DNA of 64,000 nucleotides from Zygnema cylindricum. Taxonomy: Eukaryota; Streptophyta; Zygnematophyceae; Zygnematales; Zygnemataceae. A program made the position numbers and the translations under genes. Under the pieces are notes generated by a model. It made no database searches. It worked only from the letters and a program-made list of their open reading frames with translations, and was not told where the DNA came from. Position 1 is the first letter of the stretch, and each line of letters begins with the position of its first letter. Location of the stretch: positions 62,001 to 126,000 of the forward strand of contig JBBHKE010002193.1 of NCBI GenBank assembly GCA_037447655.1, read 5' to 3'. Below, in pieces: positions 1-64,000 of this stretch.

Positions 1-631
1 CTATGACATGAATACTAGTTGAGTCAAATTCCACAATATAATCCTTCACAGATCCAGTCTGCTTACAATTCAGCCACTTTTCTTCCATTCTGGATTTAAA
101 AGTGACAGACAAGAAACGCGATTTGATCGCGGTATTAAAAGTTTCCCAATCAGCATTATCAGGAATCAATTTAGACCTTCTCTGAGTATAATACCAAATC
201 TGAGCATCGCCTTTCAGACAGTTAACAGCAAAAGAAGTGTAATCATCACGATCGCAATTTCTAGACTCCAAATAATATTCCATATGAAAAATCCAAGCAT
301 CCAACTCATCAATCCTCTTACCATCAAACGATAGTGCCTCACTGATAGACAATTTTAGATCCCTTATCTTCTTAGGTCTATCATGATCATCCTCCCTAAA
401 ACTGGTATTCCTTTTACTACTCTCACCCTTTTGGTCATTCATATCATTCTTGGTCTGAATTAAGTTGATAAGTTCATCTAATTTCTCATTTGAAACATTT
501 CCATTTTCTTTGACAACTTTTAATTCACTTTTCAATTCGGAAATGGTTTCATCCACAGCGGTAGCATGATTATCAAATCTTTTGACCAATTTCACAGTTC
601 GCTTCTTCAACACATTCAAAGCATTCTCCAT
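1..631 (-). CDS. Ty3/gypsy Gag, 3' part cut by window edge
   Basis: The minus strand is open from the ATG at 631 to the left edge (about 210 codons), so this is a partial gene without its stop. The first ~90 residues are charged and coil-like. The rest matches the Retrotrans_gag fold: an AWIFHMEYYLE segment, then LKGDAQIWYY, then a tryptophan and an IKSRFLS helix. Gag forms the cytoplasmic particle in which the element RNA is copied. The start was chosen because an in-frame TGA lies just upstream. A tRNA primer site and LTR edge lie at 1416-1430 in the matching orientation, which supports a 5'-LTR-leader-gag order on the minus strand. The visible stretch has no internal stop, so this copy may be fairly young. 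Protease and pol would lie beyond position 1. Confidence 0.8.
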   Translation of the reverse strand, partial: MENALNVLKKRTVKLVKRFDNHATAVDETISELKSELKVVKENGNVSNEKLDELINLIQTKNDMNDQKGESSKRNTSFREDDHDRPKKIRDLKLSISEALSFDGKRIDELDAWIFHMEYYLESRNCDRDDYTSFAVNCLKGDAQIWYYTQRRSKLIPDNADWETFNTAIKSRFLSVTFKSRMEEKWLNCKQTGSVKDYIVEFDSTSIHVI

Positions 632-1415
632 TTCACGTTTCCATGCAGAATTTGCTATTATCACACAATTAAATCAAGCAAAAGGAAAGATAGAGTATAA
701 TTTCCCAAAGAAATTTGCTGCAGGTTTGAAGTCCTTAGATTGCTCCAATCCAAAACTTCTTCTCCTTAACAAATCCTTTGAAAAGATTGAGATCTGAGAA
801 ATTAAAAAGACATTGACAATAAATTAGTACAAATTCAAATTTTCAATTTCTCAACATTGAAACAGAAATGTAAGAATTTCCCCTTAAATTTTGCAATAGC
901 AAAAATTGAAAGCTATCAAAGGTAATATTTAACCAAAAATTTTGCAACAACAAAATTGAAATGAATCAAAGGTAACAATTTAGGGTTTGAAAAGTTTTGA
1001 GTCATTTCTGGACTCTTTTGCTCTTAAAGAAGTAAAGTACTCCACTTTCCTTCTCCTCTATTAGCAAATTTCCCATTTCCCACTACATCAGGATCTTTAC
1101 TCTCTAATCCTCACCCTTCATGGCTTCAAGCCCTCCCTCTACACATGAATCATTGCTAGGAGAAGGCAAGTTTGTTTGGCCTCTAGGTAATTGGAGTGAG
1201 CTTCGGCGGTGGCTACACTGCCCACCCCGCCTTAGTCCTTAGGACCTGAGCACGCCCCACATCTAACCAGCGGCCGCTGGCAGTGTGATCACTCAGTTTC
1301 CCTCCAATCCCCTACCACTTCACATTGTGGTTCTACCGACACAGGTTAGAGCACCCTCACCGGTCACGGCAATAGATTTTCGGGTGAGCAAACTTCTCCC
1401 TGGTTTCTAACCAAA
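632..1415 (-). other. Untranslated leader of the left-edge gypsy element
   Basis: This interval lies between the tRNA primer site (1416-1427) and the gag ATG. The gag-proximal half is AT-rich and holds repeated AAATTGAAA-like words; 1190-1400 is GC-richer. No coding frame with family similarity is seen. By position it should be the leader that carries packaging signals; that role is inferred. Confidence 0.5.
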
Positions 1416-1427
1416 GCTCCGATACCA
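1416..1427 (-). promoter_or_regulatory. Primer binding site, initiator-Met tRNA type
   Basis: The minus strand reads TGGTATCGGAGC, the plant initiator-Met tRNA primer-site sequence with one change. It lies three bases inside a TG/CA LTR edge, and the same 12-mer recurs in copia-2 and copia-3 in this window. It marks where minus-strand DNA synthesis would start. Confidence 0.85.
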
Positions 1428-1429
1428 TA

Positions 1430-1985
1430 TGTAACAGGATCTCCTACCTCTCAGAAAATCCCATTACTACAAACAATTCCAACCACACATTCCACACATC
1501 GGAAAATACACATCCACATTGGAAAACACTCACATAAGGATAACTTTAAATTAGAAGAAGCTTTTGTCCACATAACATTAGCTTGGTCTCTTGCCCTCGT
1601 GGCTCAACCCTTCAATTTAAAGTGTTTCCTCTACTCTCCACTCTTAATAATTCTATCTCTTAACTACTAAAACACTATTTAGTTAGTAAGAGATTCCAAT
1701 GCAAAAATGCCTTTTCTCCAATTTGGTATTAATCGCTCAGGACCAAGATCAGCTGGAATTTCCACAAACTTCTCCAAAGGAAAAGATGTCTACTCTCCCC
1801 TTACACTTCACTATTTATCCATCATCGCCCTGGACTCGCCAGGCCAGAGTCAACGCTCCGTTTTAACAGGCTTTTACCTGGGCCAATCATTGATCAGCAA
1901 AGACTCAGACTGACCAATGCAAAAACGTGCGAAATCTCTTACTAACTACTTAGCACTTTACTAACCAATCAAACGTTACGTTTCA
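1430..1985 (-). repeat. 5' LTR of the left-edge gypsy element, outer edge unresolved
   Basis: The inner edge is at 1430, where plus-strand TGTAACAGG gives the minus-strand LTR end CCTGTTACA next to the primer site. The outer edge is not clear. TGTTACA at 2390-2396 is a possible mirror end, which would give an LTR of about 967 bp. The second LTR is outside the window, so the length cannot be checked by repeat matching. Confidence 0.45.
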
Positions 1986-2399
1986 CTACGCAACATTTAC
2001 GTGCAAAAGTGCGCGCCAAACGAAACGCGACTTCGCACGATCGTGCGTAACAAATTTCGCACGCGAAACTTCCTACAAAATTCCTTTAAGTAAAAGTGAC
2101 GTTTCGTACTAAAATTTGTACGAAACGAACCACCGTGCATACTAAACGTTTCGTTAGAACTTTATGAAACGTACACGCGTAATTTCGGTACTAATTTGAC
2201 CCTTAACCCGTTTCAATGATACCCACTTGTTATTTAGACCCCACGCTGTCACCTAAATGCACCCATCGCTATAACTTTTAAAATATAACTCCAAATAGCG
2301 TGATTCTTTTGCGGACGTCTACCGAATTTAGTACTCTATAATCATAACACCTAAATACCCCTTTATAAACAAGTTCGATCCGCTATTGCTGTTACACCT
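1986..2399. other. Non-coding stretch without an identified gene
   Basis: No gene is seen. It is rich in CG-containing words such as ACGAAACG and holds a perfect 14-bp palindrome CGCACGATCGTGCG near 2035. Part may belong to the gypsy LTR and part to the family A fragment that ends at 2494. Confidence 0.4.
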
Positions 2400-2494
2400 T
2401 TTAAAAAAAATAATAATTCTTAACTAGCGTCAATGACGGTATATTTACTTCCACACTATTTAAACTTTGACACTAATAACGATGCGCGGTGTAG
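2400..2494 (-). mobile_element. End fragment of family A inverted-repeat element
   Basis: The right end reads CACTAATAACGATGCGCGGTG followed by TA, the reverse complement of the left end of the complete copy at 44194. The preceding ~80 bp (a block with TATTTACTTCCACACTATTTAAACT) also matches that copy. The other terminus was not found to the left, so this is a truncated copy. Confidence 0.6.
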
Positions 2495-3164
2495 TTTCTC
2501 ACTTCACGTGATCTCCATTGTAAGAGCACACACCGACATGCTCTCACACCGATATTTGACTAAACCTCAAAAATAGAATTTAATCGCGAACCGTTACACT
2601 GGACTTAAATTAAAGGACACAAATTAAAGGACGATTAAAGGACGACATACAACATGTATAAACTCGCACGAATCGAAATAAACTTGGTAAAATATAAAAA
2701 AGCATACCCGCGTATAAATATGGATGAGCTCACATGAAGTGAGAAACTATGTGCACGCAGCCATTTTATTTATATAAGGCCGCCGCAGTTTTTTTACAGT
2801 AAATCTGCGCCGTTGACGGTCGACGTTCAGAAGCGCGACACATTTTTAACTGCCGTTACAATATTTCGCCAGTCAAATTTGTTCGAAGGGTTGACCGTCA
2901 AATCTGAACTTAATGGTACGTAGCTTGTACGAAACTGTATTTCAAATGTACAATTTCTGACAACTACCTGCGCACAACAAAAATCGTCTCTGCGATTAGC
3001 AATTCCCAAGCGTAAATTTCAAAGCCGAACGATGCAAACTGTCGTTGTTTACCTGTTAATACGCTGATTTACGATGTAGCGCGGGAAAATTACAGAAAGT
3101 CAAGATTCAATTGGAGAGCTCCCGACCTGCACTGTACAGTATAGTACATCGTCAATGTTTTTTA
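2495..3164. other. Non-coding stretch, no gene seen
   Basis: No convincing gene. The end of this interval (3131-3157, ACTGTACAGTATAGTACATCG) is roughly mirrored at 3338-3368 (CGGTGTACTATACTGTACCG), so a larger decayed inverted repeat probably encloses the element at 3165-3313. Confidence 0.4.
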
Positions 3165-3313
3165 CGCCACTTAAAACCTTTTTTCTCCGTACACACTTGC
3201 TGGATTTTTAATTTGAGACCGCCAATCAGAAGCTGAGAATGTTACCTTTGAATCGCAACCGTCTGATCCACAATCTGACAAGTGTGTACGGAAAAAAGAT
3301 GTTTTAAGTGGCG
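3165..3313. mobile_element. Short inverted-repeat element (MITE), 149 bp
   Basis: Arms at 3165-3199 and 3279-3313 are near-perfect inverted repeats of ~35 bp, beginning CGCCACTTAAAAC and ending GTTTTAAGTGGCG, with an internal TCCGTACACACTTG / CAAGTGTGTACGGA pair. There is no coding capacity. A diverged relative lies near 53578-53725 (TTTCTCCGTACATTCTTGTC ... AAAGATGTTTTACGCGGCG). Confidence 0.75.
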
Positions 3314-3878
3314 AAATAAACATAAACACTAATAGCGATTCACGGTGTACTATACTGTACCGTACTGTAGTGTACCACTCGAAACGAGGAGACTCACGGA
3401 GGACATTTCTATTGAGGACAGTACAATGATGACAGCTGCGGGAGAAAATTGTACTGCACAGTGTTGGATACATTGGGGAATCGGGCGCTAGACGTTTCGC
3501 CCCTTAAGGGGACAATCAACTGTATATCGAGTTCGATGTAGATGTGATAGTTTCGGTTTTGCGTCTGGTACAGTTTCCTATGTACGGTTGTTAAGTACCC
3601 AGCTCATCTTTAACAGTATTGAAATCACTAATTTTGTTGACTCTTATTTAGGCCCTAAATCATAAATTAGCTATATTAACGTCAAAATAGAATTAGCGCA
3701 ATATGGAAAGCTTTCATTAAGAGTTAACCACTTTATATTATGTTCCTAAAATTGAGCATTATTTAACGAAGTCGTTTTTCCTATAAAACGCCCACGTGAC
3801 ATCACATTTGTCAAGTTAAGCGAGTTTCTTGTTTAAACAAACTTTAATGCTTTTTGGCTTGCACAAAGAGTGTGAGAA

Positions 3879-4640
3879 TTAGGGTACAACCCCATGTAAT
3901 TATAACTTAGCAAATTTACTTTGTATTGTAACGATGACCCTCCCTGCACTGTTTTCTAAGTGCCCCAATGCGTAAAACTAAGACATTCATACTCAGGAAT
4001 GTGACAACTGTATACGTAGACAATGCCCGTGACGATTACCAACGTCTATGTAATTTTTTAAAATAATTGGTACGTCGCAAACACATCGTATTTTTTTATA
4101 TGTTTTGGTACGCCGTATGTCTTGCGTGACATGGTAAACATACAACCTTCCCTCTATGTTATTCATGGCTAAACCAGATGCTTTTGTGTTTGTGCCACCT
4201 GACCAGTCGCCATGAATGAACACAAAATTCTTGAGGCCCCTGCAACATTAATGACATCATTTTTGTTTTTTTTGGGCGCGTTTGTTGGATTCTTCCCGAT
4301 GCGACTTAGTTCGTCGCTTTGAATATTTTCTCACGCTCCCCACTAGTGAACTTGGAGCCACCTTGTAAGAGAATGCAAAATGGTAAAGTTTAAAGGGGTG
4401 AATTGGGCTCAAGGTGAGAGAGGAAGTGTTTGTGAGTTGGAGTGGCGCCTTCACGGATTTTTCATCTTTTCGTGAAATGGAATTCTAGCCTTGAGACCCA
4501 TGCAAAAAAAAAATTACGTACAAGATGCAAGCGGACAAAAAAGAACACCCGTGTACATTTTCTCGTCGTCTGTGGTTGTGAGTCGGAAAACGAAAGACGC
4601 AAACTTGTGGTACATTTTACGTTTGAAGAATAACGCAAAT
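3879..4640 (+). mobile_element. Family C DNA element, right end missing (C1)
   Basis: It starts with TTAGGGTACAACCCCATGTAAT, the left terminus shared with copies at 44039, 52186 and 56644. Internal blocks (AACTTAGCAAATTTACTTTG, a GCGGACAAAAAAGAACA block, a final TTTGAAGAATAACGCAAATTGT block) match the same positions in the 22486 and 56644 copies. No right terminus is recognised. Small open frames here are not conserved between copies, so it is a non-autonomous element. Confidence 0.6.
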
Positions 4641-5147
4641 TGTAATTAACATTTTCTACAATTTCTTCTTATAAGTTTAACCGTAGTTGTACGACAACAA
4701 GTATTCGAGGAAAATTACATAAAAAAACCATTGCTTCAACACGTGGTTTTATCCTTACATAACATAAAGCATTATATAGGGTAATACATCTGCATTTGAA
4801 ATAGTGTTGATGCCAGCTCAACGTACACACGACAAAGTCGACACACAAATTGGCATCAAGTGCCAAAATTAATGTTAATGTCTTGTTTTATTTCTAAACA
4901 AAAACAAACATAATAACGTTACTAATACTCAACTAGCTTTTACACTATTTTTTATTATTAACATTAATAAAGTTTAATATAGTTATGAAATTTGGCATAG
5001 TTTTGTTGGAATCTCTTGATTGGCATACAATTTTTCTAGTCGCAATTCTTTGTGTTTGTCCTTCCAAGATTTAGAATTTAATAGTCTTGAAAGACGTACA
5101 GATGGGGTAAAAATGGGACATATTTCGATTACTAGAAAAACCTTATT
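4641..5147. other. AT-rich stretch, no gene assigned
   Basis: No family-level similarity is visible. This is the left outer flank of the copia-2 3' LTR. It could hold sequence from the lectin gene that copia-2 interrupted, but no TM or kinase exon can be read here, and no target-site duplication joins it to 30018. Confidence 0.3.
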
Positions 5148-5231
5148 CTGAAAGGATCGATAACACAATCGGTATGCACAGAAAATTGACAAATTACACA
5201 ATGCGGAAGCGCATTTAACTCAAATCAAACA
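5148..5231 (-). repeat. Copia-2 3' LTR, outer piece
   Basis: 84 bp matching the inner edge of the copia-2 5' LTR at 28747-28830 (shared GCAGAAAATTGACAAATTAC and TGCGGAAGCG). It breaks at 5231, where the gypsy element begins; the LTR resumes at 22281. Confidence 0.8.
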
Positions 5232-6169
5232 TGTCATGCCGTAAGACATCAGCGGGTATTCTGATTAAATCGTGTACTAATTGAAGTTTCGGTGACGTGA
5301 CAGGTACATACCCGAGAGTACAACTAGAGATTCGTACGGGACAAAGGTAGAAATATACTCTCGTACGGAACTACGGGAACACAATGTGAAATCAGCGTGG
5401 AACTGGACCACGGTACGGCATCAGATGTCAAGAATTCAAACAGCTACAAACCTACGACAGGTGTCAGAAGTCATGAACCCTTAGAGGTTCATGCATCATT
5501 TTTGCTTAGCTTAGGGAGGGTTTTCATCCTCAAGGTGTAGGTGTAAGGCAGTCCGAGGCGGCCACGCAGCGGTCGTCTCTTGAAACTGGCAGCGTTTTTA
5601 CATAGAAACCTGCCTGCTGAGAGACATGTAGGAATTAGGGTAGCCGTACGGATTAGTGAAAACATAGGATAAATGCCATTCGGCGAGATGGTAACTTTTG
5701 CAAATTAAGTACGGGAATCCAACATTGGAAGGTTGTCGTTTTCTGACAAGCATTTTTCTCGGGATTTGTCGAACTCTACTGTTAGGGTTTCACCTAAATA
5801 TTTAGTGACAGGCTAGTTTTTGAGTGAGGGTTTTTCCTTCTTTAGACCCATAGGTTAATGCTAGTAATTGTCTGTGAGCTTCTCGTTTTCTTTGTATTAA
5901 GACCTAACCTAATCTACCGGCGGAAGCCAGCCTACAAGGTTTCCCTCCTGTTTGTGTTCTACTTGTCGTGGTGCACGAATTGTGGTGTGCGGATTTGGTG
6001 TTTTCTTACTGTCAGAGCTGACTTGGCGGTCTAGTTCCAATCCTGTCCGGCTTTGTGGGAATACCGGCTATCTCGGCTCCTTCAACCGGTTAGGGAAGGT
6101 TTCTGGTCCGCTGGTTGGACTCCTGTACGGAATATTAAAAGACTTCAGAGCCTAGTGGCTACTGTCGCA
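5232..6169 (+). repeat. Gypsy terminal repeat L, 5' copy
   Basis: 938 bp beginning TGTCATGCCGTAAGAC and ending ACTGTCGCA. It matches 21086-22040 closely by eye. Its upstream neighbour is copia-2 LTR, not repeat A, although A precedes L in the 3' copy. The small open frame at 5952-6155 lies inside the repeat and is not a gene. Confidence 0.85.
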
Positions 6170-6935
6170 AATATTCCCGTACTTAATTTATTTTTATTTC
6201 TAATTTTCTTTATTCCTGGTGTCAATTAGTTTCTTTATTTCTAGTTTATTTTAAATTGTTTCATTTCTGATTTTCGTCATTCCTTGTTTCAATTGTTTTC
6301 TTTCTATCTAGTTAATGTAATTTGTTTCCTTTTCGAGTCTGGTGGTTTTCTTTAGATTGATTTAATCTGTTTTTATTGTCAATCTTTAGGGTTTCGTTGC
6401 TTCGTGGGCTTTGAATTGGATATTTTCGATTTTATCTGTAAATCCGGTATAGTTTCCTCTTTCTGTCTACTTAGCGGATTAACTCACTCAGAAAACCTAA
6501 CAAACCTAAAAACTTATAAACAAAAAAAAAATATCAATATTGAAAACCAAGAAAAAAAAATATATATACATTAAATATATAAATTAGCTTGCACGAATTA
6601 TCACATAAAATTATAACTACTTTAATAGTTGGGTAGAGTGTGGCTTAAAGCTAATACGCATACCCTAACAGGCTACTAACCACTTTGGCATTGAGCTTTG
6701 GTGTGATTACGATAACTTGGAGCTGGAGCATCGTTGGGAGATTTTTACAGTATCCTACTAGATGCTATCGCTATAGGTGAGTAACCGATCCTTGTGGGTG
6801 CAGGCGAGATACAGGTTATCAAGCTTACTTGTATAGAGGGTTATAGATTTTACCAAAGGCTACGCTCTTTTTCTTCGCATATGACATCATTGTTGCATGG
6901 TCCTAGATCTGACCTTGACCGATCTTGATTAACGG
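6170..6935 (+). other. Gypsy leader, first part
   Basis: Begins directly after repeat L. No standard tRNA primer site is recognised. An AT-rich, poly-A interrupted stretch at 6490-6620 may be a small insertion. No coding frame is seen. Confidence 0.4.
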
Positions 6936-7100
6936 TTTCCTGCTTTCTTACATCTGGCCGTGTTGGCCATGAATAGTTTCTTGCTTTATTACTTCTGGCC
7001 GTGTTGGCCCTGAACAGTTTCCTGCTTTATTACATCTGGCCGTGTTGGCCTTGAATAGTTTTATGTTTTATTAAATCTGGCCACAAGTGGCCTTGCATAG
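6936..7100 (+). repeat. 41-bp tandem repeat, four copies, each with a GGCC hairpin
   Basis: Four copies of a 41-bp unit of the form TTTCCTGCTTTATTACATCT-GGCC...GGCC-TTGAATAG lie end to end. Each holds TGGCCGTGTTGGCC or, in the last copy, TGGCCACAAGTGGCC, so all four can pair GGCC/GGCC. A fifth, diverged GGCTGTGAACAGCC hairpin follows at ~7157. The position in the RNA leader fits a packaging or dimerisation signal; that role is inferred. Confidence 0.8.
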
Positions 7101-7516
7101 GTGACATGTTCCTTCTTGGAGTGGCTTGAAGTGACTTATTGTGGTATTGCTTAGATCTGGCTGTGAACAGCCTTGTTAGGTGTGTTCAGGATTAGACTAA
7201 CCCCGGTGAAACAGAATAGACCAAATCGTTTACCGGGGTGCTTGTTTGCGTGGGTGCTTGTTTGCGTTAATTTGAAGACTTCTTGTGTGATTTGATTATT
7301 AGATTTGGCGTTGGGCATTTGAACACTGACCCTGAGTAGGGTCTGGCCTCTATTTGCATCTGGATAGGATGACTATCTGGTTACATGCCAACGGACTTGA
7401 ACAATTTACCGTTCCCACCAGGTACCACTAGAAGCTCCAGTCTTTACTGTGGACCGGGCCTAGATTTGAGTCCCGCCTGCTCACCTCCTGTCCAGTTTCT
7501 AGGTCATACCGATCAT
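7101..7516 (+). other. Gypsy leader or start of gag up to the copia-1 insertion
   Basis: Contains an inverted pair CCCCGGTGAAAC (7201) / GTTTACCGGGG (7229) able to form a stem, and a direct repeat GGGTGCTTGTTTGCGT at ~7236-7268. The gag start is probably near the end of this piece, because the coding frame is already open immediately after copia-1 at 13853; the ATG could not be fixed. Confidence 0.4.
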
Positions 7517-8239
7517 TGCAATTCTGTGTCCTCCATTAGACTACAGAATACATGAAGCCTCTAGATAGTATTTAACTAACCCACTTTAAGCCACGACCAC
7601 TACTGCCCCAGAAGGCAAACTGACAATTTGACTGCACCCCTGTGCAGCCTGGACTCCCCTGAGTTCGTAGCAAAAATAATCACTGAAAACGGCCAACCAG
7701 CCGATGAGTTATGAGCCGGCAAAATTTGCCAATTTATACAAAGCTCTCTTAGAGAGAGAGGTGTCAAAATTTCCTAAGTCCTAAATCTCCCTCACAACCC
7801 TTATCTACTAAAATACGAACCAATCATATTACTGTAAAGTACAGAAAGGTACTACGGCCGAAGTCGTTTCAGTACGGCTGGTGTACGACAAAGCTACTCA
7901 GTGGACGTGTGTCATTTTTCCACTCGTTCGTATATTCTCCGGAATTCTCGCGACCGAATGTCATCCTTCCACGCGGCGCCACGTCATGCCATGTCCATAA
8001 AAACCAAAGTGACCATTTTGCGATCTCGGCGATGACGTGCGCCGACGGATTAAATCCGACATTAAATGTCGACCGTTTAAAACAAATGTCTGTTTCATTT
8101 GTTTTGTGCGAAATGACGCTCGCACTAAACCTTAACAAGTTCTATGTTCGTTTCGTCCAAATTACAGTTAAATCATTTCAGTATAATACAATAGTTTAAA
8201 TATAAATGAAACCCTATATCATCTAACGGACTTCTACGA

Positions 8240-8315
8240 CAGACTGGTTAGAGTTAACGGCTACGCCGCGCTCTATCGGTCGGGGGTTCGAGTCCTGCCG
8301 GACTCAACCTTTTGT
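8240..8315 (+). other. tRNA-like segment with Pol III B box inside the copia-1 LTR
   Basis: Contains GGTTCGAGTCC at 8285-8295, a perfect match to the RNA polymerase III B box (GGTTCGANTCC), preceded ~40 bp upstream by GACTGGTTAGAG, which resembles a tRNA D-arm. It is conserved in the other LTR at ~13580-13655. A good cloverleaf could not be drawn: the T-stem has mismatches. It is on the strand opposite to the element's genes. It may be a tRNA-derived fragment or chance. Confidence 0.35.
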
Positions 8316-8320
8316 TGAGA

Positions 8321-8338
8321 GTGACTTAAGTCACTCTT
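8321..8338. repeat. Perfect 18-bp palindrome in LTR
   Basis: GAGTGACTTAAGTCACTC is a perfect palindrome, also present in the second LTR near 13662. Its role is unknown; it lies 25 bp after the B-box-like motif. Confidence 0.7.
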
Positions 8339-8513
8339 TAGTCCTTCCTATGGAGCTGAGGCAGCCATGGCTCCATCGCTCTCTCTGTCGTTCAGTGACT
8401 ACAACAAGTATGGGAGAAAGAGAGAAGAGATGGAGGCAGGCTGCCATCTTTTTCTATATTTTTCCGCTAATGTAATTTAGACCTAGAAAATACAAAAACT
8501 ACTAATTTCAACA

Positions 8514-8526
8514 CTCCCCTTATTTT
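8514..8526 (-). promoter_or_regulatory. Copia-1 polypurine tract
   Basis: The minus strand reads AAATAAGGGGAG immediately before the LTR start TGTTGAAATT. This is where plus-strand DNA synthesis would be primed. It fixes the inner edge of the 3' LTR. Confidence 0.8.
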
Positions 8527-8606
8527 CTAGTCTATTTTTAATTTTTCTTTTAATCCACATTTTTCCCTACAGTATTTTAACTTTGGTGAGGGCACAGGTT
8601 TGATCA

Positions 8607-9438
8607 TCATGTCGCTACCATTTCCTCATCAGATCTATATACAAGATTCACTATTTTATTCTCAACTTTTTCTTTTACAAAACTTAATTTTATGTCCATA
8701 TGTTTAGCTTTAAAATGATGTTTTGGATTGGCTGCAATTGCTTTGGCCGCTTGATTATCACAAAACACTTTATGCACTCCTTCTTTCATATCCTAGTTCT
8801 TGCAGCAAGGACTTGACCCACATCAACTCTTTCACAGCAGAACAAGAGGCCATGTATTCAGCCTCCATAGTGGAATGAGCAACCACCTTTTGTTGCTTAC
8901 CGCTCCAACAGCATGCACCTTCCTCAACATACAACACATAACCAGAAGTGCATCGTCTCTTAGGTGCGTCCCCGTAACTGGCATCACTCCAAGTAGTGAT
9001 GTCAGTGTGCTCCCCTCCCAAATGCAACCATAACTCTCTAGTTCCTACCACATATCTCATGACTCTCTTGGGTGCCTCCCAATCCCTCTTTCTAGGATCA
9101 TTCAGACTCCTACTGAGTACCCCAACTGCTGTCGCTATGTCTTGCCTGGTACAATTCATAAAATAGATTAAACTTCCTACGACCTATCTATAAGGGATAG
9201 TCTTCATAAACTCTCTCTCTTCTGTACTCATTTGATTATCTAAGATCATCACTTATCCTTCTACACTCCCATCACTTACTTTTTTCAAGTCCATGGGAGT
9301 GGTACAACTGTTAGCATTTTCCATCTGGAATTTCTCAAGCATATTACCTATTGTTTCTTTCTAAGTAAGTTTGATAATCTTCTTCCCCCTATCTCTCTGC
9401 ATTTGAATCCCCAAAATATATTTTGCCTCCCCTAAATC
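8607..9438 (-). pseudogene. Copia-1 RNase H region, interrupted
   Basis: C-terminal part of the copia polyprotein, which degrades the RNA strand during reverse transcription. Recognisable family blocks: NCTRQDIATAVGVLSRSL, WSDASYGD, STMEAEYMA and WVKSLLQELG in the frame ending at 8770, then FCDNQAAKAIA and KAKHMDIKLSFVKEKV in the frame ending at 8607. The frame runs directly on from the RT frame but carries stops at 9439, 9361, 9253 and 9184; at each, related copia proteins favour glutamine or a similar residue. A frameshift near 8780 separates the last ~60 codons. The natural C-terminus is lost in a further shift near 8607. Confidence 0.85.
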
Positions 9439-11508
9439 CTAAATATCAAATTTGCTTCTAAGATCTGTTTTTAACTTATTGATCTTCTCCAAGGATTTAC
9501 TCAACACAAGCAGATCATCCACATAAATTGCAATAAAAATGACACCATTCTCATCTTCAAACATATAGATAGAATGGTCAGAGCTGATCCGGATGTATCC
9601 CAGATCGGTGAGAAACTCATCTAGTTTCTTATTCCACTGTCGGGGAGCCTGTTTCAGTCCATATAACGACTTTATGAGCCTGCAGACTTTGCTCTCTTCT
9701 CCTTCTTCCACAAACCCCTCGGGTTGCCTCATAAAAATTTCTTCCTCTAACTCACCATTAAGAAAAGCAATCTTAATGTCCATCTGGTGTATTTCCATGT
9801 CTTCAGCTGCTGCGAGGCTGAGGAGAATCCTTACTGATGGGAACTGAACAACTGGAGCAAAGGTCTCCTCATAGTCAATCCCCTCCTTTTGGGTGAACCC
9901 CTTCGCTACGAATCGAGCCTTATATCTTTCAATGGTATTATCTGGGTTCAATTTTAGTTGAAATACCCATTTACACCCAATAGGTTTTCTGTGTGGAGGA
10001 CAATCTGCTAGTTCCCAAGTATTTCCTTCCATGATAGAAGCCATCTCATCATTTATAGCTCTAATCCATCTTTCTTTCTCAGGACTATTCACTGCCTTCG
10101 AGTAAGACTGAGGCTCGTTAGGGTGAGATAGCTTAGTTACCTTATAAGCGGCTTGTTTTTCTTGTAATCCTTTGCTGCTCCTCCTTCCTCTCTCAAACTC
10201 TGAAGCAAGAATGGATGGAAGTCTTGGATTTCTTCTCACTGTCTCATCGGCTCCCCTGTCCATGGAAACCGGTTCTTGTCCCGCTTCTTCTATCTCCTCG
10301 AAGTCCATAGGAGTATGTGAGGTTTCCGGTGAGTCTCCTGTATCTTGGATCTCCCCTGAATCTGTAATCACGGTTTCACCCATGTCCCTTTCGGGAACGA
10401 CCGAGTTCTCCTCACTTTCGGACTCAAATGTGATCCTTATCTTCTTTGTATATTTGAAGGGGTCAAATGACTTCCCTTCATCCATGACAACTAAGTGTTT
10501 GACCAGAATGATATCTTTTTTCGCTAAGTCATAGACTGTATATCCCTTAACATCCTCATCATATCCCACAAAGTATCTTGGTTTTCCCTTAGCATCTAGT
10601 TTCCAATTTTTCCTATCCGTGTCAAGACTGTAAACTTGGCTACCAAATACTTTAAGGTGTGAGATATCTGGTTTCCTTCCAACCCATCTCTCATAAGGTG
10701 TCACTCCCTTTACAGTTGAGGTAAGGACTCTATTTTTAATGTAGTTGGCACAATTCATTGCTTCTGCCCAATTTTTTTTTCGTATTTTCTTGTCTGCCAA
10801 CATACTACGCACACTATCTCCTACTGTTCGATTCAACCTCTCAGCTACCCCATTTTGTTCCGGGTTATATGGTACAGTTTTCTGGTGCTGCACTCCCTCA
10901 TCTCTCAGATATTCCTCAAACTCGTTAGAAGTATATTCCCCCCCATTATCACTCCTTATCCTCTTAATGGGGGTTTCATGCAACTTCTCACTCCAAGCTT
11001 TATATTTTTTGAAGTAAGTTGATGTTTTAGACTTTGTTTTCAGAAAGTAGACTCTACAGTATCTAGACCAGTCATCAGTTATTGTCATCATAAACCTCTT
11101 TCCTCCAACCGAAGGTACTATTGCAGGCCCCCAAATATCTGTGTGGACCAAATCTAACACTTTCTCACCTCTATATGTGGCGACTTTGGGAAAGGGAAGT
11201 CTGTGAGCTTTACCTTGAGCACAACCACTATAATCATCCATCATTTTATTATCCCCAAACATAATGCCATCTACTACCCCAAGTTTTTTCATTTCTCTTA
11301 ACCTATCAAGATGCACATGCCCCAACCGCTTATGCCAAATCATCACCTTAGGAACACCACCATAGTAAGCATTCTTCTTTTCATTACTAAGGTTAAGCCT
11401 AAACATTCCTTGGCTACCCTTATGTGCTGTGAAGTATATTTCATCCCCATACTTAGCTGTAAAGACTCCCTTTCTAGTGAAGGTATCAAACTCTTTGTCA
11501 TCTAACAT
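9439..11508 (-). CDS. Copia-1 Pol: pre-integrase, integrase and RT (689 aa)
   Basis: Longest open frame in the window. In order: a GAG-pre-integrase zinc-binding region (HKRLGHVHLDRL ... CAQGKAHRLPF, residues ~58-105), the integrase core with the DD35E triad (HTDIWGP; RSDNGGEY; NGVAERLNRT, ~115-240), a charged linker, and RT beginning with WVFQLKLN and ending past the catalytic YVDD (IAIYVDDLLVL, ~665). Family motifs LKQAPRQWN and MDIKIAFLNGELEEE are intact. The upstream gag-protease frame is displaced by one shift near 11578, so the listed ATG is simply the first in this frame. The stop at 9439 falls in a conserved position, so the native protein would continue into RNase H. Confidence 0.93.
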   Translation of the reverse strand: MLDDKEFDTFTRKGVFTAKYGDEIYFTAHKGSQGMFRLNLSNEKKNAYYGGVPKVMIWHKRLGHVHLDRLREMKKLGVVDGIMFGDNKMMDDYSGCAQGKAHRLPFPKVATYRGEKVLDLVHTDIWGPAIVPSVGGKRFMMTITDDWSRYCRVYFLKTKSKTSTYFKKYKAWSEKLHETPIKRIRSDNGGEYTSNEFEEYLRDEGVQHQKTVPYNPEQNGVAERLNRTVGDSVRSMLADKKIRKKNWAEAMNCANYIKNRVLTSTVKGVTPYERWVGRKPDISHLKVFGSQVYSLDTDRKNWKLDAKGKPRYFVGYDEDVKGYTVYDLAKKDIILVKHLVVMDEGKSFDPFKYTKKIRITFESESEENSVVPERDMGETVITDSGEIQDTGDSPETSHTPMDFEEIEEAGQEPVSMDRGADETVRRNPRLPSILASEFERGRRSSKGLQEKQAAYKVTKLSHPNEPQSYSKAVNSPEKERWIRAINDEMASIMEGNTWELADCPPHRKPIGCKWVFQLKLNPDNTIERYKARFVAKGFTQKEGIDYEETFAPVVQFPSVRILLSLAAAEDMEIHQMDIKIAFLNGELEEEIFMRQPEGFVEEGEESKVCRLIKSLYGLKQAPRQWNKKLDEFLTDLGYIRISSDHSIYMFEDENGVIFIAIYVDDLLVLSKSLEKINKLKTDLRSKFDI

Positions 11509-11531
11509 AGACGCAGAGACAAGATTTTTAC

Positions 11532-12476
11532 TCAGCTGAGGAATGTAAAGTACATTTGAGAATGAAGTATAGAAGTCTTACCCTCCACTAAGACTTTCAG
11601 ATCTACTGATCCCACTAGATCTGTAGTAACCACTCTCCCATCCCCATACTCTATCTCTACAGTAGGAATCTTTCTTAGCTTAGTGAAGAGTTCTTTATCA
11701 CGACACATATGCATGGATGCACCTGAGTCGATGATCCATCCTTCCTGTGGAGCTTCCCGAATTGCTCCAAGGGCACACTTCTGCCTCCAAGGGATCTCCT
11801 TCTCCTTCAGACTCTCGTCAAAAAGAAGCTCCCCATCCTTCTCAGATGACTCATCCTCGGTTTCTCCTAACACTTTTGTAACCACAAGTGCCTTTTTCTT
11901 CCCTTCGGTAGAACCCCCTCCACGGTTTTCTTGGAGCCTCATCTCCGACAGCTTGACACAATCTGCAATAAAGTGTCGTGGCTTTTTGCAATAATGACAA
12001 AGACCCTTTGGGTGCCTCTGTCCCCCAAAATGATCTCTCTCCCCTCTATAAGGTTTCTTCGGGTCCTTCCCCCATCGGTCCCCTCCTGCTGCTAGAGCTT
12101 GAATGCTCTTTCCTCCTCTCCTAATCTCCATTGTGTTTTCCTGCACAAGTATCATCCTGACTACTGTGTTCCATTTCCATGAGCTATCAGGCATTCCCTG
12201 TACTCGGTACACTATGTTATCGAACTCATCTGGTAATTTCATGATAAGGGTGTTAACTTTTATTTTCATTGTACTTGTCCATCCGGCACTTTCCATCTCC
12301 ATATACAAACAAGAAAGATCATTACAGTAATCTAACATCTTTCCTCCTTTGTAAGTGTAACTCAATAGCTTTTGCTCAGCCAACTGGAGCTCTTGAATAG
12401 TTCCAGCCATATAAATCTCCACCAAACTCTCCCACAACTCCTCGGCCTTGTAAATGTGAAGATGAGGAGTGGCCAA
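11532..12476 (-). pseudogene. Copia-1 Gag (C-terminal half) and protease start
   Basis: A 314-codon frame. The N-terminal ~130 residues match the copia Gag fold (EELWESLVEIYM ... LPDEFDNIVYRVQ). A CCHC zinc knuckle CHYCKKPRHFIADC follows at ~165, then the aspartic protease active site IIDSGASMHM at ~247. Gag packages RNA, and the protease cuts the polyprotein. The frame is shifted against the Gag N-terminus (12376-12873) around 12400-12476 and against Pol near 11578, where the LYIPQLS block appears in the other frame. Two single-base lesions therefore separate three otherwise readable frames. Confidence 0.85.
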
Positions 12477-12873
12477 AACCTTGAGTGAGGTGCCTCAGAA
12501 TGAAGTTCTTGGCAGCCATGTTTACATCCTCCCACATTTGAGTATCGTTCTCCACGGTCTTCACGGTCGCCGCTCCCGATACTGTGGCAATAGGAGTGAG
12601 GGGTGTCTCCTTCCCTTTCTCCTTTTCGGACACACAGCTGTCCCCATCATCTGCCTCCTCCGCTGAGGTAGCCGTTGTTGCAGAAAACCTTACTCCCCCA
12701 AATCCTGGTGGAGTTCCCGAAGGTGAACGTTTCACTCGTCCACTGACGATACCCCAAAATCGTTTTTCACACAAAGCTCTCATCATCATGGCTTCCCAAT
12801 AGATGAACCCAGATCCATTAAAGGTGGGCACCCTAGAGGGTGGGCCCATAACCTGCAATTTTGTGTCCTCCAT
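12376..12873 (-). pseudogene. Copia-1 Gag N-terminus, start inside LTR
   Basis: A 165-codon frame starting at ATG 12873. It carries the copia Gag opening (PTFNGSGFIYWEAMMMRAL) and shifts out of frame at its end (FGHSSSSHLQ onward is out of frame). The first seven codons lie within the LTR repeat: the matching ATG and GGACACA are also present in the 3' LTR at 7532. In most copia elements a primer site and leader separate LTR and gag, so either the LTR has been extended or the primer site was lost. VMGPPSRVP may be the original N-terminus if translation begins at the next ATG. Confidence 0.8.
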
Positions 12874-13852
12874 TGGACTACAGAATACATGAAGCCTCTA
12901 GATGGTATTTAACTAACGCACTTTAAGCCACGACCACTGCTACCCAAGAAGGCAAACTGACAATTTGACTGCACCGTTCTGCAGCCTTGACTCCCCTAAG
13001 TCTGTAGCAAAAAGAATCAATGAAAACGGCCAACCAGCCGATGAGTTATGAGCCGGCAAAATTTGCCAATTTATACAAAGTTCTCTTAGAGAGAGAGGTG
13101 TCAAAATTTCCTAAGTCCTAAATCTCCCTCACAACCCTTATCTACTAAAGTACAAACCAATCATATTACTGTAAAGTACAAAAAGGTACTACGGCTGATG
13201 TCCTTTCTGTACGGCCGGTGTACGACAAGGCTACTGAGTGGACGCGTGTCATTTTTCCACTCGTTCGTATATTATTCGAAATTCTTGTGACCGAATGTCA
13301 TCCTTTCACGCGACGCCACGTCATGCCACATCCATAAAATCCAAAGTGACCATTCCGCGATCCCGCCGATGACGTGCGCCGTCGAATTAAATCCGACATT
13401 AAATGTGGACCGTTTAAAACAAATGTTCGTTTCATTTGTTTTGTGCGAAATGACGCTCGCACTAAACCTTATCAAGTTTTATGTTCCTTTCGTCCAAATT
13501 ACAGTTAAATTATTTCAGTATAATACAATAGTTTAAATATGAATGAAACCCTATATCATCTAACGGACTTCTACGACAGACAGGTTAGAGCTTACGGCTA
13601 CGCCGCGCTCTACCGGTCGGAGGTTCGAGTCCTGTCGGACTCAACCTTTTGTTGAGAGTGACTTAAGTCACTCTTTAGTCCTTCCTATGGAGCTGAGGCA
13701 GCCATGGCTCCATCGCTCTCTCTCTCGTTCAGTGACTACAACAAGTATGGGGGAAAGAGAGAAGAGATGGAGGCAGGCTGCCATCTTTTTCTATATATGT
13801 TTCCGCTAATGTAATTTAGACCTAGAAAATACAAAAACCACTAATTTCAATA
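12854..13852 (-). repeat. Copia-1 5' LTR
   Basis: 999 bp, partner of 7517-8513. It ends in AATA, where the other copy has AACA at the terminal dinucleotide, one substitution at the conserved CA end. It is followed by GTCAT, the probable target duplication. Confidence 0.9.
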
Positions 13853-15449
13853 GTCATAACGCTCAGTCTCAGCTTACGGGTTCACCCGACTTTAGATATG
13901 GTATTACCACCACGTATAGATCCACATCATCTGTCTCCTTATCCTCTTCCTATAGCTGGGGGGAAGATTCGGACATAGACTCCCTTGATATCCGCGATCT
14001 AAATCTACCACCTTCGCTTTTTCCTTTGAGCGGAAATATACACACTAACTCCGATTCCTATTTTGTGGATATGGCCTCGTCCATAGACGCCGGAGGAGGT
14101 AGAAATCAGTTTTGTTTTTTGGGTCTCAAGGACACTATGTCCTTGTCACATTTTCGAATGCTTTTTGATATCGAGATGCGCGATCTCGCATTCCGGTATC
14201 AAGACCGTTATGATTTACGGGTTGCTTTTTCGTTACTTGGGTGATACCTTAGAGGATCTGCCCTATCTCTATATACACTGACGTATGCGGCAATCTGTGC
14301 TATGACAGAAATGGCACCCGCATATTTTGGATCTTTAGCCATAAAGGCAGTCCTGAAATTCTTTTCCAAGCTGCGGTACCTGCAGCATATGACTTTGAAG
14401 GTAACGAAATTTCACCAGAAATACTTGAGGTCCCTCATCAGTTCGCCGTTGCGGCGCAGGCATTAATTCCAGCTCGCCCTGCAATGCTAGTTCCTCTAAG
14501 GGATCCGGTATTGTTTGTCTTCAGTTTATTACAGGAAAGTACTAAATGCAGAATCCCGATCAAGTTAAAGAACTAATGAATTTTGAACGTCGCCCAGGCG
14601 AAACCGCTCCGGCATTGCGAGCACGTATGGAAACATTACGTGAAGCACTGCCAAATCTCATGTCAGACGTAGAGGTAGTTTAAAAATTTGTGGGTCAATT
14701 TCCTACCCAATCTGGACGGTTCATTCAAAGCCATTTGACTGAGGCATATGGCCTCAAATTTACTCTCGAGCAGGATGCAGAATACGCCGTACGGTATGAA
14801 ATGCAGACCAACTGGTGGGACGCTCATGAGCGACCTAATTCTTTTCCTAATGCAAACCCGAATCCTAATCCTAATCCACGCAACCCATGGTCTAATCCGA
14901 GACCTCCAAGAGCTCTGGCCATGGGAACATTACCAACAAACCCTAGTGTTCGTATATGTTTTCGATGTGGTCACACTGGTCACGACGCATGCAGCTGTCC
15001 GGATAAGACTGCCACATGTACTCATTGTAATCAAACGGGTCATTATGTACATCGATGTCACATTAAAAATCCCGATTTCAGTTATCAAAATCAAATCAAA
15101 AACGGCGGTATACTTGCTTGCTCGGCAAAGTTGGTCACTCCACCCAAAGGGGTAGAGAAAGACAACCCTTCGAAAATTAGCAGGAGGGACCGAGAGAAAG
15201 CCGAGACGCAGGCTACCGTAGCGGCTATGATGAAGGAGCAGTTTGCCGCGCTTATGGCGCAGGCCAAACCGCAATTAACCGGAATGGCCCGAACTGTGGT
15301 CTTTATGCCCTCTTTTACTGGGCGATCTCTTCGGGAGTCCACAGTTCAACAACGGGCACCTCAGTTTAAACAGACTCCTGATCATAATCGCGAGTCAAAA
15401 TCCATTAACACGCGTATCCCACTATCATTTGCCAAAGATCCCCTATTCT
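13853..15449 (+). pseudogene. Gypsy Gag with two CCHC zinc knuckles, broken
   Basis: Coding sequence resumes right after copia-1 in frame 1 (a serine-rich stretch, then QFCFLGLKDTMSLSHFRML). It passes through frame 0 (14301-14560, including HQFAVAAQALIPARPAM) and frame 2 from ~14560. A stop TGA at 14242 and TAA at 14681 interrupt it. The last part (to 15449) is clean: LTEAYGLKFTLEQDAEYAV, a (NP)n repeat, then two knuckles CFRCGHTGHDACSC and CTHCNQTGHYVHRC at 14958-15054, followed by a basic, Gln-rich tail. Gag binds the element RNA through the knuckles. The N-terminal residues lie left of copia-1 and are not recognised. Confidence 0.8.
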
Positions 15450-15450
15450 A

Positions 15451-15891
15451 GAAACGGCTTCAAGCATCACCGCTGAAGCATTAACAATGCTGGAGAAGAG
15501 CATACAAGACACATATAAGGTGAAAGAACGCTTGTGAATCCTGTCCACCATGCTCCCAGAGTTAGATAGCAATGACAAAATGGTAGATCTAACTCCTTCA
15601 ACAGTTGGGTTACAGGCAATACAAAACCATCGTAATGCTCTCTCCCTTCAAGCTATTACTCTTCAAGAGCGGTCTAGCCTCACTCCTCACATCAGTTTTC
15701 TAGATAACAAAGTGGGTGTTTTCACGGTTAATGGGGTTGCTCCGACACTTCCTCTCATGGACACGGGCGCAAAGCCAATTATTCTTGGTTCTGATTTTAC
15801 CATCAAAATAGGTCTTACATCGATAATCTTACAACCCACTACCACATGCCTATCGGACTGCAGTACCACAGCCCGCCCCTCGATACGATAG
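15451..15891 (+). pseudogene. Gypsy aspartic protease region, broken
   Basis: Frame 1, displaced from gag by a shift near 15449. A TGA at 15535 breaks it; a clean 113-codon frame follows with LPLMDTGAKPIILGSDF, where DTGA is the retroviral-type aspartic protease active site and the ILG segment is the usual following strand. The protease releases Gag and Pol parts. After ~15880 the reading passes to frame 2 (15860-16010, with NAWVGSRRAIFELG) and then to frame 0, so at least two more shifts separate it from the methyltransferase. Confidence 0.7.
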
Positions 15892-16011
15892 AACGAATCC
15901 ATTTTCGCCAGAGTCAGTCAGAACTGATTTAGCAGAATTTATGCTCACGCTGTCACCAAGTGTAATGACTATGAATGCTTGGGTCGGGTCAAGACGCGCT
16001 ATTTTTGAGTT

Positions 16012-17543
16012 GGGGTGATATGCATGATCGTGACATTTTCAGACAGACGAACAACTTTCCGGAACGTAAAATTTGCTTACCCTTTATCTCGGCCCAGCAA
16101 CCCATGTCTACTACAGCCCATTTGGCGCTGATCTTGCCAGCCTATGCCGATTTTGGTATAGGTGCAGACATCCTTGAGTCTCTAACAGCGGATGAAATCT
16201 CACCAGATCCCCAAGGTTTACCAAATTTATTTAGTACACCGAGATTTATTATAAACTCTTTGGAGTTTGACCAGCTTTATAAATTTACTATACTAATTCC
16301 TTTATCTAGTATTCCAAATCCACCCTCCATTACGATAGATCCTTCCGGGTTCTAGCCTATTAAATGGACAGCGGTCAATTTAAAACCACACCAAAACAGA
16401 CTCGTTATCTTAGACCTTTTTGCCGGAATAGGGACTTCAATTTTCTCTTGCCTTCGGAACGGTCTTCTGATGAAGCATTACTATTCCGTATATATTGATC
16501 CTTTAGCCAGACAGGCTCAGTTGCACCACTGTCAAGTCTTGTACGAGCAGTATCCTTATCTCTTACCCCAGTCTGCGTTCCATGATATGCATTCGGCATT
16601 TCCACAGGATATCTGGCTAATAGGAAATCATCATTTAATGGAATTGGAACCAATTGATCTCCTCTTTGCCGGCGGGGAATGTCAAGGTATGTCTAGGGCC
16701 GGGAAAGGTTTAGGGCTTGCAGATCCGCGTAGTAAACTGTTCTTCGAGGTGGTTCGTTTGATCCACTTCTTCCAAAAATTGGATCGTCCTTTCGAATACA
16801 TCCTAGGAAATATTGCAACTTATAATGACCCCCGACCTATGGTCCTCGCAGATTATAAACGCATTCAATCATTAATTGGACCACCACTGATCATTCATGC
16901 CGCACGCCACGGTTCGTCGGCTCACAAGGTTCGTTCCTAGTGGTCTAACCTGGTGGACATGGGTCGGCTCCGAGAAGCTAACTTAGTTGTCCGTCCACCT
17001 AACTTTTCCATTCTGGATGCACTTCTTCCATTTCATAAGGTCCTGACCCGTATATAAACAGACTATCCTCTTGCATTTCGTCTTAACATCCTGGACCAAC
17101 CACTACGTGCACTGCCTACACTAGTTGCATATCCACACTCTCACGCATACTCGCATAATGGGCCGGGCATGCTTTAGAATACTCATACAGGCAGCTTAGA
17201 AGAACCTACTGCCGCAGAACGAGAACATCTTTTACATTTCATCTCAGGCAGTACTGCTGCTCCGGGACTCACCGAGAGGCAGCGTTGCACCTTACTTGGT
17301 AGTGTCATGGATCCCCAATCACTATCATTTGTCTTAGGCATGGGGTTCGCAGCCGGTCGATACGCATAGAACCATCCGTCTCAATCAGCTGGGGGGGGGC
17401 ATACACCATTTACACCATTTAAACATACAGCTTCCAAATCCTCACCTTCTCTTCGGGGTACAACATTTCAGCTCGCTCTTTTTCCTTTCCCTGCTAAGTT
17501 TGACATAGATCACACTATTTATGACTTTTTAAAGCCTAGTCAC
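16012..17543 (+). pseudogene. C5-DNA methyltransferase domain embedded in gypsy Pol
   Basis: One frame with five stops (16353, 16938, 17055, 17175, 17367) and no frameshift. Motif I is DLFAGIGTS (16413). A motif II-like block is YYSVYIDPLARQ. Motif IV is DLLFAGGECQGMSRAG (catalytic Cys codon 16680). An RSKLFFEVVRLI block as in DNMT3/DRM-like enzymes follows; the motif VI position reads YILGNIATYND (16806); a motif VIII-like HKVRS/WSNLV follows; motifs IX/X are LTERQR ... LLGSVMDPQSLSFVLGM (17265-17340). These enzymes methylate carbon 5 of cytosine using S-adenosylmethionine. Here the Pro of the PC motif is Glu and the Glu of ENV is Gly, both normally essential, so the copy would be inactive even without stops. 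It sits between protease and RT. Retrotransposons that captured cytosine methyltransferases are known in dinoflagellates and charophyte algae. Confidence 0.85.
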
Positions 17544-19703
17544 ATGAGTTGGTCTCTCCCAGCATACACGGCCGCTAGATCTCATGTTCTGGTACGGGCA
17601 TCACCACACTGGACAGCTGCATTTCCATCTAGAAGTAGGCATCACGCAGTACATTGTTTGTATCAACTTCCTGTCGAGTATGAGTTGGGTCACTCCTTGA
17701 TAGCAGATGAACAGCTAGCCTTTGCACAAGCCATGGAAGCCAATACCATTAACACGCCTGAAAAACCGACATGGAAATTCGGAACTGGACTAACAGAAAC
17801 TGAACACGAACTTTTAGATAAAGTCATAAACCGAAACGTAGACGCATTTGCTTTCTCCATGAAAGACTTAGGTCGACTCACTACTCACAAAATGTCTATT
17901 GACCTGGAAGATGACAGACCTATATTTAAGCCCAAGCATCGTCTATCAAAAACTGAATGGGAATCCGTAGACAAACGATGCGCAGAGTTAGAAGAGGCAG
18001 GCCTAATTTATAGGTCTGACTCCACCTTTGCGTCTCCCACTGTCATGCCTCTTAAGAAAGACGCGGAGGGGAATTTTACAGAACGTCGCATGTGTGGGGA
18101 CTATCGAGAAATGAATTCACGTACAATCCAGGACAGACATCCAATGTCGTTGGCCGATGACATTTTTGATCATGTTGGAGGTGCTAAATATTTTAGCATC
18201 CTAGATCTACAACAGGGATTTAATCAAATCGAAATAGAAGAAAAAGATCGACACAAAACTGCATTTTGGGGTAGTGACAAACGTTGGGAATGGGCGGTTA
18301 TGCCCTTTGGACTGAAAAATGCACTGGCAGTATTTCAAAAAGTCATGGACTCAGTCTTCAGGGGATGTAAGTTTGCCCGTTGCTATATCGACGATCTAAT
18401 CATCGCTTTGACCTCAATAGAGGAACATGCAATACATATAGAGTGGGTGTTGAAGGAATTAAAAAAGGTAGGACTTAATTTTCATTCTGCCAAATGTACC
18501 TTTAGGGCCAAAGGGGTCCCATACCTTGGGCACTTTATCTCGTCCAAGGGAATTACCCCGCTAGAAGTCAAAGTGGAAGAAATTAGTAAACTACTGGCTC
18601 CAACTGATTTGACTAGCCTGCGTGCATTTCTAGGGTTAGCCAATTATTATCAGCGGTTTGTCGCCAGTTTCAGCACAGTTGCATCCCCATTAAATGAACT
18701 ATTGAAGAAATCAGTTCCGTTCACGTGGGGACCCTCTCTGATCAAGGCATTTCAAGGATTAAAGGACGCACTGTCCACCGCTCCCATCCTCCGTCCCCCA
18801 AATCATAAATTACCGTTTTGCCTACAGACGGACTTTGGTAAGCCCGGTATTGCATCCATCCTAACTCAGCGTGAACTCACCGGTGAGGAATATGTGGTGG
18901 CTTATGCCAGTCGGAGCAACAATCAGGCCGAGTCAAATTACACTAGTTATGAGGGGGAGTGCCTTGCCACAGTTGGGGGTATTGTGCATTTCCGACACCA
19001 TCTCTACGGCAAGCCTTTTACCTTTCTTACTGACCATCAACCATTGCATTGGCTCATGACCAATGACAAGCTATCCGGCAAATTAGCCCGTTGGGCTCTT
19101 ATTTTACAGGAATATGACATGGAAATAATCCATCGACTCAGGCTCCTCAGTTTGAATGTCGACGGCCTCTCAATGAACCCTTTGCCCCACTCCAATGATA
19201 ACGGTGTACGACAAGATTTTGATGACGAATCAGTTTCCTCCTCAGCCGGAGCACATGTGATTTATAGTTATGCAGCACCGACAAACCACAAAACCGAACA
19301 CGATCCATGGCGGGACAATGCTTTGATTCTTTTTCTCTCTACACAGTCTTTTCGGGCGGGCACCCTACCAATGGAAGACGAGCGTGTCCGTAAGAAAGCC
19401 TTAAGTTACTTATGGATGGAGGGCTCTTTTATTCGTCTTCTCTTAGATGGAAGTCATCGGCATGTCCCAGGACCGACGAAACGACTTTCACTTATCAACC
19501 AAATTCATACTGACCTTCGACACTATGGCACAAAACAGACCTTGAGTTCGGTACAGGCACATTATTGGTGGTCCGCCATGCAGGCTGATGTGACGGCTGT
19601 GTTGCAAGAATGCAACACATGTGACCGGCTACAAACTTCATTTTCTAACCGACAAACCTCCCTTCAGCCCTTGCCTATTCGAGGTCTCTTTTACAGGTGG
19701 TAG
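17544..19703 (+). CDS. Gypsy Pol: RT, RNase H, integrase zinc region (719 codons)
   Basis: Same frame as the methyltransferase and continuous for 719 codons. RT spans ~residues 125-300: PIFKPKHRLS, CGDYREMNSRT, ILDLQQGFNQI, VMPFGLKNA and the catalytic CYIDDLIIAL with YIDD at 18384-18395. RNase H follows (~420-540: FCLQTDFGKPGIASIL, YEGECLA, TDHQPLHWL). An integrase HHCC zinc finger comes next (HTDLRHYGTKQTL ... CNTCDRLQ, ~655-700). RT copies the RNA, RNase H removes it and integrase inserts the DNA. The first ~80 residues after 17544 belong to the junction following the methyltransferase. The stop TAG at 19701 lies at the first integrase Asp block and is a lesion, not the natural end. Confidence 0.9.
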   Translation: MSWSLPAYTAARSHVLVRASPHWTAAFPSRSRHHAVHCLYQLPVEYELGHSLIADEQLAFAQAMEANTINTPEKPTWKFGTGLTETEHELLDKVINRNVDAFAFSMKDLGRLTTHKMSIDLEDDRPIFKPKHRLSKTEWESVDKRCAELEEAGLIYRSDSTFASPTVMPLKKDAEGNFTERRMCGDYREMNSRTIQDRHPMSLADDIFDHVGGAKYFSILDLQQGFNQIEIEEKDRHKTAFWGSDKRWEWAVMPFGLKNALAVFQKVMDSVFRGCKFARCYIDDLIIALTSIEEHAIHIEWVLKELKKVGLNFHSAKCTFRAKGVPYLGHFISSKGITPLEVKVEEISKLLAPTDLTSLRAFLGLANYYQRFVASFSTVASPLNELLKKSVPFTWGPSLIKAFQGLKDALSTAPILRPPNHKLPFCLQTDFGKPGIASILTQRELTGEEYVVAYASRSNNQAESNYTSYEGECLATVGGIVHFRHHLYGKPFTFLTDHQPLHWLMTNDKLSGKLARWALILQEYDMEIIHRLRLLSLNVDGLSMNPLPHSNDNGVRQDFDDESVSSSAGAHVIYSYAAPTNHKTEHDPWRDNALILFLSTQSFRAGTLPMEDERVRKKALSYLWMEGSFIRLLLDGSHRHVPGPTKRLSLINQIHTDLRHYGTKQTLSSVQAHYWWSAMQADVTAVLQECNTCDRLQTSFSNRQTSLQPLPIRGLFYRW

Positions 19704-20837
19704 TGTGATCTTCGAAGTCCCGTTCCCATTTCTCGAAAGGGCAAACAATACATCATGGTAATGATCGAGAATTTGAATAAATAGGTGGAAGTCGTGGCAC
19801 CCTCGCAGAAGACTGCCAAACTTACCACGGCAGCTTTTACGGAGCACGTGCTCCTCCGGTATGGAGCCCCCACTGAAGTACTTACGCACCAAGGAACCGA
19901 GTTCCGTGGCAAATTTCAAGAGATGCTGGACAAGGCGTTAATCGATCACCGGCGTACGAGCCGAGATCATGAATTTCAAGAGATGCAGGATGAGGCGTTA
20001 ATCGATCACCGGCGGACGAGCCGAGATCATCCTCAAGCACATGGTTTGGCAGAGAGAGCTGTACAAACCTTTAAGGGTGCTTTGTGTAAACATTGCTTAG
20101 AAAAATAGATTATAGTGTGGGATGAATCATTGGGATATATTGTCATGGGTTATCGCATGTCTCTACAGGCCAGTCTGGCAAATTTCAGCCCCTATTATGT
20201 GTTGTTTGGTTGAAAACCACTAGTAGGTAGGAATTTACAGAAAGCCGCGAGCTTAGCTCTACCTTTTATGTCTAATTCTCTGTTTTTGGAAGAACTAACT
20301 AATCGAGCGTTGCTTTTAGCTAGAGAAATGCCCATGGCTTTTGAAAATTTGTCGATTGCCCAACAACAGGACTCCTTACGGTTTGCAACAACTCGCAAAG
20401 CCAGTTACCGTCCACAACAAAAACCTTTGCGGGTGGGGGATTACGTTTATTTGCGATGGCAAACTTTTGATAGACTCAACACGGATGTTTCAGCTCATAT
20501 CTTGAGGATAACAAAAATCGACCCGAATGGATTATTGAGCCTACAAGGGGCCAACACGCGAACTTTGCGGGAGCATTCAAAAAATTGTGCCCCATGCTAT
20601 CTACCCGATCTCTCCCACAGCATGGTCCCGTGGCGGATGGCGATTAGCGAGGCCACTGAGTGCCAGTTATGCCGGCGATCTGATGGAGAAGCAACAATGC
20701 TCCTTTGTGACTATTGCAATCTGGGATTCCATATGGAGTGTTTGGTTCCACCTCTGCACACTATCCCGGCTGGACAGTGGTTTTGCCACGGGTGTCACGA
20801 CCTACCGGCTGTCCTTACCAGCTCCCCCGCAGGCTAA
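19704..20837 (+). pseudogene. Gypsy integrase core, C-terminal region and PHD finger
   Basis: It continues in the same frame after TAG 19701, with further stops at 19782, 20106 and 20211, and ends at TAA 20835. Core blocks: YIMVMIENLNK, then THQGTEFRGKF, where the second catalytic Asp of the DDE triad is replaced by His, then AHGLAERAVQTF with the Glu. A 60-bp tandem duplication lies between them. A GYRMSLQASLANFSPYYVLFG block and LRVGDYVYLRWQTFD mark the integrase C-terminal region. A PHD finger follows (20661-20804, C4HC3: CQLC, CDYC, H..C, CHGC). PHD fingers read histone tails, so a role in choosing integration sites is plausible but inferred. The DNA enzyme is inactive in this copy. Confidence 0.85.
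19912..20031 (+). repeat. 60-bp in-frame tandem duplication in integrase core
   Basis: Two successive 60-bp units (EFQEMLDKALIDHRRTSRDH-like, 20 residues each) differ at only a few bases. The duplication keeps the frame but lengthens the spacing between the second Asp position and the catalytic Glu, which would disturb the active site. Confidence 0.85.
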
Positions 20838-20854
20838 GGAGCTGGGGGGGGGGG
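20836..20854 (+). promoter_or_regulatory. Gypsy polypurine tract
   Basis: AAGGAGCT followed by a run of 11 G ends exactly where repeat A starts (20855). It directly follows the Pol stop. Its position argues that the true LTR begins with repeat A rather than with L. Confidence 0.7.
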
Positions 20855-21085
20855 AATTCCATCCTTACTTACCTGATCTTGTTTTTTCTTTTCTTTTCCT
20901 TACTAAGTCCATGTGTTCGGAATAATTTGTTTCTTTCCAGGGAGATTCATTTATTATTTCTTGCAGTATATATGCTTTGTCCTCTGATTGTGGTCACAAT
21001 TATTATACATATGTAATGGTCATTCATTTTCTGGTGTTTTTCGACGACCCACGCGGGATGTGATGCATGCCATTCACGGTGGTAC
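20855..21085 (+). repeat. Gypsy terminal repeat A, first copy
   Basis: Starts AATTCCATCCTTACTTACC and runs to GGTGGTAC before repeat L. It is nearly identical to 22041-22270. It is absent before the L copy at 5232. Confidence 0.85.
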
Positions 21086-22040
21086 TGTCATGCACGACAG
21101 CTATCATATCGTAAGACGTCAGCGGGTATTGTGATTATATCGTGTACTAATTGAAGTTTCGGTGACGTGACAGGTACATACCCGAGAGTACAACTAGAGA
21201 TTCGTACGGGACAAAGGTCGAAATATACTCTCGTATGGAACTACGAGAACACAATGTGAAATCAGCTTGGAACTGGACCACGGTACGGCATCAGATGTCA
21301 GGAATTCAAACAGCTACAAACCTCCTGACAGGTGTCAGAAGTCATGAACCCTTAGAGGTTCATGCATCATTTTTGCTTAGCTTACGGAGGGTTTTCATCC
21401 TCGAGGTGTAGGTGTAAGGCAGTCTGAGGCAGCCACGCAGCAGTCGTCTCTTGAAACTGGCAGCGTTTTTACATAGAAACCTGCCTGCTGAGAAACATGT
21501 AGGAATTAGGGTAGCCGTACAGATTAGTGAAAACATAGGATAAATGCCAATCGGCGAGATGGTAACTTTTGCAAATTAAGTACGGGAAATCAACATTGGA
21601 AGGTTGTCGTTCACTGACAAGCATTTTTCTCGGGATTTGTCGAACTCTACTGTTAGGGTTTCACCTAAATATTTAGTGACAGGCTAGTTTTTGAGTAAAG
21701 GTTTTTCCTTCTTTAGACCCATAGTTTCATGCTAGTAATTGTCTGTGAGCTTCTCGTTTTCTTTGTATTAAGACCTAACCTAATCTACCGGCGCAAGCCA
21801 ACCTGCAAGGTTTCCCTCCAGACTGTGTTCTACTTGTCGTGGTGCACGAATTGTGGTGTGCGGATTTGGTGTTTTCTTACTGTCAAAGCTGACTTGGCGG
21901 TCTAGTTCCAATCCTGTCCGGCTTTGTGGGAATACCGGCTATCTCGGCTCCTTCAACCGGTTAGGGAAGGTTTCTGGTCCGCTGGTTGGACTCCTGTAGG
22001 GAATATTAAAAGACTTCAGAGCATATAGGGTATTGTCGCA
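21086..22040 (+). repeat. Gypsy terminal repeat L, 3' copy
   Basis: Partner of 5232-6169. It begins TGTCATGCACGACAG with ~17 extra bases before GTAAGACGTCAGCGGG and ends TATTGTCGCA. The short minus-strand frame inside (21939-22151) is not a gene. Confidence 0.85.
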
Positions 22041-22280
22041 AATTCCATCCTTATTACCTGATCTTATTTTGTCTTTTTTTTTCCTTGCTAAGTCCATGTG
22101 TTTTGAATAATTTGTTTCTTTCCTGGCTGATTCATTTATTATTTCTTGCATTACATATGCTTTGTCCTCCGATTGTGGTCACAAATACTGTACATATGTA
22201 ATGGTCATTCATTTTCTGGTGTTTTTCGACGACCCACGCGGGATGTGATGGATGCCATTCACGGTGGTACTGTCATGCAC
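22041..22280 (+). repeat. Gypsy terminal repeat A, second copy
   Basis: Begins at the base after L ends (AATTCCATCC) and ends with TGTCATGCAC, the first ten bases of L, exactly where copia-2 LTR sequence resumes. With the L at 5232 this gives the order L-internal-A-L-A. Confidence 0.85.
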
Positions 22281-23888
22281 AATAAACATCAACTTGCTCA
22301 CATTAGAAACATTGATTTCTCATGAACATTAGATAGAGACATTACATAATTAAGAAGAGGAAACTCATATTAATTCTCATACATTACTTCTACATCAATT
22401 TCTCCTTAGTTGTTCCTTAATGGTAACCAATCCCTCACTAGCTGGCATTTTAACTTAGTCGCCAGATTACATCTAGAAATCTAACGACATGTCCCCATGT
22501 ACTTGTAACTTAACGAACTTACTTTGTATTTTAGCGCGGATCCGGCGGACCCGTTTTTCAAGTGTCCCTATGTGTAAGAACGTAATCGTAATTTTTGTTT
22601 GTGACGATTGTATACGTCGACAATACCTGTGACGATTGTCAACGTCTACAATTTGTGTTGTCAGACGTCATTTTTTGGAATTGCTTGTGACGTCGCATAT
22701 CTTACCGTGACATTGTAGACGTATCGTATTCCAGCCTGTGTAGTTTCATGGTTGAAGACGAGGCGCTTTGCCTTTGCGTCTCCTATCCGCTCCACATGAA
22801 ATGGCATCGGAATTTCAAGACCCTTACAAAAAAAACATCCGTACTGGACAAAAACGGACAAAACAAAACAAATTGTGTATTTTTCTTTGACGTATTGAAT
22901 GCAAACAGACAAAACATAGTGACTTGCGTACTTTCGATTGTCTTTGGAAATCGTGTGAAAATTTTCGAAAATTACGGCACGTGCGAATATGTGTTCCTAT
23001 TTGTTTATATCAAATCCCTAGTTTTAAAACACATCGCGCATGTGTTTTAAAAATAAGGTTGAAGATGACGTTTTTTGTTGTCGAAGTCAGTCGAAAAACA
23101 CAAGACGACAAATTTTCGTACATCCTAAGTTCGAGGATGACGCAAATTGTACTCTACAAATTTGCGATTCCTTCGTACGGTTAGAACTTCGGCAGTACGG
23201 CGATAATTTTTACAAGAAAACGACAGAAAAAAACCCTTACTTATGCACATGGGGACATACCATAATTCTACAAGCGTCGCATGTACTTGGATGCAAAATA
23301 GAGTACGACGCAAATTGAAACTACTCGAAACCAAACGTATAGAAGTACAGACTAGGTTTCTCACATTTTGGCCCGCGGTGTGGTTTGTGTGGACATAAAG
23401 ACACAGGTTCAAAACACGAGTTACTCCCACACTTCGCAAAGTACTGCCCAGGTACCTTGCGATTTTAGGGTCATAGGGTTATTGATTGTGTTTTTTTTTA
23501 ATAAAAAAAACACGAATGAGAAAAAAACCCTAAATATTTTTATACACATGACGTCCGTGCGGCGCGGCACGCCGTAAAACGAAACGAGTGTGGACGTCGA
23601 GAGTAAAAGTTCCACACTTTGTTCGTAGCGCGAAAATCGCAAGGTTCAGTACAGTAGTTAAAGTAAAACGTAACCTACACGAAACGAAACTGCTAGAAGT
23701 ACTATGTACGAACCGAAAGTATTAGAAGTCCCGTACACAAACTAAATAGACCAAACCGTTCACATTTAATCAAACGCAACCAAAAGTACAAATGAAACGA
23801 AACAAAATGCGCGACGTGACAGGCGACAAAGAGACCCACACTAAAAACGATCCAACATTGACAAAAATCCCACATTATAATCCTAGCA
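22281..23888 (-). repeat. Copia-2 3' LTR, inner piece, with insertions
   Basis: 22281-22485 matches 28845-29000 of the 5' LTR (shared CTCACTAGCTGGCATTTTAA and CGCCAGATTACATCTAGAAA). A family C element sits at 22486-23258. LTR sequence resumes with AAGCGTCGCATGTACTTGG, is interrupted again at roughly 23360-23650 by unassigned sequence absent from the other LTR, and ends TCCTAGCA at 23888. Confidence 0.75.
22486..23258 (+). mobile_element. Family C DNA element (C2), complete
   Basis: Ends GACATGTCCCCATGTACTTG and GCACATGGGGACATAC are inverted repeats. The internal GCGCGGATCCGGCGGACCC block matches 56693-56715, the GAAAAAAACCCTTACTT block near the right end matches 62581-62597, and GAAGATGACG blocks recur in C5 and C6. 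Overlapping open frames (22661-23439) are not conserved between copies. It is non-autonomous. Confidence 0.75.
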
Positions 23889-23899
23889 TTCCCCCTCTC
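23889..23899 (-). promoter_or_regulatory. Copia-2 polypurine tract
   Basis: The minus strand reads GAGAGGGGGAA directly before the LTR start TGCTAGGATT. The same LRGGM-type reading across tract and LTR edge is seen in copia-3. Confidence 0.75.
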
Positions 23900-24150
23900 A
23901 ATGTGAGGATTTATACTAACTACTGACCAGACTCAAAGTAATCCTAACTTAGGTCTCCCTCTAACAAAGACATCATGCATTGCAACTTTAGTTAACATAT
24001 CTGCTGCCTCCTACAAAGTAGGAACTAATGTAAATTCTAACTCTTTATCCTTCACCAAATCTTACAAAGTGCCACTGAATTCTAATATGTTTGGTCCTTT
24101 TATGAAACACCGGATGCTTCACTTAAGCTATACTACTTATACTGTCTGAA

Positions 24151-24236
24151 TAAATCCTCATGCACTTCACAAAACTTCCCAATTCACTCTAAATCCTCAT
24201 GCACTTCACAAAACTTCCCAATTCACTCTACACGTC
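24151..24236. repeat. 40-bp tandem duplication
   Basis: TAAATCCTCATGCACTTCAC followed by AAAACTTCCCAATTCACTC occurs twice in a row without a mismatch, inside decayed copia-2 RNase H sequence. Confidence 0.85.
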
Positions 24237-25440
24237 TTTAATCCAAATTGAAGCTTTCGCTGCATGACAAGCCGCTATGTACTCCGCTTTAGTTAAACTT
24301 AACGCCATCGTAGGTTGTAACTTGGAGCTCCATGAGATTGCCGCTCCACTTAATACGAAAGCATAACCAGAGGCAGACTTTCCCGTGTCAGAGTCTCCTC
24401 CCCTGTCAGCATCGCAATATCTGAAGCAATCCAAATCGTCTCCACTTCGATAAACCAATCCAATGTCCAATGTTCCTTCCAAATACATGAAAATCCGCTT
24501 GACTGATTCCCAATGTTGCTTTTTTGGAGCTTGACTGTACCCATTTACAATTGAAATATCACATTTACAATTGAAACAGCTGCAGAAATATCTGGTCTTG
24601 TCACTACATCAAATACATTAGGCATCTAATTTCCTCTTTATAAGGGACATTAACAATTTCCTCATCATCAAACTTTCTAAGCTGTAATTTCGGGTCAAGA
24701 GGTGTGCTAAAAGGCTTAGAACCAAACAAAAAAAACCGAGTAAGAACTTCTTTAAAATATTGTTATTGAATGAATTTAATACATCCGGATTTACTCCTAA
24801 TCACCTCGATGCCCAATAAATATTTTGCTTCACCTAAATCGGTCCCCTTAAAGTGCTTATTCAATTATGACTTTAATTCCTTAATTTTCTCTAAAACTAT
24901 CTGACACCATAATGAAATCATCCATATAGACACTAAAAATAATTAGATCCACTCCATTCCATTTTCTTTCACATATACACGAGAATCTGAAATTGTTCTT
25001 ACAAATCCAAAATCAATGAAAACCTTATGTAAGCGTAAATACCATGTCCTTGGTGCTTGCTTTAACCCATACAAGGATTTCTTTAATATCCACACTAAAC
25101 CAGGTTTGGATGGTACTCCTTCCGGAATCTTCATGTAAACCTCTTCTTCGAGATCTCCATTGAGGAAGGCGGTCTCCACGTCTATTTGATGGATGTGCTT
25201 CTTCCATGCTGTCTCCAATGCGATGATCATCCTCAAAAAATCAAATTTGACCACAGGAGCATAGGTCTCCGTATAATCCACTCCCTCTTTTTGCTAAAAT
25301 CCCTTACAAACTAATCTTGCTTTATACTTAATTAATTCACCAAAAGCACCAGTTTTTGTTATAAATACCCACTTAGAATCTATGGCCTTCTTTCCCTCGG
25401 GCAATTATACTTCCTCAAAAGTCTCATTCTCAACAATAGA
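24228..25440 (-). pseudogene. Copia-2 RT and RNase H, decayed
   Basis: Minus-strand fragments of Pol. The RT frame (24943-25281) holds TYAPVVKFDFLRMIIAL, VETAFLNGDLEEEVYMKIPEG and SLYGLKQAPRTWY. Just downstream a frameshift leads to a YMDD active site (around 24905-24940) instead of the usual YVDD. The RNase H frame (24228-24488) has YCDADRGGDSDTGKSASGYAF and AEYIAACHAAK. Stops at 25405, 25294, 24865 and 24763 are all in one frame; three of them fall where relatives (including copia-3 here) carry Gln. There is no complete protein. Confidence 0.85.
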
Positions 25441-25582
25441 TTTGTATTCCTTGTCAAATGCATCTTTCCACTTAGACTCCCAATCATAATTTAGCTTCCG
25501 TATAAGATTTTGGGTAACCACTTACACTCTCTTGCAGTGATTGCTATAAAAAGAATTCATTTAACTTAGCCTCTGAAGTGAA

Positions 25583-25664
25583 ATATGAGATTTATCACTA
25601 GCTTTATTTGAAGAATTAATCTCTCAGATTTATCACTAGCTTTATTTGAAGAATTAATCTCTCA
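25583..25664. repeat. 41-bp tandem duplication
   Basis: GATTTATCACTAGCTTTATT followed by TGAAGAATTAATCTCTCA is present twice in direct succession with no mismatch, in the decayed linker between copia-2 integrase and RT. Confidence 0.85.
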
Positions 25665-25712
25665 GGTGCTTTTCCCTTAATTCTCTCGATAACTCCTCCT
25701 AACAACCACTTC

Positions 25713-26128
25713 TTATTCCGTTACATTATTTTCACTCTTCTCAGAAATTGATCGCAGACTCTTTTCACTAATTTGACTTTTCAAAGATAACTTTGAACTC
25801 TCAAACTTATCATCACTCAAATTGGATATCAAATCAAAATTGTCTGAATTTGAAACTTTACCAAATTTCGGTTTCCGTTTTGGAGTCTCATAGTGATCGT
25901 CTTCCTCATCCGACGAATTTGCCACTACGAACTCCTCCAAACTGTTTTCTTCTTCAAAATCCAATTTGCCACTTCGAACTCCTCCAAACTGTTTTCTTCT
26001 TCAAAATCTAAGCTTTGCTCCTTGCCGTTCGAATATTCTATGGCCGCCTTTAAATTTTCGTGGAAGTCAACCTTCCGTGACTCCACTACGTTTCGCGTCA
26101 CAGGATTGAAGATTCGATAGTGATTCAA
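25713..26128 (-). pseudogene. Copia-2 integrase-RT linker, acidic
   Basis: Two overlapping short frames encode RIFNPVTRNVVESRKVDFHENL, matching the block in copia-3 (YNPVTRRVKESRNVEF), then an acidic serine-rich linker (DFEEENSLEEF, SSDEEDD). A ~50-bp segment (25931-26008) is duplicated in tandem, giving the DFEEENSLEEF motif twice. The sequence is part of the copia-2 polyprotein and is out of frame with its neighbours. Confidence 0.7.
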
Positions 26129-26203
26129 ATTCGCACTATATCCAACAAAAAATCCACTCCAACTTCGTGGACTAAACTTGCAGGTGCGTTTGTTTCGGTC
26201 AAT

Positions 26204-26660
26204 TTATACGGTTGCTTGACATTCCCAAATTCTTAAATGTCGTACGGACGGAACACGTCCACTCCAAAGTTCTTGAGGCGTCTTTTGGCCAGAAATCGAA
26301 GTTAATCTTCGATTACACACATAGGTTGCTGTTACAATTGCTTCTCCCCAAAGCAAAACATTGTGCTTCGTGCTATGAAGCATTGCACGCACCATTTCTT
26401 GCAACGTCCTGTTTTTTTATATCGGCCACTCCATTAGATTCGGGTGAATAAGTGGCAGTAAATTGTTGCTTGATTCCTCGCTCCTCACAAAACTCCTTAA
26501 ATGCGATAAATTCTCCACCATTATCCAACCTCATGGCTTTCAATTGCCTGTGCGTTTCCCTTTCAGACATCACAACAAACATTTTAAAATAATCGAAAGC
26601 CTCGAATCTCCTTTTCAAAAGATACACCCAACACTTTCGGGAAAAATCATCAACAATCAC
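26204..26660 (-). pseudogene. Copia-2 integrase catalytic core, two frames
   Basis: Frame 26373-26660 contains VDDFSRKCWVYLLK, RLDNGGEFIAFKEFCEERGI and YSPESNGVA. Frame 26204-26404 continues with MVRAMLHSTKHNVLLWGEAI and a PQELWSGRVPSVRHLRI block. Together they cover the DD35E core and its C-terminal helix region. A shift near 26400 separates them, and the catalytic Glu region falls at this break. Integrase would insert the element's DNA. Confidence 0.85.
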
Positions 26661-26708
26661 AAAAATATATCTATTTCCCCCAAGACTCCTCGGCTTAATA
26701 GGTCCATG

Positions 26709-27428
26709 TTAATCTACATGAATAAGTTCCAAAGGTTGACTCGCTCGAAATTGTACATTTTTGACAGGATGGGGTTTTCTCATTTGCTTCCCTTTGCTAC
26801 AACCATTACATCCATTCAGCTTTTTTCCAGTCGCCAATTCCAAACCTCTCACCGAAGAATTCTTTATCATCCTTTTAATGTTTCCCTCCGAAGTGTGGCA
26901 TAACCGATGATGCCAAATGCTAAGGTCGCCTTTCTCTGTCTCCACAGAAAGTATAGAAGGTTCTTCTTTAACCAGTCGTTTCCAAATCAGCTTACTAACC
27001 AAATTATCCGACACAAATCCTTCCCCAGTTTGGATTCCTTCCTTACTTTTAATCATGATTATAAAATCCTCCAAAGAAATGACTCTACCTACGGCCTTTT
27101 CAATTTGAGGAACACTAACCAAATTCACCACTCCATTAGGAATAAACAAAGCATCATTCAACTTAGATTTATGCACTCTAACATTTCCAAATTTATCTCT
27201 CATAGGTAAATCAATTCGGACCGTTCCAACCATGTCCACCGGAATCACATGTTCACTCGCAACAGTGACATTCCTTGGAACCGTAAGCTTCCTTGTATCC
27301 GAAAATAAACTTAAATCTGTACACACATGATGTGTTCCGTCGGTATCAATAATCCAATATTTTACACAATGATTATTAGAAGCCGAATTCAAAATTGCTC
27401 CGGTTTTCTCGTCCAATAAAATAGTCAA
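26709..27428 (-). pseudogene. Copia-2 protease and pre-integrase region
   Basis: A 239-codon frame. The protease active-site block near the start reads WIIDTDGTHHVCTDLSLF where relatives have IDSGATHHMC, so the catalytic DSG is altered. NVRVHKSKLNDALFIPNGVVNLVSVPQIEK and the pre-integrase zinc region (LSIWHHRLCHTSEGNIKRMI ... CNGCSKGKQMRK) follow. The end LELIHVD is the start of the integrase core. It connects upstream to Gag through a frameshift near 27490. Confidence 0.88.
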
Positions 27429-27456
27429 ATTGTAATATTGCTCCTCAATGTCTTTT

Positions 27457-28449
27457 TCAAATTTTTGTAAAGCTTCCTTGATAACCGGATCCTCTTAATT
27501 GACCACGACCGCGTCCGCGTCCTCGGCCACGTCCTCTTCCATTTCTTCGATCGTTATAAAAGTAAGAATTTTTGCCTTCTCGTTGGAAACAATGAGAGCT
27601 CAAATGTCCCCACTTATGGCAAATATTGCATCTCTTTTCCTTATCCGGGCACTCGGCTGCAAAATGTCCAATCTTATCACAGTTGAAACAAGTCACGTTA
27701 GTGGTGTTAGATTTATTGAATTGACATCTACTAAATCCAACATTTTGACTTCTTCCTCTACCTCTTCCTCTAAAATTTCCTCTAATACCCCCTCTTCCTC
27801 GGAACAAATTAAGATCCGGGGAATCCGAGGTATTTACATTATGGATTCCACTACTTTCAAAACCTCTAGCTACACTATCTCTAGACTTTTCAATGGACTT
27901 TAAATAATTCACTGCACACTCAAGTGTAGCCTTTCTTTTAGATTGAATTATTTCACTAGACGTAGAATATCTTTCGGTTAATCCCTCTAAAAACACTTGT
28001 AATTTTTCATTTTCGGGTACAACTTTACCAAGACTACTCAATTGCTCCAACAAAATATGAAATCTTTTGACACCATCATCAATTGACTCATTATGCTTAA
28101 ACTTGAATTTAATGAAATCCTTAAACACATAATTTGCCTTATCTTTGACTCCTTTCTCAAAATGATTTTCTAACGCTTGCCAACATTTATGTGCAATATC
28201 ATGAATAAGAAAATAATCATGGACCGATCCGGTACAACTTTGGATCAATCCATTCATGGCCGCCAAATCTTTCAATCTCCACAAATTTTGCGCTTTGGGA
28301 TCTTTTGGCATTTTCTCCTTGCCGTTGACGATCTTCAATAACTTCTTCAAAATGAGACCCGCCCTTATGTTCTTCTTCCAAATAGCGTAGTTAGATCCGT
28401 CAAAGATAACCGGCTTGCCTCCCATTCGAAAATCTTCTTCTCCTTCCAA
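27457..28449 (-). CDS. Copia-2 Gag (330 codons) with two zinc knuckles
   Basis: Gag opens with GGKPVIFDGSNYAIWKKNI, followed by the family helices (LWRLKDLAAMNGLIQSC; DDGVKRFHILLEQLSSLGK; EKLQVFLEGLTERY), an RG-rich stretch, and two CCHC knuckles CFNCDKIGHFAAEC and CNICHKWGHLSSHC, ending in (GR)n. It coats the element RNA. The protein is a close relative of copia-3 Gag. Further coding sequence lies upstream to ~28695 (MDEPKDKESYDIRL, a serine and lysine-rich stretch) but carries a frameshift and stops (for example TAG at 28628), so the listed ATG may be internal. Confidence 0.9.
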   Translation of the reverse strand: MEGEEDFRMGGKPVIFDGSNYAIWKKNIRAGLILKKLLKIVNGKEKMPKDPKAQNLWRLKDLAAMNGLIQSCTGSVHDYFLIHDIAHKCWQALENHFEKGVKDKANYVFKDFIKFKFKHNESIDDGVKRFHILLEQLSSLGKVVPENEKLQVFLEGLTERYSTSSEIIQSKRKATLECAVNYLKSIEKSRDSVARGFESSGIHNVNTSDSPDLNLFRGRGGIRGNFRGRGRGRSQNVGFSRCQFNKSNTTNVTCFNCDKIGHFAAECPDKEKRCNICHKWGHLSSHCFQREGKNSYFYNDRRNGRGRGRGRGRGRGQLRGSGYQGSFTKI

Positions 28450-28732
28450 CTCACTATCAAAATCAAAATCCTCTTCTATCTTTTTCTTTTTCTTTTTCTT
28501 ATATTTTCCATCATCATCTGAATTATCTGAGCTGCTACTAGAACTAGATCAAGAGCTGCCCTCCGATTCCTCTTTCACTGAAACATTTTCCTTTTTCACC
28601 TTTTTATCCTTTTTCCTTCATAAATTTCTACCACTCCATATAAGTGTGTCTATCTAACCGAATGTCATAACTTTCCTTGTCTTTAGGTTCATCCATGCCT
28701 AACTCACTAGATCCTCAATATGGAGCTAACCT

Positions 28733-28744
28733 GCTCCGATACCA
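28733..28744 (-). promoter_or_regulatory. Copia-2 primer binding site
   Basis: The minus strand reads TGGTATCGGAGC, two bases from the LTR edge at 28747. It is identical to the sites at 1416 and 36033. Confidence 0.9.
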
Positions 28745-28746
28745 AA

Positions 28747-30017
28747 TGAAAAGATCGAATACAAAATTGGAATGCGCAGAAAATTGACAAATTACAATGC
28801 GGAAGCGAATTTAACTCACATCAAATATCAACGAGCTCACATATATTAAATCCTCATGAACATAGATAGAGACATCACATATTCGGAAGAGGAAACTCAC
28901 ATTAATTCTCATACATTAACTCTACATTGATTTCTCCTTAGGTTAGACCTAACTCCTCACTAGCTGGCATTTTAACTCAGTCGCCAGATTACATCTAGAA
29001 ATCTAATCCCAGAAGCGTCACATGTACTAGGACGCAAAATAGAGTAAGGGTGGACTTCTATTAGGCGTCCCAGTAATTGTACGGAAGATTTTACTGAAGG
29101 GCATGCCTTCCATTAAATCGTGTCTGTAAACCTGCGTGGCTCATTCTGGTTGGTAACACGTAGGTTAACATGCAATACTTAAAATCTTTAAAGAATCTTT
29201 GAATGCAATGTCAAAACGCAATATCTGTACGAACGGAGGTGATATTTGTACCATCGGAGATAATATCTGTACCAGCGGAAGTAATTAATGATTCGTACAG
29301 AGGGCATTAAATGTACTACCCAAAATTTCAAGACGCAACGACAAAAAGGCGGCACCAAACTTTGATGGTGGGAGCGTGAGGGGATAATTTCGGCGGATTC
29401 GCAGCAACCCTGGCGGAAGGCACATGGCCCTTGCGACGTGTACGCACATACGCGCGCGCTCATCGTGGATTCTTTTTACCTTTTCCACGCGGCCTATTTT
29501 TACACGTTCTGTATTCGAGAACTGTCCTCACTCTGCACGATCTTCGAAAACTGTAGGGTTGGTGACATGGCGTCACGGATAAAAAGTGCAATTGAATCCG
29601 ACGGTCTTAAATTACGCCTACAACCTTGGACAATTTTCAGTAATGTTGTTTTCGTTGAAAAAAAAAAATCTGTACGAACTTGTACGAAACAGTACGGCCG
29701 TCGGTAAAAAACCTCACTTTTTCGCTAATGGAAGTCCACCCTAAGACGCAAAAACCTAAACTACACGAAACGAAACATCTAGAAGTACAATACCTAAAGT
29801 ACAACTTAACCTACGTGAAATGAAACTGCTAGGAGTACTACGCACTAACCGAAAGTACTAGAAGTTCCGTAGACAAACAAAATGGACCAGACCGTTCACA
29901 CTTAATCAAACAAAACTAAAAGTACTAATGAAACGAAACATAATGCGCAACGTGACGCGCGACCAAAAACTGACCCACACTTAAACTGAACCAAAATTCC
30001 ACATTGTAATCCTAACA
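28747..30017 (-). repeat. Copia-2 5' LTR carrying a DNA element
   Basis: Edges TGAAAAGATCG and TCCTAACA. The net LTR is about 570 bp; the remainder is the D1 insertion (29045-29744). It matches the split 3' LTR. Repeated words such as ACGAAACGAAAC and CTAGAAGTAC lie near the outer end. Confidence 0.85.
29045..29744. mobile_element. Family D DNA element (D1)
   Basis: Ends AGGGTGGACTTCTATTAG and CTAATGGAAGTCCACCCT are inverted repeats, and the inner right edge AACCTCACTTTTTCGC matches D2 and D3. About 700 bp, with no conserved coding frame; open frames at 29188-29707 lie on opposite strands of the same stretch. It interrupts the copia-2 5' LTR. Confidence 0.75.
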
Positions 30018-30195
30018 CGTTGGAGAGGGGTGAGGAGGAAGGTTTTGGACATGATACAAAGGAACGCCTTGAGAAGGGTTTGGGGGAGGATTTGTGGGGG
30101 AATTTCCGAGGGAGGTTGGGGGGGGCTTTGGGGAGAGGGTTGGGGGAGGGGGAGAAGGAGAGGGTGATGGGACATCAATCAATACAAGTAAAACA
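30018..30195 (-). pseudogene. Candidate proline-rich stalk exon of the lectin gene, truncated
   Basis: The minus strand encodes VPSPSPSPPPPTLSPKPPP then further NPPPNPS repeats, similar in style to the SPPPP stalk exon at 49759-49917. It follows the lectin exon piece at 30625 in the same direction. The expected acceptor AG just before the VPSP block reads TG, so splicing may be lost. Copia-2 cuts the exon at 30017. Another reading frame gives a different proline-rich peptide, so the assignment rests on position and similarity to the other gene. Confidence 0.45.
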
Positions 30196-30624
30196 CGAGA
30201 TTTTGAATTAAAATCATTTGAAGTGTGTTAATTTCATTGTAAGGAGAATCATAGCCAAGGATGAAAGTGGAAGCATTGAAACTCATAGGAGAACTGGAAG
30301 TGCGAAAGGAAAAAATTTCTCCTTGTCGTATTCGGGTAATGCCATATACAGATTGAAGGCACAGAAATACTGACAGAAGAAGGCGAAATTAGTGTGGATA
30401 AAGTGTGCTCCGAGCTGAAATTGTCCTTACATGAAAAATTATCTACAGAGGGATCACTAGAAGCCTTCTGATATACGGAGGATCATAAGATGCATCATTA
30501 CAACTTACAAAACAAGACGTAAACTCTCAAAACTAGTTAATTTTTGGATTCATGGGGTTCACATTTTCACGAGGCATTCCAATATTCGTTAGCATATCAT
30601 CTAAATAAGGACGTGTATATGTAC

Positions 30625-30717
30625 CTGGAAGGTTAATGATCTTGCTCCACGTGTGAATTTTATGATAACAAGCAAGCCCGTCTGTTCTGGCAGATACTCC
30701 AAAATATGTTGCCGTCA
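30625..30717 (-). pseudogene. L-type lectin domain, C-terminal piece
   Basis: The minus strand reads TATYFGVSARTDGLACYHKI then HTWSKI, the conserved last strand of legume (L-type) lectins (relatives: VGFSA.TG ... H.I..WSF). A good splice donor CCAG/GTACAT follows at 30625/30624 and leaves phase 1, the same phase as the other introns of these receptor-like genes. The frame continues to a stop at 30533 if the donor is not used. This piece was joined to 36640 before copia-3 inserted: CGTCA at 30713-30717 and TGTCA at 36635-36639 are the likely target duplication. Confidence 0.75.
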
Positions 30718-31305
30718 TGTAAGATTACAAATCTAATAAAATACACACACAACAATGGTATTCCTCCAAAAACATTCAATATGTATTAAGCACAATGCAA
30801 ATACAACTTCTTTTCTTCCTTCCTTTTACTTCTGATCTTTCTACGCCTCCTTAACAAGCTACGCCTCCTTAACAAGCTACGCCTCCAAAAGATAAATCTA
30901 CCACGAAGTCTCAACTAATATATATAGGTACACGACTAGAAACGCGTAGGAATCAACGTGGTTAAATGCACGACCAATAAGTTGAACCGACTTGAACAAC
31001 ACGGTACGACTAGGAAAGTCAACCGCGAACCAACTTGAATCACACGGTACGACTTGAACTTACGTGAACCGAAACTACCAAGCAATTTCCACGTCACTTC
31101 TATAGTACTATTCAAACATACGTGAAACGAAATGAACACTTAATTTCTACGTCACTTCAAATATCCAGCGACGAAACTACTTCGTCGCTAACTTCTACGT
31201 CACTTCAAATATCTAGCGACGAGACAACTTTCGTCGCTAGTCGTCGCTACTTTAGCTACGAGAGTATCTCGTCGCTAAGTAAGTGCTCAGTACAATATCC
31301 TAACA
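30718..31305 (-). repeat. Copia-3 3' LTR
   Basis: 588 bp, TGTAAGATTACA to TATCCTAACA. It contains a triple CTACGCCTCCTTAACAAG repeat (~30842-30890) and a ~50-bp tandem repeat (31144-31245) with the inverted words TAGCGACGA and TCGTCGCTA, which could form hairpins or bind a factor. Open frames in the LTR are identical in both copies and are not genes. Confidence 0.93.
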
Positions 31306-31316
31306 TTCCCCCTCTT
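31306..31316 (-). promoter_or_regulatory. Copia-3 polypurine tract
   Basis: The minus strand reads AAGAGGGGGAA directly before the LTR start TGTTAGGATA, like that of copia-2. Confidence 0.8.
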
Positions 31317-31339
31317 ACTGAGACACTTAAAGCCCCCTC

Positions 31340-32990
31340 TTACTCCATGCCCACTAACTTCTTTCCCATTTCATAGACTTCCTTCAATGCTGCTTTGGTT
31401 AACATATCAGCAGCTTGTTCTTCTGTAGGAACAAACGAAAATTCAACTTCTTTTTCCGCAACCAAATCTCGAACAAAATGCCACTGAATTTTAATGTGTT
31501 TAGTGCGCTTATGCAAAATAGGATTTTTACTAAATGCAATGGAAGACATATTATCACTTAATATTTGCATGCATTCTTTTTCCACTCCAACCTCCGATAG
31601 AAATTCTTTAATCCACACAGCATTCTTCGCAGCATGACACGCTGCCATATACTCCTCCTCCATTGATGAAAGTGCCACATTAGGTTGCAAACGGGAATTC
31701 CACGAGATCGCTCCTCCTGCAAGTAAAAATACATATCCTGACGTAGACCTTCCTGTATCATGGTCTCCTCCATAGTCGGCATCACAATATTCATAACAAC
31801 TCAAGCCCTCACCCTTCTTATAAACAATTCCAAGACTAAGTGTTCCAGCCAAATATTTAAAGATTCTCTTCACTGCCTCTCAATGTATTTTTTTCGGATT
31901 GCTACAATACCGACTAACCACGCTCACTGCGGCACTAATGTCTGGCCTAGTACCGACACTCAAATACATTAAGCTTCCGACCGCCTCCCTATACGGGGCA
32001 TCAATGTCGGGACTTTTAACAAAATTAGAAAGCTTATCACGAGGATCAACGGGAGTTCCAAGTGGCTTACAATCGAAAAACCCAAATCTTTAAAGTACCT
32101 CTTTTGCATATTGTTCCTAGCTTAACTTAATATCTCCGGTCCTCCTTCTCTGAATCTGAACTCCCAGAATGTATTGTGCATCTCCTAAGTTTGTGATTTT
32201 AAAATACTTCCGAAATTCAATCTTTAATTCTCCAAGTAAATCCAAGTTGTGAGAGATAGAAATGAAATCATCTACGTAAACACTAAAAATTACCATATCC
32301 CTACCTTCTCCCCGAATATACACTCTACAATCTGCAATAAGCCTCCTAAATCCCAAAATTAGTAAGACCTTGTGAAGCTTATGGTTCCATGTTCTTGGTT
32401 CCTGCTTCAAACCATACAAAGCCTTCCACAACCTCCATACTTTTTCATTCTTTCTAGGAACTCCTTCTGGAATTTTCATATACACCTCCTCTTCTAATTC
32501 TCCATTTCAGAAAGCTGTCTCTACATCCATCTGTTGGATATGCATTCCTTCCGCCGCCGCCATTGCAATAATTGCTCGCAAAGAATCAAACTTAACCACA
32601 GGAGCAAAAGTCTCAGAATAATCAATACCCTCCTTCTGCTGAAAGCCTTTACATACTAACCGCGCCTTATACTTAAGAATTTCTCCCGAAGCTCCCGTCT
32701 TTGTCTTAAAAACCCACTTTGAGTCAATCGCCTTCTTACCAACCGGTAAATCTACCTCTTCAAAACACCCATTCGATTTTACAGACTTAAATTCTTTGAT
32801 AAACGTCGGTTTCCACTTCTCCTCCCATTCGTCCGAGTCTCGAGCCTCTTGGTATGATTGAGGATCCGCCGGACGATTTTCGGTAATTGCCTTTCATAAG
32901 AGAAAGGATTCCACCCTTCCTTCTCTAATTTCGGAAATTGCCCTCTGGTAGCTGGTTAGCTTTTTATATGACTGTCCAGGTTAAAATCGT
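31340..32990 (-). pseudogene. Copia-3 RT and RNase H, with stops
   Basis: The RT stretch (32117-32960) keeps DSKWVFKTKTGA, CKGFQQKEGIDYSETFAPVV, LYGLKQEPRTWN and the catalytic VYVDDFISI. RNase H (31340-31873) keeps YCDADYGGDHDTGRSTSGYVF, MEEEYMAACHAAK, SDNMSSIAFSKNP, TKHIKIQWHFVRDLV and a C-terminal QAADMLTKAAL. All is in one frame except stops: TGA 32517, TAG 32117, TAA 32090 and TGA 31880. TAG 32117 and TAA 32090 fall at positions expected to be Gln, TGA 31880 at an expected Trp. The stop at 31340 is near the normal copia C-terminus. Confidence 0.88.
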
Positions 32991-34227
32991 TCCGGTGCCT
33001 TCCCTTTAGTGGATCTTTTACTTCTCCGTACGTCATCTGCAAATTCTTTATCTGAATCACTGTTCTCAATCTTGTCCTCATCCTCCTTCTCTAGGGGTGT
33101 CTCTTCTGATGTTACGTTGTCAATGCCTGTGGATGATTCTCTGGTGACCTTGTCTCCTTGTGATTTGGTGCCGCTAAGCTTAGGTGTCGAAACTTTCTCT
33201 AAAGGTTTCTCTAAAAATCGCACTTTTTTGTTCGTCCCTACCTGTGACAAAACTTCGTCCTCTTCCTCCTCCTCTCCAGTGAACTTCTCATAATGACTTT
33301 CCTCCTCATAATCTTGAGCTCGTTTGGACTCATTAGCTACCTTCACCATCCATTCCAAGTTCTCATTAAACTCTACATTTCTAGACTCTTTAACCCTTCT
33401 AGTGACTGGGTTGTAAATCCTATACTGCATTGAGTTCTCACTATATCCCACAAAATATCCTTCCCATGACCGTGCAGCAAACTTTCCCTCCCGATTTCTT
33501 TCCTCTATGTATCCCATAGCCTCACATCCCAAATCCTTAAGTGTTTTACCGTAGGTGTTTGTCCACTCCAAAGTTCCTCCGGTGTTTTGTTACCCCAAGC
33601 GGAGTTTATTCTCCTGTTGGTAACATAGTTAGCTGCCGTGATTGCTTCTCCCCAAAGACGATGCGTGAGTTTCGTCGTATGGAGCATGGCTCGTACCATT
33701 TCTTGCAATGTCCGATTCTTCCTCTCTGCAATTCCATTCGATTGTGGGGAATATAGAGCCGTGAACTGCTGCTTAATCCCCGTCTCTTTACAGTAATCGG
33801 CGAAAGCAAGAAATTCACCTCCTCGGTCTGAGCGTACCGCCTTTACCTGCCTCCCACTTTCCCTCACAGCCATGACCACAAAGTCCTTAAATGTTTCAAG
33901 AGCGGCTGACTTAGCTTTTAAAAGATTTACCCATGTCTTTCTGCTGAAATCATCAACTATCACCATAATGTACTTATTTTTTCCAATGGTTTCTAGATGT
34001 GTGTCCCCACAAAGATCTACATGGACTAGATCTAGAGGGGCATTTGCTTTGAATTGAAGATCTTTCACCAGATGAGGCTCCCTTTTATGTTTTCCTTTTG
34101 TGCATCCAACACATCCAATGACTTTCTCTGCTATTGCCACATCTAGCCCTAAAACCGCCCCATGACGAATCATCTCATTAATGTTACTCTTTGAAGTGTG
34201 ACACATACGATGGTGCCACAACGTCAT
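32981..34227 (-). pseudogene. Copia-3 integrase and linker, one frameshift
   Basis: Frame 33505-34227: the pre-integrase zinc region (LWHHRMCHTSKSNINEMI ... CVGCTKGKHKRE), and the integrase core with HVDLCGDTHLE, RSDRGGEFLAF and NGIAERKNRTLQEMVRAML, so the DD35E triad is intact. Near 33540 one shift moves the reading to frame 32981-33571: EAMGYIEERNREGKF, GYFVGYSENSMQYRIYNPV, then an acidic linker ending RRSKRSTKGKAP. Integrase inserts the copied DNA. Confidence 0.9.
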
Positions 34228-34679
34228 GTCCTCCTTGTTGACTTTGCCGAATGGAGATGACCTTCCTCATCTGCCGTCCTATTTTCTGGTTTTCTCCAAA
34301 TCAGCCTACTTTGCATATTTTCAGTCACAATGCCTTCTGCAAATGGCCCTGTTTTACCACTCAAAATAATTCTACCTCTTTCCAAGCATGTGGCTCTTCC
34401 TCCTTTCTTTTGAAGCTGTGGGACACTTAAGAGATTAATGCACCCCCCTGGATTATAAAGCACATTGTTAAAGCGTACTTTATTGACTCTAATTTTCCCT
34501 TCCCTATCTTGTGTTGGTAGATCCAACCGTACTATTCCCACTGTATCGATGACCATCATTGAACCATTAGCCACTATGATGGATTTTGGTATAGTGAGTT
34601 TTCTAATGTCACTGAATAGTCCTGGATCTGAACACATGTGATGTGTGGCACCTGAATCTATGATCCAACTGTTAAATTT
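34224..34679 (-). pseudogene. Copia-3 protease region
   Basis: Begins in the Gag frame after a TGA. The sequence SWIIDSGATHHMCSDPG carries the intact DSG active site, followed by TVGIVRLDLP, VRFNNVLYNPGGCINLLSVPQ and RLIWRKPE. The protease cuts the polyprotein. The frame shifts near 34260, after which the pre-integrase block is read in another frame. Confidence 0.85.
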
Positions 34680-36008
34680 TCACTTACTCTCCTTGCCTCG
34701 TGTGTGAAATAGAATATCCTCCTTTTCCTGTGATTCCTTGATAAGTGCAACAAAAAATTCTTGATCCAGTCCCATTGGCCCATCCCCAACAAAATCCCCT
34801 CTACCTGATGAGCTACTTCCACTTCCTCCACTTCCTCCGCCTCTAAATTGTCCCCCTCCGCGATTGTTTCCCTTGTTTTGATAACAACCGCGACCAGTGT
34901 GTCCCCATTTATGACAAACGTTACACTGTTTACTTTTATCTGGGCATTCAAAAGAGCCATGCCCAATCTCGTTACAATTGTAACAAGTCATTTGAGAGGT
35001 ATCACGTTGATATGAGCCTCTCCCTGTGCCCTGTGACCTGCCTCCTCGTCCACGATGTCCACCTCCTCTCCCCCTAGATCCCCTAAAGTTGTAAGCTCCT
35101 CCGTCATCCTCCTCTTGATAACTCTGGTAGGATGACCCCTTGTTTTCCTCTTTCGGTGTTGCTTTCTCCTTCTCCGTACTTTTCAAGTGATTGATAGCGT
35201 ATGCCATTGTTGGTTTCTCTCGCCCCTTGATGACCTCCTTTGCTACCGCAAACTTGCTTGGAAGACTCTTCATGAAAACAAACAACCTCTCTTTTTCTGT
35301 AGGGAAGTTATTGAGTGAGTTAAGTTGTTCTATGATAACATTAAACCTTTTGACTCCATCATCAATGGACTCATTATCCTTTATTCTAAACCCAATATAC
35401 TCCTCAAATAGATAATTTTCATTTGCCTCAAATCCATTTTCAAACGCGTTTTGCAAAGCGGTCCAACAATCAAAAGCCCTATCATGAGTAAGTAAGTGTT
35501 CATGCATAGAACTAGCACAACTTTGTATAAGTGCGGTGGAGGCCGCCATATCTTTCTTGTCCCACTTATGTGCTCCGGCTGGATCCACGGAAGGATCCGG
35601 TCGTGTTTCTTCTCCGATAACGATGTCCCAAAGTTTTTTTGGTGTGAATGCTCCTCGAATGTATCTCTTCCAAATTGCATGGTTGAAACCCGTGAAGACG
35701 ATGGTTTTAATAAACACTTTAAAATCATCATCTTCGCTCTCCTCCTCTTCCTCATAAAGTTTAGATTTCCCCTTCTTTTGTTTTATTTTCTTAGAGTTGC
35801 GTGAGTCTCCACTTACTCCTCCATCTCCATCATCTTCTTGTGTTTTGAGAAACTCTTGAAAGCGTTCAAACGTTCCTTCGTCCATCTTCACATTTTTCTC
35901 CCCCCACTCGTCATACTCATCATATTGTGTTCCTGTAACTCCTCCTCCACTAACTCCCCCACAAGCTCCTCCACTAGGTTCCGCCGGGGATTTCCCTTTC
36001 TCTGCCAT
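34680..36008 (-). CDS. Copia-3 Gag (442 codons)
   Basis: Complete Gag frame from an ATG 38 bp inside the LTR edge and downstream of the primer site. An acidic N-terminal region (residues 1-95), then the copia Gag core (FTGFNHAIWKRYIRGAF; DKKDMAASTALIQSCASSM; DDGVKRFNVIIEQLNSL), a glycine and arginine-rich segment, and two CCHC knuckles CYNCNEIGHGSFEC and CNVCHKWGHTGRGC, then a Gly-Ser rich tail. It ends at TGA 34680-34682, and the protease frame continues in the same frame directly after it. The single stop could regulate Gag/Pol ratio by readthrough or be a point lesion. Confidence 0.93.
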   Translation of the reverse strand: MAEKGKSPAEPSGGACGGVSGGGVTGTQYDEYDEWGEKNVKMDEGTFERFQEFLKTQEDDGDGGVSGDSRNSKKIKQKKGKSKLYEEEEESEDDDFKVFIKTIVFTGFNHAIWKRYIRGAFTPKKLWDIVIGEETRPDPSVDPAGAHKWDKKDMAASTALIQSCASSMHEHLLTHDRAFDCWTALQNAFENGFEANENYLFEEYIGFRIKDNESIDDGVKRFNVIIEQLNSLNNFPTEKERLFVFMKSLPSKFAVAKEVIKGREKPTMAYAINHLKSTEKEKATPKEENKGSSYQSYQEEDDGGAYNFRGSRGRGGGHRGRGGRSQGTGRGSYQRDTSQMTCYNCNEIGHGSFECPDKSKQCNVCHKWGHTGRGCYQNKGNNRGGGQFRGGGSGGSGSSSSGRGDFVGDGPMGLDQEFFVALIKESQEKEDILFHTRGKESK

Positions 36009-36032
36009 ACCGGCAAGTGTTGCCAGTAACCC

Positions 36033-36044
36033 GCTCCGATACCA
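36033..36044 (-). promoter_or_regulatory. Copia-3 primer binding site
   Basis: The minus strand reads TGGTATCGGAGC, two bases from the 5' LTR edge at 36047. Confidence 0.92.
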
Positions 36045-36046
36045 AT

Positions 36047-36634
36047 TGTAAGATTACAAATCTAATAAAATACACACACAACAATGGTGTTCCTCCAAAA
36101 ACATTCAATATGTATTAAGCACAATGCAAATACAACTTCTTTTCTTCCTTCCTTTTAGTTATGATCTTTCTACGCCTCCTTAACAAGCTACGCCTCCTTA
36201 ACAAGCTACGCCTCCAAAAGATAAATCTACCACGAAGTCTCAACTAATATATATAGGTACACTACTAGAAACGCGTAGGAATCAACGTGGTTAAATGCAC
36301 GACCAATAAGTTGAACCGACTTGAACAACACGGTACGACTAGGAAAGTCAACCGCGAACCAACTTGAATCACACGGTACGACTTGAACTTACGTGAACCG
36401 AAACTACCAAGCAATTTCCACGTCACTTCTATAGTACTATTCAAACATACGTGAAACGAAATGAACACTTAATTTCTACGTCACTTCAAATATCCAGCGA
36501 CAAAACCACTTCGTCGCTAACTTCTACATCACTTCAAATATCTAGCGACGAGACAACTTTCGTCGCTAGTCGTCGCTACTTTAGCTACGAGAGTATCTCG
36601 TCGCTAAGTAAGTGCTCAGTACAATATCCTAACA
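36047..36634 (-). repeat. Copia-3 5' LTR
   Basis: Same length and ends as 30718-31305. The few differences are single substitutions, for example GACGAAAC versus GACAAAAC in the tandem repeat. Confidence 0.93.
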
Positions 36635-37258
36635 TGTCACAGTGCTACATTTGTCACCGCGGGATAGCCGCAACTAATCGCAAAGTGACAATGTATAAGA
36701 GGCTTTGTTGGACTTAAGGCCAAGTGTGCAGACAAGAATTCTTGTTCTCTGTCATATTTCACCCATACATACTTGCGATTGACGTGATCAATTGAATATC
36801 GGTTTGTGCACATTTGACACAAAGATCAGTAAGGTTTTGCCTTATGCCCACAAATATGTTTAATGGGTCAATGCCGGTATTTAGATACGTGTCGAACACG
36901 ACAGAAAGAACTCCTACATCTTCTCCATAATCAACTAATCCAAAGTAATCAGCAAAGCCCTCCATTTTGGTCAGATTAACATTGGAAGCCAGTACAAAAA
37001 AGGCGAGTCCATCGCCTTCTTAGACACTACCATCGATTCTTGGATTGGTAAAAGAAAACTGGACTTCAAAAGATGCTGATTGGCATTTAGAGTTTTCAAT
37101 GTCACGTAGCACTTTAAGAGCTTCTCCAGACGGCCAGGCTTGTCCAAATTGAAGAATATCGGAGGTAAGTTGCAAAGTCGTGCCGTTAATTGTTGCGTTT
37201 CCTGAATAATTCAGCGGTGAATTGCTTGAGAAGCCTTCAGATAAATATGATGTAGTAT
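36635..37258 (-). pseudogene. L-type lectin domain exon, main part
   Basis: Host-type gene on the minus strand. After an acceptor (CTTTTCATAACAG, 37259) the frame reads FSSNSPLNYSGNATINGTTL, LTSDILQFGQAWPSGEAL, SFEVQFSFTNP, then EGDGLAFFVLASN, YFGLVDYGEDVG, LSVVFDTYLNTGIDPLNIFVGI. These are the ordered strands of a legume-type lectin, including GDGLAFF and FDTYLN with the metal-binding Asp/Asn region. The domain binds carbohydrate outside the cell. A TAA at 37017-37019 and a frameshift around 36810 (then YVWVKYDREQEFLSAHLAL) interrupt it. Copia-3 splits off the last strand (30625-30717). The exon enters in phase 1. It is a pseudogene, or a gene with errors. Confidence 0.82.
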
Positions 37259-37284
37259 CTGTTATGAAAAGAAAATGCATAAAT

Positions 37285-37564
37285 TTAGCATCGTATAATG
37301 ATAAGAACCTTTTCTACAAGCAGGGCCAAGAGAAAGGAACTTAAAGTTTTGGCCAAAAATTCGTACATTCCTAATTGCGTGGTATATAAAAGAACCCCAA
37401 ATTTCTTAATTATGCTGTACAGCTGACTTGGGCAAGCGTCTCGCTTGCAAAGACCACCACTTGACACCACCAACAACAACATTTGGGAACAAGGCACATG
37501 CATATACTTCTTGAATCTAATTTGCAATACGAGTTTTGGCGTGCAACTGTGGATCTTCCCGCAG
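37285..37564 (-). other. Upstream flank of the lectin exon
   Basis: A short hydrophobic peptide MYEFLAKTLSSFLLALLVEK is encoded at ~37290-37350, about 30 bp upstream of the lectin acceptor. It resembles a signal peptide but no donor in the required phase follows, so the first exon is not fixed. The longer open frame here (to 37659) has no family match and runs into copia-4. Confidence 0.25.
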
Positions 37565-40500
37565 GTTTTCACATAGTGATTGCTATAAGAGGAACTCCTC
37601 CTCCTTAGCCGTTGAATTGTAATACTGTGAGTTTTTAACATTTCCCCCTTTACGGTCACGTGAAAGGCTGGCCGGCGTCTTCCCCTTATTCTCCCTCATA
37701 CTTCGTCGTAGCTCAAATTCCGTCTCTTTTTCCGAATCTTCTTCAATGATAGAAGCTGATGATTTCTGAGTGTCCGAAGAAATTTGGGAATTTTCGCTTC
37801 AGGAATTACCTCCAATGTTATCTAATTCCAAATTTTTAGAAAATTTCCCTCTTAACATTGGTGGCCGATCCAGCTCAATGTCCGAATCCGAACTCTCAAT
37901 GTCGGTAAAATTGTTGATGTCATACTTTTCATAAAAATCTGTGTTCGAATTCCTTTATGCTGATCGGAAAATTGTTGATAAAAGATCCTCATGGCCACAT
38001 TGCGAGATTCCCCAATGATATTACGAATAGGAAGCTAGATCCAATAAAGGCTCGCTTTGGAGCTATAAGAAACGAAATAACCAGACCGACTTTGAGATGT
38101 AAACTTCCCTTTCCTCTTTCGAGATTGAAAATAAATCGTCGCACGACACCACCACATCCGCATGTGATGGCCATACCTTAATTCGTAGGGCATTCCCTCA
38201 AAGTTAACCACCAATTCCACATGTAGTTGACACTTAGAATAACTTCACCCCAAAAATTGATTTTTCAGCCGGGTTCGTGAATCATAAGGAGCGCCATTTC
38301 TTGAAGTTGCAATTTTCCTATCAGCAATGCCATTGGGTTCCGATTATTACGATGCGGTATTGGATTCCGATATTACGATGCGTTATATTCCTGTTGAATT
38401 CCCCATTCCTCACAATATGGATCAAAAATCATAAATTCGCCTCCATTATTCGATCTAAAGGATTTAGTTTCCTATCACAGTGCCCTTTAGCCATTACATG
38501 CCATCCATGGATCGTTAAAAGGCATCGGATTCATTTTTCAGCAACGTTACCTATGTAAATTGAGAGGAATCATCAAAGACAACCATAATGTATTTATTTC
38601 CCCCCATCGTTTTCGGCTTGATGTCGCCTCATAAATCGTGCACCAATTCAAGCAAATGTCGAGCGCAATAAATCAGATCCTGTGCCGGATGGGGCTTTCA
38701 AATTTGCCTCCCCTTACTCTAACCATCACATCCATTGATTTTCTCACCCGTTGCCAAATCCAATCCTATAACACACTTATTTTTAATCATATGGCAAAGG
38801 CTACCTTCTGATGATCGAACACCACATGGTGCCAAACAGTAAGATAGCCATGTAATTTTGAGATTTGGCATATCGTGACAAGACAAGACAAGATTTCGGT
38901 CAACGCCATAGCTGTCAGTTGTTCATGGATCCTACAACCTTCGCCTTCTCCATTACTTTCATCGTCCGATCATACAATCCGGATGGTGGAAGAATCTTCC
39001 AAAGCGTAAACGGTGGCGCCCACAGGTTGTAGTAAAAGAAGACTTACATTTTTGTTGGGTATGTAAAGTGCGTCAACCAATTTGGTTTGAATAATCAAAT
39101 TAGATCCGCTAGAATCCCAAGTAGGGAGATCTACCCGGACCATGCCAACTCTACTGATGGAAAGAGTTTGTCCGCTCGTAACCGTAATGAGCTACAATAG
39201 GGTAAGTTGGCCCATGTTGTCAAATAAATTTCTGTTGCTACACACATGGTGCAAAACACACATGTTAATAATTGACTATTTTATGGGTTTTGTGGCGGGC
39301 GCCAACAGACGAATAGAAAGGTTGAGAAAGGCAAAAGTTTGCGCGCCTTCGTCACCTTCAAAAAAAATTTCCACCATATAATGTACTCCATCGAAACGCC
39401 TGCCACGTTCGACACAACCACGATGTCGGTTGGTGTCGCGATTACCATTCCGACCACTTCAGTCTCTTCTACCGTCACCATTATAATTCTTGGAGTAACA
39501 TTGTGAGATGAAGTGGCCGAATTTGCCATAGAAATGACATTGCTTTTCTGGTCGGGACAATATGCCAACATATGTCCCAGCTTGTCGCATTGAAAGAAAA
39601 CAACATTGTTGAGATCTTGGTATGAAGGCTAGGCAGAAGGTTTCTCGCCTCTTTTTTGACCTCTACCCATTCATCCTCTTCTTCCACCTTTTCCACGGAG
39701 ATAACGTAGATCCGCGACTTAGCATTCATTGTATCGGTCGTCGGAGTGCCTCGTGAAGAGCTATATTTATTGCCCTCGGTCTATTTGAGGTAATGGATGA
39801 CGTAGTCAACCTTCAACAAAATAATTCCCCTGAACGGGCATTGATAAAAAACAATTCCTAATTTGCCTTTCTTTATAATTTTGCCATTGTTTGCAAGCTG
39901 CTCGATGATTATGTTATATATTTTTGAAGCTTCATGATTGATTCTCTCGGCTTCATTTTAAAGGAATTGAAATCCGTGAACGAGTATTGTCCGTTATTTT
40001 GCACAACATTATAAAATTGATTCTCTAATGTCGTCCATCATTTGTGTGCAAGTTTAGGTGTGAGAAAGTGATCGTGGACTGATACGGTGCACAATTGCAT
40101 CAATCCGGAAATGGGGGGAATATTTTTTCGTTTCCAAAGTCTTCTTGCCTTCCGATCCCATTCTCCATTTACCACCTTTCAAAGGCGGCGAAGAATCAAT
40201 TGACAGTTGATATACTTCTTCCACACTTTGCAATTCTTTCCTTTGAAGAGCACAATCTTTTCGGGCATTTGTTCGACCAGCTCCTCATTTTCACTCCACT
40301 CATCAAGATCGGAAGTTTCCCCTTCCGAATATGCTCCTTCCTCCACTCCTTGTCGTTTACTCTTTCCATCCGGATTGCCGTCGCTTAAATCCGGATTAAG
40401 ATCTCCAAATAACAAAGATTTCCCATTTGGATTTCCTTCGGAAATTCGTTGGCGCGGCGGCAAAGACCCTCAATGAGTTTTTGAAAATGCTCTTTCGCTA

Positions 40501-40760
40501 TGTCACCCTTCTCCTTTTTCCTTCCCTCCTTTTAACCAAGCGGATCGGGTGGAAGAGACACCTCAAAGGCCGCCCCCTCCCAAAGTAAAGGATATGCATG
40601 TATGTTTTGGTTTGGTGAAGAGTCTGACCGAACCGGCGGATCCGGATCCTAAAGAGGAGGAAGAGAAGGAGTATGAGTCCAACTTGGGTTTTTCTTTTTT
40701 CCCCTTATGGCCGCCAAGCTGGCCATGTTCAACACTCAAAGGAGCACAAAAGGCTGTGAT
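37565..40760 (-). mobile_element. Copia-4: old, 3'-truncated copia remnant
   Basis: Heavily decayed minus-strand element. Gag: FKGKNCKVWKKYINCQLIL near 40200. Zinc knuckles near 39500-39600, one reading LGHMLAYC and the next GKFGHFISQC with a lost Cys. Integrase: RSNNGGEFMIFDPYCEEWGIQQ in the 38380-38470 region. A degenerate primer site TTGTATCACAGCC lies at ~40743-40755. Sequence similar to the copia-2 integrase-RT linker marks the left end at ~37565, and no RT or RNase H follows, so the 3' half is missing. Stops and shifts are too many to give a reading frame. It lies directly upstream of the lectin exon. Confidence 0.75.
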
Positions 40761-40766
40761 ACAACT

Positions 40767-41128
40767 TGATGGATTGATAAACAAAAGATAAAATGTGCAA
40801 AGCAAACAGAAGCAATAATAAATCTCACACACAAAAGTACCACTCCACCTAAGTCAATATATTCCATAGAGGAATTTTCTTTTAGAATTACTTTTTGGTT
40901 CGCTCACTTTGCTTGTATAAAACATTGCAAACATTACATAACAAACCGTACATTTTACAAAGCTGAATGCCTATCATAAGGTGCTAACGAAAGAAAAATA
41001 AGGTAGTATAAGTGCTAATGAAACTATAGTGACCAACGCTTGACCGAAAGGTCATAAGACCAAACTAGGAGGCCGACTCACAAAAGCGCGGAGTACTGCG
41101 TCATTTTATTCTATAATTGAACCTAACA
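40767..41128 (-). repeat. Copia-4 5' LTR remnant
   Basis: Begins just outside the degenerate primer site (TGATGGATTG) and ends ACCTAACA, the same type of end as the copia-2 and copia-3 LTRs. The partner LTR is missing. Confidence 0.5.
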
Positions 41129-42045
41129 TAAATTTCTAATTTTTAAGCTTTGATATTGAAGTTTTGGTCTTGAAGTCTCGATTTTCAAGCTTTGAATTGA
41201 ATTTTTTGTGGAACAAGTAATTAATCTCAAGAGAGATTAGGTACATTTTGGAAGAGCCAAAAGATAGAAGTTAATAGACGAGAGATAAGATACATTTTCA
41301 AAAATCGAAGAAGCATATGTAATTTTGGAGAGAGTCTCTTATGTTGTCTTTTTGCATTATGTTATTTTTGGCGTTATGGTTGCTAACCTATTAGGTTATT
41401 GGTCGAAGGTATGTGCCATGTCTTATTCAATTCATAAATTCATAGGCCATGACTTTTATAACTGGAAATTTCAAATGCGACACCTTTTTAGCTTTGAGAA
41501 ACTATAAGGGCATATGATTGGTGACATACAAATTCTAATCCTTCCTGCGGAACATAACGACAATTATATGGGAACTCGATACGCCATAATTGCGTGGAAG
41601 GATAGGGATTTGGTCGCGTTGTCTCGCGTAATCGTTTAATTAGATGGCATTATTCCGAATTTCGTTCAAAGTGAGCCAACCTTTAATGGAACGTGGCTAT
41701 GTTTATATGCCACATATGACGCATACACGTGGCAACTGTCGTTTGGCTTCGTTGACTTTTAACTGATCTTTCCTTTCATCAGACAACCCCCACTCTTATT
41801 TTTTGTGATTTTCAAGGCGTTCTCACCCTAATGAATATCTTATTCATCACATTCGCACTAAACATATTGATATTCAATGTCACTTCAATCGTGAGAAAAT
41901 TGTTGATGTCACCATTTCGTTATACACTACCTCCAACTAGCATTGTTGATTTTTTTACCGAACCGCTCCCTCGACCATTGTTTGACAAATATCTATTTTC
42001 TCATGTTCGTCATGACTAATCCGTGTTTCAATCGAGGGGGGGGTA
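41129..42045 (+). mobile_element. Copia-5: plus-strand copia with internal deletion
   Basis: A Gag start (HKFIGHDFYNWKFQMRHLF at ~41431-41490, then AWKDRDLVALSRVIV and SEPTFNGTWLCLYATYD to ~41730) is followed after only ~100 bp by the last part of copia RNase H (IRTKHIDIQCHFNREKIVDV at ~41850 and DFFTEPLPRPLFDKYLFSHV after a shift) and a polypurine tract GAGGGGGGGG at 42035-42044. Protease, integrase and most of RT are absent, so it is a deletion derivative, probably moved by other copies. The Gag frame has stops at ~41505 and later. LTR edges were not resolved. Confidence 0.65.
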
Positions 42046-42964
42046 TTTGAATTCGGAGTTCCATGTTACTATAGAGCCACTATGTTTTAGATAGAGACTA
42101 CCTAACAGTCGTTAAAAGTCTGTAAGAATCGGTAGTAAAGTATTTAATTGCACACAAAAGTCATGCACGTCGTGTCTTCCACCTCAGCCATTCCTTTAGA
42201 TTAACCATTTTTTTCCAACTTACCTCCCCACACATTCAGCTTTACCTTCTGGCCATTCCTCGTGATGGCAACTCTCAGCTTTCCCCTCCCTCTCTAACTC
42301 CCCCCTCTACCCATCTCCATTTATCTCCTTCCCATCAACAGTTTCCTCTCTCTCTCTCTCTCTCGAACCCTCTACACCTCCCCTCTTTACCTCTGATTAC
42401 GCCCATCAATTTAGCAATGAAGAGCAGCAGCATTGACACAACATTCAAACTCCTCCTATCACACGTGCGCTCTCTGCCCGTAATTGGCTGATGCACTTCC
42501 AAGCCTTTGATCAAAAGCTCTTCCCTCTTCTGTTTCTGAATGCCGGTGACTGAAGTCAGAGGGCAAAGAAAAGTAAAAAGAGAATGAAATTTAATGGGTG
42601 GAGGGATAGATGGGGGACGAGAAACAAAAGGAACTGGGGAATACAATAACAAGAATTGGAGAGGGAGAGGATGACAAGGCTAACAGTGGAAAGAGGGGGA
42701 GTTGCAAATACGTCGTGTTATTTAGCACAGCTTAATGTGCGAAAATGCACCAAAAGGCTACACCGCATGTGTTTGTCCTATACTATACGTTTATAATACC
42801 TTTAAAAACTCTTTATAATAAGGGTATAATAAGGTAAAACAAGATTTAGCGTTCCGTCGTGATTTAGTACTTTTGAACTTTGGTCACATGAGGCTGCTAT
42901 AAAATTCAATCGTGGCCAGACAAGTTCAGCCCTAGAATAGGGTAAAAGAAAAAAGTTAGAGTAC
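42046..42964. other. Non-coding stretch with a repeat shared with 51000-51600
   Basis: Contains CT-rich sequence and ATCACACGTGCG followed ~20 bp later by ATTGGCTGATGC (42450-42495). The same pair occurs at 51385-51427 within a similar CT-rich context. A purine-rich 'GAGAGGGAG' stretch follows at 42590-42710. No gene is supported; the minus-strand frame 42335-42652 is low-complexity. Confidence 0.4.
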
Positions 42965-43520
42965 ACACCGCTAATCGCTATAATTGCGTAGTGTACGCTA
43001 ATTCCGTCACGCCTTTTTTTTAATTTATTCTCAAATAGCGTAGTTTATTCTGTTTTTTTCTTTACTATATTTAGGGTTATTTTCCAAGTACCGTACAAAA
43101 CGAAAGTACGTTGTCTCTTAAATAGAGTGGTGTACGGTCAGTGTCAAACCGTACATATATGTACATTTTTAAGTTAAAAAGTACAATTAATTAGTTTTAG
43201 TAACCGCAGATGCATGAGAATGTGCGTTCTAAAAAGGGAAAAAAACCAGGTCATAAAAAATTCCCTTCGCACATATTCGTCCGATAGCCTCGTTTCGACT
43301 GTGTGAACGTACGATTTGTGTACGATTTGTCAGATTTTGTACGATGACCTATGTTAGTGTAAGAATTTTTGCGACCGACATTTTTTTTTTCAAAGATCTC
43401 AAATTAACATAATTAAACAATTAGAATGTATGTTTTTTTTCAAAATTTCCAAATTCTTAATTAGCGTAAACCATGGTAATTTTTTATACACGCTAAAGAA
43501 ACTTCTACGCTTATAGCGAT
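42965..43520. mobile_element. Family A element (A2), right end interrupted
   Basis: Left end ACACCGCTAATCGCTATAATTGCG; right part TTCTACGCTTATAGCGAT stops where A3 begins, so A3 appears to have inserted in its right terminal repeat. Internal sequence includes TGTACGGTC and AATGTGCG blocks shared with A4 and A5. No coding capacity. Confidence 0.6.
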
Positions 43521-43738
43521 TACACCGCCAATCGCTATTAGCGTTGTGTACGCTAATTCCGTCCCGCTTTTTTTTTTATTATTCTCAAATATAATTATCC
43601 ACACTATTTAAAAAACCCTAATTCCTAATTAGAGTAGACGATTTCTTCGAAAATTTCCAAATTCCCAATTAGCGTAAACCACGCTACTTATTCGTATACG
43701 CTAAAAAAACTTCTACGCTAATAGCGATTGGCGGTGTG
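43521..43738. mobile_element. Family A MITE (A3), 218 bp
   Basis: Perfect-looking terminal inverted repeats: TACACCGCCAATCGCTATTA at the left, CTAATAGCGATTGGCGGTGT at the right. The same size and interior as A8 (58296-58514) in opposite orientation, so this is a defined short subfamily. TA next to CACCGCC suggests a TA target as in Tc1/mariner-type elements. Confidence 0.8.
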
Positions 43739-44038
43739 CAGTCCTGGATCTTGCAACCTTTTGTACTAGTCATGGTTCGTTACGAGGCCCAGTAGAAAGT
43801 ACTGTAGTGCAGCGATACGATTCTGTTCGATTACAGTACAGTACTGACTATTTGAAGGCTATGTACGGTACGGTAATCTTTAAGTGTAACTTGAAACCAT
43901 GACAAATTTTGGCAATGACTTCAAAAAAGTTCGACGAACGTAAAAGTCAATTGACGTCAACATCTCACGGTTAACGAACACGTGCAATTTAAAAGTCAGT
44001 TGACGTGGACATGAAACGGTTACGAATACATTCAATTT

Positions 44039-44190
44039 TAAGGGTACGTCCCCATGTAATCGGTACTTTGATAAAATATTTTGGACTGTCCGAATGTGCG
44101 AAAATGAAATCGGAACTTTGAAATGTGACGCTTGTAGACGTAGGTACAACTTGTGACGATTGAAGCGGACTACGAATCTTCAGACGATTA
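44039..44190 (+). mobile_element. Family C left-end fragment (C3)
   Basis: TAAGGGTACGTCCCCATGTAATC and CGGTACTTTG match the start of C4 at 52186. It is cut off where family A element A4 begins. Confidence 0.65.
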
Positions 44191-44193
44191 CAG

Positions 44194-44703
44194 TACACCG
44201 CGCATCGTTATTAGTGTCAAAGTTTAAACAGTGTGTAAGTAAATATACCGTCATTGACGCTAATTAAGAATTTGAAAATAAAATAAAAATAGGTTTATTC
44301 TAATTTCAAATCTTCTGTACGATTATATACATTATTATATGTATTCGTACAAAATATAAAAAATCGTACACCGTAGTGAAATTTAAATATCCGTACATGT
44401 CAGACCAATTTAAGTCTCAGACAAATCCCGTTTTTTTAGCGCACGTTCCTATGCGAACGAATCCGATTTAATTCAATTTTTGTTAAATTTTCACTTGAAA
44501 AGGTACATTTATGTACGGTCTGACATCGACCGTACACCACGCTATTTAGATCTTATTGAACTTTAGTTCTTTAAGCTATTATGTACGGTACCTCAATTAA
44601 ACGTCAAGGAAAAATTAAAATCATGTATCCTATTTGAGGAAAAAAATCAAAATTTTAAGAACCCAAATTAGTGACTTTGACACTAATAACGATGCGCGGT
44701 GTA
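44194..44703. mobile_element. Family A element (A4), 510 bp
   Basis: Ends TACACCGCGCATCGTTATTA and TAATAACGATGCGCGGTGTA are inverted repeats extending with GTGTCAAAG/CTTTGACAC. No open frame is shared with other copies. Confidence 0.8.
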
Positions 44704-44720
44704 GTGACGCCAACCACGTC

Positions 44721-45263
44721 TACACCGCCCATCGTTATTAGTGTCAAGGTTTAGATAGTGTGGAAGTAAATTTACCGTCATTGATGCTAATTAAGAATTT
44801 AAAAATTAGAAACAAAAAGGTTTTTGTAATTTCAGTGTTAATGCTAATTTGGAACAGCAAAAATGGAATATTTTCTGTACGATTATATACATTAATATAT
44901 GTATCCGTACAATATATTAGAAATCGTACGCCGTCGTGAAATTTAAATATACGTACATGTCAGACTAATTTACGTGTCAGACTAATCCCGTTTTTTGAGC
45001 GCACGTTCCCATGCGTGCGCGTCTAATATAATTCATTTTTAGTAAAATTTTCATTTGAAAAGGTACATTTATGTACGGTCAGACATCGACCGTACACCAC
45101 ACTATTTAGATATTAATGTTCTTTCATTCTTAACGCTATTCTGTAAGGAACCTTAATTAACGTCTAAGGAAAAATTAAAATCATGTATCCTATTTGAGGA
45201 AAAAAATCAAAATTTTAAGAACAAAAATTAGAGTTGATGACACTAATAATGATTGGCGGTGTA
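44721..45263. mobile_element. Family A element (A5), 543 bp
   Basis: Ends TACACCGCCCATCGTTATTA and TAATAATGATTGGCGGTGTA. It is the same interior as A4 (GTACGATTATATACATTA, AGGTACATTTATGTACGGTC), lying 17 bp away in the same orientation. Confidence 0.8.
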
Positions 45264-45277
45264 GATATTTGTGAAAC

Positions 45278-46193
45278 TACACCGTCAACCGCTATTAGAG
45301 TAAAGGAATAAATAGCGTAAAAAAAAATAGTGTTATTAACACTAATCGGGAATTTATTTATTTTTTAAATATATATACTAATTAATCCCTAATTGTAATT
45401 TGGGTTGTCCTGAATAATAAATACCCGCCCTTTCGATGTCTACAGTAATATGTGTAACCGTACAAAATCTGACAATTCGTACGCCGTCGCGTTGTTCACA
45501 CGGTCAACGGACGAACATATGAGAACGTGATTTTTGTCGACGAGTTTGCGTTTCTTTCTTCCAGTGCACATTCACATGTGTGCACAATAATGTTAAGTGT
45601 CTTTTTATGCCTTTGTAATTCAAAAAGTACCATTTCATACGGAGGTACCTTGTCCGTACGCCACACTATTTCCATCGCAGTGTACTTCCATTATTAACAC
45701 TAATTGAAAAAAAAACCCTAATTATTAGTGTTGGGTATCGAGGACCTATTGTCGATATTCGATATATATCAAATTTTAGGTACCCGATAATCAATATATC
45801 GCATCCATGAAGGGAGAACCTAAATATCCGGATATTTATGGAATAATTTTTTTTTTTTCCGATTTTTTTTCAAAAAGCCCCCCCCCCCCCCGTGGCGGAC
45901 GCTCAGTGGGGGGGGAGGGATTCCGTTCAAATTTCCGTACAATTTTTCCGTACTTTATCTGTACGGACACCCATTTTTTGCGATATATATCGCGATAGGT
46001 ACGATAAATCGAGAACTTTGATAATTTCGATATTCGATATATTGAATATCGAAATTATCGCGATATGAAATTACCCGATACACAACACTACTAATTATAA
46101 TAACGGAAAAATTAGAATTATGGATTGTATTTCAGGTTTTTTTATTTGAAAAAAGGGCACCGTATTAGTGTGTTATATACTCTAAAAGCGATT
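45278..46193. mobile_element. Family A element (A6) holding a family B element
   Basis: Left end TACACCGTCAACCGCTATTA and right end AAAAGCGATTGGCGGTG; the interior is split by B1. Without B1 it is about 550 bp. Confidence 0.65.
45727..46089. mobile_element. Family B MITE (B1) inside A6
   Basis: Ends TAGTGTTGGGTATCG and CCCGATACACAACACTA are inverted repeats. The interior is full of ATCGATAT-type palindromic words (TCGATATTCGATAT). A C-run and a G-run (45879-45917), separated by GTGGCGGACGCTCAGT, could form a strong hairpin. No gene. Confidence 0.7.
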
Positions 46194-46385
46194 GGCGGTG
46201 CGGTAAATCAATGCACGTTACACGGGCATGGACCATGTTCTGTTCATCAAAACGTATTAGTACTGTTGTACTATTCAAGTGTTTCGTACGGATATTTGTA
46301 GACGCGACCCAAATCAACACAACGATTGACAAAAAATCGAGCGAAGAATTTAGGACACGAAATCGTACTTGTTGAAAAGGACAGC

Positions 46386-47559
46386 TACACCGCGAATCGT
46401 AATTAGTAGTGTAGTGTATCGTTAAAAAACTTATCACGATAACGCCGATATCGATAGTTATCGGTTATCGAATGGTTAGAGGTCCCTATATAACGGTTCG
46501 AGACCAACAAATTCCATATCGGCAATAACTTAAAAAATATATACTACGCATAGTATAGTACTTTATAATATATTGTATTATATTATTTACGTTATATAGC
46601 GTGGCATGCCACGTATAACAATCTGTTCCGTATCTATTTAGCTGAAAATTATTACGGACAACGAAGTACGTAAACGTAGACAAATTTAAAATAATCATTC
46701 ATAGTTCTAAAATTATACTACAGAAAAGAAAAAATAAAAATACATTGTAGAATTCGAGAATCAAACTTATCGGAAAAAAAATTAACAGACGAATTGAGCA
46801 GACTTAACACATCTATCAGACTACCGCCATTTGCAACCACCATATTTAACTGTACAGTCTGTACAGTTATCGATATCAGTGTTATCGCCGATAATAACTG
46901 ATAAATATCGGTTATTTATCGGCGATAACATCGATGGCGAAATATTAGACCAATATATCGATTATCGGGAACTCGAAAAAATGTCCATATCGGTTATCGA
47001 CAAATCCTTACCGGTACACAACATTAGTTATTAAAATATATAACTCTAATTTGGGTTCCAAAAATTTTGGTTTTTTTTTATTAGTATACATGATTTTAAT
47101 TTTTCCATTGCATTAATTAAGGTACAGTACAAAATAGCGTAAAGAATGAAAGTACAATAACATCTAAATAGTGTGGTGAAAGATCGATGTCAGACAGTAC
47201 ATAAATGTACCTTTTCAAGTGAAAAATTACAAAAAATGAATTAACTCAGACGCGGACGCATAGGAATGTGCGCTCAAAAAACGGGATTCAATCTAATCGC
47301 ATAGCCGCCGTAAATTAGTCTGACATGTACAGACATTTAAATTTCGCGACGGCGTACGATTTCTAATATTTTGTACGGATACATATATTAATGTATACAA
47401 TTGTACGACGATTGTTCCTTTTTTTCGCAACTCCCGAATTAGCATTAACGCGAAAATTAGAATACACCTTTTAATTTTCAAATTCTTGATTAACATTAAT
47501 AACGATATATTTTTATCAACACTAATTATACTTTGACACTAATAACGATTCGCGGTGTA
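46386..47559. mobile_element. Family A element (A7) holding a family B element
   Basis: Left end TACACCGCGAATCGTAATTA and right end TTTGACACTAATAACGATTC then GCGGTGTA. Split by B2 at 46407-47026. The right half again has the TGTACCTTTTCAAGTG and TTTTGTACGGATACATATAT blocks of A4/A5 in reverse. Confidence 0.7.
46407..47026. mobile_element. Family B element (B2) inside A7
   Basis: Ends TAGTGTAGTGTATCG and GGTACACAACATTA resemble B1 ends. The interior carries GATATCGATAGTTATCGGTTA-type repeats and mirror copies near 46860-46995. No gene is supported. Confidence 0.55.
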
Positions 47560-48943
47560 GCTTCTGAACTGTCAGCATCCTGTAATCGGACAATCACGAA
47601 TGAAGGATTGACGGCTGAAAACTCTTTGGTGCACGTGGCGGCTTTATCTTAATTCTTTGACACAATTCTAGCAACCAAGATTTGACGGTCAAAAACAATT
47701 GCCGAGGGAGTACTTTGAAAGTTACTCGTTTGCTGACGTTAGCAGAGAGACAAAGCTACCCGTTTGGTGACGTCGGTTGGGGGACACGCCGTTTACTGGT
47801 GCAAACGAACAGAAAGTCGGCCTATTTAAAGATTTTCAAACGGACGACCAAAGGTCTATAATTTGTATAAATATTGTAGATGTTACGGGTTTGGTGACAT
47901 TGTGACATCATGCTCACTTGTGACAATGTCAATATCAGTCATTCAATACATAAATCATTAATTTGTTGCCCTCCCTCAACAAAAACGTTCTTTACAAAGT
48001 GAACGCCCATATTACAAAAGTACTACGGACGAGCGAGTGGACACAAAGCTAACAAAACTACATAAAGTACCAGAGCACGAAACTACATAAAGTACCAGCG
48101 TACGAAACTACATAAAGTACGAAATGGACGAAACTAAACTGAACACGCACAGAAAACATAGACGCTAACTGGTAACTAAAACGGTAAGTAAAACTAGAAC
48201 TGCGAACACAAATCGTATTCTCCGGTGCTCAACAAATCTGAGACTGCGTTTCACAATGTACCCAACAGCAACTCTATATTGCTTCACTTGCTTCACTTTA
48301 GTTTACGACAGTGCCAATGTGTGACATTCAATAAATAAAAAACTAGAAAGTAGGAAAAGAAACATGATAAGCCTACTCTATACTATTATGGTCATTGCAA
48401 ACATTTGTCAAAAAGGTTTTAAATGAAAAGATCAATTTATACATCCAAAAGAGAATTTTATTCACTCCCAGACTTCTCTTGGAATTGGTTTGTAAAACAT
48501 ATGCATTGGAGAGATTTTTTGCAATTTACTCTTAAACTGTCGATTGTGCGATAACTGCAAAAACCAATTTAAAATTGCAAAATTTATGTTAAAATTACAG
48601 AATTTAATTTCCGGTTCCAAAATTTCAGCTATCACAATTTCTGAAATAAAAGATGTGAGTTAGAATCTACAAAATCCAGTTAAGAATAGCAAAAGTCCAT
48701 GTCAAATGGGTATTGCAAAATTCCGGGTATAATTGGCAAAATTATGCTAAAAGAAAAAAAATTCTGTTGCAGGAAAATTACCATTTTTTTTATTTAAAAA
48801 AACATAAGAATAGCCATTAATGTAGTCAGTTTATCATATAAATCTCGTCTTTCAGAAAAAGAAAAAAAAAACATACACCCAATCAAAACATTTAGAAGTG
48901 AATATATTCCCAACCAATTATAATTTGACAAAATTTTCTTGCA
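47560..48943. other. Stretch without recognised gene, downstream of the PAN gene
   Basis: If the PAN-stalk-TM gene continues past its TM exon, further exons should lie here, but no kinase or other domain can be read. A 27-bp unit (AAACTACATAAAGTACCAG) is tandemly repeated three times at ~48056-48122. Confidence 0.4.
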
Positions 48944-49116
48944 TTACAATGGTCTACAAAGTGCGAGGTTCTCACCAGGTTCAACATAAGGTTTTGCATA
49001 ACCGTTTTCTTCTTTTTTTCTTCGGAAGAAGAAGAAAAGAAATAGACCTCCAATAAGCAACAAGAAGACAACTCCTCCGACAACCCCTCCAACTATGGCA
49101 ATGGTATTTCCTCCCC
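48944..49116 (-). CDS. Transmembrane exon of PAN-stalk receptor-like gene
   Basis: Third recognised exon of a host gene on the minus strand. Acceptor: a T-rich tract and ACCCCAG (49117). Encodes GGNTIAIVGGVVGGVVFLLL then a hydrophobic run ending at RRKK, a single membrane span of ~25 residues with a positive inside flank, followed by ENGYAKPYVEPGENLALCRP and stop TAA (48944-48946). The preceding exon joins in phase 1 (G/GG). Inside this exon, CCTG/GTGAGA at 48976/48975 is a strong donor that would also leave phase 1. Either the protein ends with a ~30-residue cytoplasmic tail or it splices on to exons not found. It anchors the extracellular part in the plasma membrane. Confidence 0.75.
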
Positions 49117-49758
49117 CTGGGGTTTAGAACGGAAAAAAAAAGACTATGGTTTGGTTATGGATTTTCCGGGCTTTCATAGTGCTTAGGGTTTCAAAGTAAT
49201 TACTTGCAATTTTGATCTAGGGTAAGGTTTTTCTAGGGTTAAGGTACCATTACGAGACATTCCTCGTTGACTCTTTGTGGTTCGAAATTCATAAAGAGCA
49301 TAGAAATTTTGGAAATATCTTGGAAACACTAAAAAAAAGAAAGTTCCCAAGATGTGTATGTGGATTTCAATATTTATTTCAATTACAGTTACTCTAACAC
49401 ATAAATATCGTACTTAAAGTTTGTTTGCATAGAAAAAAAAGGAAAGGCAATGTTTTGAAAAAAAGATGTGAAGAAAGACGAGGTCCATTGGATGGTGTGG
49501 AGAGAGGTGGTATTTGAGAAAGTATAAAGAAGAAGAGTGTTGAAGACGGAGGAGGGAGAAATGAGGAAAGAGGATGAGTAGTAGTAGTAGAAGTAGGAGG
49601 AGGAGGAGGAGGAGGTTGTAGTATTTATTATTGTTTTTCATGTTTTGCGCATTGGCCAATTTAAGAAGTAAATAAAAAGGGAAAACTTAAGGCTAAAAGT
49701 AAAGTATTAAAATGCAAAAGCAAGAAGGTAGGGAAGTTCAAATACGAATAAAGCACAC

Positions 49759-49917
49759 CTCCAGAGGGACTAGAACTTGGGGAAGTGGTAGGACTCGGGG
49801 GAGGGAGGGGACTTGGCGGAGGGGGAGGGCTTGGGGGAGGGGGTGGACGAGGGGGAGGGGGAGGACTCGGGGGAGGGGGAGGACTTGGAGGGGGAGACGG
49901 TGGTGGCGGCGATGGAA
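49759..49917 (-). CDS. SPPPP stalk exon of PAN-stalk receptor-like gene
   Basis: Second recognised exon, 159 bp. Acceptor GTGCTGACAG (49918), donor GGAG/GTGTGC (49759/49758), both phase 1. Encodes VPSPPPPSPPPSPPPPP-type repeats ending PTTSPSSSPSG. Ser-(Pro)n repeats are the hydroxyproline-rich glycoprotein motif of plant and green-algal cell walls; they form stiff glycosylated rods between an extracellular domain and the membrane. The next exon supplies the membrane span. The purine-rich plus strand of this region gives a long opposite-strand frame (49712-50176), which is a shadow. Confidence 0.8.
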
Positions 49918-50119
49918 CTGTCAGCACATGCACAAAACGACAAGATTTAAAATAAGTTCAATCTCACAGATTGCCAGTCATCATTCTCGAATGAAAACAG
50001 AGGAGGCAAAACGTCAAGACACGACACGCTTGAGTACGGTACAATACAGTACCGTACAGCACCGTACAGTACAACACAGTACCGTACAATGTAGTACACA
50101 CTATGGCTGGCGAATGTAC

Positions 50120-50380
50120 CTTGTCGCTCGTAAAACACCCGGGTGGTACTTGTGCTTCGCTGATCGTTCAATATAGTGAATAAGAAGCACGTGTATGCCC
50201 TCTCATCCGCCGAAATGGCATATTCGTCTGCGAACTCGTACGCTACGCAGTTGCAGTTGGCCGTACAGTTACTTTGACAATCCAGGATAGTATAGTTGTA
50301 CGGATAACCGGTGCCACTGACAAAATAATCAATTCCGGGGTCGTAGGAATCGAGGAGGAGGGCACAGGAAGCAGAGGTAT
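50120..50380 (-). CDS. PAN/apple-like domain exon of receptor-like gene
   Basis: First recognised exon, 261 bp (87 codons), phase 1 at both ends. Acceptor CCCACGTCCCAG (50381) follows a very long pyrimidine tract; donor CAAG/GTACAT. The peptide has six cysteines; the core ILDCQSNCTANCNCVAYEF, then YTCFLFTILNDQRS and RVFYERQ, matches the PAN/apple pattern of plant receptor kinases (C..C..NC.C.AY ... C). These domains bind proteins or sugars outside the cell. N-linked glycosylation sites (NYT, NCT) are present. The signal peptide exon was not found upstream. Together with the stalk and TM exons this makes a type I membrane protein with an extracellular recognition domain. Confidence 0.75.
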
Positions 50381-50382
50381 CT

Positions 50383-50900
50383 GGGACGTGGGGAGAGAGA
50401 GGGGAGGAAGGGAAGGAGGGAGGAATGGGGGGAGTGAGAGGGAGGAGGGAGCGCGGGGAGAGGGGGTGGTTAGAGGGTGTGGGGGTGGTAAGAGGGTGTT
50501 AAGGTGGAGGTGAGGAGGAGGAGGGAGAGAGGGGGAGAGGGGTAAGGGGAGGGAGGGAGGAGGCGGGTGAGGGGGAAAAGGTGGTGGAAGGTCATTTAGA
50601 GGGGGAGAGGGGGAGGGTGATAGAGGGGGAAGTAGGGAGGGGAGAGAAATAAGGGGGAATGGGCGGAGAAGCAGGATAGAGGTGAAAGGTAGGGAGAGGT
50701 GATGGGAGTTAGAGAGGGAAGAACATTCGGAAAGAATAAAGCCAGGGACAGGTAGGGTGGTTAGAGAGAGGGCAGGGAGAGAAGACAGCACACAAAAACA
50801 GCAGAGAAATAAGAAAAAAATGTAAGTCAGAAAAATAGTCAGGTTTGGAAGATAAGAACAGAGTTAAAAAAAAAGGCAAGTAACGACAAATGTAGGACAT
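50383..50900 (-). other. Long pyrimidine tract upstream of the PAN exon
   Basis: The minus strand is almost pure C and T for several hundred bases (50390-50700). It ends at the PAN exon acceptor, so it probably belongs to the intron before it. The open frame 50243-50791 through this tract is low-complexity serine-proline-leucine and runs out of the PAN frame. Confidence 0.5.
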
Positions 50901-51600
50901 CGAATGACAATGGGACTTAAAAAAACGCTAAAATGAAAATTGAAACAACCCCTCCCCCCAAAAATAACTACATATAAACCCCCAATCACCCTCCCTTTTT
51001 GTTTACCTTCTCCAAGTCCTCACTGTTCCTCTGCCATTTCCTTAAAAAACTATTTTGTCTCCTTTGTACCACCCTTTAAACTACCTCCTTATCATTTATC
51101 TCCTTAACCCCTTCCCACGACTCCTCGTGATGCTTCCTCTCCCCCTGACCCTCAGCCTCTCCCTCCGACTCCCCTCTACCACTCCCTTCCTCACCTCCTA
51201 TCCCTCCCCCGCCGCCACGCCCTCGAGCAGGCTTTCACTTCTATCGCGTCTCACCCCTTCCCCCCCCCTCTCCCCCCTCCCTCCTCCCCCTCTCCCCCCT
51301 CCTTCCTCCTCTCCCTCCCCTTACCTCTGAGTCCTCCAAGCAGCGTGACGACAAAGAGGATCATAAATGCGCCACTCCTTAGATTTCCCACATCACACGT
51401 GCGAAATCGGCCTGCCATTGGCTGATGCTTTCCTAGGGCCTTGGCCCAATGCCTCTCTCTCTTCTTTCTCCGAACATTGGCGGTTGAAGAGGGAGGGTGG
51501 AGAGAAGAAGGGAAGGGCGACGAGGTGACAGAGGTAGAGGGAGTGGGAGAGAAGGGGAGAAAGAAACGTAAATTCCTGGTAGGTTTTGCCTAGGTAGATA
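50901..51600. repeat. CT-rich segment related to 42130-42720
   Basis: 51000-51330 is CT-rich. ATCACACGTGCG, ATTGGCTGATGC and a TTCTTTCTCCGAACATTGGCGG block resemble the same order at 42450-42550. Probably two copies of one unassigned repeat. No gene is supported. Confidence 0.45.
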
Positions 51601-52185
51601 TGAATCTGTGAGTGTGTTTGATGTCAATTATATAATGCTTGTTATAAGTAGGATCGTTGGCATTTACAGCGGAAGCATTCAGAAATCGCCAGACATCAAA
51701 ACAAGTTCAGAATCACAGATAGAACTGGAAATCGACGGAATAGAAAAATATATTCAATCGAATTTTTACATCCCCATCCTCCCTTCGCTTCAATTCCTTT
51801 TTTTGATCTCTGAAACTACTTTACACTTTTAAAATACACTCTTCCTAACACAAGACAACAAGTCAACAAAACTACAAAGAAAAACCTCCTCTGAAAAGCA
51901 CTAAGTAAAAGACTCCAAAAGGCGCCGCAGACAACAAGTGAAACGTGCGCCGTACAAGACACTTTTGGCGCGCGGAATAATTCACGCCACGCCGTACAAG
52001 ACACACACTCACCGAAACTGTAACCGAACGACAGACGTGCTTACCAAATCAAAACGTTCCACGCACTAAACTTACAGAATCAATACAAAAGTACAAAGAC
52101 GAAATAAAACTGAAATCAAACTAGACGCGACAAAGTTTCGTCAAAACGTAAACTGAACATCACAGTTACCGAACGGAACTGCAAC
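51601..52185. other. Stretch without recognised gene
   Basis: No family-level similarity or terminal repeats recognised. GCGCGCC-type words lie near 51960. Confidence 0.35.
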
Positions 52186-53130
52186 TTAGGGTACGTCCCC
52201 ATGTAATCGGTACTTTGGCAAAGTATTTTGGACTGTAGTATAGATTCTCTGTACTACTTTGAAGAGCGTCCCTATGCGCAAATATGAAATCGGAACTTTG
52301 AAATGTGACGGTTGTAGATGCAAGGTACTACTGATGACGACTGAAGACGACTTCGAAACTTCCGACGATTAGTGACGCCAACAAAAACAGCGACAGTTGT
52401 AGACGTTTAGATTTTTGTGAAATCGTAGATGTTTAGGGTTTGGTGATATTGTGACGTCACGCTCACTTGTAACAACGTCGACGTCACTGATTCAATAACT
52501 TTCCGCCATGGTTTCCCGATTTCGCTTTTTCTACTGTCCTCACTCGATTTGCCATTAAATAAAAAAGTAAAAAAATTAAAAAAGTAAATTTTTGAAGATC
52601 TTTCCTTTTATACCAATATTGTCGTGTCGCATTCTAAAAAGTGTGAGATACAAGCGATAGTGTGAGAGGGAGAGAGGAGAGGCGCGACGGCGAAAAATTA
52701 TGCAAAGGACCCATGAATTCAAATGGAAGTTCGAGACCCCTGCAATTTTTTTTCCGTACATAGCGCGTGACGGGGACGGAGAAAAATAGCGAGGACTCTC
52801 CCTCGTCCAAAAATTTTACAAATCGTGTGGCGCGTGCGTGGTTCGTTTTTCATTCGTTGTACTTCACTAAAATCACCTCCTCGAGGTGATTTTGGATAAG
52901 TTTTTTTCTGGGCTGGATTCTCTTGCCCGGGGGGTCGAAAAGGGGAAAACGCCAAAATGCGTTCACATAACGACAAACATGTCGTACATCCAAAGTATGA
53001 ATTGACGTATACTTTAATTTAGTAAACATAATTTCTTCGTACGGTTAAAGTTTTTTTCAAAGTTCCCTGAATTTTAGGGCAAAAAGACAGAGAAAAGTAT
53101 GTACTTTAATACATGGGGACGTACCCTTAA
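52186..53130. mobile_element. Family C element (C4), 945 bp, both ends
   Basis: Ends TTAGGGTACGTCCCCATGTA and TACATGGGGACGTACCCTTAA are inverted repeats of ~20 bp. The interior has TAGATGTTTAGGGTTTGGTG and a GACCCCTGCAATTTTTTTTC block shared with C6. A perfect AAAATCACCTC/GAGGTGATTTT hairpin lies at 52869-52893. It has no conserved coding frame. Confidence 0.8.
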
Positions 53131-53790
53131 CTATAACTAGATTTATATATTGAAATCCTAACAGCTTCGTTGATATCATGGCTTTATTTGGTCCCATGCC
53201 ACGTGACGCGTTTTACGTCGGCACTTTTCAACGTCTACGTTTTCTCTCGTGTAAACGGTTTGATTTAAGATTTTAAAACAATGCTTGTACTTTTGGTCTT
53301 CGTCTTTTTCCTTGTGTAGTAACGTACAATTGAGAGTCTGTACTTTTCCGACGGTTTCGTTTCATTTCTTGTTATACGGTTTGACTTAAGTTTTGTACAG
53401 AACTTGTACCGGATAGAACTGTACAGTACTAGGCTGTCCTGTACTTAGTTCTGGTTTTCGTCCTTTACTCAAATGTACGGTGGAATCGGTACTTTTTCAA
53501 CGGTTTCGTTTCATTTCAAGTACACGGTTTGACTTAAGTTTTCTACAGAACTTGTGCTTTTTTCGTCAAGTAAGACATCATTTCTCCGTACATTCTTGTC
53601 AGGTTTTTCTAGTCCGACGGTTGAGTTTGAAATAAAAGGCTCTCGCCGTTCGTTTGATGGTATCCAATCAAAAATTTGGACATGTGTACAGGGATAAAAG
53701 ATGTTTTACGCGGCGAAAAAACCTTTACCCTGAACCTATACACTAAAAACCTCTTCAGGCGTTGATCGTAATCGGCGGCGTCTTCTCATG
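53131..53790. other. Stretch with a diverged inverted-repeat element
   Basis: TTTTACGCGGCG and TCTCCGTACATTC at 53578-53725 recall the MITE at 3165-3313. The rest has GTACGG-rich repeats (GGTTTGACTTAAGTTTTGTA twice, ~53385 and 53527) but no gene. Confidence 0.4.
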
Positions 53791-54192
53791 AGGGGCCGAC
53801 AGTAATCGTACGGAAAAATTTCCTGGCTGGAGTATTTTGTTCACTTCTCCATCAAGTCGTATCAGCAAGGAATTTATCGCCTACGTGCTTTGTTTCAAAT
53901 GGATCCATGTAGGTCCATATTCAGAGATTACAAAAGCACAAAATCTAAAACTCGTATCTGTAGACCAGCCGCAAATGAAAATTGCGTGAATGTACAATTT
54001 GTACGTTCGTGTTTTGTCGTTTTTGTCATTGTCTTGTCGTTCGTATTTTGTCGATGAAAAATTGAAAAAAGGAGGCGCCGCAAACCTCGGATGTCAATAG
54101 ATGGTGAAGGAGGCGTCACGGAACAATCTTTAGCACAATCTTTAGCAAAGATTTATTTGGATTTGATTCCAGCCTGTCCGAAGGAGTGAGCC

Positions 54193-55353
54193 TATTGCTG
54201 CATTCACACTAGAAATGGATGATGAATGAGATAAAAAAACGAATAATCCCGTACCATTCATTCCGCAAAAAAACAAAAACAGAGGCGCCAAACAGGTCGA
54301 CCGCTAGGCTGTCAACCTTTTTGGAGCGTAGTGACGGACAAAATATACTATTTGGAGCGTAGGGACGGACAAAGCATACGGTCAAGTGCGTCAAAACTTG
54401 ACAACTGTGGTAAGTCATCTTTTCTTCAGGAAACCCTTTTCGGAATACAGAAATTCGACATTGGAAAAATATGTCGTATCCCGAATGAATGATTTTTACC
54501 ATAGTTCAAAAGTAGGCGTTTTTATGGTAGGCCTTTGGTAGGCGCACAAAACTTGGCACTAAACTCGCGTAGGGTGGCATATTGTATGGGTGTGCGTTGT
54601 GGACACTATTGTATGGACGTACGAATCTGAGGTATGACCAACACGCCGACGGACGAATTTTTTTAGCGAACTAAAACACGCGGACGTTCAAAATTGCAGA
54701 CACAAATATGATAGATAGTCCCATCGTAAGTTGTGTTATGGGCTTTTCATGTGATCTTCTTAGATCGCTACATTGATCAGCGACCGTCCGATCATCCGAA
54801 TCTGACGGTTTAAATAAGTTTTACCTCAAAACTCACAGAATTATTTTTTTTGTCCTATTTTTTTTTGGAATTTAGACATGACGTTTAATTCTCTATCGAT
54901 CGATGTGCAACTCAACCCTGTAACTATTTTTTTTTCACTTTTTGACCAATACAATATGGGTCTTAAGGTCATATTGTATGTTTTACATACAATAGGCATA
55001 TTGTATGGGCCCACTTTCACCTACTTCTGCACTATGTTTTGTACTGTAACGAAATTTTATAAAATGCTAACCCATAAACAAATAGCCAATCAAAATCATC
55101 TAAAATAGAACGTAAAAATATGCTAGGCTTAAAACTTCTTTGGGAATTTGACGAAACTTCCGCCCCCCTTCTTAACGATGGTTTGGTACGGACGGATTTG
55201 ACTCATCGCCTACAAATTGTACGGCAGCATGAATCACACCGCGACGTTTTTCTTGACGTAAGATGACGTCAAGGGTGATTCACGTCCAAAAAAAAAAAAG
55301 ACATGCATTTCCTCATCTCATTCATCATCCATTTCTAGTGTGAATGCAGCAAT
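54193..55353 (+). mobile_element. Family E element (E1), 1.16 kb
   Basis: Ends TATTGCTGCATTCACACTAG and CTAGTGTGAATGCAGCAATG; the repeat extends through GAAATGGATGATGAATGAGAT, about 39 bp. The middle 54505-55065 is not present in E2. No transposase motif is seen, so it may already be an internal derivative. Confidence 0.75.
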
Positions 55354-55370
55354 GCATGTAAGGTTCATAT

Positions 55371-55940
55371 TATTGCATTCACACTGGAAATGGATGATGA
55401 ATGAGATGAGGAAACAAATGTCCTTTTGTTTTGTTTGGACGTGAATCGCCCTTGATGTCATCTCACGTCAACTAAAACGTCGCCATGTGATTCATGTTGT
55501 CGTACGATTAGGCGCAGATGACCAAAATCCGTTCCTACCAAACCATTGTAAAGAAGGGGGGTGGACGTTTCGTCAAAGTTCCAAAAAAGGTTTATAGTTT
55601 ACATTTTTTTACATCATATTTTAGATAATTTTGATTGGCTATTTGTTTATGGGTTGGGACAGTACGGATCATTCATTCGGGATATGAGTTCATGTTTTTT
55701 CAAAGCCGGATTTTTGCATTCCGAAAAGGATTTCCGGAAAAGAAGATGACTTACCACGGTTGTCGAGTTTTGGCGTATTTGACCGTATGTTTTGTCCGTC
55801 GCTACGCTCCAAAAAGGTTGACTGGCGAGCGGTCAACCTGTTTGGCGCCTCTATTTTTGTTTTTTTGCGGAATGAATGGTACGGGGTTATTTGTTTCCTC
55901 ATCTCATTCATCATCCATTTCCAATGTGAATGCAACAATA
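55371..55940 (-). mobile_element. Family E element (E2), inverted internally deleted copy
   Basis: 570 bp, 17 bp from E1 in the opposite direction. Its sequence equals the two outer arms of E1 joined without the ~560-bp middle: 55380-55656 pairs with 55068-55349, and 55657-55935 pairs with 54193-54500. Together with E1 it forms a near-perfect ~590-bp palindrome centred at ~55362. Confidence 0.8.
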
Positions 55941-56225
55941 TCTCACATCCATCGTGGATCGTATGTGACCTTTCTACGTCCAGTGTGCAGAGCTAGTCTC
56001 CTCCTTGAAAATAAATGAGGAGACTAGCCAGACAAGGTAAGATGATCGCTTATTTCGAAAACACAGAATCAGACGGTCGACGTTGTCTCCCAAAATTTTG
56101 GAGTATCTTATCGAATCTTTAGAAATTAAATTTAAAAATAAGAAAAAAATAGTACGACCTTATCCTGAAATGCATTTTTTGCAGTAAACAACCTCACTTT
56201 TCGCCTGATGGGGGTTCACTCTTCC

Positions 56226-56643
56226 AACACCTTTACCGTACAATTACTGGTCAATTATGGGCACCCATCGAATCGCCCACATGTTTCAATAAATTATTTA
56301 TCGAAATAAGATAGGGGTATATAGATATTGAGCACTCTATAGAGTTTCAAAATTTCAAAAAATACACCTCAACTTTCATTAGCGACGACGATTTACATCC
56401 AATGGAAGGCTTCAACTTCTACACGTGAATCCTCGGTAATAAATAAAAAGAAAATTGTACCGCCATAATAAGCCATACCGCCGAAATAAGCTGTAATGTA
56501 GTAACAAACTGTACTACTGAGTCTCATCGAAAACTCCGCGCCAAAAGCTGCATTTAATTAAAAAAAAAATAATAATAATAACACATTGGACGGCCCGCCT
56601 TTGAATAAAAAAAAATAAGGGCACTTTTCTATATAATCAAAAC
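56226..56643. other. Stretch without recognised gene
   Basis: AT-rich with simple A runs. No terminal repeats or coding similarity found. Confidence 0.35.
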
Positions 56644-57923
56644 TTAGGGTATGGCCGCATGTAATTGTAACTTAGCGAATTTACTTTGCATTTTAGCGCG
56701 GATCCAGCAGACCCGGATTTCAGGTGTCTCTATGTGATAACTCGAAATTGTTACTTAAGTTTGTAACAATCGTATACGTCGACAATGCATAATTACTGTC
56801 AACGTGCACAATCTGTCTTGCCGCACCGTATTTTTTAAAACTTTTTGAAGCGTTGCAAGACACATCGTAATATTTGAAACGATTTGGCATGTCGCATGTC
56901 ATTGCGTGACATCGTAGACGTGCAACCTTGCAGCCGTGGCTGTACGACACGCCTTTGGGTAAACCTCTCTTGTCCGACCGCCATAACTTGGCAGATTTTT
57001 CACCTTCGTAGATTTTACACCTTTACGTGAAATGACACTGCACGATCAAAACCCCTTCGAAAAAAAACTGTACAAGGTGCATGCGGACAAAAACGAACAA
57101 CCTTGTACTTTTTTCGGTCTCCAAAAACTTTTGAAAACTTTTATCACGTGGGAATATGTTTTCCTTGGTACTTTTAGGGTTATTGAAGGGGAAATTTTGG
57201 GGTATTCAGGGTAGTTCCCGTGCATTTCGTACATTTCGATAAATTACAGTACAACTTTCCTTACATTATCCGTACTCCTAGGTATTTTAGGGTGCAGCTT
57301 TCGTACAATACCGTACATTTCCGTATGTTTCTCGTACGTTCTAGGATTTTTTAAGGATTTTTCTTAGCTTAAAACACATTGTCGATGAGGTTTATGATAA
57401 GTTTGAAGATGACGTGATAGTGGGTCAAAAAAACGCAAGACGACAATTTTTTTTACATCTTAAGTGTGAGAATGCAATAATAGTATCAAATGAAAGATAT
57501 ATAATTTTTCTTGTTTTTGAATATTTTTGGTCTGATTTTGATGGGATTTTGAGTGATAAAAAATAAGAAAACGAAATCGATAAGCTGTGGCGGAAAATCC
57601 ACGTATTGATGACGTCACATGGTAGCATGACTTCGCTATGTCGCAAAACCCTAAACATCTACAACGTCACAACCACCTCGACGTCTACAACTGTCGCAGT
57701 TTTTGTAGACGTCACCAAGGAAGGTTTGAAGTTTCGTAGATGTCTACATTTTGTTTAGTAGACTGACTCATATTTTGTAGACGTCTATAACTATCACATA
57801 TTTGAAGTAATGAGACGCACGTTGTGATTGACATAGGAAAAGTTTGAAAAGTACATTGTAAAATCTGCGCTAAAATCAAAAGTAACATTTCTAAGTTTCG
57901 GTTACATGGGCACACACCCTTAA
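56644..57923. mobile_element. Family C composite with two left ends (C5)
   Basis: It begins TTAGGGTATGGCCGCATGTAAT like C1/C4 and runs through the AGCGCGGATCCAGCAGACCC and GTTTGAAGATGACG blocks to ~57469. From there to 57923 the sequence is the reverse complement of the left part of C6 (CATCTACAACGTCAC, TACATGGGCACACACCCTTAA at the end). Both outer ends are thus left ends. Confidence 0.65.
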
Positions 57924-58295
57924 TCTTGTTGGTTTTTGAAAAGTTAGTTTGGTTCACACACGACGTTTCGTGCGTGCGCGTGTTCGCGTCTGTATTTAAT
58001 TACCAAAATTAATGTGGTGGTTCGAATGGTTGCGGATTGGGGGAGTAGATGTACGAGGAAAATTAAAGGGACGTGAAAAAGTAATTAAGTGGGACGCGAA
58101 ATCGCGTCCATCACATTATATTTATATTGAACGGTCCAGATTCGTTTGATGAAATTTGTAAGGTTTGTAATTATTTGCAACAATGTTTTGTCCTATGTGT
58201 ATTAGGTGTTAGTGTAGATCTATTCATTTTGACATGTCACAAAGTATTCGGGTTACGTACGGCTGGTATGCCTGCGTACATTCAGTAGTGAGCTC

Positions 58296-58514
58296 TACAC
58301 CGCCTATCGCTATTAGCGTAGAAGTTTCTTTAGCGTATACAAATAATTAGCGTGGTTTACGCTAATTGGGAATTTGGAAATTTTCGAAGAAATCGTTAAC
58401 TCTAATTTGGAATTAGGGTTTTTCTTAAATAGTATGGATAATTCTATTTGAGAAAAAAAAAAAAAAAGCGGGACGGAATTAGCGTACATAACGCTAATAG
58501 CGATTGGCGGTGTA
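58296..58514. mobile_element. Family A MITE (A8), 219 bp
   Basis: TACACCGCCTATCGCTATTA at the left, TAATAGCGATTGGCGGTGTA at the right. Reverse-complement twin of A3 with a poly-A/T tract at the same internal place. Confidence 0.8.
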
Positions 58515-59130
58515 GTGTATATTTGTAGGACTTCGTCATTTTGGACTCAGGGAACTTTTTGGACAGAAACTGTTTCTACTCCTTTTTGGGAATTTCATCT
58601 AAGAATTGCTCTCAGTTCTATTGGCAGAATTATCTGAAATTTTGCATGTGTGTTCCTCTTTGTATTGGCAATATTGTGGCAAATTTTCAGACCTGTTGTG
58701 TTTCTGATATTTTCGGGGCTTCATTGTGAAGTTGGTCAGATTTATCGAAGTTATGGCAGGCTGTTTTTCTGCAACTTTGACTAGGTGGTGTGATAATTCT
58801 ATTTGGCATATTTATATAAAAATTTGTGGGAATACTTAATGGCCTAGCAAATATCTGTTTATGAGGTTTCAGATTGATTTGGTGATTCAGTGGAATTCTG
58901 AGTAGTTTCAAAGTTGGCTGTTTTTGGGGTAGTCTGTGGTGCTTCCGAGGGTAAATTCATGGCTGGAATTGCTTCAAACCAACAAATCTGTGTCGTTCGA
59001 ACATTTTTTTTTCATTTGGTAGATAGGGTATGGTTACATTAGGAGGTCTATGCAATAGTACAAACAACAAAATTTATGTATTACAAAGGCCTTGGTTACA
59101 TTGTTTATAGTTTGTAAATAAGCTTTTACA
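58515..59130. repeat. Repeat related to ~61985-62410
   Basis: Blocks such as TTATCGAAGTTATGGCAG, CTGTTTTTGGGGTAGTCTGTG and GTAAATTCATGGCTGG recur in diverged form inside C6 (~62000-62400). The repeat type is unknown. No gene is supported. Confidence 0.4.
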
Positions 59131-59960
59131 TACATGTTATGATTTGAGTGGTTCTAAGTATGTTGACGATCAAATCTTTAAAATCGTCAAAGTTTTGGAA
59201 ACCGACCATTTTCGTATGGAGATCCGTACTTGCGTATTATGTACGTGTACTTTGCAAGTGTACCGCGTCAATGTACCTCAGAGATCTCCTTCACTCTGCT
59301 GATTTTCAGGAAAAAAACCGTATTTCTTTTCGGCAAAGATTTTACGGTCACCTTGTCCGAAGGCACGTGACTTCGGGGACGTGTAAAAAAATTCATTTTT
59401 CGTCCACCCACGTGTCCATTTTCCAAGTGTAGCAAGTTGACTAGTTATGTAATGGTGAACTCACCTCCGCGAGGTGGGTTCACATAACAAAGGCGGATGG
59501 AGCGATTGCTTTGCAGATGAAGACCAAAATGTAATCGGACGGTCGATTTTTTCTCCCCGATACTTAGACATTCGCAATCTTATTTTGCGTAACACGAAAA
59601 TATAGTATGGCATGTTACGGGCAAGTAAAAAATTATGTATTAAAACCATAGATGTCTCATTCGTACGGATTTTAACATTATTTACGAAAATTCGTTATTT
59701 TTCTAGATTTTGAATCTTTTGTTAAATGCGTATACTTTTCATACAGAAAAAACGTACGAACATTATGTGCGGAAATTTCAAAAAAATGACGTATTTTTTC
59801 CGCGCACGGAGTTTGAAAGAAATTTGTACGATACGGATACAATGAACGGAAAGTTCTAAAAAGTGAAGTTTTATTTTGAGCGCGAAATTTGAAAGAAATT
59901 TGTACGGTTCATCATTACAACGAAGCCGCCATTGAATCCGCCATTGAAGCCTCGATTGAA
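59131..59960. mobile_element. Fragment related to family D
   Basis: GAAGGCACGTGACTTCGGGG and a hairpin GAACTCACCTCCGCGAGGTG match in arrangement the D3 interior (63232 and 63335-63375). Terminal repeats were not found. Confidence 0.4.
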
Positions 59961-60189
59961 GCCAAACTTGAAGCTTCCACGAACCCCTTCATAGGCAACC
60001 ATGTGTAGGCCTCAAGGACTAGAGTGGGAGCATGTTAAGGCTCGAAATGGATATAATGTTTTTTTTTCCAATTATGATTTTGTCATTATCCAATTTGAAA
60101 AACAAAAATGGTTATTTTTTGCTTCAACTGTAAACTTGTGAATGGTGACATGTTGTAACAAGGGCAAGCGCTGGCATCTCGCTGACAGG

Positions 60190-60239
60190 GCGCCGGCGCT
60201 GCCTCGGCGCTGGAGCGCCGGCGCTGCCTCGGCGCTGGA
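60190..60239 (+). repeat. GC-rich 25-bp tandem repeat
   Basis: GCGCCGGCGCTGCCTCGGCG followed by CTGGA is present twice in a row, then a partial third. It stands out in an AT-rich neighbourhood and can form hairpins (GCGCCGGCGC). Confidence 0.8.
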
Positions 60240-60367
60240 GCGCTGGCGACGAGTCCAACGCCGAGGCAGTCTGGTCGCTAGCAACGTGACAATCTGATCG
60301 TTGGTTGCGGGTTCAACATCCAACAAATCGTTGTCGTTGGCTTTGTTTAGAACTTTTGTAATTTTGA

Positions 60368-62620
60368 TTAAGGGCGTGTGCCCATGTAACCGAAACTTTG
60401 AAATGTTACTTTGGATTTTAGCGTAGATTTTACGATGTACTTTTCAAAGTGTTTCTATGTCATTTATTACTTGCGCTTTCATTACTTCAAATTTGTGATT
60501 GTCGTAGACGTCTACAAAATGTGCGACAGACTACAAAACCAAATGTAGACTACAACGAAACTTACTAAAATAAGTGACGTCTACAAAAACGACGACTTTT
60601 GTAGACGTCGAGTTTTTTCTATTATTGTAGATGTTTAGGGTTTTGACATTACGAAGTCACGCCACGTTGTGACGTCATTAGTACGTAAAATTTCTGCCAT
60701 AGCTTCCGACTTCATTTACTTATATTTAATCATTCGATATGTCATCAAACTACGACCACAGATATTAAAAAATAAGATGAAAAAATATATCTTTCATTTG
60801 AAACCATCATTGCCGCATTTCATTTAGGGGAGAGAGAAATAAGAGCGATCGAGTGTGAAAAAGCAAGAGATACGAGGATGACGTAAACTTTTGCAAAGGA
60901 CCCGTGAAAGAAAGTGGAGGTTCCGAGACCCTTGCAAGTTTTTTTCCGTACATGTTTGTCATTTTCTTGTGTGCATGCTCGTGACGAGCAGTGAAAAAAA
61001 TCGGGTGTTCTTTTCTTCGTGCAATTTTTTTTTGAAAACGTTTGATGCGTTGAATCCAAGTTTTCTACGCGTCAATAGGGTAGTATTTTGATTAAAATCA
61101 GATCGCGATTTGATTCCAATGCAAGTGTTGTTGTGATTTGAAAACTTTAGTACTCAGTAAATGGGTCAGTGAGAGAGGGATTAATACTTAGAATATTTTT
61201 GGTATACACACTTTAGTACTGACCCCTAATAGTGTTACAGTAGTATAAAGACAAAAGAGTGTACCGTACTTCTACAGGGACACGCGTCGGCATATGAGGT
61301 TTTTGCAGGTATTTCGGAATGGCGCCGATACTCACATACACGTGTCGCATATCGAACGAACAGATTCGCAGAATTGGACGGGCGTAATTTGGACCGGACA
61401 TCCAGTATATTTATTGTACGGATTTAGTATTGAACGTTGATTTGAATCGTGTCGACGGACGCAATTCGCGCGGGACCACAATTGACGAAGCACGCCCTAC
61501 GCACCCAAATGCTTCGTACCGCACAACAACAGTCGGTTAGACTTATGTGAACAATGTTGACTCAACGTCAATTTGAAATGGGACCACAGATAATGATTTG
61601 GACGCGTGTCGTCCATCGCGAAGATCTACTTTACATCTTACGACGATCCGTGAATTCGAAATTGACTAGTACGCACGCTAACAGTAATTTGGACAGATTC
61701 GCCAATTGTTGACTAAGCAAGTGGCACAATGTATGTACGGCCACTATCTGTAAATATCTGAAACAACATTGATTTGTATGTAGTGAATTAGTTTTTAGTG
61801 TTACATTACTGAAATAGGATAAAAGTTACAATTAGGATTTTGGACGTATTTCCGGTACAGTAGACGTACCGTTGACGTACAATGACTTTATTAGGGTACA
61901 GTACTTAGTTACACGTGTAGTACCTTGATTAGTACAAGGCTCAGTAGATAGCTATGTGAGTATAAAATGTAGGACTTAGTTTTATTTTCAACATCAGCTG
62001 AGTTTATCAAAGTAATGACAGACTATTTTTCCGCATCTTTGACCTGTCAGTGTGATCACTCTGATTGATATCTTGTTATGAAACTTTGCTTCGATTTTTA
62101 ATGATATAGAAAATATATGTTTGTGTAGTTTCATTCCTTTCTGTTGTTTCTGTAGAATTCTGTGAGAGATTTACTTGGTTAGTTTGTTAAGCTGTCAACT
62201 TTTTTTAGGAAACTCTGGAGCTCATAACTTTTGAATTCCTTTGTGGAACAGGCTCTAATTTTGGGAAGTTATAGTGTCTAGTATATACTGCATATAGGTG
62301 CAGTTTGAGGTGATCTGTATATTGTGGAGTAATCTGTGTTGTCTGAAACACAACTGTTTTGGGGTAGTCTGTGGGTTTTTTTCCGTGAGTAATCCATGAT
62401 TGAAATACGCTATGGACAACAAGTTCGAAGATGAGTTACGAGTAGGTCGCGATGATAATAACGCCAAATTGCCGTACCTTCCAAGTTCCAAGATGACGCA
62501 AAATGTACTTGTGTTTTTGCCCATTTTTTGTACGGCGTAATATTTTCTCGTTGCAAGTCCCATTTTCTATGAAAACGATGGAAAAAAACCCTTACTTGAA
62601 CACATGGGCACACACCCTAA
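60368..62620. mobile_element. Family C element (C6), 2.25 kb
   Basis: Ends TTAAGGGCGTGTGCCCATGTAA and ACATGGGCACACACCCTAA are inverted repeats. Left interior has a TAGACGTC-rich stretch (60500-60620) and GATGTTTAGGGTTTTG; right interior has GTTCGAAGATGAGTTACGAG and AAAACCCTTACTTGAACAC. The middle (61100-62400) is unrelated to other copies and may be further insertions. No transposase frame is recognised. Confidence 0.7.
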
Positions 62621-62798
62621 GATGTCGTCGTATTTTTGGTTATCAATTAAATGTTTTGATATTTTTTAATTTTTATTTTTAGTATGGAGTCAAAGTCGGT
62701 CAACGCATTTTATTAATTTTGAACTTTGTTTCATGCGCATATTTGTATTTTTTGGCGTTTCATGCGTGCGTTTTATGCGCATGAGACGTCTATGATTA

Positions 62799-63590
62799 TG
62801 GGTGAACCTCCATCAGTTATTCTCAGTAATCGTACAGCCACGTTTACTGGCAGTAATATTTGTATCACTTCTCCATCAAGTCGTGCCGGCGAAACAGAAA
62901 ATGATTACGTGTTGGATTTCGAATGGAACCACTTAAGATCTTATTCAGCCGGCTGGGATATATGAAAGATTTGAAAATCACAAAATTTGGACGACATATC
63001 TACGGACGAACGCAGATTAAAATATCTATGATCGCTACGCGAATGTACAATTTGTACGTTCTTGTCATTTCGTTGTACTAACCATTTGTAAATCCTTTTC
63101 AAAATGAAAATTTGTACTTTATTGTTTGCTATTTGGTCTTATAAGCAAGGTCCTTTCCATGAAGGAGAAGTGTTGTCATAAAGATATCCTCCGACAGAGA
63201 TTTTTTCGTCGCTTTGAAATCCGTCCTGTACGAAGGCACGTGGCCTTTGGAAATTGTGAGGTCGTCATCGCTCGTCCGCCGTGGATGACACCTTTTGTTT
63301 CCAAGTGGACCAATAGACACGTCCAGTTTCTGGCAAGTCTCCTAGTCTCCTCCTGAGGACAATTGAGGAGACTCCCAGAAACTGGATAGAAGAGGCGTTT
63401 GCATCGGAAATTCAAAATCGGACGGTGGAAGTTTTTGCCAAAAAGCTTAGAGAATCATAACGAATCTCCAGTAAAAATGTTTAAAAAAAAAAATTACAGT
63501 ATGGTTAAGTACGAAAATGAGTTGGACGTGTACGAAAATACATTTTTTCCAATTATAAACCTCACTTTTCGCCTGATGGAGGTTCACCCT
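62799..63590. mobile_element. Family D element (D3), 792 bp
   Basis: Ends TGGGTGAACCTCCATCAG and CTGATGGAGGTTCACCCT are inverted repeats. The interior holds TAGTCTCCTCCTGAGGACAA-type hairpin sequence at ~63345-63375. Overlapping frames 63126-63415 lie on both strands and are not conserved with D1. Confidence 0.75.
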
Positions 63591-64000
63591 AAACCTCACT
63601 TTTCCCCCGATGTAACCACACCCTCAATAAGAGTGTTTTAGCAATATCAAACGACTCTATAATGCTGCACGTGTACAGTATTTCGTCTACGACAAAATGA
63701 ACAACAATGATGTTCTTTAAATGTTCTATTAAACGCGCTACCTTCGGCTCAACCGCGTGCTCGTTTACGCTTGTGTTCTGGGCCGGGGGCTGGTGCATGG
63801 TTTCTAGCAACACCCATTTTTTCCACACTCCGTTTGGCGTCTGACCAGTTCACCTCTACTACCCGCCTTCGTCTGGGTTTGCCTCACCCTCCGCTTTTTG
63901 GGCGCCCCAAGTGTGAATGTAACCAACCAATTGACTTCGACGTCATCCATTTACTTCGTTGCTCGCGTGGGGGTGAAAGTACATTCGCACATGATTTGGT
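63591..64000. other. Right edge, no gene recognised
   Basis: Begins with a second, diverged family D right edge (AACCTCACTTTTCCCCCGATG). The rest shows no family match; a coding frame on either strand cannot be supported. Confidence 0.35.

Follow-up and report, generated by a model that had tools for sequence, protein, structure and literature searches.

A cytosine DNA methyltransferase (MTase) lying inside the polyprotein of a gypsy retrotransposon raises the question of what kind of enzyme has been acquired, and of how an element so built enters the genome of its host. We addressed this question at a locus of Zygnema cylindricum within a window (the whole stretch of DNA analysed) of 64,000 nucleotides. 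A preliminary description of this DNA had placed the MTase at 16012-17543. These bounds are too narrow, as the element spans 5232-22284 and is interrupted by a Copia element at ~7517-13850 (Table 1). The preliminary description had also overlooked the split terminal repeats of the element and the variable joint between A2 and B2.

Table 1. Layout of the MTase-bearing element and of the Copia element nested in it, in window coordinates
Feature	Positions	Strand	Observation
Left 4-bp target duplication AACA	5228..5231	+	
A1, left split repeat, begins TGTCATGCC	5232..6172	+	95.6% to A2 over 940 bp
5' region of element up to Copia insertion	6173..7516	+	Matched by other copies
Nested Copia, outside the family	7517..13850	-	LTR pair 93.7% identical; other copies continue across site
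Gag-like frame, CCHC-like motifs, broken	14684..15451	+	Weak zf-CCHC in window and L010
Protease-like piece with DTGA	15538..15891	+	Asp_protease_2 below cut-off
MTase domain of DNMT3 type with 3 stops and a Glu-to-Gly change in motif VI	16356..17366	+	PF00145, DNMT3A
RT, RNase H, H2C2 of integrase	17370..19703	+	Profile matches
Integrase core remnant, tandem duplication ~19912-20030	19785..20108	+	Weak, E 0.026, below cut-off
Integrase end and PHD finger	20214..20837	+	PF00628, E 3.8e-11
Polypurine tract ahead of B1	20836..20854	+	G-run in 11 printed copies
B1	20855..21099	+	Self-comparison
A2	21102..22040	+	B1-A2 joint GACA-GC-TGTC in most other printed copies
B2	22041..22284	+	Right end reads AATA in the window and GACA in most other printed copies
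Right 4-bp target duplication AACA	22285..22288	+	

The MTase inside the gypsy pol is real, and its identity as a DNMT3-type cytosine methyltransferase is confirmed. A profile search gave a PF00145 match over the curated cut-off (E 1.9e-10) on a 194-aa piece at 16356-16940, inside the interval 16012-17370 where the preliminary description expected an MTase; the domain limits of Table 1 were set by comparison with another copy, L010. The same piece matched DNMT3A in a phmmer search of the PDB (E 1.1e-5), and with a profile built from 11 related MTase domains DNMT3A was matched at E 3.2e-20, a weak match to the motif IX/X part coming in addition. DRM2 ranked after DNMT3A against this profile and covered profile positions ~2-137 at most. 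In DRM methyltransferases, the motif order is rearranged. Here, motifs I, IV, VI, VIII and IX/X follow the linear, DNMT3-type order. Of the earlier label 'DNMT3/DRM-like', the first half is thus retained, and a DRM-type identity is rejected on the linear order and the confined DRM2 match. A structure model of the MTase of a relative (P0047), predicted from a 13-sequence alignment, had a mean pLDDT of 66.9, with residues 170-470 mostly >80, and all 50 matches listed for the model were DNMT3-family entries. As previously described, the motif I, IV and IX/X-like blocks share one frame, though a frame with three stops in the domain. Profile matches likewise locate the MTase between the protease and the RT, with the DTGA piece of the protease in a different frame in the window copy, and a PHD finger follows the integrase.

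The window copy is dead, as attested by its stops, the nested Copia and a motif VI that reads LGN (Glu to Gly), where other copies retain the Glu. Because of the three stops and this substitution, its MTase cannot be functional; searched alone, the broken piece gave two weak protein matches. In the window copy and 20 fetched copies taken together, the motif IV Cys and the motif VI Glu are each kept in 20 of 21. The LTRs of the nested Copia diverge by 6.3%, more than A1 and A2 of the element that it interrupts (4.4%), and B1 and B2 diverge by 7.1%; despite its larger LTR divergence than that of A1/A2, the Copia must be younger because it is nested. Further Copia pieces lie on the minus strand at 26709-28548 and 32981-36053. 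For CpG, observed/expected ratios were 0.61 for the Copia, 0.78-0.82 for the window element and 1.04-1.07 outside; being below the outside but above the Copia, the element bears no sign of self-methylation in the window.

In the host genome (352.8 Mb), MTase DNA occurs at 40 scored places including the window, with 85-100% identity, a lower bound since 40 of 219 candidates were scored. The domain is therefore not a one-off insertion; the idea that other copies might lack it failed, and a multi-copy family is established. Fetched copies comprised the 20 most similar of the 39 other places. An intact copy with the same domain order, which the preliminary description had proposed to look for, exists: L010 has an uninterrupted 2395-aa frame encoding CCHC, protease, MTase, RT, RNase H, H2C2, rve integrase and PHD, in this order, with CCHC and protease both slightly below the Pfam cut-offs. 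Its integrase matched rve with 47.9 bits, and no tyrosine recombinase or phage-integrase match was obtained in the scanned pieces of the frame. The order RT, RNase H, integrase and the gypsy-type domains assign the element to Ty3/gypsy by its domains and not by its ends, because the terminal repeats are split (A1...B1-A2-B2) instead of forming whole LTRs at both ends. One further place, G000:C1798:55074-61030, has a right flank and an A2-B2 joint identical to those of the window copy and a B1-A2 joint 99% identical, with only 85% in the MTase; it is a chimeric duplicate or a misassembly.

PF00145 was scored at 123 of 782 candidate places of the genome, long open frames included. Thirteen further places were fetched. 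Ten of them, with PCQGYS in motif IV, make up a second group; of the rest, L101 shares 76% identity with L010, and L095 gave no match. In L102, a member of the second group, a 1520-aa frame encodes MTase, RT, RNase H, integrase and PHD, in this order; the host genome contains a second family with the same pol order as the window element. No A/B repeats were found in one copy of this second family, and a possible ATTA duplication there, among 12 candidate sites, carries no evidential weight. The exon L099 (G000:C2414:27182-28153) is, by motif, what we take to be a likely host DRM-type gene. It is 25.5% identical to the transposon MTases at best, and a recent capture of the host DRM as the source of the MTase is rejected on this basis. 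Among other genes of the host, the light-harvesting genes gave 88 matches, with clusters of alternating orientation on G000:C519 and C2590; for one LHCII frame, we take the top chains to be those of moss, then spruce and angiosperms, with Chlamydomonas lower (multi-unit chain 9vfj_2 excluded), which points to a probable streptophyte host. The assembly gave no match to the RuBisCO large subunit.

Pairwise NG86 comparisons of L010 with each copy that retained 60% or more of the codons gave median Ka/Ks values of 0.19 for the MTase (19 copies), 0.11 for the RT and 0.07 for the RNase H (15 copies each), 0.155 for the integrase (12 copies) and 0.27 for the protease region (16 copies), which are rough because every pair includes L010 and stops were dropped. 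These values suggest that the MTase is under constraint. Identity between B1 and B2 is 99.6% in L010 and 92.9% in the window copy, so that insertions both young and old occur in the family.

Self-comparison of the window revealed the repeat order A1-coding-B1-A2-B2 and not LTR-coding-LTR. The element has TG...CA ends, TGTCATGCC on the left and GCACGACA on the right, the last four bases of the window right end reading AATA in place of GACA. The 4-bp flanks agree in five of the seven copies tested (the window, L010, L019, L009 and L015) and have no match in L014 and L020; in the controls, none of 42 cross-pairs agreed, nor did any of the seven copies at 3, 5 or 6 bases. A full readable set of ends is absent from most fetched copies. 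L014 and L015 terminate at B1, and L018 and L025 are tandem-like. All 11 printed copies have a G-run ahead of B1, which in L015 lies ~30 bases upstream. At the right end of L056 (L079, on C1571), the terminal 34 bases of B2 are repeated in tandem ahead of the flank. L037, L038 and L039 have young A-B ends whose sequence next to the joint is that of L010; their duplications could not be read, as no matching left end lay at the distance expected from L010, and they are perhaps shorter, non-autonomous relatives.

The two internal joints behave differently among copies, B1-A2 being constant and palindromic and A2-B2 variable. With 40 of 265 candidates scored, the B-A joint gave 38 spanning matches, 35 of them without net indel. 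For the A-B joint (40 scored of 281 candidates), all 40 matches span the joint, with 11 net lengths relative to the window joint. We inspected 45 sequences with an A-B joint; 40 were readable, and the five unreadable by pattern (L045, L050, L009, L023 and L013) show deletions or a long G-run. The 40 readings contain 25 kinds of string, with one locus read twice (L066 lies within L022) and omitted from the pair comparison. On the B side, 0-6 G's of the polypurine tract are retained, and the A side ends at GCAAAT or a few bases past it. Fourteen pairs show 98% or more identity next to the joint; of these, six have the same string and eight differ. Judging from the right flanks, L053/L054 and L035/window each represent a single insertion sighted twice, which leaves four same and eight different of 12. 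Right flanks also identify L010, L037 and L038 as three separate insertions with one A-B string. Overall, the A-B joints look like joined cDNA ends.

From these sequence features, we consider it rather probable that this Ty3/gypsy family joins the ends of its linear cDNA into a circle, which the integrase would reopen inside the LTR before insertion. The true LTR would then be B-A, with a U3 beginning at the polypurine tract before B and a U5 ending near GCAAATA, at the boundary between A and the 5' region. The product of reverse transcription would be an ordinary linear B-A-coding-B-A DNA, whose ends would be closed by end joining, leaving a variable A-B scar. The palindrome GACAGCTGTC in the 5' LTR would be the site where the integrase opens the circle (or a concatemer), and insertion of the reopened DNA with a 4-bp duplication would produce A1-coding-B1-A2-B2. 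Copies ending at B1 may have arisen either through one-LTR circles or through subsequent recombination of B1 with B2. An opening inside the LTR fits because the B-A joint is constant and palindromic and the A-B joint variable, the ends are TG/CA, the duplications are of 4 bp and the integrase is of the DDE type; the split repeats, the duplications in five of seven copies and the rve match speak for the same route. The missing 4-bp match in L014 and L020, the AATA in place of GACA at the window right end, the scarcity of fetched copies with a full readable set of ends and the second-family copy devoid of A/B repeats speak against it, as does the A-B string common to L010, L037 and L038, which inheritance would give.

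This last observation is accounted for by a templated circle as in DIRS elements, in which the RNA would span A1-B2, the ends would be completed on the internal B1-A2, the A2-B2 joint would be inherited and a DDE integrase would perform the insertion. The repeat order is indeed that of DIRS, as the available part of a 2018 paper states for KnitGypsy (PMC5890265). However, the A-B joint is far more variable than B-A, including in the 8 of 14 pairs alike beside the joint, and the additional bases in it correspond to polypurine-tract sequence and to the beginning of the 5' region, as expected of free cDNA ends; we regard the templated circle as unlikely. The A-coding-B-A-B order would also suit insertion by a tyrosine recombinase, as in DIRS, with the integrase decayed or borrowed. 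DIRS elements are not known to make a target duplication. This rival was already weakened by the 4-bp duplications in five of seven copies and by the rve match, with no phage-integrase match in the scanned L010 pieces; in addition, no frame in 6173-7516 reaches 150 aa. We give it hardly any credence, the least of all the alternatives. Scarcely less improbable is an ordinary LTR element reshuffled later to A-coding-B-A-B by tandem-array recombination, as the tandem-like L018 and L025 might recall, since recombination would not repeat fixed TG/CA ends at A1 and B2 with flanking duplications; these duplication-flanked ends had already weakened this rival.

Under the end-joined circle, which we prefer, the most likely substrate of the MTase would be CpG in newly made cDNA or in the circle, and insertion would be guided to a histone state by the PHD finger, two less certain proposals that draw on homology. 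Motif IV of L010 and its relatives speaks against the first, reading ECQ in 35 of 41 sequences, PC in five and DC in one, where PCQ is the usual form. This uncommon motif, with an MTase activity that is here only predicted, could indicate a passenger of no use to the element; but the catalytic Cys of motif IV is kept in all 41 sequences, the relatives being 33-48% identical to L010, and the Ka/Ks of the MTase is near those of the other enzyme domains. A passenger is therefore very doubtful, if a little less so than tandem reshuffling.

A region search yielded 40 related polyproteins with 33-48% identity to the L010 MTase, two of them named Haematococcus lacustris; none was confirmed in viral contigs. 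In 33 of them both domains could be located (the MTase/RT order of the other seven was not placed, and these were left out of the count): the MTase precedes the RT in three (P0003, P0006 and P0013) and follows RT and RNase H in 30. The before-RT group forms one side of a branch in trees built by a quick method without outgroup for the MTase (6 rows, SH-aLRT 99), RT + RNase H (4 rows, 100) and the integrase (4 rows, 96); P0004 and P0005, whose sequences stop after the MTase, are counted as before-RT because their MTase comes after the protease part. The second group of the host falls on the same side (support 99). As the three trees split alike, the MTase and the remaining pol travelled together. 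Pol order divides the MTase-gypsy lineage into elements with the MTase before RT and after RNase H. The new subfamily suggested earlier, by MTase position and PHD finger, is therefore upheld for the order, which marks one side of the trees, and not for the PHD finger, rejected as a mark since it was located in 30 of the 40 relatives, with either order. The result is a wider lineage with two pol orders, beyond the capture described for one charophyte alga.

For this LTR lineage with a DDE integrase, the odds lie just in favour of a broader reading, in which end-joined circles would be the normal route, the A-B joints fossil 2-LTR-circle joints and the palindromic integrase site one that has moved into the LTR, with the element's own DNMT possibly acting on circles. 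Retrovirologists have long disputed whether integrase can use circular DNA; if every copy in the genome bears its own end-joined scar, this dispute becomes readable from sequence and testable in one organism. In open-licence papers, we found no account of a circle route for gypsy elements and none of further MTase-bearing gypsy elements.

The capture of an MTase by a gypsy element is not new, since KnitGypsy-Dnmt3 of Klebsormidium nitens was published in 2018 (de Mendoza et al., PMC5890265). Compared by description and not by sequence, and from the accessible part of that paper, it resembles our family in its gypsy domains, in a non-rearranged Dnmt3 in the pol frame, in DIRS-like repeat order (A-coding-B-A-B here) and in purifying selection on the MTase. 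The K. nitens MTase produced no methylation in yeast, which speaks against our reading, though its authors call the result inconclusive. The same source describes SymbioDIRS-Dnmt3, which also has a Dnmt3 in pol and the A-coding-B-A-B order, but a tyrosine recombinase where our family has a DDE integrase; no tyrosine recombinase was found in the scanned L010 pieces, and 4-bp duplications flank five of seven copies. Polyproteins with the MTase after RNase H (e.g. P0014 of Haematococcus lacustris) share a related MTase, RT, integrase and often PHD, and differ in the position of the MTase and in lying on the opposite side of the branch in three trees. Finally, PFV and HIV-1 integrases are reported, in the portions available of three papers (PMC1180852, PMC1905944, PMC4372172), to cleave palindromic 2-LTR joints. 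The integrase proposed here would likewise cut a palindrome on a circle; in PFV and HIV-1, this palindrome is the LTR-LTR joint, whereas in our family it would lie inside the LTR and the LTR-LTR joint would stay as a scar.
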